In this document: piece by piece, positions 1-43,828 of the stretch
How positions within the stretch are numbered: position 1 is the stretch's first letter
Layout of the letters: every line of letters starts with the position of its first letter
Assembly: GCA_024699225.1 (NCBI GenBank)
Contig: JAILPZ010000054.1
Coordinates: 1-43,828 of the forward strand
Length of the DNA stretch: 43,828 nt
Direction of reading: 5' to 3'
Origin: Sphaerochaetaceae bacterium
Lineage (GTDB): Bacteria; Spirochaetota; Spirochaetia; Sphaerochaetales; Sphaerochaetaceae
The notes under the pieces: generated by a model
The model's input: the letters and a program-made list of their open reading frames with translations, nothing else
The model's database searches: none
Told to the model about the DNA's origin: nothing
Program-made: the position numbers and the translations under genes

Positions 1-3000
1 GGTGTCTTCCATGTATCCGCTCGTACAGTCGCGGCTCAGGCGCTGAACATTTTCGGTGACCATTCCGACGTGTATGCCTGCCGTCAGACCGGTTTCGCTA
101 TGCTCTGCGAGACCAATACGCAGGAAGTCATGGACCTCGGCGCAGTTGCCCACCTGGCAGCGATCAAAGGACGCGTTCCTTTCCTGAACTTCTTCGACGG
201 ATTCCGTACTTCTCACGAAATCCAGAAAATCGAGATCTGGGACTATGATGATCTGAAAGAAATGGTCGACATGGATGCTGTCGCTGAGTTCCGTAAGAGA
301 GCGCTCAACCCCGAGCGTCCCGTTATGCGCGGTTCTCACGAGAACGGCGATATCTTCTTCCAGCATCGTGAAGCTTCCAACAAGTACTATGATGCTCTTC
401 CGGCAATCGTTGAAGAGTACATGGACAAAGTCAATGCCAAACTTGGCACCAACTACAAACCGTTCAACTACTACGGTGCACCCGATGCCGAAAAGATCAT
501 CATCGCCATGGGTTCCATCGTGGACGTAGCGGAAGAAGTTATTGACTACCTGACCGCTAAAGGCGAGAAGGTCGGTCTTGTCAAGGTTCGTCTGTACAGA
601 CCTTTCTGCGCTGACAAACTGCTGGCTGCGATTCCTGAGACCGTTAAGAAGATCGCGGTTCTTGACCGTACCAAAGAGCCCGGTGCGCTGGGCGAGCCCC
701 TGTTCCTGGATGTCGTTGCTGCTCTGGCTGAGGCCGGCAAGAATGATATCAAGGTTATCGGCGGTCGTTATGGTCTTGGCTCCAAAGATACGCCTCCGTC
801 AAGCATCTTTGCTGTATATGACGAGCTGGCAAAAGACGAGCCCAAAGAGAGATTCACCCTTGGCATCAACGACGATGTTACCTACCTTTCTCTGGAAGAG
901 AAACCCGCTCCCAATACCGCAGCAGAAGGCACCATCGAGTGCAAGTTCTGGGGTCTGGGCGGAGACGGTACTGTCGGTGCCAACAAGAACTCCATCAAGA
1001 TTATCGGAGACTACACAGATAAGTACGTACAGGCTTATTTCCAGTATGACTCAAAGAAGACCGGCGGTGTAACAGTTTCTCACCTGAGATTCGGTGACAA
1101 CCCGATCAAGAGCCCTTACTACATCAACAAGGCTGACTTTGTTGCCTGCCATAACCCGAGTTATGTAACAAAGGGATTCAAGATGGTTCAGGACGTTAAG
1201 CCGAACGGAGTCTACATGATCAACTGTCAGTGGACACCGGAAGAGCTCGGCGAGCACATGGATGCAGCTTCAAAGCGCTACATTGCTAAGAACAACATTC
1301 AGCTTTACACAATAGATGCTATTGATCTTGCACAGAAGATCGGTATGGGTAAGAGAACAAATACCATCCTTCAGAGTGCATTCTTCACTCTTGCAAAGGT
1401 CATGCCTCAGGAAGAAGCAATTGCCCACATGAAGGAAAAGGCAACACAGTCCTACCTCAAGAAGGGTCAGGATATTGTTGACATGAACCACAAGGCAATT
1501 GATGCCGGTGCTACAGCCTTCAAGAAGGTTGAAGTTCCTGCTTCATGGGCTACAGCTGAAGACAACACAGTCAAGGCTGAAAAGCACGGTAAGGCTGAAC
1601 TGGTCAAGATGGTTAACAACATTCTTGAGCCTATCGATAAGATGGACGGAGACAGCCTCCCGGTCAGTGCATTCGTAGATCACGTTGACGGTCAGTTCGA
1701 ACTCGGCGCAGCCAACTACGAGAAGCGCGGTGTTGCAGTTGCAGTACCAAGATGGACTTCTTCAAAGTGTATCCAGTGTAACAACTGTTCTTATGTATGT
1801 CCTCACGCAACAATCAGACCATATGCTCTTACAGAAGAAGAAGCAGCTAAGATTCCTGCAGCCGCACAGGTTGTTGACATCAAGGCCGGTAAGGGTAAGG
1901 GAGTCTACAAGTTCACACTTGCTGTTTCCCCGCTCGATTGTATGGGTTGTGGAGTCTGTGTAGGCGCATGTCCTGTCAAGGCTCTTGAAATGGTTCCGAT
2001 GGAAGAAGAACTTGCTCAGCAGGAAGTCTTCAACTTCTGTAAGGAAGAAGTATCCGAGAAGAAGGATATGCAGGATAACACAGTCAAGGGCAGCCAGTTC
2101 AGACAGCCAATGCTTGAGTTCTCCGGTTCTTGTGCCGGTTGTGCTGAGACAAGCTACGCTCGTCTTGTAACACAGCTCTTCGGTGACAGAATGTACATTT
2201 CCAACGCAACAGGTTGTTCTTCAATCTGGGGCGGTCCGGCTGCTACATCTCCATTCTGCACAAATCCAGAAGGTAAGGGACCAGCATGGTGTAACTCACT
2301 CTTCGAGGATAACGCAGAACACGGTCTCGGAATGTTCGTAGGTCAGAACAAGCTCCGTGAGGATCTTGTTGAAAAGACCAAGGATCTTCTTGAGAACGGC
2401 GACAATGATGCAGTTAAGGCAGCAGCCAAGGTATGGCTCGACACTCTCAACGATGGCGAGGCAAACAAGGCAGCTACAGCTGACTACGTCAAGGCACTTG
2501 AGGCTTGCGGATGTGACAGAGCTAAGGAAATTCTTTCCAAGAAGGAATACCTTGCCAAGAAGTCTGTCTGGATCTTCGGTGGTGACGGTTGGGCATACGA
2601 TATTGGTTACGGCGGTCTCGACCACGTAATTGCTTCAAAGCAGGATGTAAACATCTTCGTATTCGATACAGAAGTCTACTCCAACACAGGTGGACAGGCT
2701 TCCAAGGCTTCTAACATTGGTCAGGTTGCTCAGTTCGCAGCTGCCGGTAAGGAAGTAAAGAAGAAGAGTCTTGCTGAAATTGCAATGCAGTATGGCTACG
2801 TCTATGTTGCTCAGGTTGCTATGGGTGCTAACCCCGCTCAGACAATCAAGGCAATCACAGAAGCTGAAGCATATCATGGTCCTTCATTGATTATTGGTTA
2901 CGCTCCTTGTGAGATGCACTCAATCAAGGGTGGTATGACCAACTGTCAGAAGGAAATGAAGAAGGCTGTTGAATGTGGTTACTGGAACCTCTTCCGCTTC

Positions 3001-3204
3001 AACCCGGATGCACCGAACAAGTTCACACTTGATTCCAAGGCACCGGCTGGCGGTTACCAGGAGTTCCTGATGAATGAAGCAAGATACAGTCGTCTGACAC
3101 GTGAATTCCCGGCCAGAGCAGAAGTCCTGTTCGTCAAGAACGAGGAAGAAGCTAAGGCAAGATGGGAACACCTGCAGAAGCTTATTGATCTTTACAAGGC
3201 TTGA
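1..3204 (+). CDS. nifJ: Pyruvate:ferredoxin (flavodoxin) oxidoreductase, 5'-truncated by window edge
   Basis: Cytoplasmic enzyme that oxidises pyruvate with CoA to acetyl-CoA and CO2 and reduces ferredoxin. The reading frame is open from base 1, where it already matches the family core (SARTVAAQALNIFGDHSDV, then ACRQTGFAML), so roughly the first hundred residues lie outside the window. Visible in order: the GLGGDGTVGANKNSIKIIG stretch of the gamma-type domain; two 4Fe-4S clusters (CIQCNNCSYVCPH, CMGCGVCVGACPVKA); the proximal-cluster/TPP start SGSCAGCAETSY; the TPP-binding part ATGCSSIWGG and GGDGWAYDIGYGGLDHV. The C-terminus is complete. Odd: codon choice changes sharply at about base 930-1010. 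Before it Lys is mostly AAA, Thr ACC and Arg CGT/CGC; after it AAG, ACA and AGA, as in neighbouring genes. The protein reads through without a break, so this is a mosaic gene or an assembly join in a conserved stretch. Confidence 0.96.
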   Translation, partial: GVFHVSARTVAAQALNIFGDHSDVYACRQTGFAMLCETNTQEVMDLGAVAHLAAIKGRVPFLNFFDGFRTSHEIQKIEIWDYDDLKEMVDMDAVAEFRKRALNPERPVMRGSHENGDIFFQHREASNKYYDALPAIVEEYMDKVNAKLGTNYKPFNYYGAPDAEKIIIAMGSIVDVAEEVIDYLTAKGEKVGLVKVRLYRPFCADKLLAAIPETVKKIAVLDRTKEPGALGEPLFLDVVAALAEAGKNDIKVIGGRYGLGSKDTPPSSIFAVYDELAKDEPKERFTLGINDDVTYLSLEEKPAPNTAAEGTIECKFWGLGGDGTVGANKNSIKIIGDYTDKYVQAYFQYDSKKTGGVTVSHLRFGDNPIKSPYYINKADFVACHNPSYVTKGFKMVQDVKPNGVYMINCQWTPEELGEHMDAASKRYIAKNNIQLYTIDAIDLAQKIGMGKRTNTILQSAFFTLAKVMPQEEAIAHMKEKATQSYLKKGQDIVDMNHKAIDAGATAFKKVEVPASWATAEDNTVKAEKHGKAELVKMVNNILEPIDKMDGDSLPVSAFVDHVDGQFELGAANYEKRGVAVAVPRWTSSKCIQCNNCSYVCPHATIRPYALTEEEAAKIPAAAQVVDIKAGKGKGVYKFTLAVSPLDCMGCGVCVGACPVKALEMVPMEEELAQQEVFNFCKEEVSEKKDMQDNTVKGSQFRQPMLEFSGSCAGCAETSYARLVTQLFGDRMYISNATGCSSIWGGPAATSPFCTNPEGKGPAWCNSLFEDNAEHGLGMFVGQNKLREDLVEKTKDLLENGDNDAVKAAAKVWLDTLNDGEANKAATADYVKALEACGCDRAKEILSKKEYLAKKSVWIFGGDGWAYDIGYGGLDHVIASKQDVNIFVFDTEVYSNTGGQASKASNIGQVAQFAAAGKEVKKKSLAEIAMQYGYVYVAQVAMGANPAQTIKAITEAEAYHGPSLIIGYAPCEMHSIKGGMTNCQKEMKKAVECGYWNLFRFNPDAPNKFTLDSKAPAGGYQEFLMNEARYSRLTREFPARAEVLFVKNEEEAKARWEHLQKLIDLYKA

Positions 3205-3224
3205 ATTTAACAATTCAAACAACG

Positions 3225-3252
3225 GGCAGAGTCGAAAGGCTCTGCCTTTTTT
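3225..3252 (+). terminator. Intrinsic terminator of nifJ
   Basis: A 7-bp stem GGCAGAG/CTCTGCC closes an 8-nt loop and is followed directly by six T residues, about 20 nt after the nifJ stop codon. This is a standard Rho-independent terminator. Confidence 0.9.
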
Positions 3253-3274
3253 GTGCCTTCAGGAAGCTCTGAAG

Positions 3275-3352
3275 TCAGTAAAAAAATGAAAAAATTTTAT
3301 TTATACTGATTAAATCAGTAATATTTTAAAAAAATCAAAATAATACTGATTT
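3275..3352 (-). repeat. 78-bp palindromic element, left copy
   Basis: Architecture: TCAGT, 25-nt AT-rich spacer, 15-bp palindrome ACTGATTAAATCAGT, 25-nt spacer, ACTGATTT. Read on the minus strand it matches the element at 14790-14867: same order, identical spacer lengths and 21 of 25 identical bases in one spacer. The outer half-sites can pair with the central palindrome, which would give two consecutive hairpins. It lies between the nifJ terminator and the terminator of the converging gene, so it is not simply either terminator. It could be a REP/MITE-like extragenic repeat or a multi-site protein-binding element. Confidence 0.8.
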
Positions 3353-3370
3353 CCAGAAAAAAAACATAAT

Positions 3371-3400
3371 AAAAAACCCGCCAAAAATGAATTTGACGGG
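3371..3400 (-). terminator. Intrinsic terminator of the leftward flavoprotein arm
   Basis: On the minus strand CCCGTCAAA pairs with TTTGGCGGG (9 bp, one G-T) around a 6-nt loop and is followed by six T. It ends the leftward transcript about 20 nt after the stop codon of the gene at 3421-6237. Confidence 0.85.
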
Positions 3401-3420
3401 CCAAAATTGAATATAAATAA

Positions 3421-6237
3421 TCATTCCTGTTCAACAGGGTAGTCGTGCTTACCGGTAACTTTGTGCTTGATGATCTTACCCATACGTTTGATTGCATAAG
3501 GACCAACAAGCTTCATCATCTCCTCGGCTGTGTGCATGTCACTTGCTGCAGGAATATCACGGGTTAGATGAATGGCGTCGAACTCACACCTTGTTGTACA
3601 GAGACCGCAGCCTATGCACTGGTTAAGGTCAACAAAGGTTGCACCGCACTTAAGACAGCGTGAAGCCTCAGTCTTAACCTGTTCTTCTGTCAACGGCAGA
3701 CGCAGATCATCAAAGGTCTTGGTCGGGTCTCCTTTCTTCAGACCCGGAGCCTGGCGCGGAGCATTGTCGTAGGAGTCAATCTTAACATCGTCCCTGTCAA
3801 GTTCAACAAACTCTCTCAGGTCACGGCCAATCTTCATATCCTGACCGGGGTGGACAAAGCGGTTGATTGAAACCATTGCTGTTCTTCCGCTTGCAATAGC
3901 GTCAATTGCAAACCTCGCCCCAAGAGCTATGTCGCCGGCTACGAAGATATCCGGCTCTGCTGTCTGTAATGTAACTGGATCATAAACAGCTGTTCCGTTG
4001 CGCCTCAGTTCAACCTTAGTTCCCTTGAGCATGTCGCCCCACTGTGCTGCCTGACCTATGGCCATGATAACAGTTGTGCAGTCGAGACTTATGGTCTCAT
4101 TTTCATCATACTTGGGAGAGAAGCGGTGCTCTGAGTCAAAAACGCTTGTGCACTTTTTAAAGACTATGCCGCTGACCTTGCCACTCTTATTAAGAATTTC
4201 CTTCGGGCCCCAGCCGTTTTTAACTTCAATTCCTTCTTCCTCAGCCTCTGCAACCTCGTCCTTTGCTGCAGGCATTTCATTTCTCTGCTCAAGACAGAGC
4301 ATAGTGACCTTGCCGTTTGTGCAGCGGACAGCGGTGCGTGCAATATCAACAGCAACGTTACCGCCACCGACAACAACCACGTCTCCTGAAAGCTTCTTCT
4401 CTCCGTCCTGGTTAACAGAGCGCAGGAAGTCTACGCCAGAAAGAACGCCCCTGGCATCCTCTCCGGGAACTCCGGCCATGCGGCCGCCCTGAAGACCTAT
4501 GGCAATCAGGAAAGCTTTGTAGCCCTGTTTGCGAAGCTCTTCAATGGTGATGTCTTTGCCGACCTCAACGCCGCACTTAATCTCAGCTCCCATGCGCTCG
4601 ATAATCTCAATTTCTTTTTCAATTACAGACTTCTCAAGACGGAAGCTTGGAATGCCGTTAATCAGCATGCCGCCCGGCTTCTGCTCTTTTTCGAAGACAG
4701 TTACCGGATATCCTTCCTTTCTCAAATACCAGGCTGCAGACAATCCTGCAGGACCTGCACCGATAATTGCAATCTTAAGGTCTGTCCACTGTTTGCCTTC
4801 GGCATTCTCACAGATTTCAGTGAAATCCTGGGGATTCTCCAGCTCCCACTGGGCCAGGAATTTCTTAATCTCATCAATTGCAACAGGGCGGTCGATTGTT
4901 CCGCGTGTACATCTGTCTTCACATCTTTTATTACAGACAGCGCCACAGACTGCAGGGAAGGGGTTGTCCTGACGGATGAGCTTTACAGCTTCCTTGTATC
5001 TTCCTTCTCCGGCCATCTTAACGTAGCCCTGAACAGCTATGTGGGCAGGGCAGGCCGTCTTACACGGAGATGTTCCTGTCTCATAGCAGTTTTCCTTGTT
5101 TCTGTCGCGATAGTCGCGGGACCACTTGTCTTCTCCCCAGACTGTGTCGTCCGGAAGTTCCCTCATGGGGTACTTAACCTTGCTTCCGTCTTTTTTGCAG
5201 AGCTTCTGTCCGAGCTTTGCTGCACCTGACGGACAGACTTCAACACACTTTCCGCAGGCTACACACTTATCACGGTCAACGTGGGCGCGGTAGGCACTTC
5301 TGGACATGTTCGGAGTGTTAAACAGCTGGCTGGTTCTAAGACCATAGCAGCTTCCAGGAGAACAGTTACAGATACCGACAATCCTGTCAGGACCGTCAAG
5401 GTTTGTAATCTGATGAACGTAGCCTTTTCTCTCGCCGCGTTCAATTATCTCCATAGCCTGCTCGCGGGTAATGTATCTGGCGTCTTTTCCGCTTTCAACG
5501 AGGAATTCAGCAATATCGCCAAGACCTATACACATATGACCTTCAATGTCTCCGACACCTTCTCCTCTGACTCTCTGGGCCTTACGGCAGGCACAGACCA
5601 TGGAGCAGAACTTGTCGTACTTCTGAAGCCAGTGTGAAAGGTGCTCAACGCTTACACTTTCTGAAGTTGAATCAATGGCTTTTTCAACAGGAATGACGTG
5701 CATTCCAATTCCGGCTCCTCCGGGAGGAACAAGCTTTGCGGCAAGTTCCAGAGGCTCCTGAGGGGCAAGGTTGAACATGGTTGCAACTTCAGGGTTTGTG
5801 TCAGTTAAGGTTGCGTGTTCCACCATGTATTCACCGGAACCTACGACCCATTTCGGAATCCAGTACTGAATGTGCTGGTCTGCGTTGTCCCTGTTCTGTT
5901 CAATAATTCCAATCCATACAAGGTGGTCAATTATCTTCTGAGTCTCTTCAACACTCATTTTGTTGCGCTCTGCAAGTTCAGCTGTTGTGAGGCCTGTGCG
6001 GCGCTTTTTGAAGCTGAGCATGAAGCGAACTTCATCCTTTGTTAAAAGCCTGTCCAGAATCCAGAAATCCATGTGGTTTTCCTTCATGCCTCCGGGCAGC
6101 TTGCGCGGGATGTTGTCTGTTATCATCAGAGCCAGTTTCTTAACCAGCTTTTTCTTTTCGGGATCGGTACACTTGTGCTCGGTAACAGGATAGTCACGCT
6201 CGTTTACGTGTATCATTGGGTTAACTTCTTTTACCAT
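3421..6237 (-). CDS. Large Fe-S flavoprotein: winged-helix-like/Fe-S N-terminal half fused to a GltD-type NAD(P)H oxidoreductase
   Basis: 938 aa, multidomain. Residues ~80-115 look like a helix-turn-helix/winged-helix segment (TTAELAERNKMSVEETQKII). A Cys-rich domain follows at ~210-300 (CSMVCACRKA, MCIGLGD, ICNCSPGSC), then a 4Fe-4S motif at ~325 (CVACGKCVEVCP). From ~390 it follows the glutamate-synthase small-subunit/DPYD-N fold: Fe-S helical motif (CKTACPAHI; CGAVCNKRCEDRC), FAD site IIGAGPAGLSAAWYL (~491), NAD(P) site VVVVGGGNVAVDIARTA (~615). It ends with further Cys motifs (CLKCGAT; CIGCGLCTTRCEFDAI). By family this moves electrons between NAD(P)H, flavin and low-potential Fe-S carriers. 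No GltB partner is present, so glutamate synthase is unlikely; an Nfn-like or dedicated donor role in this cluster is inference. GGAG precedes the ATG by 9 nt. A terminator sits just upstream. Confidence 0.85.
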   Translation of the reverse strand: MVKEVNPMIHVNERDYPVTEHKCTDPEKKKLVKKLALMITDNIPRKLPGGMKENHMDFWILDRLLTKDEVRFMLSFKKRRTGLTTAELAERNKMSVEETQKIIDHLVWIGIIEQNRDNADQHIQYWIPKWVVGSGEYMVEHATLTDTNPEVATMFNLAPQEPLELAAKLVPPGGAGIGMHVIPVEKAIDSTSESVSVEHLSHWLQKYDKFCSMVCACRKAQRVRGEGVGDIEGHMCIGLGDIAEFLVESGKDARYITREQAMEIIERGERKGYVHQITNLDGPDRIVGICNCSPGSCYGLRTSQLFNTPNMSRSAYRAHVDRDKCVACGKCVEVCPSGAAKLGQKLCKKDGSKVKYPMRELPDDTVWGEDKWSRDYRDRNKENCYETGTSPCKTACPAHIAVQGYVKMAGEGRYKEAVKLIRQDNPFPAVCGAVCNKRCEDRCTRGTIDRPVAIDEIKKFLAQWELENPQDFTEICENAEGKQWTDLKIAIIGAGPAGLSAAWYLRKEGYPVTVFEKEQKPGGMLINGIPSFRLEKSVIEKEIEIIERMGAEIKCGVEVGKDITIEELRKQGYKAFLIAIGLQGGRMAGVPGEDARGVLSGVDFLRSVNQDGEKKLSGDVVVVGGGNVAVDIARTAVRCTNGKVTMLCLEQRNEMPAAKDEVAEAEEEGIEVKNGWGPKEILNKSGKVSGIVFKKCTSVFDSEHRFSPKYDENETISLDCTTVIMAIGQAAQWGDMLKGTKVELRRNGTAVYDPVTLQTAEPDIFVAGDIALGARFAIDAIASGRTAMVSINRFVHPGQDMKIGRDLREFVELDRDDVKIDSYDNAPRQAPGLKKGDPTKTFDDLRLPLTEEQVKTEASRCLKCGATFVDLNQCIGCGLCTTRCEFDAIHLTRDIPAASDMHTAEEMMKLVGPYAIKRMGKIIKHKVTGKHDYPVEQE

Positions 6238-6262
6238 ATTACGAACTCCATTTATAAATTTG

Positions 6263-6301
6263 AAAAAAGCTCAGGTCCGCACACCCCTGTCCGAACCTGA
6301 G
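6263..6301 (-). terminator. Intercistronic intrinsic terminator/attenuator
   Basis: On the minus strand CTCAGGTTCG pairs with CGGACCTGAG (10 bp, one wobble) around a 12-nt loop, followed by C and six T. It lies between two same-strand genes only 72 bp apart. I see no convincing promoter between the T-tract and the next start codon. Expression of the downstream Fe-S flavoprotein would then need read-through or a promoter inside the preceding gene. Confidence 0.85.
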
Positions 6302-6309
6302 GCTGAGAA

Positions 6310-7494
6310 TTATAAAATAGGTATTTTTATAGTTGCGTCGCTAAGCGGGTAGGTTGAGCAGGCATGGAAGTAGTTAAAGTCCTTGTCAGCTCCGCGTCTG
6401 CCGTCGTTTTCAGGACAGACAAAAACGTTTCCTTCAAGAACCTTTGTGCGGCAGAATCCGCATTCACCGCTCCTGCAGCCGGTCTCAATCCTGATTCCTG
6501 CACGCTCAAGGGCTGTAACAAGACTTTCTGTAGCCTTTGCAGGAATAACATCTTCCTTCAGGCCGCGAAGAACTTTAATCTTGAAAGTCTTGTCCTTTGC
6601 AGAGGCAGGGAAGCCCTCGTACCTGGAGATATCACGAGCCTGGCCGAAGACCTCAAAGCGAACACGTCTTTCAGGAACCTTGAGCTTCTTAAGTTCTTCA
6701 CGCACAAAGCCGTACATGACCTGAGGTCCGCAGATAAAGTATGTAGTATCCTTTGCAGAATACTTTTTAATAACATCTGCAGAGAGGAAGCCTTTTTCTC
6801 CCTTCCAGTCAGGATTGTCGCCTGAAAGAACATGGACAACGTGGACGTTCTTGCCCTCAACCTTATCAAGTTCTTCCTTAAGAACAATATCGTCCTCAGC
6901 GACGCTTCCGTAGAGTATGGTCAGGTCAATCGGAAGTTTTCCTGCAGCAACCTCACGGGCCATGGAGACAAACGGGGTAATTCCAACACCTCCGGCAAGC
7001 GCTACTACGTGCTTTGCATCCCGCAGGCATTCATAGTAGAACTGACCGTTTCCGATTAAGGCCATGAAGGTGTCTCCAACTTTTGCCTTGTCCAGCATGT
7101 AGTCAGAAATAAAACCGTCTGCCTTTGCACGGCGAACTGTTATTTCCAGGTATCCGTTTTTCTCTCTTGCCTGGTAAGGGGCTGAGCTGATTGAGTAGGG
7201 GCGTGAGACCGTGCTCTTTCCTATCTCAAAATCCAGAACAACATACTGACCTGCATAGAAGAACGGAAGCTTTTCTCCGTCTGAACGGACAAAGCGGAAA
7301 GATTTGGCTGTCTTGCAGCTGTCAATAATATCAACTAACTTCAGCTCGACTTTTCCGGGGTGCCACTGCTTTGCAACTTCTGCAATCGGGTCAACTTTTA
7401 CCGGTTTATCCGAGGCATTTTCAAATGCAGCAAGACGTGCCTTTGTAACACGTGAAGCTCCGCCTACATCTTTAAGAAAACCTTTGAATTTCAT
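6310..7494 (-). CDS. FNR-type FAD reductase with C-terminal plant-type [2Fe-2S] domain
   Basis: 394 aa. An N-terminal extension of ~45 residues precedes a ferredoxin-NADP-reductase fold: FAD motif RPYSISSAP, pyridine-nucleotide motifs GGVGITPFVSMA and YFICGPQVMYGF, then a C-terminal 2Fe-2S domain with CRSGECGFC and a distal Cys in HACSTYP. This is the layout of oxygenase/CoA-ester reductases such as the PaaE and BenC families. It passes electrons from NAD(P)H through FAD to the 2Fe-2S cluster and on to a partner. Its start codon overlaps the stop of the upstream phytoene-desaturase-like gene (ATGA, 4 bp), so the two are probably translationally coupled and act together. The native acceptor is not known from sequence. 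Confidence 0.88.
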   Translation of the reverse strand: MKFKGFLKDVGGASRVTKARLAAFENASDKPVKVDPIAEVAKQWHPGKVELKLVDIIDSCKTAKSFRFVRSDGEKLPFFYAGQYVVLDFEIGKSTVSRPYSISSAPYQAREKNGYLEITVRRAKADGFISDYMLDKAKVGDTFMALIGNGQFYYECLRDAKHVVALAGGVGITPFVSMAREVAAGKLPIDLTILYGSVAEDDIVLKEELDKVEGKNVHVVHVLSGDNPDWKGEKGFLSADVIKKYSAKDTTYFICGPQVMYGFVREELKKLKVPERRVRFEVFGQARDISRYEGFPASAKDKTFKIKVLRGLKEDVIPAKATESLVTALERAGIRIETGCRSGECGFCRTKVLEGNVFVCPENDGRRGADKDFNYFHACSTYPLSDATIKIPIL

Positions 7495-9038
7495 TTCTGT
7501 GCCTCCTCTGCCATGGAATCAAGTACGTTTTTAGCTGCCTTTCTTCCGTTGGTTATCTGCGGAGCCATTCCGTCTCCGGAAATCTGGTGGGCACCTGCAA
7601 ACTCAAGGTGCTTGATAAGACTTTCTTCATGTGCTGTCTGAAGTCTTGCAACAATATGGTCTTCCATGGTGTGGGCGTAGCCGTAGATACTGCCGTTCCA
7701 GGCACCTGTGTAGCGGGCTACAGTCATGGGTGTTTCTATTACAATCTCAAGAATATGGTCGAGGAGGTTTACTCCAAGATATTCTGACATGTCGTCTATA
7801 AACTGCTTTGCAAGACGGTGCTTAAGTTCATCGTAATCTTCAGCTTTAACCTTCATCCATGCCTCAGGGCGGGGAAGGGTTGTTATGGAGAGACTTGTCT
7901 GTCCCTTTGGTGTGCAGTCAGGATTTGCCAGGTTAAGGCAGATGGCTGTAACGTAGGTATAAGGGCCAAGACCTCCAAGTTCCTTAAACAGCTCATCTGT
8001 ATCCATGGTTTTGATTGCACGGAAGACGCTGTAGTCTTTTATATTCAGTTCTTCAGGGCTCTTGTCCAGTGTAAGGACAACAGAGAAAGCTGTAAGGCTG
8101 ACTCTTCTGCCGTTGACAACCTTGATAGCCCTCTGAGGAACTTCAGAGATAGGTTCAACCATCTGTGTGTAGACCTTGTTCGGGTAAGCTGCACTTATTA
8201 CGTAGTCAGCATAGATTTCGTCGCCGCGCTGAGTTCTCACTCCGTAGGCTTTCCCGTCCTTAACAAGAATCTTTTCAACGTTCTGGCGGTATTCAATCTG
8301 AACGCCCATTTCTGTGGCGCGTTCTGCCATCTTAACACCCATCTCGTGGCTGAACTTCTTGGCTACAAATGAGCCGTAGCCTACGTAGTCTGCCATAAGA
8401 ACAGCGTAGATGGTAAAGGGCAGCTCACTGAAGCCGCTTCCTACATAAATCCAGTAAGGAGCAAGCAGGTCCAGGGCTTTCTGTGGAAGATCAAATGTGT
8501 CCAGAACTTCCTTTGTGGAGTAGCCTGCTGTCTTTACAAAGGCTTCATGCTTTAAGAGCATTTTGACCTTGCTCATGGGGTGAATTGAAAGTTCGTTTAC
8601 GCTGTCAAAGACTGTATGGCAGAGGTTCAATACAGAAAGAACCTTGTCATATGTTCCGGGCACTGCCTGATCAATTTCCTTAGCAAAGGTTTCAAAGCCC
8701 GGGTGAAGGGTAACTTCAACGCCACCGGGGAGGGAGGCGTGGTAGGCCTCCGGTACTTCCAGCCAGTCAATGTTTACACCCATATCGTCGAGGAACTTAC
8801 CGACCTTAAGGCGGTTTTCCTTCTTTCCTATACTCATCATTTCATGGAGTGTTGCCTCCATTTCAAGACCGCCGCGTACGAAGCTTGTTGCAACTCCGCC
8901 GGGCAGGTTGTGGCGCTCAAGTACCAGAACGTCCTTTCCCTTGTCTGCCAGCATGAGGGCAGAGGAAAGTCCGGCCAGGGCTCCGCCTATTACTATCACA
9001 TCGTATTTATCCTTATAAAATCCGCTGCTTTGTTTCAC
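7491..9038 (-). CDS. Phytoene-desaturase / retinol-saturase-like FAD oxidoreductase
   Basis: 515 aa from the GTG at 9036-9038, chosen because AGGAG lies 8 nt upstream and the FAD fold begins ~13 residues later. An upstream in-frame start would add 23 residues without resemblance to the family. The N-terminal Rossmann segment is YDVIVIGGALAGLSSAL, followed by LVLERHNLPGGVATSF; the C-terminal FAD segment includes GAHQISGDGMAPQITNGRKA. The fold is that of the CrtI/CrtISO/RetSat group, whose members desaturate, isomerise or saturate C=C bonds of long hydrophobic chains. Oddity: the third Gly of the usual GxGxxG is Ala (GGALAG). With no phytoene synthase or other carotenoid gene nearby, carotenoid synthesis is not supported. 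A role in reducing or isomerising an unsaturated acyl chain is inferred from its neighbours. Confidence 0.82.
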   Translation of the reverse strand: MKQSSGFYKDKYDVIVIGGALAGLSSALMLADKGKDVLVLERHNLPGGVATSFVRGGLEMEATLHEMMSIGKKENRLKVGKFLDDMGVNIDWLEVPEAYHASLPGGVEVTLHPGFETFAKEIDQAVPGTYDKVLSVLNLCHTVFDSVNELSIHPMSKVKMLLKHEAFVKTAGYSTKEVLDTFDLPQKALDLLAPYWIYVGSGFSELPFTIYAVLMADYVGYGSFVAKKFSHEMGVKMAERATEMGVQIEYRQNVEKILVKDGKAYGVRTQRGDEIYADYVISAAYPNKVYTQMVEPISEVPQRAIKVVNGRRVSLTAFSVVLTLDKSPEELNIKDYSVFRAIKTMDTDELFKELGGLGPYTYVTAICLNLANPDCTPKGQTSLSITTLPRPEAWMKVKAEDYDELKHRLAKQFIDDMSEYLGVNLLDHILEIVIETPMTVARYTGAWNGSIYGYAHTMEDHIVARLQTAHEESLIKHLEFAGAHQISGDGMAPQITNGRKAAKNVLDSMAEEAQK

Positions 9039-9074
9039 TAAAAAACTCCTGAAGAAAGACTGATAAAAACGCAT

Positions 9075-9104
9075 ACAGGACTGCTGCAAAGGCAACAGTC
9101 CTGT
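9075..9104 (-). terminator. Intercistronic hairpin followed by a T-run (attenuator or processing site)
   Basis: ACAGGACTG and CAGTCCTGT form a 9-bp perfect stem, extended by a further 3 bp past one mismatch to an AAAG-sized loop. On the minus strand ATGCG and then five T follow. It lies in the 85-bp gap between the isomerase-like gene and the GTG-start gene. The T-run is offset from the stem, so termination may be partial. RNA processing or stabilisation is equally possible. Confidence 0.6.
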
Positions 9105-9123
9105 CATTGATCTAAATAGGGTA

Positions 9124-10512
9124 TCAGAAGAAGCGCTCTACGAGCTCTCTTGAGTACTCGGCAGTCTCGTCCATGTCGCCGAAGCTCATGATTTCGCCTG
9201 CGTAGTATGTGTCATACTTGCCCTGCATGGCTTCTACCTTGTCGTACCAGCCGGCTGCGTAGTCTTCAGAGAATACGTGTGGGAAGTAGTAGACGCTCCA
9301 CTCGTTGATTACGTTGGATGCCGGGTTGTGCATGGTTTTAAGGTCGTCAAGAACCATCTTTCTGCATTCTTCGTATGGGATTTCCTTGCTGTCTCTGTGC
9401 TTGCGCAGTGAGTAGGTTGTAATAACCTGATCCTTTGTGTCTCTCCATCTTCTGTAGTAAACCATCAGGTGGCCGAGCTTCTCAGGAACCATGTTGTCAA
9501 AGACGTAGTAGGAGATTTCCGGGTGGTCCTCAGGTTTGGTCTCGCATGCAAGAACGTCATATCTTTCATAGTCGATCTTGGAGAAGAGTTCCTTCTCGTC
9601 CTTCTTTGCATCAAAGTAGTCAACCATACCGACCTGGCCGTCTGCTCTCTTGTTAGGAATGTAAAGAGGGGCTGTGACAATAATCTTGTCATACTCTTCA
9701 ACCTTGCCGTTAACTGTTACGTAGACCTTTCCGTCCTTTCTCTCGACTTTTTCAATCTTGCTGTTAAGTCTTGCCGGGTTCTTGAGCTTTTCATTCAGGT
9801 GTTCCCAAATTGACTGTGTTCCGTCTTTCCATGTCCAGAGGTTGATCTTTACAAAGTTCATACATGTCTGGAAGTCCAGATACTTAAGAACATATGCTGC
9901 AGGAATTTCATCAAAATAGCCGTAGCCGAATGATGTGTAAGGTCCAATCCAGACGTCCTGTGTAAGCTCAACGCCGTTGAGTTTGCAGAAATCCTTGAAC
10001 GGCATGCACAGATCCTTAAGGTTCGGGTTCTCGCCCTGTACAGGCTCACGCTTTGCGCTGCTCTGTGAGAAGCCTTCGTATTTTCCTTCTGCAACACCGC
10101 GGTGTCCGTTAAGGTCGTAGCCTTTGTATTTTGTTTCAAGAAGCTCGCCGAGTTTCTTGATCTGTTTCTTCATCTTAAGAAGTCTTGGAATCTTGAGGAT
10201 GTTCTTCTTGGGTTCGAAAGGCTCAATAACATCTCCTTTTCCATTTTTGTAGTTTCTGTTGAGTTTTGGTCCGTCGTGTGTGATTCCGCAGAATTCCTCA
10301 ACATCATGTACTGCGTAGTAAGAGGGAACGCCCATGATGGCTCCCATTTCATAACGTCTTCCGTTATAGGTAGGGGACCAGCACTTTCCTCCGACTCTGT
10401 CCAATCTTTCCAGGATGGTGTAGTTCTTGTAGCCTTTCTTTTCAAGGTACATACCGGCAGATAATCCGGCAGGACCGCCACCAACAATACAAATACGGGT
10501 TTTCTTGTCCAT
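9124..10512 (-). CDS. Polyunsaturated fatty acid (linoleate) isomerase-like FAD enzyme
   Basis: 462 aa, FAD amine-oxidase fold: ICIVGGGPAGLSAGMYLEKK at the N-terminus, VGGKCWSPTYNGRRYEMGAI at ~40-60, GEIMSFGDMDE near the C-terminus. Beyond the FAD motifs, many stretches match what I remember of the Propionibacterium acnes polyunsaturated fatty acid isomerase, which makes trans-10,cis-12 conjugated linoleate. These include GYGYFDEIPAAYVLKYLDF, LWTWKDGTQ, YYFPHVFSEDYAAGWY and VEAMQGKYDTYYAGEI. The match is by memory, not by search. That family uses FAD without net redox change to move a double bond in a free fatty acid. GGAGG lies 7 nt before the ATG. It is the first gene of the leftward arm and diverges from an acyl-activating/ACP/thioesterase arm, which fits a fatty-acyl substrate. 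Product regiochemistry cannot be read from sequence. Confidence 0.82.
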   Translation of the reverse strand: MDKKTRICIVGGGPAGLSAGMYLEKKGYKNYTILERLDRVGGKCWSPTYNGRRYEMGAIMGVPSYYAVHDVEEFCGITHDGPKLNRNYKNGKGDVIEPFEPKKNILKIPRLLKMKKQIKKLGELLETKYKGYDLNGHRGVAEGKYEGFSQSSAKREPVQGENPNLKDLCMPFKDFCKLNGVELTQDVWIGPYTSFGYGYFDEIPAAYVLKYLDFQTCMNFVKINLWTWKDGTQSIWEHLNEKLKNPARLNSKIEKVERKDGKVYVTVNGKVEEYDKIIVTAPLYIPNKRADGQVGMVDYFDAKKDEKELFSKIDYERYDVLACETKPEDHPEISYYVFDNMVPEKLGHLMVYYRRWRDTKDQVITTYSLRKHRDSKEIPYEECRKMVLDDLKTMHNPASNVINEWSVYYFPHVFSEDYAAGWYDKVEAMQGKYDTYYAGEIMSFGDMDETAEYSRELVERFF

Positions 10513-10693
10513 CAGATGCCTCCAAGCACATATAAGAAAAAATAATTGAGACGCAGGTTTTGAGTTAGAGCAACAGAACCTACATTAGATAATTATATAT
10601 CCATATCTTTTGCATTCATATTGTTTTTTTTATCACTTTTCTGTTTGCACAAATAATCCTTTCTTTGTTTTTTTTCTGTGTTATCCTTAAGAC
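10513..10693. promoter_or_regulatory. Divergent intergenic region with promoters for both arms
   Basis: 181 bp, AT-rich, between two divergent start codons. It must hold the promoters of both arms. It contains an imperfect dyad AGGTT...AACCT (about 10554-10581) and a central AT block near 10590-10605 that gives TATAAT-like hexamers on the minus strand. The rightward gene has no clear Shine-Dalgarno before its ATG; the leftward gene has a good one. I cannot fix exact -35/-10 pairs. Confidence 0.5.
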
Positions 10694-12094
10694 ATGGACA
10701 AGCTAAGAAGGTATTCATCTTTTTATGAGATGGTATGCAGTCAGGCGGAGCGATTGCCGCAAAAGACCGCCTTTAAGATAGAACGTGAGGGCAAGGTTGC
10801 CGAAGTAACCTTTGCCGCTTTCAAAGAAGATATAGACAACCTCGTTTCAAAAGTTATGGGCCACGGCGGTTCCTGTGCTGCTGTTGTCTGTGACGGAAGT
10901 TACTCCTGCATTTTAAATATCATGGCCTTGTGCCGCGCAGGGTACCAGACAGTTCTGCTGGACGCTTCTTTAAGCGAGGAAGAACTTCTGGAGCTGATGG
11001 ATGCAACTGACGTTGATTTTGTTCTGGGAGACGAGGATCTTGAAGAGCTTTTGAGGGAGAAAAACGGTGAGATTTCAGATTCTTCTTCTGGTGACGGCTC
11101 TGCCGGGCCGACTCGGATTCTCTTCTTTACAAGCGGGACCACAGAGCATTCAAAGGCTGTTGTCTTAACAGAAAGCACTCTGTGTTCAAGCGCCTACAAC
11201 GGCTCTTACCTTCTTCCTTTATCTGAAGACGATACTCTTTTGTGCCTGCTGCCGCTAAACCATGTTTTTGGTTTTGTCTGTGGTTTTCTCTGGGGTTTCT
11301 CAGGCGGGTCCTGTGTGGCTCTTGGACGAGGAATGAGGCACCTTATTGACGATCTTTCATTCTTCAAACCCACAGCAGTTTCTGTTGTTCCCCAGCTTCT
11401 TGGGTTCTTACTTAAGAACAATTTAATAAATACTGAACTGTCACTGGTTTTAATTGGAGCCGGAGACTGTCCGCCTGAAATTATCAGAGGAGCGCGGGAG
11501 AGAGGACTTAAGGTGAGCTTTGGCTACGGTCTTACTGAGACAAGCTCAGGTGTGGCTCTGTCTCTTGGAGAGGACCCGTACCTTATGACAATCTGCCCTG
11601 ATTTTGAGGTTGCTATTTCAGAGGACGGAGAGGTTCTGATTGGAAACACAACCTGTATGATGGCCGGCTACTACAACGATCCGGCAGATACTGCTGCAGC
11701 GCTTTCAGACGGAGTTCTGCATACCGGAGATCTTGGTGTTCTGGAAGACGGGAAGCTCAGGATTACAGGCAGAAAGAAGGAAATACTTGTTCTCTCTGAC
11801 GGTACAAAAATCTTTCTTCCTGAGTATGAGAGGGCTCTTGCAAAGAGGCTTCCCGGCCGTGACTTTGCAGTCACCGGTGTGGACGGTTCTCCGTATCTTT
11901 TTGTTTACAACGCCAACAAAGACTGTGATAATGGGTTGGACGCCGCCCATATCGGGCGGTCAATAGAAACCTTTATGATGAAACTTCCCCGCGGTCAGCA
12001 GATTAAGAAAATCTGCGTGATAAATAATCCTCTTCCAAGGACAGCAACAGGAAAGATTAAACGCTGGGAACTTAAAGAAGGACGCAGATATTAA
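10694..12094 (+). CDS. AMP-forming acyl/aryl ligase (ANL superfamily), probable acyl-ACP synthetase
   Basis: 466 aa. ANL motifs are complete: P-loop-like FFTSGTTEHSKAVVLT (~138), YGLTET (~278), HTGDLG (~345), hinge RITGRKKEILVLSDG, and catalytic-Lys segment PRTATGKIKRWEL at the C-terminus. It is shorter than the usual 500-600 aa. The reaction is adenylation of a carboxylic acid with ATP followed by transfer to a thiol. The next gene, 17 bp downstream, encodes an acyl carrier protein and the one after a thioesterase. The likely acceptor is therefore that carrier rather than CoA, as in AasS-type acyl-ACP synthetases. Substrate chain length is not deducible. The weak ribosome-binding site contrasts with the other genes of the cluster. 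Confidence 0.85.
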   Translation: MDKLRRYSSFYEMVCSQAERLPQKTAFKIEREGKVAEVTFAAFKEDIDNLVSKVMGHGGSCAAVVCDGSYSCILNIMALCRAGYQTVLLDASLSEEELLELMDATDVDFVLGDEDLEELLREKNGEISDSSSGDGSAGPTRILFFTSGTTEHSKAVVLTESTLCSSAYNGSYLLPLSEDDTLLCLLPLNHVFGFVCGFLWGFSGGSCVALGRGMRHLIDDLSFFKPTAVSVVPQLLGFLLKNNLINTELSLVLIGAGDCPPEIIRGARERGLKVSFGYGLTETSSGVALSLGEDPYLMTICPDFEVAISEDGEVLIGNTTCMMAGYYNDPADTAAALSDGVLHTGDLGVLEDGKLRITGRKKEILVLSDGTKIFLPEYERALAKRLPGRDFAVTGVDGSPYLFVYNANKDCDNGLDAAHIGRSIETFMMKLPRGQQIKKICVINNPLPRTATGKIKRWELKEGRRY

Positions 12095-12111
12095 ATTTAT
12101 GGGAGAGATAA

Positions 12112-12369
12112 ATGGAAAATAAGAAGTATACCAGAGCAGAAATTCTGGAGATAACCAAGGAAATAATATATGAGAGTGCCCCTGAGCTTGAGGGAAAACC
12201 TTTAAGCGAGGAAACTGTTATTAACACTGACACCGGAATAGATTCAATGGGCTTTACCCTTATTATCTGCCGTCTTGAGGCTCGTTTTGACGTAAAGATT
12301 CCTGACAGACAGTGGAAGAAGCTTCAGTCTCTCAGTGATGTTGTCACTGCAATTGAAAAACGTCTGTAG
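12112..12369 (+). CDS. Acyl carrier protein dedicated to this cluster
   Basis: 85 aa. The four-helix carrier fold is indicated by size and by TGIDSMGFTLI, with Ser45 of DSM as the predicted 4'-phosphopantetheine attachment site. Acidic helices follow (CRLEARFDV). GGGAGA lies upstream of the ATG. It is not the housekeeping ACP by context, because no fab genes are nearby. It sits between the ligase and the thioesterase and should carry the acyl group handled by this cluster. It differs clearly from the second ACP at 37643. Confidence 0.9.
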   Translation: MENKKYTRAEILEITKEIIYESAPELEGKPLSEETVINTDTGIDSMGFTLIICRLEARFDVKIPDRQWKKLQSLSDVVTAIEKRL

Positions 12370-12377
12370 GCCCTGTT

Positions 12378-13100
12378 TTGACTGACAAAATTTACAGCTC
12401 TGAATTCAAGATCCTCAGTTCCGATACGGACATTTACCGGCGCCTTAGAATAAGCCGCCTCTTTTCCATGTTCCAGGAGGCAACAATTGCCCATACACAG
12501 GCTCTTGGGGCCGGAAGGGAGAAGACTCTGGACAAGGGCTATCTGTGGATAGTTGCCATGCAAAGTGCAACTGTTGAACGCCTTCCTGTTTACGACGAAG
12601 AGGTTGTTTTAAAAACCTGGCCCGGAAAAAGCATGCACATGTTCTTTCCCCGCTATTCTACTTTAGAGGATAAGGAAGGCAATGTTCTGGTGCGCTCCTC
12701 AGCTTTGTGGCTTTTGATTAACGCAAAAACGAGAAAGATGATAGTACCCGACAAAATAGGCGTCTCAATAGAAGGTGTTGTGACCGGTAGTGAAACAGCT
12801 CTTCCCAAGAGCATAAAGGCCGTTCAGAAAGGTAAGAAATTTGATTTTACCGTGCCGTACAGCTACACCGACTTAAACGAACATATGAACAACACAAGGT
12901 ACTTTGATCTTGCAGAAGACTGCATGGCTTCCTCTTTAAGAAAGAAAAGAGTAAAGTCTGTCAGTGCTGAATATACAAGCGAGATAAAGATGAATCAGAG
13001 TTTTCAGCTTCTTTCAAAAACAGAAAATGGTGTGTACACTGCTACGGGCGTTAAGGATGAGAAGAAGCTGTTTTCCCTGCGCTTCGAATATGAAAACTGA
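12378..13100 (+). CDS. Acyl-ACP thioesterase (FatA/FatB-like, double hotdog)
   Basis: 240 aa from a TTG start at 12378, with GTAGG about 7 nt upstream overlapping the ACP stop; I see no better in-frame start. Two hotdog repeats are recognisable. The first begins SSEFKILSSDTDIYRRL; the second carries the family catalytic pattern YTDLNEHMNNTRYFDLAED (Asp/Asn/His, then Glu). Members hydrolyse fatty acyl-ACP to free fatty acid and ACP in the cytoplasm. Next to an acyl-ACP synthetase it would close a load/release cycle. This is an argument for modification of an imported fatty acid rather than for de novo synthesis. Confidence 0.87.
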   Translation: MTDKIYSSEFKILSSDTDIYRRLRISRLFSMFQEATIAHTQALGAGREKTLDKGYLWIVAMQSATVERLPVYDEEVVLKTWPGKSMHMFFPRYSTLEDKEGNVLVRSSALWLLINAKTRKMIVPDKIGVSIEGVVTGSETALPKSIKAVQKGKKFDFTVPYSYTDLNEHMNNTRYFDLAEDCMASSLRKKRVKSVSAEYTSEIKMNQSFQLLSKTENGVYTATGVKDEKKLFSLRFEYEN

Positions 13101-13116
13101 TTATTAGGAAATATTT

Positions 13117-13779
13117 ATGGATTACAAGATAGTTGAAACAAAGGAGAGGGCTCTTGCGGATAACGAGAAGGCAGCAAGACAGACTCTTGAAAAGCTCAAG
13201 AGAAAGGGCGTGTTCTTTGTAAATCTGATGGGCTCTCCGGGAGCAGGCAAGACCTCAACGCTGCTGCGCCTTATTGAACAGGTTGGAGACAAGTACAAAA
13301 TTGGCATAATAGAGGCAGATGTTGATTCTGACGTGGATGCCAGGACCTTGAGTGATAAGGTTACACGCGTTATCCAGATTCATACAGGCGGTCTGTGTCA
13401 CATGGATGCAGATATGACTGAGAGAGCCTTAAATGAGCTGGATGTAGAAGGCCTGGATCTGGTTTTTCTTGAAAATATCGGAAATCTCGTCTGTCCTGCA
13501 GAGTTTGAGGTAGGGGCTAATCTCCGCCTTATGATTCTTTCCGTTCCTGAAGGGGACGATAAGCCTTTGAAGTACCCTCTTATGTTTACGGTAAGTGATG
13601 CCATGATTATCAACAAAACAGATGCCTGTGCCGTTTTTGATTTTGACATTCAGAAGGCTTCAAACCGCGCACATGCTCTGAATTCAGAGATAGCAGTCTT
13701 CCCCGTTTCAGCCAAAACCGGTGACGGCTTTAAGGACCTGGCAAAATGGCTTGATGAGAAAATCAGGAGTGAAAGATGA
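13117..13779 (+). CDS. hypB: HypB-type nickel-insertion GTPase, copy 1
   Basis: 220 aa SIMIBI-class GTPase. P-loop GSPGAGKTST (~39-48); metal-site segments GGLCHMDADM and ENIGNLVCPAEF, whose Cys/His correspond to the G-domain metal site of HypB; NKTD for guanine recognition; VSAKTGDGF near the end. It lacks the N-terminal CxxCGC motif and the His-rich stretch of some HypBs. HypB hydrolyses GTP while delivering nickel to [NiFe]-hydrogenase. No hydrogenase structural gene and no hypCDEF are in the window, so its client is unknown. It follows the thioesterase by 16 bp and overlaps the second HypB by 4 bp (ATGA). Confidence 0.92.
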   Translation: MDYKIVETKERALADNEKAARQTLEKLKRKGVFFVNLMGSPGAGKTSTLLRLIEQVGDKYKIGIIEADVDSDVDARTLSDKVTRVIQIHTGGLCHMDADMTERALNELDVEGLDLVFLENIGNLVCPAEFEVGANLRLMILSVPEGDDKPLKYPLMFTVSDAMIINKTDACAVFDFDIQKASNRAHALNSEIAVFPVSAKTGDGFKDLAKWLDEKIRSER

Positions 13780-14432
13780 GAACAATAAAACTTAATGCTT
13801 CTGTTACAGCTTCCAATGATCTGGATGCTCAGGCTTTAAGAAGCCGTATGAAAGAGAAGGGTGTTTTACTTGTAAATATCATGAGCTCGGCAGGAAGCGG
13901 CAAGACAACACTTCTTTCAAAAGTCATAACCGACTTAAAAGACACAAAGATTGCAGTATTGGAGGCCGATATTGAGTCCTGTGTGGATGCAGAGCACATT
14001 GAAAGTCTTGGGGCTAAGGCCATTCAGGTTCACACCTCAGGTATGTGCCACATGGATGCAGGCATGACAGCTGCTGCAGTTGAGGCAATTAAGGCTGACA
14101 ATGTTGATTTAATGTTTCTTGAGAATGTCGGAAATTTAATCTGCCCTGCAGAATATGATACGGGTTCCTCTTTAAACGTAATGATTCTCTCAGTTCCGGA
14201 AGGAGATGACAAGCCTCTAAAATATCCTCTTATGTTCTCAAAAAGTGATGCCCTGGTTATTTCAAAGATGGATACTCTTTCTTACTTCACTTTTGATCTG
14301 GATAAGTGTGTTTCACGCGTTAAAGCTCTTAATCCTGATATTAAAATCTTCCCCGTTTCTGCCAAGACAGGAGAAGGGATGGATGAGTTTGAAAAATACC
14401 TTAAAGCCTGTCTGAAGGACTGGAGGGCTTAA
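13776..14432 (+). CDS. hypB: HypB-type nickel-insertion GTPase, copy 2
   Basis: 218 aa, paralogous to the preceding gene and translationally coupled to it through an ATGA overlap. P-loop MSSAGSGKTTLLSK, metal-site segments SGMCHMDAGM and ENVGNLICPAEY, the family segment LSVPEGDDKPLKYPLMF, and VSAKTGEGMDEF. In the guanine-recognition position NKxD is replaced by SKMD (VISKMDTL), an Asn-to-Ser change. Copy 1 keeps NKTD. Tandem HypBs with different guanine-recognition residues suggest a heterodimeric or divided role; HypB normally dimerises. That division is inference. Confidence 0.91.
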   Translation: MRTIKLNASVTASNDLDAQALRSRMKEKGVLLVNIMSSAGSGKTTLLSKVITDLKDTKIAVLEADIESCVDAEHIESLGAKAIQVHTSGMCHMDAGMTAAAVEAIKADNVDLMFLENVGNLICPAEYDTGSSLNVMILSVPEGDDKPLKYPLMFSKSDALVISKMDTLSYFTFDLDKCVSRVKALNPDIKIFPVSAKTGEGMDEFEKYLKACLKDWRA

Positions 14433-14433
14433 T

Positions 14434-14778
14434 ATGCATGAGATGGGAATAATAATTCACCTGGCCAAGACTCTTGATCAGACAGCTCAGGAACAGAATC
14501 TGACAAAAATAGGAAGCGTTACACTTCAAGTCGGAGAGGTTTCAGGAATAGTTACAGATCTGTTTGTTGAATGCTGGGACTACTTTAAGAAAAAACATGA
14601 GGTTTTAAAGGACAGCGTTTTAAAGCTTGAAACCATTCCTGCTGTCACCTGGTGCAACAACTGCAAGACAAACTACGAGACAGTCAAATACGGCAAAACC
14701 TGCCCGCACTGTGGCAGCGGAGAGACATGGCTTGTTAAGGGTAATGAGTGTGTGATTAAGGAGATAGAGGCGGAATAA
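14434..14778 (+). CDS. hypA: HypA nickel metallochaperone
   Basis: 114 aa, the usual HypA length. Starts MHEMGI, with His2 of the N-terminal MHE nickel site. It carries a zinc domain with CNNC and CPHC pairs (WCNNCKTNYE; TCPHCGSGE). GGAGGG precedes the ATG and the stop of hypB copy 2 is one base away, so it is in the same operon. HypA partners HypB in nickel delivery. Its presence with two HypBs argues the pair is functional. The window shows no [NiFe]-hydrogenase, urease or CO-dehydrogenase gene as a client. Confidence 0.94.
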   Translation: MHEMGIIIHLAKTLDQTAQEQNLTKIGSVTLQVGEVSGIVTDLFVECWDYFKKKHEVLKDSVLKLETIPAVTWCNNCKTNYETVKYGKTCPHCGSGETWLVKGNECVIKEIEAE

Positions 14779-14789
14779 GCGCTGGCCGG

Positions 14790-14867
14790 TCAGTATTATT
14801 TTGAAATTTTTAAAATAAAACTGATTTAATCAGTAAAATAAAAAATTTTTCTCAAAAATACTGATTT
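14790..14867 (+). repeat. 78-bp palindromic element, right copy
   Basis: TCAGT (14790-14794), 25-nt spacer, palindrome ACTGATTTAATCAGT (14820-14834), 25-nt spacer, ACTGATTT (14860-14867). It is the inverted counterpart of 3275-3352. The first half folds as a 13-bp stem with one mismatch over a 9-nt loop; the second half pairs TCAGTA with TACTGA. It starts 11 nt after the hypA stop. Each copy thus sits just downstream of the last gene of one arm of the cluster. It could add termination, but the stems are very AT-rich and the symmetry goes beyond a simple terminator. Confidence 0.8.
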
Positions 14868-14892
14868 CTGAGCTGTTCAGGCGAGCACAAAT

Positions 14893-14928
14893 AACAAAGC
14901 TTTCATACTTTGCGGCGTCTATTAGGGT
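14893..14928 (+). promoter_or_regulatory. Candidate ECF-type promoter directly abutting a start codon
   Basis: AACAAAGCTT, TCAT, ACTTTGCGGCGTCT, then ATTAGGGT immediately before ATG. A near-identical element (24 of 28 bases) precedes the gene at 23306. AAC and CGTC are separated by 20 nt in both (17 nt between AACAAA and CGTCT), which resembles the -35 AAC and -10 CGT signature of ECF sigma factors. CGTCT ends 8 nt before the ATG, so the transcript would be leaderless or nearly so, and no properly spaced Shine-Dalgarno is present. Promoter function is inference. Confidence 0.55.
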
Positions 14929-15693
14929 ATGAAAGAAGAAAACTTAACAAAAAACCTGAAAGCCACAGTGAAAACCCTGAATTATAAGGCAAATGAAATC
15001 AGAAAACGCATTTCAAAGATGCCTTCAGGAAAACTGTACGTATGTTCAAAAGACGGAAAGCCTTATTTCTATTACAGGGAAGGCGAAAAGAAAAGCTATA
15101 TAAGCAAGGACTGCGTGCTTGTAAAAACTCTTTCACAGAAAGAATACTTTGAAAATATTTATAAGAAAACAAAGGAAGAAATCCGGATATTGAATTCTGC
15201 AGTACAGAAGCTGAACAGGCTTCATGAAAAAGAAGACAGTGCAGGCTTTAAAAAATACAAGAAGCCATATGTAAAAGAATTCAGGATGGTTGAAATTCTG
15301 GGAGACGAGTGGAAAAGGACAAACCAGAAAGACAGTGAGCATATATTCAGTACAGACAAGGGAGATTATGTAAGAAGCAAGGCGGAAGTGATTATAGCCA
15401 ACATGCTGAATAAAAAGGTCCCGTACATTTACGAAAAGAGGATGATAGTAAACGGCCATGTTGTTTATCCCGACTTTTACGTAATGAATGAAAGAACAGG
15501 CGAAATTATTATAATTGAGCATCTTGGAAAGATGGGGGACCAGAACTACGCCAGAAGAAATATCAAAAAGCTAAATGACTACATAATGGACGGCTTTGTT
15601 TTAGGAAAGAATTTGCTCATTACTATGGAAACAGATGACGAGCCACTGAATATTGATGTGGTGAAAAGGATGATTAAACAGAGTTGCCAGTAA
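14929..15693 (+). CDS. Hypothetical protein with PD-(D/E)XK-like nuclease core
   Basis: 254 aa, Lys-rich and AT-rich compared with its neighbours. Residues ~1-110 are charged and helical, probably partly coiled-coil. The C-terminal part reads as a restriction-endonuclease-like fold: VRSKAEVIIANML (helix with Glu), YEKRMIVNGHVVYPDFYV (conserved PDF Asp), then IIIIEHLGKMGDQNYARR (E-x-H/K region). This pattern is familiar from uncharacterised proteins of Firmicutes and spirochaetes. No methylase partner is adjacent. Possible roles are DNA repair, phage defence or a solitary nuclease. Expression appears to start from the ECF-like element touching its ATG. Confidence 0.7.
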   Translation: MKEENLTKNLKATVKTLNYKANEIRKRISKMPSGKLYVCSKDGKPYFYYREGEKKSYISKDCVLVKTLSQKEYFENIYKKTKEEIRILNSAVQKLNRLHEKEDSAGFKKYKKPYVKEFRMVEILGDEWKRTNQKDSEHIFSTDKGDYVRSKAEVIIANMLNKKVPYIYEKRMIVNGHVVYPDFYVMNERTGEIIIIEHLGKMGDQNYARRNIKKLNDYIMDGFVLGKNLLITMETDDEPLNIDVVKRMIKQSCQ

Positions 15694-15743
15694 AAGACAA
15701 CAGATTCTTGATTATAACACCTGTGTTGGGTATTGTTTAAAGC

Positions 15744-15971
15744 ATGAAAGAAATAATTAAAGAGATAGAGTTGCAGGACTGTCCGATTTGCAAGGGTCCT
15801 GCAGTGCTTGAAGAAGAAGGCAAATGGTGTTTCTACGTAATGTGTATGGACTGCGGCTGTCATACTGCAGAGTCTCCGTATGAAGACGAGGAACACAGAC
15901 TGGAGGCTGCCAAGAAGGCTGCACACCAGTGGAATATTGGAAAAGTTTTACGTAGTGATCCGGGCGAGTGA
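15744..15971 (+). CDS. Small Lar-like zinc-ribbon protein
   Basis: 75 aa. CPICKGPA and CMDCGCHT give two CxxC pairs of a zinc ribbon, and the tail AAHQWNIG matches the A-x-x-x-WN ending of Lar-family restriction-alleviation proteins and related phage proteins. Lar modulates type I restriction in Rac prophage; here function is not established. It follows the nuclease-like gene by 50 bp on the same strand. No strong ribosome-binding site is seen. A nuclease-like gene next to a Lar-like gene hints at phage-related or defence/anti-defence ancestry. Confidence 0.6.
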   Translation: MKEIIKEIELQDCPICKGPAVLEEEGKWCFYVMCMDCGCHTAESPYEDEEHRLEAAKKAAHQWNIGKVLRSDPGE

Positions 15972-16001
15972 TCCGGAAACAGAAATTTATTACTTAAGAT
16001 G

Positions 16002-16041
16002 GACCGACAGCTGAGCAAACACAGTTGTCGGTCTTTATTTT
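16002..16041 (+). terminator. Intrinsic terminator
   Basis: GACCGACAGCTG pairs with CAGTTGTCGGTC (12 bp, one G-T) around an 8-nt loop and is followed by TTTATTTT. It lies 30 nt after the Lar-like gene. Confidence 0.92.
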
Positions 16042-16059
16042 GTGAAGTAAAATTAATAT

Positions 16060-17220
16060 ATGTCAAAAGAGAAAGAAACTATCTATAACATTCTTGATTA
16101 TATGGACTGGAGAGGAGACATTCTCCCGACAGATTTGCCGTATTCGGATGTCGATTATGTAATTTTTTCAGAGCTTGTCTATGCACCGCTTGAGAATCTT
16201 AAGGATTTTAAGGGGAAGGCTATCAAAACTCTGGTAAATGAGATTTATCCTGAAGTTCTTACTGACAAGGTAGGATTTCTGCTAAAGACCAGATATGACC
16301 TGTGGCAGAAGGTGCCCAAAGCTGCAAGATTTGCAGATGTTAAGCTGGAAGATTTTGTAGCTAATTTTGAACCTGAAAAATCAAAACAGTTTGCAGTAGC
16401 TTTGTTCTCATACAACGACGAGGCTGTTGTGGCATACAGGGGAACAGATTCAACAATCGTTGGCTGGAAGGAAGATATGATGCTCAGCTTTGAGGTTCCG
16501 GTTCCGGCTCAGGCAGATTCAGTTGCTTTTCTGGATAAGGTTATAGACAGCAAAAAGTATAAGAAGATTTTTCTTTGCGGACACAGTAAGGGCGGCAATC
16601 TGGCCAAGTATGCTGCAACCATGTGTAAGGACCAGAGTAAAATAAGCGGTATTTATGACTACGACGGTCCGGGTCTTGATGAAGCCTCATTAAAGAGCCA
16701 GAGGTGGGACAACATTAAGGGAAAGATTAAGGGCTTTATCCCCGAGTCTTCTGTTGTTGGTCTTCTTCTCGGAAGAGGAACAAAGAACAGTGTAGTCAGA
16801 AGTGAAAGCGTCTCCGTTATGCAGCACAATCCGTTCTACTGGCATGTTTTGGGAGGCCGCTTTATACTGGCAGACGAGACAACTCTTTCAAGCCGCGCAA
16901 TTGATATGGCCTTGCATGATTTTCTGGACAAGCTTTCAAATGAAAGAAGAAGGATTCTGGTTGAGACTATTTTCGGGCTTCTTGAGTCTACCGGAGCGAG
17001 GGAGTTAAAACAGCTTCCTTCATGCATTGCCAAGAATTTTTCGGAAGTTAAAAAGATGTACGAAAATGTTCCTGAAGAAGACTGGGAAGCCATGAAAGAA
17101 ATGTGGGAGATGTTCAGGCACAGCGGTGGCTACAGCGTCAGAGCCATTTATGACAGAGATGTGGCTCCGGAGCTGGAGCATAAGTTCTCAGAACTTTTCA
17201 AAAGTAAAAAAGAAAAATAA
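16060..17220 (+). CDS. Mbeg1-like (DUF2974) alpha/beta-hydrolase
   Basis: 386 aa. The lipase-type nucleophile elbow GHSKGGNLAKYA (~175) plus YRGTDSTIVGWKEDM and YDYDGPGLDE are characteristic of the Mbeg1-like family of predicted lipases/esterases found in gut bacteria. No signal peptide is visible, so it is cytoplasmic. Catalytic Ser is in GHSKGG; Asp and His partners are plausibly in YDGPG and downstream HxxL segments, but I cannot assign them firmly. The terminator just upstream and a short A-rich leader imply its own promoter in about 20-60 bp. Substrate unknown. Confidence 0.8.
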   Translation: MSKEKETIYNILDYMDWRGDILPTDLPYSDVDYVIFSELVYAPLENLKDFKGKAIKTLVNEIYPEVLTDKVGFLLKTRYDLWQKVPKAARFADVKLEDFVANFEPEKSKQFAVALFSYNDEAVVAYRGTDSTIVGWKEDMMLSFEVPVPAQADSVAFLDKVIDSKKYKKIFLCGHSKGGNLAKYAATMCKDQSKISGIYDYDGPGLDEASLKSQRWDNIKGKIKGFIPESSVVGLLLGRGTKNSVVRSESVSVMQHNPFYWHVLGGRFILADETTLSSRAIDMALHDFLDKLSNERRRILVETIFGLLESTGARELKQLPSCIAKNFSEVKKMYENVPEEDWEAMKEMWEMFRHSGGYSVRAIYDRDVAPELEHKFSELFKSKKEK

Positions 17221-17242
17221 TAAATAAGAATAGGGAGTAATG

Positions 17243-18292
17243 ATGGAATATCAGAATGATCAGAACGGCTACAACGGCCAGAACGGTGGGCAAAACTACT
17301 ACAGGCCGCATTTTAAAAAGCCGAATTTTAAACCGATTAAGATAAGACCGGCATTTATAGTCTGGGGAGTTATTTTCCTGATTGTGCTCATCGGAGTTTT
17401 TTCTTCCATGTACATGGTTGACCAGACAGAGCAGGCTGTGGTTCTCAGACTCGGTCAGTATTTAAAGACTGTGGGCCCGGGCCTTCATGCAAGAATTCCG
17501 TTTGGAATAGACACGTATAAGAAGGTGGCGACACAGACTGTTCAGACTCTTACCTTCGGGTACAGGGCTACTGCGGCAGGAGACGGGATTAAGTCTACAA
17601 AGTACAGCTATTCGGACTACACAAGTGAGTCCACCATGCTCACCGGCGATTTGAATATTGTTGATATTCAGTGGATTGTACAGTACAAGGTTGATGACCC
17701 GTATAAGTGGCTTTACAACGTTGGCAACAACGGCCAGACAATCAGTGACGTCTCAAGATCTGTCGTAAACCAGCTTGTAGGCGACTTGCCCATACTCAGT
17801 ATCATGACAAGTGAAAGAACCTCCATTGAGGTGGAAGCCGAGCAGATGATGCAGGAAATACTTGATTCCTATGATATGGGAATAAGAATTGTAACTGTCA
17901 AGCTGCAGGACATTGTCCCGCCGGAGGGGGACGTCCAGGATGCATTTGAGGACGTCAACAAGGCTATTCAGGACATGAACAAGCTGATTAATGAAGGTAA
18001 GGAAAACTACAACAAGGTTATTCCTTCTGCACAGGGTGAGGCCAGTAAGCTCATTCAGCAGGCCCAGGGCTACGCTGCTGAGCGTGTAAATACTGCACAG
18101 GGTGATGTGGCCCGTTTTGAGAGCGTGAAGGCTGAGTACGAAAAGAATAAGGATATTACGGCCAGAAGGCTTTACCTGGAGACTATGGAAGAAATTCTCA
18201 GCGACAGCACAGGTGGCACGCTTACAATAATTGACAGGAATCTTGAGAACTTCCTTCCGGTAAGTGATCTTCAGGCAGGAGGTGCAAAATGA
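17243..18292 (+). CDS. hflK: HflK, SPFH-family modulator of FtsH protease
   Basis: 349 aa from the second of two adjacent ATGs. AGGGAG lies 5 nt before 17243 but only 2 nt before 17240. A Gly/Asn/Gln-rich N-terminal tail (~30 aa) is followed by a single membrane anchor (FIVWGVIFLIVLIGVF, ~45-65), then an SPFH/band-7 domain (VDQTEQAVVLRLGQYL; PGLHARIPF) and a C-terminal coiled coil rich in Gln/Ala/Glu (EASKLIQQAQGYAAERV). HflK and HflC form a large membrane cage around FtsH and tune its protein quality control. The stop overlaps the hflC start by 4 bp. Confidence 0.93.
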   Translation: MEYQNDQNGYNGQNGGQNYYRPHFKKPNFKPIKIRPAFIVWGVIFLIVLIGVFSSMYMVDQTEQAVVLRLGQYLKTVGPGLHARIPFGIDTYKKVATQTVQTLTFGYRATAAGDGIKSTKYSYSDYTSESTMLTGDLNIVDIQWIVQYKVDDPYKWLYNVGNNGQTISDVSRSVVNQLVGDLPILSIMTSERTSIEVEAEQMMQEILDSYDMGIRIVTVKLQDIVPPEGDVQDAFEDVNKAIQDMNKLINEGKENYNKVIPSAQGEASKLIQQAQGYAAERVNTAQGDVARFESVKAEYEKNKDITARRLYLETMEEILSDSTGGTLTIIDRNLENFLPVSDLQAGGAK

Positions 18293-19278
18293 GTGCAAAG
18301 ACAGCAAAAAAAGCCAGTGTGGCCGTAACAATCATAATTATTGCAGCAGTTGTTATTTTTCTCATTATTGCCAAGCCTTTCTTTATTCTCAACGAGGGCG
18401 AGCAGGCTGTTATAACCCAGTTTGGTAAGATTGTCAGAGTTGAGAAGGAACCGGGTCTTAAGTTCAAGACTCCGTTTGTTGATACAGTTACAAAGTATTC
18501 TGCAAAAATCCTCTCATGGGATGGAGATGCCCAGAGAATTCCTACAAAGGAAAACCAGTTTATCTATGTGGATCCGACAAGCCGCTGGGTTATTACCGAC
18601 CCCGCACTTTTCTACGAAACTGTAAACACTGTTGATACAGCCCAGCTGAGGCTGGATGATATACTTGATTCAACAGTCAGAACCGTTATTTCTGAAAACT
18701 ACCTCAACGAGGCTGTAAGAAGTACAAACAAAATTAATGAGATATCTGTTGTTGAAGAGGTTTCAAATCTTGAGAACCTGGAAGATGCCGAGCGCCTGAG
18801 GACCTTAACTGTTTCTTCTGTCCAGCAGGAGAATATCAAGGTTGGTAGAGAGGGTCTGTCAGAGAGAATGCTTGAACTGGCCAGCAGCTACACTGAGCAG
18901 TACGGAATTAAGCTTGTAGATATTATCATCCGCCAGATCAGGTACTCAGACGACCTTACAGAGAGCGTCTATCAGAGAATGATTAAGGAAAGAAACCAGA
19001 TAGCAGAGGCCTACAGGTCTTACGGACGCGGCCAGCAGGCTGAGTGGGAAGGTAAAACAGAGAACGAGAGAATGGCAATTCTTTCTCAGGCCTACGCCGA
19101 AGCTGAAAAGATTAAGGGTGTGGCCGACGCAGAGGCTACACGCATCTACGCTGAGGCTTACAGTGAAGACCCTGAGTTCTTTGAGCTTTGGAGAACTCTT
19201 GATTCTTACAAGAAGACCATTCCTGTAATGGATAAGGTCCTGACTACAGATATCAGCTATTTTGACCTGCTGTACTAA
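18289..19278 (+). CDS. hflC: HflC, SPFH-family partner of HflK
   Basis: 329 aa, the normal size. N-terminal membrane anchor (SVAVTIIIIAAVVIFLIIA), SPFH domain beginning FFILNEGEQAVITQFGKIVR and PGLKFKTPFVD, then a Glu/Ala-rich helical tail (AEAEKIKGVADAEATRIYA) typical of HflC. Coupled to hflK through ATGA, so a 1:1 complex is expected. Followed 18 bp later by a transporter gene on the same strand, perhaps in the same transcript. Confidence 0.94.
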   Translation: MSAKTAKKASVAVTIIIIAAVVIFLIIAKPFFILNEGEQAVITQFGKIVRVEKEPGLKFKTPFVDTVTKYSAKILSWDGDAQRIPTKENQFIYVDPTSRWVITDPALFYETVNTVDTAQLRLDDILDSTVRTVISENYLNEAVRSTNKINEISVVEEVSNLENLEDAERLRTLTVSSVQQENIKVGREGLSERMLELASSYTEQYGIKLVDIIIRQIRYSDDLTESVYQRMIKERNQIAEAYRSYGRGQQAEWEGKTENERMAILSQAYAEAEKIKGVADAEATRIYAEAYSEDPEFFELWRTLDSYKKTIPVMDKVLTTDISYFDLLY

Positions 19279-19296
19279 GAAAACAAGGAAGTGAAA

Positions 19297-20514
19297 ATGA
19301 GCGGTTTTTTCAGCAGGAAGAATTTGTTTTTAAGAGTTGCCGCAGGTTTCATCCTGGGCATACTTATGGGTCTTCTTTTGCCTGAATTCAGCATACAGAC
19401 AAAGGTTGTAGGGACCATTTATCTGAATCTGATAAAGCTCATGATCATTCCGGTTGTTTTCTGCGCGGTGTTCTGCGGAATAACAAGCATAAAAGATACG
19501 AGCATGCTGCGCCGCATAGGAATAAGAACCATAGTTCTGTATGTTCTTATGTTTGTATCAAGTTCGTTTATAGCCCTGGCCATTGCCTACATGATAAGAC
19601 CCGGCAGGAATCTGAACCTGGCAAACGTCCAGTATACGGCAGGTCTTGCAGATTTCTCTGTAAGTTCATTCCTTCTGCAGATAGTGCCCACGAATATTGT
19701 AAGTGCCATGGCAAGCGGCAGCACAATAGGGGTAATTTTGTTTACTATTGTGTTTGCCATAGCCGTACTTGCCTTGGGAGAGAAGGGAAAGCCTGTAACT
19801 GAATTTATGAACAGCCTCTCTCAGGCCTTTTTCAAAATGCTCGGGTACTTTATGGAACTCTCTCCTCTGGGAGTTATGTCCCTTATGGCCTTTTCTGTTG
19901 CCACATACGGGGCAGGCATTTTCAGTTCTCTGGCAAAATATATACTGTGCTGCTATATAAGCTGTATAGTTGTATTCTTCCTTGTAATGGTTCTTCCGGC
20001 CTGTCTGTATACAAAGATCAGTCCCAAAAAGCTTCTTAAGGGGTGCGGGAAAATATCTTTGGTAACACTTAGTACAACTTCCAGTGCGGCAACACTTCCT
20101 ACAACAATTGACGTTAGTGTAAAAGACCTGGGAGCGCCTCAGAATATAAGCGGCTTTACTCTTCCTCTCGGGTGTACCATAAACATGTGCGGAGGAGCCT
20201 GCTCGTTTGCATGCCTGGCCCTTTTTGCCGCAGATGCATACGGACTTCAACTATCCTTTTCTACAATATTACTGATGGTTGGAGCTGCAACACTGATTAA
20301 CATGGCAGCTCCCGGAATTCCGGGCGGCGGTATAGTGCTCGGTGCTTCGTTTTTGTCTCTTTTCGGGCTTCCGTTTGATATAATGGGGCTCATAAGTGGT
20401 TTTTACAGGCTGCTGGACATGGCCTTTACTACAATCAACGTTGAAGGTGATGTGACAGCAAATCTAATTATCTCTAAGAGCGTAGGGATGTATGAAAGCC
20501 CTAAGGAGGAATGA
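19297..20514 (+). CDS. Dicarboxylate/amino-acid:cation symporter (DAACS family) with altered signature residues
   Basis: 405 aa from the ATG at 19297 (AAGGA 7-8 nt upstream; the GTG at 19291 is too close). Multiple membrane segments, the Ser-rich HP1 region (SLVTLSTTSSAATLPTT), and TM7/HP2/TM8 order match glutamate-transporter homologues. Two key motifs differ. The usual NMDG of TM7 is NMCG (CTINMCGGA), and TM8 reads LDMAFTTINVEGD where acidic-substrate carriers have an Arg (LDMGRT..NV.GD). In known structures the Asp of NMDG helps bind sodium and the TM8 Arg binds the substrate side-chain carboxylate. Glutamate or dicarboxylate is therefore unlikely, and a neutral substrate or altered coupling is suggested. 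Confidence 0.88.
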   Translation: MSGFFSRKNLFLRVAAGFILGILMGLLLPEFSIQTKVVGTIYLNLIKLMIIPVVFCAVFCGITSIKDTSMLRRIGIRTIVLYVLMFVSSSFIALAIAYMIRPGRNLNLANVQYTAGLADFSVSSFLLQIVPTNIVSAMASGSTIGVILFTIVFAIAVLALGEKGKPVTEFMNSLSQAFFKMLGYFMELSPLGVMSLMAFSVATYGAGIFSSLAKYILCCYISCIVVFFLVMVLPACLYTKISPKKLLKGCGKISLVTLSTTSSAATLPTTIDVSVKDLGAPQNISGFTLPLGCTINMCGGACSFACLALFAADAYGLQLSFSTILLMVGAATLINMAAPGIPGGGIVLGASFLSLFGLPFDIMGLISGFYRLLDMAFTTINVEGDVTANLIISKSVGMYESPKEE

Positions 20515-21027
20515 ATGTTCTCAGATTTGGCAAAAGCAAGATTCAGTGTCAGGAAGTTTGACGGAAGGCGTGTGCCCAAGAAGAAACTTCAGAAAATCCT
20601 TGAGGCGGGGAGAGTAGCTCCTACGGCAAAGAACAACCAGCCTCAGAAGGTTTATGTTCTTGAAAGCAAGGAGGCTATTGAGAAGATCAATAGTGTTTGC
20701 TCATGCATCTACGGTGCCTCAACCGTTCTTGTTGTCTGTTACGACAAGAATCTTATCTGGCACAATTCACTGGATGAAAAAGTAAACAGCGGACAAATTG
20801 ATACCTCCATAGTTCTTACTCACATGATGCTGGCTGCCCAGGAAGAGGGCGTTAACTCATGCTGGGTCTGCTACTTCAACCCTAAAGAAGTGTCACAGGC
20901 TCTGAATCTGCCCGACAACGTGGTTCCCGTGTCTCTTATGCCTCTAGGATTTGCTTGTGAGGGCGTAGTTCCATCTCCAAATCACACCAGTATAAGGGAC
21001 GCAGAAGAGACAATTATAAGAATGTAG
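20515..21027 (+). CDS. Nitroreductase-family FMN oxidoreductase
   Basis: 170 aa, the compact form of the family. FMN-binding N-terminus ARFSVRKFDGRRVPKKKLQKI, then EAGRVAPTAKNNQPQKVYV; C-terminal GVNSCWVCYFNP and VSLMPLGFA, where the phosphate-contacting Arg/Lys and Gly are normally found. The start codon follows the transporter stop directly, with AGGAGGA upstream. FMN-dependent NAD(P)H oxidoreductases of this type reduce varied electrophiles; substrate unknown. Confidence 0.9.
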   Translation: MFSDLAKARFSVRKFDGRRVPKKKLQKILEAGRVAPTAKNNQPQKVYVLESKEAIEKINSVCSCIYGASTVLVVCYDKNLIWHNSLDEKVNSGQIDTSIVLTHMMLAAQEEGVNSCWVCYFNPKEVSQALNLPDNVVPVSLMPLGFACEGVVPSPNHTSIRDAEETIIRM

Positions 21028-21103
21028 GAAGGGCATTTTCATCCTGAATCTGTTTCAGGAGGTAGGAAAACTGGAAAATGGCAGTTTCATTGATGAACTA
21101 TGT

Positions 21104-21454
21104 TTGTTGATAAACGTGTCGCTTGTGGGGTCTAAGCTTTTTACCCGGGCAAGACAGGCAACAGGCTGTGCCGGAAAAGAGCTTTGTATCCTCACCGTAA
21201 TAAGAGGGGAAGAAGATTATACCTGTCCCCGGTCGGTTCTGCTTCATAAGACCGGGATGAAGCGTTCTAATTTATGCACAACCCTCAAAAAGTTGGAAGA
21301 GAAGGGACTAATAGAGAAAGGAAAGATGATTCGTCTTACAGAAAAAGGCAAGGAGAGGCTTTTGGAACTGGAAGACTATTATCGTGTTATTTTCTTTGAA
21401 GAAGATTTTTATTCCAAAATAAAAAAGCATTTATTAACAAACCGGATTCTGTGA
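21104..21454 (+). CDS. MarR-like winged-helix transcriptional regulator (start uncertain)
   Basis: 116 aa from TTG at 21104. The wHTH core reads CILTVIRGEEDYTCPRSVLLH, GMKRSNLCTTLKKLEEKGLI, then the wing KGKMIRLTEKGKERL. It is short for MarR and lacks part of the first dimerisation helix. The same frame stays open upstream, and a CTG at 21071 lies 8 nt after a strong AGGAGG (21057-21062); starting there adds 11 residues that extend the first helix. A local repressor/activator role for the nitroreductase or the following permease is plausible. Ligand unknown. Confidence 0.75.
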   Translation: MLINVSLVGSKLFTRARQATGCAGKELCILTVIRGEEDYTCPRSVLLHKTGMKRSNLCTTLKKLEEKGLIEKGKMIRLTEKGKERLLELEDYYRVIFFEEDFYSKIKKHLLTNRIL

Positions 21455-21493
21455 TGCTGGCTTACTACAAGGCAAAAGTGCTAAAGTAGGGAC

Positions 21494-22249
21494 ATGCAAA
21501 CAGTAATCTTGTGTATTCTGATTTTCTCAGCGGGTTTTATTGACGCAATTGCCGGTGGCGGTGGTCTTATAAGCGTAGCCTCCTACATGGCCTGCGGTCT
21601 CTCAGGCGCCTATGCACTGGGAACCAACAAGTTCAGTTCAGTTATAGGCTGCAGCGTCTCGTCAGTTAACTACATAAGAAGCGGCAACTACCATCTGCCG
21701 TCGCTTTTGCCTTCCTTTGTGACAGCTTTAGCCGGAGCTTTTGCCGGTAGCCGCCTTGCTGTTCTCATAGACCCTGATGTCTTCAGTCTTATCCTGCTAG
21801 GCGCCACACCGGTCCTTCTGGCCCTTGTTCTGGTCAACAAAAACTTTGACCGCTTCATACGCGAAAAAACCACAGCCCAGTATATCCTCTTTGGCGCCCT
21901 TATCGGCACGCTGGTCGGCTTCTACGACGGCTTTTATGGCCCGGGAGCCGGCATGTTCATGCAAATAGGCTTTATTACCCTTACAGGCCTTGAAGCCCGT
22001 AAAGCCGGGGGCAACGCCCGCCTGGTAAATCTTGCCTCCAACCTTGCTGCTGTTGTTACCTTCATTTCTGCAGGCACTGTTGTCTATCGCCTGGCCATTC
22101 CGTGTGCCGCCTGTTCTGTTTTAGGCAACTTCCTCGGCAGCCGTCTGGCAATCAAGAAAGATGTGAAGGTAATACGTCCGGTGATGGTTGTGGTTGTTAT
22201 TCTTCTCTTCCTGAAGGTCCTTCTCTCTTATCTGGGAATTATTGATTAA
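21494..22249 (+). CDS. TauE/SafE-family membrane permease
   Basis: 251 aa, about eight hydrophobic segments. N-terminal signature FSAGFIDAIAGGGGLISV and second-half repeat FYDGFYGPGAGMFMQIGF are typical of the family, which exports or imports sulfite, sulfoacetate and similar organosulfur anions. AGGGA precedes the ATG. The exact substrate cannot be assigned. Its last codons overlap the -35 of the tRNA-Ala promoter. Confidence 0.9.
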   Translation: MQTVILCILIFSAGFIDAIAGGGGLISVASYMACGLSGAYALGTNKFSSVIGCSVSSVNYIRSGNYHLPSLLPSFVTALAGAFAGSRLAVLIDPDVFSLILLGATPVLLALVLVNKNFDRFIREKTTAQYILFGALIGTLVGFYDGFYGPGAGMFMQIGFITLTGLEARKAGGNARLVNLASNLAAVVTFISAGTVVYRLAIPCAACSVLGNFLGSRLAIKKDVKVIRPVMVVVVILLFLKVLLSYLGIID

Positions 22250-22270
22250 ATTGGACTTTGGTGCTACTAT
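22242..22270 (+). promoter_or_regulatory. Sigma-70-type promoter for tRNA-Ala
   Basis: TTGATT (22242-22247) and TACTAT (22265-22270) are separated by exactly 17 bp and end 12 nt before the tRNA 5' end. The -35 lies in the last codons of the permease gene. Confidence 0.7.
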
Positions 22271-22282
22271 CAGTAGCAGTTA

Positions 22283-22355
22283 GGGGTCATAGCTCATCTG
22301 GTAGAGCGTCTGAATGGCATTCAGAAGGTGGGCAGTTCGAGTCTGCTTGGCTCCA
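22283..22355 (+). tRNA. tRNA-Ala, anticodon GGC
   Basis: 73 nt without encoded CCA. Acceptor GGGGTCA pairs with TGGCTCC and includes G3-U70, the alanine identity pair. D-loop with AGCTCATCTGGTAGAGC; anticodon stem TCTGA/TCAGA with loop ATGGCAT gives anticodon GGC; T-arm GGCAGTTCGAGTCTGCT; discriminator A. It is followed by its own terminator. Confidence 0.95.
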
Positions 22356-22362
22356 AACCAGA

Positions 22363-22388
22363 AGCATCACGACCTGTGGTGCTTTTTT
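22363..22388 (+). terminator. Intrinsic terminator after tRNA-Ala
   Basis: AGCATCAC and GTGGTGCT form an 8-bp stem (one wobble) around GACCT, followed by six T. Confidence 0.9.
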
Positions 22389-22405
22389 ACTTTAAGGGGT
22401 AAAAA

Positions 22406-23194
22406 GTGAAAGGATTTAGGAAAATAATAGTGATGGCTTTTATGGCCTGTCTGTTTGCTGTTCCGGCACAGGAAAACAGGTTTTCTGTTACTCCTCTTTT
22501 AACCTACCAGCACCTGTATGTTGAAGATGAGACTTTAGACTACTCAAGTCTCGGTCTTGGAGCCGAACTCTCTCTTGAGCACATGATCAACAATACTGAC
22601 TTTTTAGGTCTTACCGTTTCCTACGAGAGATATTCCTTCAAGGACTTCTACTCCTTCCACGATTTTAAGGCCGCTCTTACAAGTCGTTACCTTCTTATCC
22701 CTTATGGTAAAAACGAATCTCCGGTTCGTCTCTACAGGACCCTTGGAGCCGGTGCAGACTACGTTATGCGTGAAGACGGCAAAAACACTCTTTACTTTCT
22801 TATGAATGCAGGTCTTCAGCTTGCAATCAGGCAGACAGAGAAAACCGAGTTCAGGGCCAAGGCAGATATAGGTGTTACAACCAAAGGTACTGCTAACGCT
22901 CTTAACGCCTCATTTGGTGTTCTCTATTCAATCTCTCTCGGAGGCTCTTCTTCAAAACAGAAGACAGAAGAGAAGTCCCACATGGAAAAGACCATTGTGG
23001 TTCCACCTGTAATAGAAGAGATAAAACAGATAGAACCAGTAGAACAAACAGAACAAATAGAACCAACAGAACACGTTCATTCCCTTATTACCGGCTACAG
23101 CATTCTTGAAAGCACAGAAACCAAACGCGGCTACAGATGCTACATCTGCTCAGAATGCGGCTTAATCTGTGAGATTATGGAGCCTGGTAAATAA
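22406..23194 (+). CDS. Exported beta-barrel-like protein with C-terminal zinc-ribbon-like tail
   Basis: 262 aa from GTG at 22406, with AAGGGG 6 nt upstream. Residues 1-22 form a signal peptide (KKII-type basic start, hydrophobic MAFMACLFAV, cut near PAQ). Residues ~25-190 alternate hydrophobic and polar residues with many aromatic ends (LGAELSLEHM, LGLTVSYERY, ALTSRYLLIPY), like a small outer-membrane barrel. A Glu/Pro/Thr/Gln-rich linker (IEPVEQTEQIEPTEH) follows, then HVHSLITGYSI and GYRCYICSECGLICEI, giving a CxxCxxC-plus-Cys/His cluster. I do not recognise a named family. A metal-binding tail on an envelope protein is unusual; function unknown. Confidence 0.7.
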   Translation: MKGFRKIIVMAFMACLFAVPAQENRFSVTPLLTYQHLYVEDETLDYSSLGLGAELSLEHMINNTDFLGLTVSYERYSFKDFYSFHDFKAALTSRYLLIPYGKNESPVRLYRTLGAGADYVMREDGKNTLYFLMNAGLQLAIRQTEKTEFRAKADIGVTTKGTANALNASFGVLYSISLGGSSSKQKTEEKSHMEKTIVVPPVIEEIKQIEPVEQTEQIEPTEHVHSLITGYSILESTETKRGYRCYICSECGLICEIMEPGK

Positions 23195-23215
23195 TACTTA
23201 ATACGGTCTGATTTG

Positions 23216-23244
23216 GGCACTGCGAAAGCGGTGCCTTTTGTTTT
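23216..23244 (+). terminator. Intrinsic terminator
   Basis: GGCACTGC and GCGGTGCC form an 8-bp stem with a GAAA tetraloop, followed by TTTTGTTTT. It ends the transcript of the zinc-ribbon-tailed protein. Confidence 0.9.
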
Positions 23245-23267
23245 CTCAAATATTTTTTCTCTTTTTT

Positions 23268-23305
23268 AACAAAGCTTGAGCACTTTGCGGCGTCTTATAG
23301 GGTGT
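23268..23305 (+). promoter_or_regulatory. Candidate ECF-type promoter, second copy, abutting a start codon
   Basis: AACAAAGCTT, GAGC, ACTTTGCGGCGTCT, then TATAGGGTGT and ATG. It matches 14893-14920 at 24 of 28 positions with the same internal spacing. CGTCT ends 10 nt before the ATG at 23306, which again implies a leaderless transcript. It drives the barrel/caspase-lipoprotein pair. Confidence 0.55.
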
Positions 23306-23848
23306 ATGAAGAAAAAAGTGATTTTGATTTCTTTCATCTTTTTCTCTGCCCTCTGTCTCCAGGCTCTTCCCCTGGAGGCAAGGGGCGCTTACTCCCGCAA
23401 TCTTTCATACATAGAGTATGAGGAGTCTCCCTCTGTCTGTATTGGAGATTCGGTTTCCCTGTTTGCAGGCTACAGGGCTGAAACATGGAGTGCCGGAGCG
23501 GAGGGTTCTGTTTGTTTTCTTCAGGAGGCAAAGAACTTTAATACCTACCAGGCCCTTGGAGATTTGGGCGGTTTTTCTCTCTTGTTTGATCTGTGTTACA
23601 GGGGAGAGGGTGTAAGAGCTTCCTTAGGCTGCGGACTTTCTTTCTACAGTCCGGATTTTGACAGAAACAACTTCTTCTCAATGGCATGCGTAAAAAGTGA
23701 GATCCAGATGAAAGTAGTGGAGAAAAAGAATTTTTCTCTTCATGCAGGTCTGTCTTTAAAGGCAGAGACCGGGGGCTTAAGAAAAGCTCTTAGCCTCGGT
23801 TTTGTTACAAGTTTAATTTATGGCGGTAGTCCCGGAGGCATTAAGTGA
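23306..23848 (+). CDS. Small exported beta-barrel-like protein
   Basis: 180 aa from ATG 23306, where a clear signal peptide begins (KKKVILISFIFFSALCLQAL). An upstream TTG in the same frame would put ten residues before it and is rejected. The mature part has alternating strands such as SLFAGYRAETWSAGAEGSVC and VRASLGCGLSFYS, consistent with an outer-membrane barrel of about eight strands. No named family recognised. Its stop overlaps the GTG start of the caspase-fold lipoprotein (GTGA), so the two are probably translated together and may act together at the envelope. Confidence 0.72.
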   Translation: MKKKVILISFIFFSALCLQALPLEARGAYSRNLSYIEYEESPSVCIGDSVSLFAGYRAETWSAGAEGSVCFLQEAKNFNTYQALGDLGGFSLLFDLCYRGEGVRASLGCGLSFYSPDFDRNNFFSMACVKSEIQMKVVEKKNFSLHAGLSLKAETGGLRKALSLGFVTSLIYGGSPGGIK

Positions 23849-24738
23849 AAGTGGTTGTCATAATTGTTCCCTTTGCTTTAATCTCGCTTTCCCTACTTAT
23901 CTCTTGTTCTCTCTCTCCGGATTCCCACTCCGGAAACAGCGCGGTTTATGTTGTAAGTGTCGGCCTTAACTACGAGTCTTCCATTATTACGACCTTATAC
24001 GGTGCCCCGCTGGATGCAGCCGAGACTGCCGCCTGTCTATATTCAATCTATACGGATAAGGGTCTGCAGGTTCAAACAAACTTTCTGATCTCCGGAGAGG
24101 AGGCAGACTTAAGTGCGCAGGGGATAAAGAGCGTTGTAAACAGTATTTCAGCAAGTGAAGAAGATCTTGTTGTTTTTTATTTTTCAGGGCACGGGAGTGT
24201 GGATACAAACGGCTTCTTTCTGGCCATGGAAGAGACAGAAGAACACCCGTATTACACAAAGCTTTACGTAAAAGATTTAATTGAAGATTTAGAGAATAAA
24301 GGCTGTCCTGCAGTGGTGATTCTGGATTCTTGTTATGCGGGTCTGGCAGTAGAGGCCTGCATGTATTTTAGCTCTGTAGAAGATGCAGTTCAGAGTCTTT
24401 TTGACAGAACTGAGAGGTCAAAGATCTCTGTCCTGTGCTCTTCTGCATCCGATCAGGTTTCCTATATGTCCAGCATGCTGAATGAGGATAACCAGATTGA
24501 AAAACACAGCTTATTTACATTGAAGATGCTTAAGGCTCTTGGGTGGGTTCATTCTACTTCAGAGTCTACAAAGATAGAAACGGAGAAAGGGGAAAAGGTA
24601 GTTTACGGATATCAGGGAAAGGAAGTTGGGAAAACAAGCGTTAGGGAACTGTATGAAAAGTGTTTGAAGAACTGGGCTTCAACTCGTCAAATTCCGTTTG
24701 TTAACAGGACAGCGGTTCCTGTTCTTTTAATTCCATAA
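23845..24738 (+). CDS. Lipoprotein with caspase-fold (peptidase C14) domain
   Basis: 297 aa from a GTG start overlapping the previous stop. The signal peptide ends in a lipobox (SLLISCS), so the mature protein should be lipid-anchored outside the cytoplasm. The caspase-fold catalytic dyad is clear: His in VVFYFSGHGSVDTNG (~115) and Cys in AVVILDSCYAG (~160). The preceding strand is AVYVVSVGLNYESS. Bacterial metacaspase-like enzymes of this group cleave peptides, often after Arg/Lys. The envelope location and the coupling to a barrel protein are notable. No inhibitor or obvious substrate gene is linked apart from the two lipoproteins downstream. Confidence 0.87.
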   Translation: MKVVVIIVPFALISLSLLISCSLSPDSHSGNSAVYVVSVGLNYESSIITTLYGAPLDAAETAACLYSIYTDKGLQVQTNFLISGEEADLSAQGIKSVVNSISASEEDLVVFYFSGHGSVDTNGFFLAMEETEEHPYYTKLYVKDLIEDLENKGCPAVVILDSCYAGLAVEACMYFSSVEDAVQSLFDRTERSKISVLCSSASDQVSYMSSMLNEDNQIEKHSLFTLKMLKALGWVHSTSESTKIETEKGEKVVYGYQGKEVGKTSVRELYEKCLKNWASTRQIPFVNRTAVPVLLIP

Positions 24739-24759
24739 GACCAGTTAAGGAGGATTTTC

Positions 24760-25869
24760 ATGGAAAGCAGTAAAAAGATTATATTCTTTTTCCTTTTTCT
24801 TTCTCTTGTGTTTGTTTCCTGCTCCAGTGAGGTTTCCTATTCTTCAGATAATGAGGAAAGCTCCGACCTTGCTTCAGTAAATTTTACGGTTCAGACAAGT
24901 GAAATTAAGAGCCTTACGGTTTCAAATGATGCTTCTGATATTGCAATTTACACTTTCAAGGCTGTCTCAAATGCCGAAGATGCCAAAGGGGAATCAACAA
25001 GTTTTGAAGCCTATAATGCCGCCGAAAGCGGTGCAGGAACAATATCTGCCCGTTTTTCACCCGGATACTGGACATTCACAATCCGCGGAAGCAACAGCAG
25101 CGGCGGTGTGATATACGAGGGAAACAAGACTGTGTACCTTTCTCCGGGAGAAAATGAAGTAGAAATTGATATTTCTCCGGTAATAAATACAGCAGAAGGT
25201 CTTAAAGGCTCTTTAAAGATCAATATTACAGCTCCGATAGTAAGTGAAGACGAGACCTGTTATTTTTCTTTCTCCTGCGTAAGCCTGACTGAGGCAAATG
25301 CAGAGTCTTTTTCTTTGACGGTTCCTGCAGCAGCGGTTACCAGGGGAACTGAGGACTGCAGTGTTTTATTTACCGATGAAAACTTTTCTCCGGGCCTGTA
25401 CCTGTTAACCGTCTCTTATTATGAAAACAGCTTATCTGATACTGCTGTATCTACTGCTGTTACTGCTTTCAGGATTATTGAAAGCACAGTTACAGAGGTC
25501 TCAGGCCGTCTTGACGGTTTTTTGTTCTCTTCGGTAAACATAAGTGTTTTAAGGCAGGATCTGAGCGCTTCCATGATTCATAACGGGGCAAACAGCACCT
25601 TCACAGTAACACCGGGAGGCAGCGGATATACAAACGTCTCTTACAGGTGGTACATAAACGGCACCAGAGTTTCGGAAACCGGGTCTTCTCTTAATTATCC
25701 TTCCTGTTTTGGACCTGATCTTATCTCCGCAAGTGCCGGGTACTACTGCATAAGCTGTATAGTTATGGCCCAGAACTCAGCAAACGGCTGTGTTGAGGCC
25801 GTATGCTGCAGAGGACACTTTACGATAGATTCCAGTGGCAATTTTGCAAACGGGGCCGCAGGTCAATAA
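24760..25869 (+). CDS. Lipoprotein with Ig-like segments
   Basis: 369 aa. AAGGAGG precedes ATG. Signal peptide with lipobox VFVSCSS. The mature part is Ser/Thr-rich with beta-sandwich-like repeats: FSPGYWTFTIRGSNSSG, FSPGLYLLTVSYYENS, and a C-terminal segment TVTPGGSGYTNVSYRWYING resembling an Ig/PKD-type fold. Paired cysteines (CYYCISC-like stretches) suggest an extracytoplasmic, oxidised environment. Similar FSPG-x-W/Y-TF modules appear in the next gene, so the two share a module. It follows the caspase-fold gene by 21 bp; it could be a substrate or surface partner (inference). Confidence 0.75.
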   Translation: MESSKKIIFFFLFLSLVFVSCSSEVSYSSDNEESSDLASVNFTVQTSEIKSLTVSNDASDIAIYTFKAVSNAEDAKGESTSFEAYNAAESGAGTISARFSPGYWTFTIRGSNSSGGVIYEGNKTVYLSPGENEVEIDISPVINTAEGLKGSLKINITAPIVSEDETCYFSFSCVSLTEANAESFSLTVPAAAVTRGTEDCSVLFTDENFSPGLYLLTVSYYENSLSDTAVSTAVTAFRIIESTVTEVSGRLDGFLFSSVNISVLRQDLSASMIHNGANSTFTVTPGGSGYTNVSYRWYINGTRVSETGSSLNYPSCFGPDLISASAGYYCISCIVMAQNSANGCVEAVCCRGHFTIDSSGNFANGAAGQ

Positions 25870-25876
25870 ATGCCTT

Positions 25877-27139
25877 ATGAACAGAAAACTGCCTGAAATA
25901 ATTATACTTCTTTCTCTCTGTTTGATATGCTCGTGTGCCGAGGTCCAGGAAGACCTGGGCCGGGCAAATCTGCGCATGCTGGAAGCCAAGGCGGGAACTG
26001 TTTACAGATTTACGGCTGTAAGAGGGGAGGAAACTCTTGTCCCGTCTGCTTCCTGGCAGGAGGCAAACGGTTCTTCTATTTCTGCAGGAAGTTTTTCTCC
26101 CGGAATATGGACATTTGGAGTCTGTGGATTTGACAGTAACAACAATGTAGTTGAATTTGGTCAGGCCACGGTTTTTCTTAAATGCGGACAGGAAGTTGAT
26201 GTGGATATAACAATCTATCCTTATATAGGAGAAGGGAGTGCTTCAGTTACATTCAACGCAGTTACAGTTGCCGCTGAGGGAACTCATTATGCAACATTAA
26301 TTCTTTCAAAGGATGGTGCAGACACGCAGCTTGCCTTAAGCGGCAGTTCCGACGGAAGCAAAAAGACTCTTTCCAAGACCATAACACTGGACAGCGGTGT
26401 TTACACGGTAAAAACAATTTTTACACTCGATGGAAGCTGTTACTACACCGATGTTTCCGTATTAAGGGTTCTTCCGGATTCTTCAGTAACTCACAGGTGC
26501 GAGGCCCAGATTACGCCTTCCTATATTGATATAGATTTCACGGATTTGCGTTTTGACTACAATCTTGTTGATAACCCTTCCAAAATCTGCACCGGCTTCA
26601 GAGATATTGAGACAGGAGAGGAAGTGGATTTAAGTCAGAGTTTCTATTCTCCTATGGGACCTTTCTGGACTTCTGCATCAGATCTGGGACTGGAGCCGAT
26701 TTTAAAGGATGCAACAGCAGAAAATTATTTAAATGCAAAATACGTTGCAATCGGGTCGGAAGTAGCTCTGTCTGCAGGTCTTTTTGGAAACACAAGTTCG
26801 GCTCACAACACAAAGCTTAAAGCTGTAGTCTGTTATGCAAATTTTGTTCCGAACTATACTTTTGCATATTGTGATGAGCTGGAGAAAGTCTGTATAGATA
26901 TGGGAACAACCTGCCTGAACAGGTATGTTTTTGCGTACTGCCAGAAGCTCAGGTTTGTGTCCTTTGCATCCAGTGTGACAGATTTACGGACGGGGTGTTT
27001 TTCAAACTGTGACTATTCAATTCTGTATGTTTATGTCCCGTTTCCTCCCGGCACAAGGCCCACAGACTGGGCAAGTACATGGGGGATTGTCCTTAACGCA
27101 GACCACATTATCTATGATTATTATGAGCGCTCTACGTAA
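25877..27139 (+). CDS. BspA-like (LRR_5) lipoprotein
   Basis: 420 aa from ATG 25877, which places the lipobox (LICSCAE) after a normal signal peptide; longer upstream starts bury it. The N-terminal half repeats the FSPGIWTFGVCGFDS module seen in the preceding lipoprotein. Residues ~300-400 carry BspA-type leucine-rich repeats (LKAVVCYANFVPNYTFAYCDEL; LNRYVFAYCQKLRFVSF; LRTGCFSNCD), common in surface proteins of treponemes and other oral/gut bacteria. It is probably surface-exposed and adhesive. Its last 19 bases overlap the 3' end of the converging U32 gene. Confidence 0.8.
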   Translation: MNRKLPEIIILLSLCLICSCAEVQEDLGRANLRMLEAKAGTVYRFTAVRGEETLVPSASWQEANGSSISAGSFSPGIWTFGVCGFDSNNNVVEFGQATVFLKCGQEVDVDITIYPYIGEGSASVTFNAVTVAAEGTHYATLILSKDGADTQLALSGSSDGSKKTLSKTITLDSGVYTVKTIFTLDGSCYYTDVSVLRVLPDSSVTHRCEAQITPSYIDIDFTDLRFDYNLVDNPSKICTGFRDIETGEEVDLSQSFYSPMGPFWTSASDLGLEPILKDATAENYLNAKYVAIGSEVALSAGLFGNTSSAHNTKLKAVVCYANFVPNYTFAYCDELEKVCIDMGTTCLNRYVFAYCQKLRFVSFASSVTDLRTGCFSNCDYSILYVYVPFPPGTRPTDWASTWGIVLNADHIIYDYYERST

Positions 27140-29088
27140 GTTATGCAGTCCTTACAGGTAACTTTGTAGTTGTTGCCGTTCTGACTTATGTGATAGGTGT
27201 TGTTTCTTGAGCAGTTTTTACAATCCTTTTTTAGCGCATGGTGTCTGAAGCAGACACGGCTGATAAAAAGAGGCAGCGTGCCCGGATCTGTTTTTACGCA
27301 ACCTGTCAGAGAAGGCAGAAGACTCTTTAAAAGAGAGAAGGCCTCACTGTTGTAAACATATAGGAACTGGTCTGCAAAAACCGGGACTTCAGGATGTGAA
27401 GCAGCCCAGGCTATGTGAGAAACATTTGTAAGACCAAAAGCTGACACCTTTGGTATACGTGAAGTAAGGGAAGCAAAGAGGGCTTTCTCATCAAAGTCTA
27501 CAGGAGGTATGACATAAGAGTTCTCGGGAGCTTTAATATATTTCATTTCCCCTGCAACAGAGTAAGAATCACGGTTAACAGAAGCCTTGAACCCCTCATC
27601 CAGAGCAAGATAAAACTCACGTCTTATCTGTTTTAAGGATGAAAGAGGCATGAACGGATGCTGTGCAGAGCTGTTGTTTTCAACTGTGAGTTTTCCAAGA
27701 GTAAACAGACTTGCATCCGAGGCTTCAAAAATCTTTCTGAGAACAGTTTTTTCATCTGAGAGCTTTTTTGCCTCCTGAATTTCAAGAGGCCAGGTTCTGC
27801 CGTTAACAGAAATAAAACCGTCTGTCAGAACTATATGTAAATCTGTTTCTTGTTTGTACAGCGGAAGGTTCTCGTTTAGCAGAGGCAGCTGTGCATTATG
27901 ACGGCTTGTACACATAACAGGTGTTCCGCTCTGGGGCTTTCTGGTAAAGGACGAAGAGGGGAAGGAAACTGTAACTACTTCTCCAGCAGAGACAAAGGAG
28001 CGGCCGTTACTTAAATCAGAGAGGGCAAAACCCGCTGATTCTTTTCCGCTTATAACAAGGAGTCCGTCACGCAGGGCTACGGGTTTTGAGAAGCGGATTA
28101 CTGCCTTTCCGTTTAATACTCTTTCAAGTTTTCCAACCTGAACTCCAATGTGGGACGGATAGGTTGAACAGACCATAATCTCACTTCCCATGGATCCTTT
28201 CTTTCCGCTATTAAGAAAACCTTTCGTAGTTTCACGGGAGAAGGCTGTTTTCATAGCTTCTTCTGCACTTAAAACTTCTTCTGAGAACGGGTCTGCTCCG
28301 TCTAAAAGAAGTGAGTAATAACGGGCTGTCCAGTAAACATACTCGGAGCCCTTCATGCGTCCTTCTACTTTAAGTGAATCCACGCCTGCTTCTGCAAATT
28401 TAACAACATCAGGGCCCACGCAGAGGTCCTTCATGCTAAACGGCCACAGATCTTCATCCATTTCCCTGCAGTGAAACCATGTTCTGCATATCTGGGCACA
28501 TTCTCCGCGGTTTGCACTGCGCCCTGTTATGTTTTCACTTGCCATGCACAGGCCTGAGAAACCGTAGCAGAGAGCACCGTGAATGAAGACTTTTAGCTCT
28601 ATATCCGGGCACTCTTTACGAATAACTTTAATCTCTTCAAGAGAAGTTTCACGGGCCAGTACAACGCGGGAAAAACCCATCTTCTGCAAAACTTTCACGC
28701 CTTCTGCAGTATGAACTGCAAGCTGTGTTGATGCGTGAAGAGGCAGTGCCGGGAAATCGCGCCTGATAATGGAAGCTATACCGAGATCCTGGACTATAAG
28801 GCCGTCCGGAGCTATATACTCAAGCTGCCTGAGAATCTTAATTATTTCAGGCATTTCTGAGTCATGAACCAGAGTATTAAGCGTTATATAGAATTTCTTG
28901 TTACGAACAAGACAGACCTGCTTGAGTTTTCTTAAATCATCAAAGGAGAAGTTTACTGCGTGCTTTCTTGCAGAGAAGGCTTTAAGACCCAGGTAGACAG
29001 CGTCTGCGCCACCATCAAATGCATATAAGGCGCACTGCAGAGACCCTGCAGGAAGTGCAAGTTCAGGTCGTCCGTTTGTTTTTGTCAT
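27121..29088 (-). CDS. rlhA: Peptidase U32-family protein, RlhA-like (23S rRNA hydroxylation)
   Basis: 655 aa, the length of E. coli RlhA (YdcP) rather than the shorter TrhP. N-terminal TIM-barrel start RPELALPAGSLQCALYAF and GADAVYLGLKAFSAR; the U32 signature region reads KVFIHGALCYGFSGLCMAS followed by GRSANRGECAQICR, giving the Cys set that holds a 4Fe-4S cluster in this family. More Cys pairs lie at the C-terminus (CKNC, CKDC). RlhA hydroxylates C2501 of 23S rRNA using a prephenate-derived pathway. Assignment among U32 paralogues is by length and layout. The gene converges on and overlaps the BspA-like gene. Confidence 0.82.
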   Translation of the reverse strand: MTKTNGRPELALPAGSLQCALYAFDGGADAVYLGLKAFSARKHAVNFSFDDLRKLKQVCLVRNKKFYITLNTLVHDSEMPEIIKILRQLEYIAPDGLIVQDLGIASIIRRDFPALPLHASTQLAVHTAEGVKVLQKMGFSRVVLARETSLEEIKVIRKECPDIELKVFIHGALCYGFSGLCMASENITGRSANRGECAQICRTWFHCREMDEDLWPFSMKDLCVGPDVVKFAEAGVDSLKVEGRMKGSEYVYWTARYYSLLLDGADPFSEEVLSAEEAMKTAFSRETTKGFLNSGKKGSMGSEIMVCSTYPSHIGVQVGKLERVLNGKAVIRFSKPVALRDGLLVISGKESAGFALSDLSNGRSFVSAGEVVTVSFPSSSFTRKPQSGTPVMCTSRHNAQLPLLNENLPLYKQETDLHIVLTDGFISVNGRTWPLEIQEAKKLSDEKTVLRKIFEASDASLFTLGKLTVENNSSAQHPFMPLSSLKQIRREFYLALDEGFKASVNRDSYSVAGEMKYIKAPENSYVIPPVDFDEKALFASLTSRIPKVSAFGLTNVSHIAWAASHPEVPVFADQFLYVYNSEAFSLLKSLLPSLTGCVKTDPGTLPLFISRVCFRHHALKKDCKNCSRNNTYHISQNGNNYKVTCKDCITYVERS

Positions 29089-29193
29089 GAGCTGAGTTTA
29101 CCATGAAAAGCTGTCCTTGATAAGGCGGGGCAAAACAATATATCATGGTAAATGGAAAAAAATCGGGTTAGCCCGAATATAGGAGATGCTTCT

Positions 29194-31020
29194 ATGAATA
29201 TAAACGAAATCAAGCATGCCGGACTCAAGAAGTGGGTCGAGGATTTTGCAGCTCTTACAACTCCTGACAAAATCTATGTTTGTGACGGTTCAAAGGCTGA
29301 GTATGACGGCCTTATCGACATGATGGTTGAAAGCGGTCTTGCAACACGCCTTAACCCGGAAAAGAAGCCGGGCAGCGTACTTTTCCGCTCTGATCCGTCA
29401 GACGTTGCACGTGTAGAAAAGAGAACCTACATTGCAAGTGAAAAGAAAGAAGGTGCAGGTCCTACAAATAACTGGATTGAGCCCCATGAGCTCAAGAAGA
29501 CCATGACAGAGCTTTACAGAGGAAGCATGAAGGGAAGAACTATGTATGTCATTCCGTTCTGCATGGGTCCCGTTGGTTCAGAATTTGCAAAGGTCGGTGT
29601 TGAGATTACCGATAGTGAATACGTTGTATGTAACATGATTATCATGACAAGAGTTGGTAAGCAGGTTCTTGAAGGACTTGGAAAGGACGGTTACTTTGTA
29701 CCGTGTTACCACTCTGTTGGTAAGCCTCTTGCAGAGGGCGAGTCAGACCATGGTATCTGGCCTTGCGCTGATATGGAGCACAAGTATATTGCTCACTTCC
29801 CTGAGACAAGAGAAATCTGGTCTTATGGTTCAGGTTACGGTGGAAACGCTCTTCTTGGTAAGAAGTGTCTTGCTCTTAGAATTGCTACAGTTCTTGCCCG
29901 TGATGAAGGCTGGCTTGCTGAGCACATGCTCATTCTCAAGCTGACAAATCCGGAAGGAAAGGTCCGCTACATTACTGCTGCTTTCCCAAGTGCATGTGGA
30001 AAGACAAACCTGGCTATGCTTATCCCGACAATCAAGGATTGGAAGGTTGAAACACTTTCTGACGATATTGCATGGCTCAGATACGGCAAGGATGGCAGAA
30101 TCTACGCCATGGCTGTTGAGACAGGCTTCTTCGGTGTTGCACCGGGAACTTCTGCTCAGAGCAACTACAACGCTCTTGCTGCAGCTTCAAAGAACACAAT
30201 CTTCACAAACGTTGGTCTTACAGAAGACGGAGACGTATGGTGGGAAGGAATTGGATACGACGCACCGGGTCCTCTTACAGACTGGCATGGAAACAAGTGG
30301 GTCCAGGACAAGGGCAACAAGGAACAGGCTCCGGCTGCTCATCCGAACTCAAGATTCACAGCTCCTGCAGTTCAGTGTCCGACTCTTGCAAAAGAGTGGG
30401 ATGATCCGAAGGGAGTTCCTGTATCAGCTATCCTCTTTGGTGGTAGAAGACCTTCTACTATTCCTTTGGTTCATATGGCAAGAAACTGGACCCATGGTAC
30501 ATTCCTCGGTTCAATTGTCGGTTCTGAAGTCACCGCAGCTACACTGGACGTTGCAAGCGGCATAAGACGTGACCCGATGGCTATGAAGCCGTTTATCGGT
30601 TACAACGCAGGTGACTACTTCCAGCACTGGCTTGATGTTGGTAAGGCAGCAAAGGATCAGAGTCTTCTTCCGAAGATTTTCTACGTCAACTGGTTCAGAA
30701 AGACAGCTGACGGCAAGTGGCTCTGGCCGGGTTACGGCGATAACAGCCGTGTCCTGAAGTGGATTTTTGAGTGCTGCGAAGGAACAGCAAAGACAGTCGA
30801 CACACCGATTGGAATTATGCCGACAGTTGATGCAATTGACCGCCCTGAAGGCGTTACAGAAGCAGACATGAAGGAGCTTCTCAGCGTTGATGTTGACGGC
30901 TGGCTCAAGGAATGTGATGACATTCGCAAGAACTACTATCCGCAGTTCGGCGATCATCTTCCAAAGGAGCTTTCAGAGCTTCTCGATACTCTCGAGGCAA
31001 AGCTTAAGGCTGCAAAGTAA
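29194..31020 (+). CDS. pckG: Phosphoenolpyruvate carboxykinase (GTP)
   Basis: 608 aa from ATG 29194, with AGGAG 8 nt upstream; an in-frame ATG 42 bp earlier lacks a site and adds non-conserved residues. Family motifs: [29 protein letters not shown], nucleotide P-loop [12 protein letters not shown], metal/GTP segment [13 protein letters not shown], and FFGVAPGTS. It interconverts oxaloacetate + GTP and PEP + GDP + CO2. In fermenters it often runs toward oxaloacetate, feeding succinate, and would link with the oxaloacetate decarboxylase genes at the end of the window. Codon use is strongly biased, as expected for high expression. Confidence 0.97.
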
Positions 31021-31044
31021 GATAAACGCAGATAAAGGCATAAT

Positions 31045-31077
31045 AAAACCGGATTACATAAAAGTGGTCCGGTTTTT
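31045..31077. terminator. Bidirectional intrinsic terminator
   Basis: AAAACCGGA and TCCGGTTTT form a 9-bp stem over a 14-nt loop, with A-run on the left and T-run on the right. It can end both pckG (+) and the converging glycosyltransferase gene (-). Confidence 0.88.
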
Positions 31078-32088
31078 CTATTTGTTGTGACGAAAAATTT
31101 TTCTAACAACAGGATATAAGATTTTAGAGTCTTCTTTAGGAAAGACAGATTTCAAAAACATATACAAATTAGGAGTATAAAAAGCTAATCGTTCCAGAAA
31201 TCCAATATTCTTAGAGTGTTCAATCAGAATGGTTTTTGCCATATCCCTGATTTCTTCAACACGTATTTTTTCGTTTTTTGTCTGAGGTTTAAAGCAGTGC
31301 ATACCTTTTGCATAGTTATAGAAAAACCTCGGGATTACTCCAGAAATACAATCAGTTAATTCCTCTTTTGACTGATAGAATAGTATTTGACCATATTGAG
31401 CTTCTATTTCATCCAACATGGATAAATTATATTTTACAGTCATGATACTCCCATCTCTGAAAGCCATATAGTTATAAAGGGGCTTATTTATAATTTCTAT
31501 TTCTCGGCTGTAATATATGAATTTGTAGTAGGTAAATAAATCTTCACATATTTTTCCATCCGGAAAAGCAACATAATCAAACAAGCGCCTCCTATACATC
31601 TTGGCCCAGGTTGCTATATGCCCATACGTGGTGTTTTTACTATCTGCTTTTAAAACTTGAATATTGGAGAACCTTGCGTCCTGTCTATGAGCAATTTTAA
31701 TATTATTGTTCTGTTTTGCATTTATACTTTTATATCCACATATGGCTAAGTCAACATCGTCTTTATTTATTTTTAAATATAGACTTTCTATATAGTCATT
31801 CTCTATCCAATCGTCACTGTCAACAAAGGAAATGAAGCTTCCTGTGGATGCTTTTACACCATTGTTTCTTGCTTTTGAAACACCACCATTTTTCTGGTGG
31901 ATTACTTTAATTCTATTGTCTTGAACTGCGTAATCATCACAGATCTTTCCGCAATTGTCAGGAGATCCGTCATCTACAAGAATTATTTCAAGATTTGCAT
32001 ATGTTTGATTTAGGATACTATCAATACATTTGGAGAGATATTTTTCGACTTTATAGATTGGAACTATTACCGATATTAAATCTTTCAA
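31078..32088 (-). CDS. Family 2 glycosyltransferase
   Basis: 336 aa, AT-rich. GT-A core at the N-terminus: ISVIVPIYKVEKYLSKCIDS, IILVDDGSPDNCGKICDDY, GVSKARNNGVKASTG and the metal-binding FVDSDDWIE. These are diagnostic of GT2 enzymes of exopolysaccharide and O-antigen synthesis (EpsJ/WcaA type). It is cytoplasmic and transfers a sugar from an NDP-sugar. Composition and function group it with the acylation module at 33.2-38.3 kb, although it faces the other way. Confidence 0.9.
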   Translation of the reverse strand: MKDLISVIVPIYKVEKYLSKCIDSILNQTYANLEIILVDDGSPDNCGKICDDYAVQDNRIKVIHQKNGGVSKARNNGVKASTGSFISFVDSDDWIENDYIESLYLKINKDDVDLAICGYKSINAKQNNNIKIAHRQDARFSNIQVLKADSKNTTYGHIATWAKMYRRRLFDYVAFPDGKICEDLFTYYKFIYYSREIEIINKPLYNYMAFRDGSIMTVKYNLSMLDEIEAQYGQILFYQSKEELTDCISGVIPRFFYNYAKGMHCFKPQTKNEKIRVEEIRDMAKTILIEHSKNIGFLERLAFYTPNLYMFLKSVFPKEDSKILYPVVRKIFRHNK

Positions 32089-32685
32089 AGAATTACCTTC
32101 TAGTATTACTCTTATGCTTAGTTTTATATATTTAAGAAAGTTGTATTGTCAAGTTTAGAATAAAATACACAAAAGCTTGACTTACTTTAAAATTCCATAT
32201 GCCATAAGGAGCACAGAGGAAGTTAGAGTCCGAACACATAGGATGTTATCTGCATAATCAGAAATAATTATAAGATTATGAAAATAGGTTATAAACACTG
32301 CAACAAAAGACCGCACAGGCTTTTCCTTATATGTCCTCTTTTTCTTTCCATGTGTGCTCAAACGCAATATATGAGAATTAAATAAAGAAAGAAAAGAGCA
32401 AATCATTTGTCGGTTTTGTGTCCTGGCAACTAAGTTGGATATTGTAAGCATGATAAGACAAGACTTGAAGGATATTATTTCGTTAAATAGTTGTGATATT
32501 GCAAAATAATATTAGCGCAGAAACAAACAAAAGTAAGGAGCAACGAATTAATAATCCAACCCTTGTTGGATTTGCTCTAACAAAAGAGATTTTGTTTACA
32601 TGGCAGACCAGTTCCTTTTGTTTAGCAAGACTGTTGTTTTTACTCTTTTTATATTTGATAATGATTTTATTGACAGGAGGAACAC
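32089..32685. other. 597-bp AT-rich region without a convincing gene
   Basis: Short open frames on both strands here resemble no family and lack ribosome-binding sites. Visible items: a promoter-like repeat at 32177, a hairpin AATCCAAC/GTTGGATT at 32553-32572 enclosed by GAGCAA/TTGCTC, and AGGAGG just before the YhcH-family start at 32686. It may be a decayed gene remnant at the edge of the AT-rich block. Confidence 0.6.
32177..32205 (+). promoter_or_regulatory. Promoter-like repeat TTGACTTACTTTAAAA, orphan copy
   Basis: TTGACT, 17-bp spacer, TGCCAT. The first 16 bases are identical to 38408-38423 and the following ATATnCCATA is also shared. Downstream AAGGAG is present but there is no start codon and no gene for ~480 bp, so this copy appears to have lost its gene or serves a long leader for the YhcH gene. 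Confidence 0.55.
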
Positions 32686-33141
32686 ATGTTCAGTTGCAAA
32701 AGCGGATATGAGTATAAGTATGACTTAAGTGAAGAGAAATTCAGAATTGGATTTGAGTTTCTGAAAAGGAAAGATCTTGCTAATCTGCCCCAGGGATGGA
32801 TTGAGCTTGGCCTGGGAGTCAGGGCAAGTATTCAGCACTACAACACTTCAGACTATAAGGAAAACAAGTTTGAAACTCACGAGAGATTCTTTGACATACA
32901 GTACGTAATTGAAGGTGAGGAATACTGCGGAGTCTGTGACAGAAGCCTTTGTACGGAAGTAACGGTTCCATACAGCAAGGAAGCAGATATTGCATTTTAC
33001 AAAGATCCTGAGAACTGCGGCATGGTTCTCCTTGAAACAGGAGATTTTATAGTCCTGGCTCCGGAAGATGCTCACAAGCCCAGATGCAACGTAAAAGGAT
33101 CTGTTTTCGTAAAAAAGGTTGTAATAAAAGTTCCTGTCTGA
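32686..33141 (+). CDS. YhcH/YjgK/YiaL family protein
   Basis: 151 aa. AGGAGG lies 6 nt before ATG. Cupin-like family features: FETHERFFDIQYVIEGEEY (His/Asp metal region), IAFYKDPENC, and FIVLAPEDAHKPRCNV near the C-terminus. Members include EbgC and proteins linked to sialic acid or sugar catabolism; a sugar-anomerase-like role is often suggested. Its codon use resembles the native genome, unlike the AT-rich genes on both sides. No sugar catabolic genes adjoin, so its pathway is unclear. Confidence 0.88.
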   Translation: MFSCKSGYEYKYDLSEEKFRIGFEFLKRKDLANLPQGWIELGLGVRASIQHYNTSDYKENKFETHERFFDIQYVIEGEEYCGVCDRSLCTEVTVPYSKEADIAFYKDPENCGMVLLETGDFIVLAPEDAHKPRCNVKGSVFVKKVVIKVPV

Positions 33142-33252
33142 AAAAGACTCAGAGTCTTTGACTAGTAAGGGTAAATAAAGATAACATAAGAAATAACACG
33201 GAGGATTATTGAAAAGTGCTCTCTAGAATGTTATGTTTAAGATAAAAAATTT

Positions 33253-34785
33253 ATGGCTGTTCTTTCAATTAAGTTTTTTTCCCTAGTTTTATTATCTCTT
33301 GTTTTTTATTATTGCGGTCCTAAGAAACTTCAATGGGCTGTTTTACCTTGTACTAGCTTGTATTTCATTTTAATCAACAATACTTGGTATTGTCAGATAT
33401 TTTTTTTCTTACAAGTTCTTGTTACACATCGTTGTGCATGTAAAGTAGGTTTGAAAAATAGAATAGGAGAAGCTTCTAACAAGGATTTTACTTTTGGGAT
33501 AATATTCAATATATTGGTGTTGGCTCTTTTCAAATATTCTCGTTTTTTTATTATGAACACCCTTATGGTTATTGGGTTCTTTGGCGTTGATTATAGTTTG
33601 GAAATGAGTGTCTTTGAATTCTCTGCTCCTGTAGGTGTTAGTTTTTATACATTAATTCTTGTCGGTTATTTGTGTGATGTGAAATGGGGGAAAACTACTC
33701 CGCAAAGTAGCTTTATAAAAACAGCATTACTTGCAGGAAACTATATTCATATTATGTCAGGGCCTTTTATTCGTTACGAACAAGTTGAGAATCAATATTT
33801 TGTAGCGCATCATTTTGACTACAAAGAGTTTTGCTTTGGTTTGCAAAGAGTATTGTGGGGATTGTTCAAAAAGTTGGTAATTGCGGCACGACTAGAAAAC
33901 TCCGTTGATTTAGTTTTTAATAATTCTACATATTATAATGGTTTATATATTTGGCTGGCTGCATTCACTTTTATGATTCAACTATATGCCGATTTTTCTG
34001 GCTTAATGGATATAGTCATAGGTATAGGTGAATGTTATGGGATTCACCTTCCAGAAAATTTCAGGACTCCTTTTTTCTCTTTAAGTGTACAGGAATATTG
34101 GCAGAGATGGCATATTTCTCTTGGGTTATTTCTTAAAGACTACGTTCTCTTTCCTATACAGAGGTCTCGTTTACTCAATTATATTTCTAAAAAAGCTAAA
34201 ATCGCTTTTGGGAAAAAGGCTTCTCGTAAAATATCGTCGTATGTAGGAATGCTATGTGTTTGGCTTCTTATTGGGATTTGGCATGGTGGTGCTTGGAAAT
34301 ATGTAATAGGAATGGGGATTTGGTTTTGGACAGTTATTGTGGCAGAACAAATGATACAGCCAAAGGTTAACGCTTTTTTAGTGGCCATTCATATTGACCC
34401 TATGGTTTTTAGCTGGAGACTACTAAAAATCATAAAAACATTTGTATTAGTTGCTATTGGCAATATTTTTTTTAGAGCAGATAGTTTTAAAACAGCCCTA
34501 GTGATAATAAAGCAGGGGGTATCAAATCTAAACCCCAGTGCGACGGTTTATTATTGGAAATTGTTGGGAAGCAAAGGAGATATTTTGATTGTTTTTGCCT
34601 CGTGCTTTCTTTTGTTGTGTGTGTCCTTATTTACAGAGATAAAGGGAGATGTAAGAATATGGCTCTCTAAGCAAATATTGGTTTTCCGCTGGACTGTTTT
34701 TCTGGGGTTAGTTTTCTCGATTATTCTTTTTGGAGTATATGGGCCAGGATATAATGCGTCTGAATTTGTATATAGAGGGTTTTGA
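33253..34785 (+). CDS. MBOAT-family O-acyltransferase (AlgI/DltB type)
   Basis: 510 aa, about ten or more hydrophobic segments. MBOAT motifs: SVQEYWQRWHISLGLFLKDY and the active-site-His region LLIGIWHGGAWKYVIG. These membrane enzymes carry acyl groups from a cytoplasmic donor across the membrane onto glycans (alginate acetylation, teichoic acid D-alanylation). AT-rich, in contrast to pckG and dCMP deaminase. Coupled by 4 bp to the next gene. The 110 bp before it contains a short hairpin (33143-33159) and a GGAGG with no gene. In this context the donor is probably an acyl-ACP made by the FkbH/ACP genes downstream. Confidence 0.93.
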   Translation: MAVLSIKFFSLVLLSLVFYYCGPKKLQWAVLPCTSLYFILINNTWYCQIFFFLQVLVTHRCACKVGLKNRIGEASNKDFTFGIIFNILVLALFKYSRFFIMNTLMVIGFFGVDYSLEMSVFEFSAPVGVSFYTLILVGYLCDVKWGKTTPQSSFIKTALLAGNYIHIMSGPFIRYEQVENQYFVAHHFDYKEFCFGLQRVLWGLFKKLVIAARLENSVDLVFNNSTYYNGLYIWLAAFTFMIQLYADFSGLMDIVIGIGECYGIHLPENFRTPFFSLSVQEYWQRWHISLGLFLKDYVLFPIQRSRLLNYISKKAKIAFGKKASRKISSYVGMLCVWLLIGIWHGGAWKYVIGMGIWFWTVIVAEQMIQPKVNAFLVAIHIDPMVFSWRLLKIIKTFVLVAIGNIFFRADSFKTALVIIKQGVSNLNPSATVYYWKLLGSKGDILIVFASCFLLLCVSLFTEIKGDVRIWLSKQILVFRWTVFLGLVFSIILFGVYGPGYNASEFVYRGF

Positions 34786-35849
34786 TGAAACGAAGCATTA
34801 TCGGCAACATAGTTAGAACGATTTGTTTTATAGCTGTATTTATAGTTTTATTTATTATATTATCGTACATTCTAAGGCAACATGGATATGATTGGGAGCA
34901 TATTGCGGGAATAAAAAACGAAAAACCACTAGACGTTATATATGTTGGTGGTAGCAATACGTTTGTATACTGGCAACCACTCAAGGCTTTTAATGATTAT
35001 GGGATTACCTCCTTTGATATGGCTACAAATTCTGCTCCTGCAGATCATATGTTGTACTACATTAAAGAAGCACAGAAATACCACGCCCCCAAACTTGTGA
35101 TAATTGAAGGACGATCTCTTTTAGCATGTGGAACTTCAGAGGGAGGCTTTAGGAATGGCTCTGATGCTATGAGTTATTCAATCAATAGAACCTTTTTCAT
35201 TCATAGTTATATTAAAAGAAATGGTGTTGAAGCAAGTCCAATATATTATTATCTTGACCTCTTTAAATATCACACACAGTATAGTTCTATTCTTGATAGA
35301 GACCATTGGGAAAACATGTTTAACTCACCGTATTCAAAATATAAAGGATGGAAATTCATTTACAGCTATTCACCGATAGAAAGGCCCGAATTATTTTTAA
35401 CGGAGGAATGTGCTACCTTATCGGAAAAACACTTAAATTGCTTAATTGAATTGTTTGATTATTGTAGAAACCAAGATTTTGAGGTTTTAATTACTGTTTC
35501 TCCGTATGCAATAACAAAGGATGACTTCAAAATCCTTAATGCCATTGAGATATTGGCTGGTCAGTATGGATTTTCCTTTCTAAATACTAATTTAAGCTAT
35601 GATGAAATGAATATTGATTTTTCAAATGATTTTTACAATATAGGACATGTAAATGTATTTGGCGCAGAAAAGTACACAGATTTTTTATCCAATTATATTA
35701 ATGATAATTATTCTATCCCAGATCATAGGGATGATAAGCAATATTCTACGTGGTTTCTTGAGTATGAAGAATTTAAGGAAGAAGAGTATAATGTAAAAAA
35801 ATGGATTTTAGAACAAAAAGAAAAAAATATGAATAAAGAGGAGCAATAG
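34782..35849 (+). CDS. Membrane-anchored SGNH-like protein, partner of MBOAT (AlgJ/DltD-like role)
   Basis: 355 aa. One N-terminal membrane anchor (TICFIAVFIVLFIILSYIL), then an extracytoplasmic SGNH/GDSL-like domain: DVIYVGGSNTFVYW (block I region), LVIIEGRSLL, and the C-terminal NIGHVNVFGAEKYT supplying the catalytic-type His. Ser of GGSN is the likely nucleophile. MBOAT proteins are often paired with such proteins that complete acyl transfer on the outer side. The start overlaps the MBOAT stop (ATGA-type, 4 bp). Confidence 0.8.
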   Translation: MMKRSIIGNIVRTICFIAVFIVLFIILSYILRQHGYDWEHIAGIKNEKPLDVIYVGGSNTFVYWQPLKAFNDYGITSFDMATNSAPADHMLYYIKEAQKYHAPKLVIIEGRSLLACGTSEGGFRNGSDAMSYSINRTFFIHSYIKRNGVEASPIYYYLDLFKYHTQYSSILDRDHWENMFNSPYSKYKGWKFIYSYSPIERPELFLTEECATLSEKHLNCLIELFDYCRNQDFEVLITVSPYAITKDDFKILNAIEILAGQYGFSFLNTNLSYDEMNIDFSNDFYNIGHVNVFGAEKYTDFLSNYINDNYSIPDHRDDKQYSTWFLEYEEFKEEEYNVKKWILEQKEKNMNKEEQ

Positions 35850-35855
35850 TTTTTC

Positions 35856-37646
35856 ATGATGCGTGAATTAGAATACCCATTTGATAGTAAACTAATTATT
35901 AGAAAAAAAATAAAAATGCTGAGAATGCTTAAGTCTGATGGATTGCTTCGAGTAAAAAAAAATGTTGCTATTTTAGGTGGATCAACAACAAACGATATAA
36001 AGTTATGTCTAGAGCTTTTTCTCTTGAATTATGGGATTGAGCCTATTTTTTACGAGTCTGATTACAATCAATATTATCAAGAGGCTTTGTTTCCTACTAA
36101 GGAGTTAGTTGACTTCAAACCAGACTGCATCTATATTTTTACAACAAATAGGAATATAACAAGATACCCTTCGCTTACAGATTCATTGGAATCTGTAGAA
36201 TATTTACTAAACTCAGAGTACGAGAAGTACAAGACTATATGGGGTAGCCTTTCAAAAACATTCAAATGTCCAATTATTCAAAACAATTTTGAGAAGATTC
36301 ATTATAGACTTTTAGGTAATAGAGATGGATATGACAAGCATGGAAAAACGCATTTTATAAATTGTCTTAATCAGAAGTTTGCTGAGTATGCTCAGACTCA
36401 CGATGATTTTTACATTTGCGATGTTGATTATATTTCTGCAGATTTTGGATTATCTTATTGGCATGATATGGAATACTGGTACATGTATAAATATGCACTT
36501 AGTCTTGAAGCCATACCAGTATTATCATTCAACGTGGCCAATATTATAAAGTCTGTTTTTGGAAAGAACAAAAAGGGCTTCGTATTAGATTTGGACAACA
36601 CATTGTGGGGAGGAGTTGTTGGCGATGATGGAGTGGATAACATTGAAATTGGTTTAGAAGAACCTATTGGGCAGGCTTTTCTTGAATTTCAGGAATATAT
36701 TAAAGAACACAAAAATCTTGGGGTTGTTCTTAACATTGATTCAAAAAATGATTATGAGAATGCGGTGGCAGGGTTAAATCATCCGGATGGAATACTAAAA
36801 CCCAATGATTTCATAATTATAAAAGCAAATTGGGAGCAAAAGGACAAAAACTTCATAGAGATTTCAAATTTACTTTCTCTTCTCCCTGAGAGTCTTGTTT
36901 TTATTGATGACAATCCTGCAGAACGTCTTATTATAAATGAACAAATACCAGGGGTTTGTGCTCCAGAGCTTGGTTCTGTACAGGACTATATTAGAGTAAT
37001 TGATCATGCCGGCTATTTTGAATCAACAATTATTTCTTCTGATGATATAAATAGAAATCAGATGTATAGGGAAAATGTAGAGCGAGAGCAAATCAAATTA
37101 AAGTTTAATAATTATAGTGATTATTTGCTCAATCTTAATATGAAAGCAACAATTGGTCCTTTTGAACCAAGCCTCATGGCACGAATATCGCAATTGAGTA
37201 ACAAAAGCAATCAGTTTAATCTTACCACACGGCGATATACACAGAATGAAATTGAGAAAATTTCTTTAAATTCGCAGTATATTGACATTTGTGGACGACT
37301 TGAGGATCGATTTGGGGACAATGGTTTGACTTCTGTTGTTATAGGGCATCAAATAGGAGAAGATGTAAATATTGATTTATGGATTATGAGTTGCCGTGTC
37401 CTAAAAAGATGTTTAGAGTTTGCCATGATGAATGAATTTGTAACAATTTGTAATAGACGTAAAGTAAAAAAAATTAATGGTTTTTATTATCCAACAAAAA
37501 AAAACTCGATGGTAAGAGATTTTTATTATTTACATGGGTTCAAAAAGGTTTATGAGGATATTGATGGAAATACGAAATGGGAATTGATAACAAAAGATTA
37601 CGAATATAAAGAAACACCAATAATAGTAAATCAACAAGGAGAATGA
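35856..37646 (+). CDS. FkbH-like HAD-IIIC protein (glyceryl-ACP-type synthase)
   Basis: 596 aa. N-terminal SGNH-like domain (VAILGGSTTNDIKLCLELF), HAD domain with KGFVLDLDNTLWGGVVGDDG (nucleophile DxD) and SLVFIDDNPAERLIINE, and a C-terminal acetyltransferase-like domain (CGRLEDRFGDNGLTSVVI). FkbH enzymes dephosphorylate 1,3-bisphosphoglycerate and load a D-glyceryl group onto an ACP, or make related C3 units. The adjacent ACP overlaps its stop codon, a strong sign of partnership. It would supply a C3 hydroxyacyl group for the MBOAT protein. The exact acyl group is inference. Confidence 0.9.
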   Translation: MMRELEYPFDSKLIIRKKIKMLRMLKSDGLLRVKKNVAILGGSTTNDIKLCLELFLLNYGIEPIFYESDYNQYYQEALFPTKELVDFKPDCIYIFTTNRNITRYPSLTDSLESVEYLLNSEYEKYKTIWGSLSKTFKCPIIQNNFEKIHYRLLGNRDGYDKHGKTHFINCLNQKFAEYAQTHDDFYICDVDYISADFGLSYWHDMEYWYMYKYALSLEAIPVLSFNVANIIKSVFGKNKKGFVLDLDNTLWGGVVGDDGVDNIEIGLEEPIGQAFLEFQEYIKEHKNLGVVLNIDSKNDYENAVAGLNHPDGILKPNDFIIIKANWEQKDKNFIEISNLLSLLPESLVFIDDNPAERLIINEQIPGVCAPELGSVQDYIRVIDHAGYFESTIISSDDINRNQMYRENVEREQIKLKFNNYSDYLLNLNMKATIGPFEPSLMARISQLSNKSNQFNLTTRRYTQNEIEKISLNSQYIDICGRLEDRFGDNGLTSVVIGHQIGEDVNIDLWIMSCRVLKRCLEFAMMNEFVTICNRRKVKKINGFYYPTKKNSMVRDFYYLHGFKKVYEDIDGNTKWELITKDYEYKETPIIVNQQGE

Positions 37647-37888
37647 ACATGACTAAAGATGAAGTATTTAATAAGTTGAACGAAATTTTTCGGGATGTAT
37701 TTGATGATGAGAGTATCATTGTTAATGACTCTACAACTGCTAAAGACATCGAAGGGTGGGATAGCCTTATGCATATTACGCTTATTTCTGAAATTGAGGA
37801 TTGTTTTAATATTCGTTTTGCAATGAAGGATGTTACAAATATGAAAAATGTAGGAGATATGGCAAATATAATATTGGAGACAATTTGA
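37643..37888 (+). CDS. Acyl carrier protein of the FkbH module
   Basis: 81 aa. IEGWDSLMHITLISEIED contains the phosphopantetheine Ser in DSL. Acidic and AT-rich. ATGA overlap with the FkbH stop. It should carry the C3 unit made by FkbH. It is distinct from the ACP at 12112. Confidence 0.92.
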   Translation: MNMTKDEVFNKLNEIFRDVFDDESIIVNDSTTAKDIEGWDSLMHITLISEIEDCFNIRFAMKDVTNMKNVGDMANIILETI

Positions 37889-38291
37889 TGGGGTAGAAGA
37901 TTATCAAATACATCACATAGGATACCTTGTTAAAGATATAGATAAAAGCAAGGCTACATTTTTAGCTTTAGGGTATGAAATAGAAAAAAATGTTATTTTT
38001 GATTCTTTTAGAGGCGTAAATATCTGTTTTCTTCGTAAGAAAGGATGCAGTATAGAACTTGTTTCTCCGGTAGGTGACAATTCTATTCTAAGAAATCTGA
38101 AGAAAAGGGTAGGAGTCTCTCCATATCATATTTGCTATTGCGTTAATAACATTGATGACGCTATAACAGACTTGTGTAACATGAGATTTGTTATTTGGGA
38201 AGAACCTCACGAGGCTCCAGCAATAGAAGGTAAAAGAGTTGTTTTTCTCTTTCATAGCCAAATGGGGCTTATTGAATTAGTTGAAGAATAA
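37888..38291 (+). pseudogene. VOC-family (glyoxalase/epimerase-like) gene with start-proximal frameshift
   Basis: A 130-codon frame reads HHIGYLVKDIDKSKATFLAL, FLRKKGCSIELVSPVG, SPYHICYCVNNIDDAI and ends VVFLFHSQMGLIELVEE. These are two beta-alpha-beta-beta-beta halves of a VOC domain with His and Glu ligands of methylmalonyl-CoA-epimerase-type proteins. The frame has no ATG, GTG or TTG. An ATG at 37888 overlaps the ACP stop (TGATG) exactly as for the other genes of the operon but is out of frame by one base: ATG GGG TAG. One extra G in the GGGG run would give ATG GGG GTA GAA and fuse it perfectly. So the gene is broken, slippage-dependent, or there is a one-base sequence error. Confidence 0.78.
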
Positions 38292-38407
38292 ATTGCAATC
38301 CTGATAATATTATAATTTTTTAATTTGGCGATTTTTTTGCCGTGTGCAAGTAAAAATTCTTCTTAATCTAATAAATTCTCTTTGTTATATTATTAATAAC
38401 TCATAGT

Positions 38408-38436
38408 TTGACTTACTTTAAAAGCGAATATACCAT
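38408..38436 (+). promoter_or_regulatory. Promoter of the dCMP deaminase gene
   Basis: TTGACT (38408-38413), 17-bp spacer, TACCAT (38431-38436). The spacer begins TACTTTAAAA as in the orphan copy at 32177. GCGGAGGA follows at a good distance from the ATG at 38456. Confidence 0.68.
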
Positions 38437-38455
38437 ATAGAAAGCGGAGGACGAT

Positions 38456-38935
38456 ATGCCGAAAAGAAGCGACTATATTTCCTGGGACGAGTACTTCATG
38501 GGAGTAGCCTATCTTTCATCAAGAAGAAGTAAGGATCCGAACACACAGGTCGGTGCCTGTATAGTCAACAAGGATCACAAGATTGTGGGAACAGGTTACA
38601 ACGGTTTCCCGCAGGGCTGCAGTGATGACGACCTTCCATGGGAGAGAGAAGGCGGGACACTGGATACAAAGTATGCCTTTGTCTGTCATGCTGAACTTAA
38701 CGCTATCTTAAACAGCATATCAAGAGACCTCACAGGCTGTACCCTGTATGTGGATCTTTTCCCGTGCAACGAGTGTGCAAAGGCAATCATCCAGAGCGGA
38801 ATAAAGAAAGTTATCTACAGAGACGACAAGTACGCTGCTACAGACGGCGTTAAGGCCAGTAAGATGATGTTTGACAAGGCCGGAGTTGAGTACAAACAGA
38901 TGAACTTCAATAAAGAACTGGTGGTTCGCATTTGA
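38456..38935 (+). CDS. dCMP deaminase (ComEB-like)
   Basis: 159 aa. Zinc cytidine/deoxycytidylate deaminase motifs: VCHAELNAI (zinc His and catalytic Glu) and [12 protein letters not shown] (two zinc Cys). [20 protein letters not shown] matches the family N-terminal core. It deaminates dCMP to dUMP for thymidylate synthesis. Native codon usage resumes here after the AT-rich block. Its stop overlaps the next start (TTGA). Confidence 0.93.
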
Positions 38936-39828
38936 TTTATACTCTGGTGGAAAAACCAGAAGACTTTAAGAGCCTTCTCGAACATTTTAAAGACAACAAT
39001 ATTACTTCTCTTTCTATGGACTTTGAGGAAGAGTCCAATCTTCATGTCTATGGTGAGCATCTGTGCACCATTCAGCTTTTTGACAAAGAAAACTACTACC
39101 TCATAGATGCCCTTTCCCTTCAAAAAACAGAAGAGGGCAAGGCTCTGCTCAAAATCTTCCTTGAAGGAGATGAAGAGAAGATTATGTTTGACTGCTCTTC
39201 GGACGCAGCCATAGTGAGAAAGGTTCTTGGAATCCACATGAAGAACGTCTACGACCTGCGTGTGGCAGCAAAAGCTCTGGGCTTTGCCGGAAACCTTACT
39301 GGCCTTATAGAAAGAAACCTCCACATTCCTTCAGACGGAAGTGGCAGCAAGCATAAGTTTCAGAGGGCAAACTGGATGAGGCGCCCCATTCCGGAAGCTC
39401 AGATTCAGTATGCTCTGGATGATGTTAAATACCTTTATGATCTGAAAGCCTCTCTTGAAGAAGAACTAACAACAAAAAATCCACAGATGAAGGCCCAGGT
39501 CAGAAACGAGATGAAAAAATGTGCCCAGCCCAAGCACAAGGATAAACCGGGGTGGGAGAAAATCTGTAACTACAAGATGCTCTCAATGAAGGAAAAAGTT
39601 TACATAAAGTACTTCTTCATAGCCCGTGACGAGATAGCAAGAAAGCAAAACGTTCCTGCTGCCAACATTCTGGACAAGCGCCTGATAGTAGAGATGGCAA
39701 AGCAGGGTGACTGGCAATCAGTAGCACCGGAAAACTTTAAATACACAAGAGAATTCGAGAACGCAAAAAAGGAGGCGCAGGAACGCCTCCAGGAACTCAA
39801 TACAACTCAAACACAGCCGAAACATTAA
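38932..39828 (+). CDS. RNase D-like 3'-5' exonuclease
   Basis: 298 aa from a TTG overlapping the previous stop. DEDD exonuclease motifs: [11 protein letters not shown] (ExoI D-x-E), [16 protein letters not shown] with [13 protein letters not shown] (ExoII region), and [17 protein letters not shown] (ExoIII Y-x3-D). The segment [15 protein letters not shown] is typical of RNase D. The C-terminal ~100 residues could be a diverged HRDC-like helical domain. Role: 3' trimming of stable RNA. The 3' end overlaps the converging SIMPL gene by 32 bp. Confidence 0.85.
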
Positions 39829-40513
39829 CGGACACACTTAACAGGCCCGATGGAGTTTCTGTGCCGTAAGCAGCTTCTTCAACTGCTGCAGAAGCCATAA
39901 CCTTGTAATCAAGATTCACAGCCCTGCCAACGGAAGAATAGCCTTCACTAATTGAAACAGGATTTCCCAGCTTCATGTCTGAATAAGAAGCGTAGGCCTG
40001 AGCCTTTGAAAGAGCATCTTCATAGGCCAGCTTACGAGCTTCTTCAGTAGCTGAGCTCTTATCTTCAACATCAAAATTAACACTTGAGAAAGTAATTCCT
40101 GAAACGGAAGAACCCAGGGTGTCTACAAGAGAAGGAAAAGCAGAGAGATTTCTCATCTTTACTACAACGCTCTGAGAAACTGTCTCGCCGTTTTTAATCT
40201 GCTTCCCGTTATCCCACCAATAGTCTGTGTAAAAGGACAGACCTGTTGTTGCAATATCCTCATCACTAATTCCGAATGAACGTAAAACAGAGAGAACAGA
40301 AGAAATCTTTTTGTTTGTTTCCTGCTGGGCCAAAGCTGTGCTGGCAGCTGTTTCGGAAACTTCTACACGGAAGGAAACAACATCCGCTTTCAAATAAACA
40401 GTCCCTGTTCCGGAAACCTCTACGCTGCAGGAGGAAGAGTCATTAACAGCAGTTGCACAGGATACATATAAAAGAAGAACAAAAAGCAAAACAAAAGAAA
40501 TTTTCTTAGTCAT
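39797..40513 (-). CDS. SIMPL-domain (DUF541) lipoprotein
   Basis: 238 aa. Signal peptide with lipobox LLYVSCA, then a SIMPL domain: VEVSGTGTVYLKADVVSFRV, NKKISSVLSVLRSFGISDED, GLSFYTDYWWDNGKQ, SGITFSSVNFDVEDKS and EDALSKAQAYA. The family forms periplasmic oligomers of uncertain function, sometimes linked to oxidative or envelope stress. GGAGG precedes the ATG. It is last in a three-gene leftward operon (mrp, Nudix, SIMPL), 11 bp after the Nudix gene. Confidence 0.88.
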   Translation of the reverse strand: MTKKISFVLLFVLLLYVSCATAVNDSSSCSVEVSGTGTVYLKADVVSFRVEVSETAASTALAQQETNKKISSVLSVLRSFGISDEDIATTGLSFYTDYWWDNGKQIKNGETVSQSVVVKMRNLSAFPSLVDTLGSSVSGITFSSVNFDVEDKSSATEEARKLAYEDALSKAQAYASYSDMKLGNPVSISEGYSSVGRAVNLDYKVMASAAVEEAAYGTETPSGLLSVSVNVSAVFELY

Positions 40514-40524
40514 AAAGCCTCCAG

Positions 40525-41142
40525 TCAGGAGTCAAAACCCTTCTTCTGGTCTCTCATGTAGAAGAAGGCTGACATGCACATGACTCCGTTGTCATATTCA
40601 CCGGTTCCTAAAGCCTTTAACACCTCAGAGACCTCAACGGTTACAGTATCTATCTGCTCATTTGCATCAAAGTGCCTGGTTCCTAGCTCTTCAAGCTCCT
40701 CAGCCAGGTAGAAGTGTCCGCGTGTTGAGATGTATGCACTGTTCGGGTTAACGCATCCTATCTCCTTAAGCTTGTGAACACGAATACCGGTTTCTTCTTC
40801 CATCTCGCGAAGTGCAGCCTGGGCGGGATCTTCTCCTTCGTCTACAAGGCCTGCCGGAAACTCAATGGTAACGGATTCACTGCCGTGTCTGTACTGACGG
40901 ACCATAACAAAGCGTTCAATCCCGTCTGTGCCTTTAAAGACAGGAACTATATTTACCCACTGGGGACTTGAAATTTCTACAAAATTGCCCTCACGGCCAT
41001 CCTGACTTTTTCTGTGAATCTGATTTAAGTCAAAAATGGGAGTCTTCTGAAGGTTTTTCCTCTCGCAGGATTCCCACATGAGGGCAGAAGAGGGCTCTGC
41101 AGTTTCTAATGTGTCAAATGAATGCTCATCAACGTATTTCAT
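40525..41142 (-). CDS. Nudix hydrolase, ADP-ribose pyrophosphatase-like
   Basis: 205 aa from ATG 41142, which has GAAGGAAG just upstream; a longer in-frame start would extend further into mrp without resemblance. The Nudix box is complete: GLVDEGEDPAQAALREMEEE followed by TGI. FVMVRQYRHGSESVTIEFPA before it is typical of ADP-ribose/sugar-nucleotide pyrophosphatases (NudF-like). Cytoplasmic housecleaning of nucleoside diphosphate derivatives. Start overlaps the mrp stop (ATGA), so they are translationally coupled. Confidence 0.9.
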   Translation of the reverse strand: MKYVDEHSFDTLETAEPSSALMWESCERKNLQKTPIFDLNQIHRKSQDGREGNFVEISSPQWVNIVPVFKGTDGIERFVMVRQYRHGSESVTIEFPAGLVDEGEDPAQAALREMEEETGIRVHKLKEIGCVNPNSAYISTRGHFYLAEELEELGTRHFDANEQIDTVTVEVSEVLKALGTGEYDNGVMCMSAFFYMRDQKKGFDS

Positions 41143-42059
41143 TTTTCTTCCTTCTTTGACGGACAGTCGAGTGAACAGCTTGCGCATGAAGACGGGCTGC
41201 AGCTTTCATTTAGCGGAACATAACCTATGTCTGCACTGCAGGAAGGCTTTGTTGACATATGAATGTAAGAAGCTATGTCCAAAAACTCCTTTGCTGAAGT
41301 GGAAGAGGCTGAGTTTTCAATCCAGTTTCCGCCTTCGTCTTCTGTCTGCTGTAAATTCATTTCCATTGGGACTGCGCCGAGGAACGGGACAGTCTCTTCA
41401 AGGCAGAGGTTCTTTCCTCCGTCCTTTCCGAATACATAGAGCTTCTCGCCGCAGTGCGGGCAGAGCATGTAACTCATGTTCTCAATAAGACCAATAATTG
41501 GCAGATTCAGCTGGCGTGCAAAATCTATGCTCTTTCTTGCATCCAGAATTGCAACCTGCTGAGGCGTAGTGACCAGAATGGCTCCTGTCATGGCGGGTAT
41601 GGTCTGGGCAACAGTTAACTGCTCGTCACCTGTTCCCGGAGGGGAGTCAATAAGAAGGTAGTCCAGGGTTCCCCAGTTTACATCTGCAAGAAACTGCTTA
41701 ATTACGCTCATCTTCATGGGACCGCGGAAGATTACTGCCTGATCCGGATTTTCCATGGCAAAACTTAAACTTACAATCTTAAGACCCGGTCGCGGTGAGA
41801 CGGGTTCAATTGAAACACCGTCGACACTGTCAAGAAGGAGGCCTCCCTCAACTCCGAACATCTTTGCAACGTTCGGTCCGTGAATATCTGTATCCAGTAC
41901 TCCGACCGTGTGACCCTGGGCGAGCAGTGCATTTGCAAGGTTTACGGTAGTTGTTGTTTTTCCAACTCCGCCTTTTCCGCTCATAATAAGAATCTTGCGG
42001 CCTATTTTATCCATGCGCTCACAGATGCGTACGCTCTGGTTATCTGTATTATCTGCCAT
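41139..42059 (-). CDS. mrp: Mrp/NBP35-family P-loop ATPase, Fe-S cluster carrier
   Basis: 306 aa. Deviant Walker A GKGGVGKTTTTVNLANAL (~30), LDTDIHGPN, IDSPPGTGDEQLT, and the cluster-bridging CPHC (YMLCPHCGEKLY). These are hallmarks of ApbC/Mrp, which carry 4Fe-4S clusters to apoproteins as dimers. The C-terminal ~45 residues hold extra Cys (SCSADIGY; CSPSSCASCSLDCPS), an added Cys-rich tail that may hold metal. The window encodes several Fe-S enzymes (PFOR, flavoproteins) that such a carrier could serve. Confidence 0.94.
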   Translation of the reverse strand: MADNTDNQSVRICERMDKIGRKILIMSGKGGVGKTTTTVNLANALLAQGHTVGVLDTDIHGPNVAKMFGVEGGLLLDSVDGVSIEPVSPRPGLKIVSLSFAMENPDQAVIFRGPMKMSVIKQFLADVNWGTLDYLLIDSPPGTGDEQLTVAQTIPAMTGAILVTTPQQVAILDARKSIDFARQLNLPIIGLIENMSYMLCPHCGEKLYVFGKDGGKNLCLEETVPFLGAVPMEMNLQQTEDEGGNWIENSASSTSAKEFLDIASYIHMSTKPSCSADIGYVPLNESCSPSSCASCSLDCPSKKEEK

Positions 42060-42246
42060 TTATATACCCCTCTGATTTGAATTAGACACTAAACAGACAC
42101 ATATTATATATCTTTTATCTGACAACGAGAATAAAGATATATAGAAAGCGTTGGACAAGCAAGGGTATTCTCAGTAAGATGATACTAGAATTTTCCGCCC
42201 TAAAACCGACAGATGCGGCAGGCGGATATTAAGCAGGAGTGTGAAT
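42060..42246. promoter_or_regulatory. Divergent mrp/oadG intergenic region with palindrome and leader hairpin
   Basis: 187 bp. A 10-bp perfect inverted repeat ATATATCTTT/AAAGATATAT at 42106-42115 and 42133-42142 suggests an operator or a cruciform-prone site between divergent genes. In the oadG leader, TCCGCC (42194-42199) pairs with GGCGGA (42221-42226), with a nested CCG/CGG, about 10 nt before the oadG Shine-Dalgarno (AGGAG 42235-42239). It matches no riboswitch class I can name. Confidence 0.5.
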
Positions 42247-42519
42247 ATGTTTCTAGTTTCGCAGTTACCTACTGATGTTTTACAGCAACAGTTGGCAAAT
42301 GGCGTAATCCTGATGCTTCTGGGCATGGCTATCGTATTTCTGTTCCTTACCATCCTTGTTTTTACAACAAAGGGAATTTCCAAGCTTGTTGGAAAGATTG
42401 AGGCAAGGAAGCCACAGAAAGCTGCACCAGTTGCAGAAACTGCTCCGGTTCAGATTTCCGGTGCAGATGCAGAAATTGCGGCAGTAATTGCAGCCGCGGT
42501 GGTCAAGTCAAGAGAGTGA
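42247..42519 (+). CDS. oadG: Oxaloacetate decarboxylase gamma-chain-like small membrane protein
   Basis: 90 aa from ATG 42247 (AGGAG 7 nt upstream; the GTG at 42241 is too close). One membrane segment (GVILMLLGMAIVFLFLTILVF), a Lys-rich stretch, an Ala/Pro linker and a C-terminal EIAAVIAAAVVKSRE, the layout of OadG/MmdD subunits. It anchors and stabilises the sodium-pumping decarboxylase complex and binds zinc in some species. It precedes oadA by 16 bp. Confidence 0.88.
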   Translation: MFLVSQLPTDVLQQQLANGVILMLLGMAIVFLFLTILVFTTKGISKLVGKIEARKPQKAAPVAETAPVQISGADAEIAAVIAAAVVKSRE

Positions 42520-42535
42520 CGGAGGAGTTAGTTAA

Positions 42536-43828
42536 ATGACCAAGAAGATCAAATTCATGTGTACAGCATTCAGAGACGGCTTCCAGTCAGTCTATGGTGC
42601 AAGAGTTTTTACAAAGGATTTCATGCCGGCTGTTGACGCAGCAAGAAAGGCAGGAATCACTCATTTCGAAGCAGGTGGCGGAGCAAGATTCCAGAGCCTT
42701 TACTTCTACAGCAATGAAGATGCTTTCGAGATGATGGATGAGTTCAGAAGAGTAGCAGGACCGGATGCAAACCTTCAGACACTTTCAAGAGGTGTAAACG
42801 TTGTAGGTCTTGATTCTCAGCCAAGAGACATTATCAAACTCCATGCAGATATGTTCAAAAAGCATGGTATGACAACAATCAGAAACTTTGATGCTCTTAA
42901 CGACGTTAACAATCTTATCGACAGCGGTAAGGCAATTCATGACGCAGGTCTTAAGCACGAAGTTACTGTTACAATGATGAGCCTTCCCCCAAAGGTAACA
43001 GGCGCTCATGACCCTGATTTCTACGAGGGAGTTCTCCGCGGTATCCTGGATGCAGGAATTCCGTTTGACAGTATCTGTTTCAAGGATGCTTCCGGTACAT
43101 CAACTCCGGCTGTTGTCTACGAGACAATCAAGAGAGCAAGAAAGCTTGTCGGTAAGGACGTTACAATTGTAATGCACAGCCATGATACAGCAGGATGCTG
43201 TGTACAGCAGTACAGAAGTGCTCTTGATGCAGGTGCAAACCAGCTCGACCTTTCAATGCAGCCCGTTTCCGGCGGTACATGCCAGCCTGATATTGTTACA
43301 ATGTGGCACGCACTCAGAGGAACTGAGTATGATCTCGGAATTGATATTCACGAAATCCAGAAGGCAGAGACTGTTTTCCAGGAGTGCATGAAGGATTACT
43401 TCCTGCCACCGGAGGCAACAACAGTTAACCCCAACATTCCGTTCTTCCCGCTTCCGGGTGGAGCTCTTACAGCAAACACACAGATGCTCAGAGACAACAA
43501 CCTTATGGATAAGTATCCTGAGATTGTCGAAGCTATGGGTGAGACAGTTGCAAAGGGTGGTTTCGGAACTTCCGTTACTCCGGTATCCCAGTTCTACTTC
43601 CAGCAGGCTTTCAACAACGTTATGTTCGGACCTTGGAAGAAGATTGCTGAAGGTTACGGCAAGATGGTTCTCGGCTACTTCGGAAAGACTCCGGTTGCTC
43701 CGGATCCTGAAGTTGTCAAGGCAGCTGCTGAACAGCTTAAGCTTGAGCCGACAACCAAGAAGGTTGTAGATATTAACGATGCAGATCCCAAGAAGGGCAG
43801 AAAGGCAGCTATTGCCATGCTCGAGGCT
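42536..43828 (+). CDS. oadA: Biotin-dependent carboxyltransferase, oxaloacetate decarboxylase alpha-type, 3'-truncated
   Basis: 431 codons to the window edge with no stop. AGGAG precedes ATG 42536. Carboxyltransferase (PYC-type TIM barrel) features: KFMCTAFRDGFQSVYGAR (metal Asp), IRNFDALNDVNNL, ICFKDASGTSTPAVV (active-site Lys/Asp), MHSHDTAGCCVQ (metal His pair) and QPVSGGTCQP. It is noticeably diverged from classical OadA, whose corresponding motifs read RDAHQS and FKDMAG. By family it transfers CO2 from oxaloacetate to biotin, coupled by a beta subunit to sodium export. The biotin domain and beta subunit should lie beyond the edge. Another carboxy-acid substrate cannot be excluded. Confidence 0.87.
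   Translation, partial: MTKKIKFMCTAFRDGFQSVYGARVFTKDFMPAVDAARKAGITHFEAGGGARFQSLYFYSNEDAFEMMDEFRRVAGPDANLQTLSRGVNVVGLDSQPRDIIKLHADMFKKHGMTTIRNFDALNDVNNLIDSGKAIHDAGLKHEVTVTMMSLPPKVTGAHDPDFYEGVLRGILDAGIPFDSICFKDASGTSTPAVVYETIKRARKLVGKDVTIVMHSHDTAGCCVQQYRSALDAGANQLDLSMQPVSGGTCQPDIVTMWHALRGTEYDLGIDIHEIQKAETVFQECMKDYFLPPEATTVNPNIPFFPLPGGALTANTQMLRDNNLMDKYPEIVEAMGETVAKGGFGTSVTPVSQFYFQQAFNNVMFGPWKKIAEGYGKMVLGYFGKTPVAPDPEVVKAAAEQLKLEPTTKKVVDINDADPKKGRKAAIAMLEA

Follow-up and report, generated by a model that had tools for sequence, protein, structure and literature searches.

What do two nickel-chaperone GTPases and a nickel metallochaperone serve in a gene cluster that holds no conventional nickel enzyme? 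The question is raised by the window, by which we mean the whole stretch of 43,828 nucleotides analysed here. In it HypB1, HypB2 and HypA are encoded one after another, and Pfam scans of the main open reading frames found no nickel enzyme. A preliminary description had placed the coupled trio at 13117–14778 and had seen no [NiFe]-hydrogenase, urease or CODH in the window. The coordinates are exact, and the absence is borne out by the Pfam scans. That description also allowed that the nickel client might be an enzyme of the cluster itself. This suggestion is now supported by a homologue of IsrA at 3421–6237, which it had not recognized. We propose that HypB1, HypB2 and HypA are the nickel loaders of this IsrA, and that the cluster is a module for the hydrogenation of unsaturated fatty acids. 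We put the probability of this reading at about 0.55. The features concerned are as follows.

3421–6237, minus strand: likely IsrA-family oxidoreductase, 938 aa, proposed nickel client (PF14691, PF07992, Fer4)
6310–7494, minus strand: NAD(P)H–FAD–[2Fe-2S] reductase, 394 aa, likely electron supply (PF00970, PF00175, PF00111)
7491–9107, minus strand: CrtISO/CrtI-like flavoprotein, 538 aa, alternative isomerase or reductase (TIGR02730, E = 1.5e-33, below the model cut-off)
9124–10512, minus strand: PAI-like polyunsaturated fatty acid isomerase, 462 aa (2b9w, E = 1e-142)
10513–10693: intergenic region of 181 bases separating the divergent operons (ORF map)
10694–12094, plus strand: acyl-AMP ligase (ANL family), probable acyl-ACP or acyl-CoA ligase (PF00501, 114 bits)
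12112–12369, plus strand: acyl carrier protein (ACP), dedicated (PF00550, 29 bits against a cut-off of 20.8)
12378–13100, plus strand: acyl-ACP thioesterase (PF01643 and PF20791, both above cut-off)
13117–13779, plus strand: HypB1, nickel-chaperone GTPase, first copy (P-loop GSPGAGKTS, metal site CHMDA...CPAE, G4 motif NKTD)
13776–14432, plus strand: HypB2, nickel-chaperone GTPase, second copy (P-loop SSAGSGKTT, CHMDA...CPAE, G4 motif SKMD)
14434–14778, plus strand: HypA, nickel metallochaperone (MHE N-terminus, two CxxC)

How are these genes arranged? The plus-strand operon has six genes and runs from the acyl-AMP ligase through the ACP and the thioesterase to the trio, which forms its 3′ end. 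By the ORF map, 16 bases separate the end of the thioesterase gene (13100) from the start of HypB1, in keeping with the earlier remark that no promoter-sized gap stands between them. HypB1 and HypB2 overlap by 4 bases (ATGA), a single base separates HypB2 from HypA, and all three reading frames are intact and coupled. The minus-strand operon has four genes, for the PAI-like isomerase, the CrtISO-like flavoprotein, the NAD(P)H–FAD–[2Fe-2S] reductase and the 938-aa protein, and a terminator-like stem lies past the last of these (3402–3375). Only a weak promoter-like match was seen in the 181 bases between the operons, and a search of the same region for operator-like repeats gave none that was convincing. 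An RNA-family scan of the window returned a single tRNA and no nickel riboswitch. The cluster is also present in a second metagenome-assembled genome (MAG) of the same genus (G001), where the isomerase is 94% identical, the contig-held part of the 938-aa protein is likewise 94% identical, and the genes downstream of HypA are the same as in the window. The cluster is therefore not an assembly artefact.

Several other features were seen in the window. The gene after HypA (14929–15693) encodes a 254-aa protein that belongs to no Pfam family and whose C-terminal YPDFYV...IIIEHLG looks nuclease-like by eye; a paralogue 35% identical to it lies between the ligase and the isomerase in G001 (locus L171, 2069–2857). 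The segment 32001–38000 has about 33% G+C in a window of 45% G+C, encodes an MBOAT acyltransferase, an FkbH-N protein and an ACP, and resembles a foreign island that would make an acylated product. A caspase-fold peptidase (PF00656) is encoded beside a BspA-type leucine-rich repeat protein (23845–24738 and 25835–27139). Toward the far end of the window (41139–42059) is a gene for a NUBPL/Mrp-type Fe–S carrier ATPase (PF10609).

Are both HypBs sound, and how old is the pair? Against the TIGR00073 equivalog (cut-off 121) HypB1 scores 232 bits and HypB2 242 bits, and both match the HypB structure 4lps (E = 4e-42 and 2.5e-47, respectively). They are 49% identical to one another across 207 aa. The G4 motifs are NKTD in the first copy and SKMD in the second, as described earlier; the Helicobacter pylori HypB of 4lps has ISKAD at the corresponding place, so the serine is not odd and makes a weak mark of a defective or altered HypB2. 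Among 80 related HypB loci drawn from species-representative genomes, 76 have the tandem, the other four seeming cut or incomplete, and in 73 of the 76 the two reading frames overlap. This is not an arrangement of chance. In a tree of 170 HypBs all first copies form one clade (support 1.0); the second copies fall in a separate group, and between the two lie the family's single-copy HypBs. First copies mostly carry NKxD at G4 and second copies mostly S/TKxD. Because the P-loop and the CH...C metal site are kept by both copies in nearly all of the 76 pairs, nothing points to a dead GTPase. Judged from the tree, the HypB duplication is old and retained, and it comprises two separate lineages. Heteromeric or two-step nickel loading would fit such a duplication, and a division of roles between the copies is possible.

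The third member of the trio had been called a canonical HypA. Its translation does have the MHE nickel site (residues 1–3) and two CxxC zinc motifs (CNNC and CPHC). Its PF01155 score of 107 bits is well above the cut-off of 28.9, but at 71.5 bits it falls below the stricter TIGR00100 cut-off of 88.1. By these scores it is a divergent HypA.

Which protein of the cluster might be the client? The 938-aa protein has a winged helix at about residues 55–125, seen in a structure model, a 4Fe-4S motif at 325–335, an FAD/NAD(P) core of GltD type at 375–800 and a C-terminal 4Fe-4S motif at 861–884. Homologues of the NfnA, GltD and DPD type match it from residue 375 onward. Profile scans of its N-terminal region gave nothing significant, and a fold search with a model of residues 1–344 (mean pLDDT 71) gave no match below E = 0.001; only winged-helix proteins matched, and those weakly. 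This N-terminal part holds a six-cysteine (Cys6) site made up of C215-x-C217, C236, C290-x-C292 and C297; all six cysteines are invariant, as is H275. Published IsrA (VUZ27132.1) has CxC pairs at Cys180/182 and Cys254/256 and a ferredoxin motif at 289–300 (PMC10134865). The spacing of the CxC pairs is 75 here against 74 there, and that to the first ferredoxin motif is 35 in both. The size, the domains and the six-cysteine site of the IsrA family (clade 9; Kronen et al. 2023) are all found in the 938-aa protein. Matched in this way to the published architecture and cysteine spacing, it is likely a member of that family.

IsrA is the putative isoprene reductase of Acetobacterium wieringae, a function that rests on proteogenomics, and nickel has been proposed at its six-cysteine site (PMC10134865). 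In A. wieringae, HypA and HypB are encoded beside IsrA, with neither a hydrogenase nor hypCDEF, and among 988 IsrA homologues HypA is adjacent in 73% and HypB in 56% (PMC10134865). HypA and HypB with IsrA and without a hydrogenase is thus already published, and the puzzle of Hyp proteins without a hydrogenase has a published kind of answer. What is new here is the two-operon cluster and the proposed link to fatty acids.

How might such a cluster work? From the gene content, the homologies, the conserved motifs, the co-occurrence and the lack of the usual nickel clients, we propose a route in which the presence of nickel in IsrA, the identities of substrate and product, the involvement of the ACP and the sequence of steps are all predicted. 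The ligase would load an exogenous polyunsaturated fatty acid onto the dedicated ACP, or the free acid may be used. The PAI-like isomerase would convert its methylene-interrupted diene to a conjugated diene, perhaps of the trans-10,cis-12 type. Electrons would pass within IsrA from NAD(P)H to FAD and on through a chain of Fe–S clusters, and IsrA would then saturate one bond of the conjugated diene at the Cys6 metal site, into which HypB and HypA would have inserted nickel. The thioesterase would release the product.

What ties the cluster to fatty acids? The isomerase aligns with PAI (2b9w) over nearly its full length (residues 2–138 and 166–462), with 231 of 416 aligned residues identical (55.5%). 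The PAI-like fold does not fix which isomer the 462-aa protein makes. We surveyed the whole genomes behind 50 of the related tandem-HypB loci, mostly MAGs from rumen and gut. With IsrA taken at a threshold of 55% identity, PAI was found in 40 of the 43 genomes that have it and in 0 of the other seven (Fisher p = 1.2e-6, phylogeny ignored); these genomes were picked through HypB and are mutually related, so that the counts are not independent and p-values overstate their independence. Across genomes, identity to the window's PAI and identity to the window's IsrA are correlated (rho = 0.78). Within the organism's own family, full-length PAI occurs only in its own genome (G000) and in G001, the two genomes with the window type of IsrA. 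The ligase, ACP and thioesterase genes are near the HypB pair in about 17–19 of 49 well-flanked loci. The lipid genes are thus no constant companion of the trio, and they were rejected as its obligate partner because IsrA and HypA stand alone, with no lipid genes, in most related loci. One locus (L075) is an exception to the module, with tandem HypB beside homologues of the ligase, ACP and thioesterase (37–40%); its genome has a hydrogenase but lacks both IsrA and PAI.

The chemistry points the same way. Given a conjugated diene (isoprene, 1,3-butadiene), cells of A. wieringae strain Y hydrogenate one of its bonds, giving a monoene, and they leave a single C=C bond untouched (PMC9765523). Since IsrA-type hydrogenation takes conjugated dienes and a PAI-type isomerase makes one from linoleate, the two activities fit as consecutive steps. 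An oleate hydratase gene lies near the IsrA homologue in two Acetobacterium species (PMC10134865), which again hints at fatty acids. Since IsrA is also found where PAI is not, fatty acids cannot be its sole substrate. The words linoleic and rumen are absent from the IsrA paper (PMC10134865), and among the open-access papers searched we found none joining IsrA or HypAB with fatty-acid biohydrogenation. A search of plasmids gave no close PAI and one IsrA with HypB and HypA; these form a HypB–IsrA–HypA operon on a mobilizable plasmid, 267 kb in size, from Subdoligranulum variabile (locus L231, OY725877.1, 186101–203120). In its fullest form the proposal is that the PAI-like isomerase and an IsrA loaded by HypB1, HypB2 and HypA form a complete anaerobic pathway, dependent on nickel, in which linoleate is converted first to trans-10,cis-12 CLA and then to a monoene, and which is distributed among uncultured bacteria of the rumen and gut. 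We hold this version tentatively, at a little under even odds.

Might the lipid be a different one? The trio could mature IsrA while the cluster acts on some other conjugated lipid, such as a polyene, an isoprenoid or a carotenoid-like chain, and not on dietary polyunsaturated fatty acids. The neighbouring 538-aa protein does resemble carotenoid isomerases and desaturases, and IsrA alone is found in many contexts without lipid genes; the extent and closeness of the isomerase's match to PAI speak against it, as does the finding of no polyene synthase in the window, and we regard it as unlikely.

Could the 538-aa flavoprotein itself be the diene reductase? It would then work with its ferredoxin reductase, while IsrA and its chaperones handled a different electron acceptor and were merely co-regulated. 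The CrtISO-like gene adjoins PAI in many genomes, and in the window the reductase gene overlaps it. However, the CrtISO-like protein is present in 35 of the 40 PAI genomes and so missing from five, whereas IsrA is present in every one (40/40), and it is cells with an IsrA-type enzyme that are known to reduce conjugated dienes (PMC9765523). We regard this alternative as unlikely to the same degree as the one before it.

Do the trio's gene products act on IsrA, or do they merely lie near it? IsrA is near the HypB pair in 36 of the 49 well-flanked loci, the usual order being HypB1–HypB2–938-aa protein–HypA. It is present in 48 of the 50 tandem-HypB genomes, and the two without it (G154 and G167) both have a hydrogenase. 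HypA exceeds the cut-off in 15 of 119 genomes of the organism's own family, and in 12 of these it lies directly beside IsrA; of the remaining three, the own genome has both in the same cluster, G001 has them on separate contigs, and in G133 a contig end cuts the locus. DUF5692, a published neighbour of IsrA, adjoins the same operon in three relatives; in loci L168–L170 the IsrA operon has a single HypB and this membrane protein lies next to it, which is also the published arrangement. A radical-SAM protein is encoded ahead of HypB–IsrA–HypA in genus g8 of the family (L162, 11005–12018; also L159–L161). Other neighbours in the 80 loci were rejected as conserved partners: the large unlabelled clusters 3, 4 and 11 are antisense reading frames over known genes, and a heavy-metal P-type ATPase, ABC transporters and others are local only.

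There is one nested clade of IsrA without adjacent Hyp genes. It includes two further copies in the organism's own genome (L155, contig C33, 19088–21829; L156, contig C25, 6158–8893), each transcribed divergently from ABC-transporter genes for two permeases and an ATPase. Loss of metal ligands was rejected as the reason why HypAB are missing here: the Cys6 site is intact. One genome with an IsrA of this clade (G009, 97% complete) has no HypA above the cut-off, and nickel may therefore not be needed by every IsrA. This clade, more than anything else observed, speaks against nickel being strictly required throughout the family. It is also what favours the view that HypB1, HypB2 and HypA are for nickel or zinc handling in general and owe their place near IsrA to common ancestry, with no action upon it. 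That view is improbable given that the linkage persists over most of the IsrA tree with gene orders rearranged and neighbours differing, and that it recurs among the 988 published homologues (PMC10134865). We consider it probable that HypB1, HypB2 and HypA serve IsrA. That nickel is the metal at its Cys6 site we infer from the chaperones alone.

Might a conventional nickel enzyme have escaped notice? Searches of the organism's genome with PF00374, PF03063, PF00449 and HypD (PF01924), of the kind that the preliminary description had called for, found no [NiFe]-hydrogenase, HypD, urease or CODH/Hcp, although in a MAG that is 80.6% complete such absences alone are no proof. In a search of 37 genomes from the organism's family, none had the hydrogenase large subunit (PF00374). 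Among the 50 tandem-HypB genomes a hydrogenase is found in nine, HypD in ten (the same nine and one more), urease in one and CODH/Hcp in ten; 37 have none of hydrogenase, urease and CODH/Hcp. That the trio serves a hydrogenase, urease or CODH missed by an incomplete assembly, as the completeness of 80.6% and the nine related genomes with a hydrogenase large subunit might suggest, is thus very improbable in the face of the 0/37 in the family, the 37/50 without such enzymes and the confinement of HypD to genomes with a hydrogenase, plus one. LarA uses LarB, LarC and LarE and is not known to use HypAB.

What would follow if the proposed module is real? The cluster suggests a nickel-dependent route for the hydrogenation of polyunsaturated fatty acids by gut bacteria. 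In 2015 it was not possible to trace the CLA reductase of Butyrivibrio in genome databases (PMC4478896). By bringing together a PAI-like isomerase, a predicted diene reductase of IsrA type and their own nickel chaperones, the cluster offers candidate genes and candidate organisms for each of the two steps, and it leads to the prediction that these bacteria need nickel to hydrogenate fats. The IsrA family would gain a second class of substrate, an alkene-hydrogenating enzyme would join the known nickel enzymes, and the carriers of the cluster would become candidates for the unidentified trans-10 producers.

How does the cluster compare with known systems? The closest is the isr operon of A. wieringae ISORED-2, which comprises IsrA, two HypAs, HypB and a ferredoxin (Kronen et al. 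2023, PMC10134865). Both have an IsrA-type oxidoreductase of about 900 aa with an NAD/FAD core, four 4Fe-4S clusters and the Cys6 site; in both HypA and HypB adjoin, and neither has a [NiFe]-hydrogenase or hypCDEF. Unlike the isr operon, with its one HypB and two HypAs, the present cluster has two HypBs and one HypA, lacks the extra isr ferredoxin and is coupled to the PAI-like isomerase and acyl-ACP genes. The canonical hypABCDEF maturation of [NiFe]-hydrogenase, and the HypA and HypB of H. pylori, which there also serve urease, have in common with the present cluster the motifs of HypA and HypB and a HypB that lacks an N-terminal metal-binding tail. The setting is different: here neither HypD nor a hydrogenase was found in the organism's own genome, and HypB is duplicated. 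The PAI of Propionibacterium (Cutibacterium) acnes (2b9w), to which the isomerase is related at the identity given above, was described alone, as an enzyme forming trans-10,cis-12 CLA, whereas here genes for a proposed diene reductase and for nickel chaperones accompany its homologue. Finally, the CLA reductase of Butyrivibrio fibrisolvens (Hughes 1982; Fukuda 2007, both cited in PMC4478896) catalyses the same reaction as that proposed for the present cluster, the conversion of a conjugated dienoic acid to a monoene.
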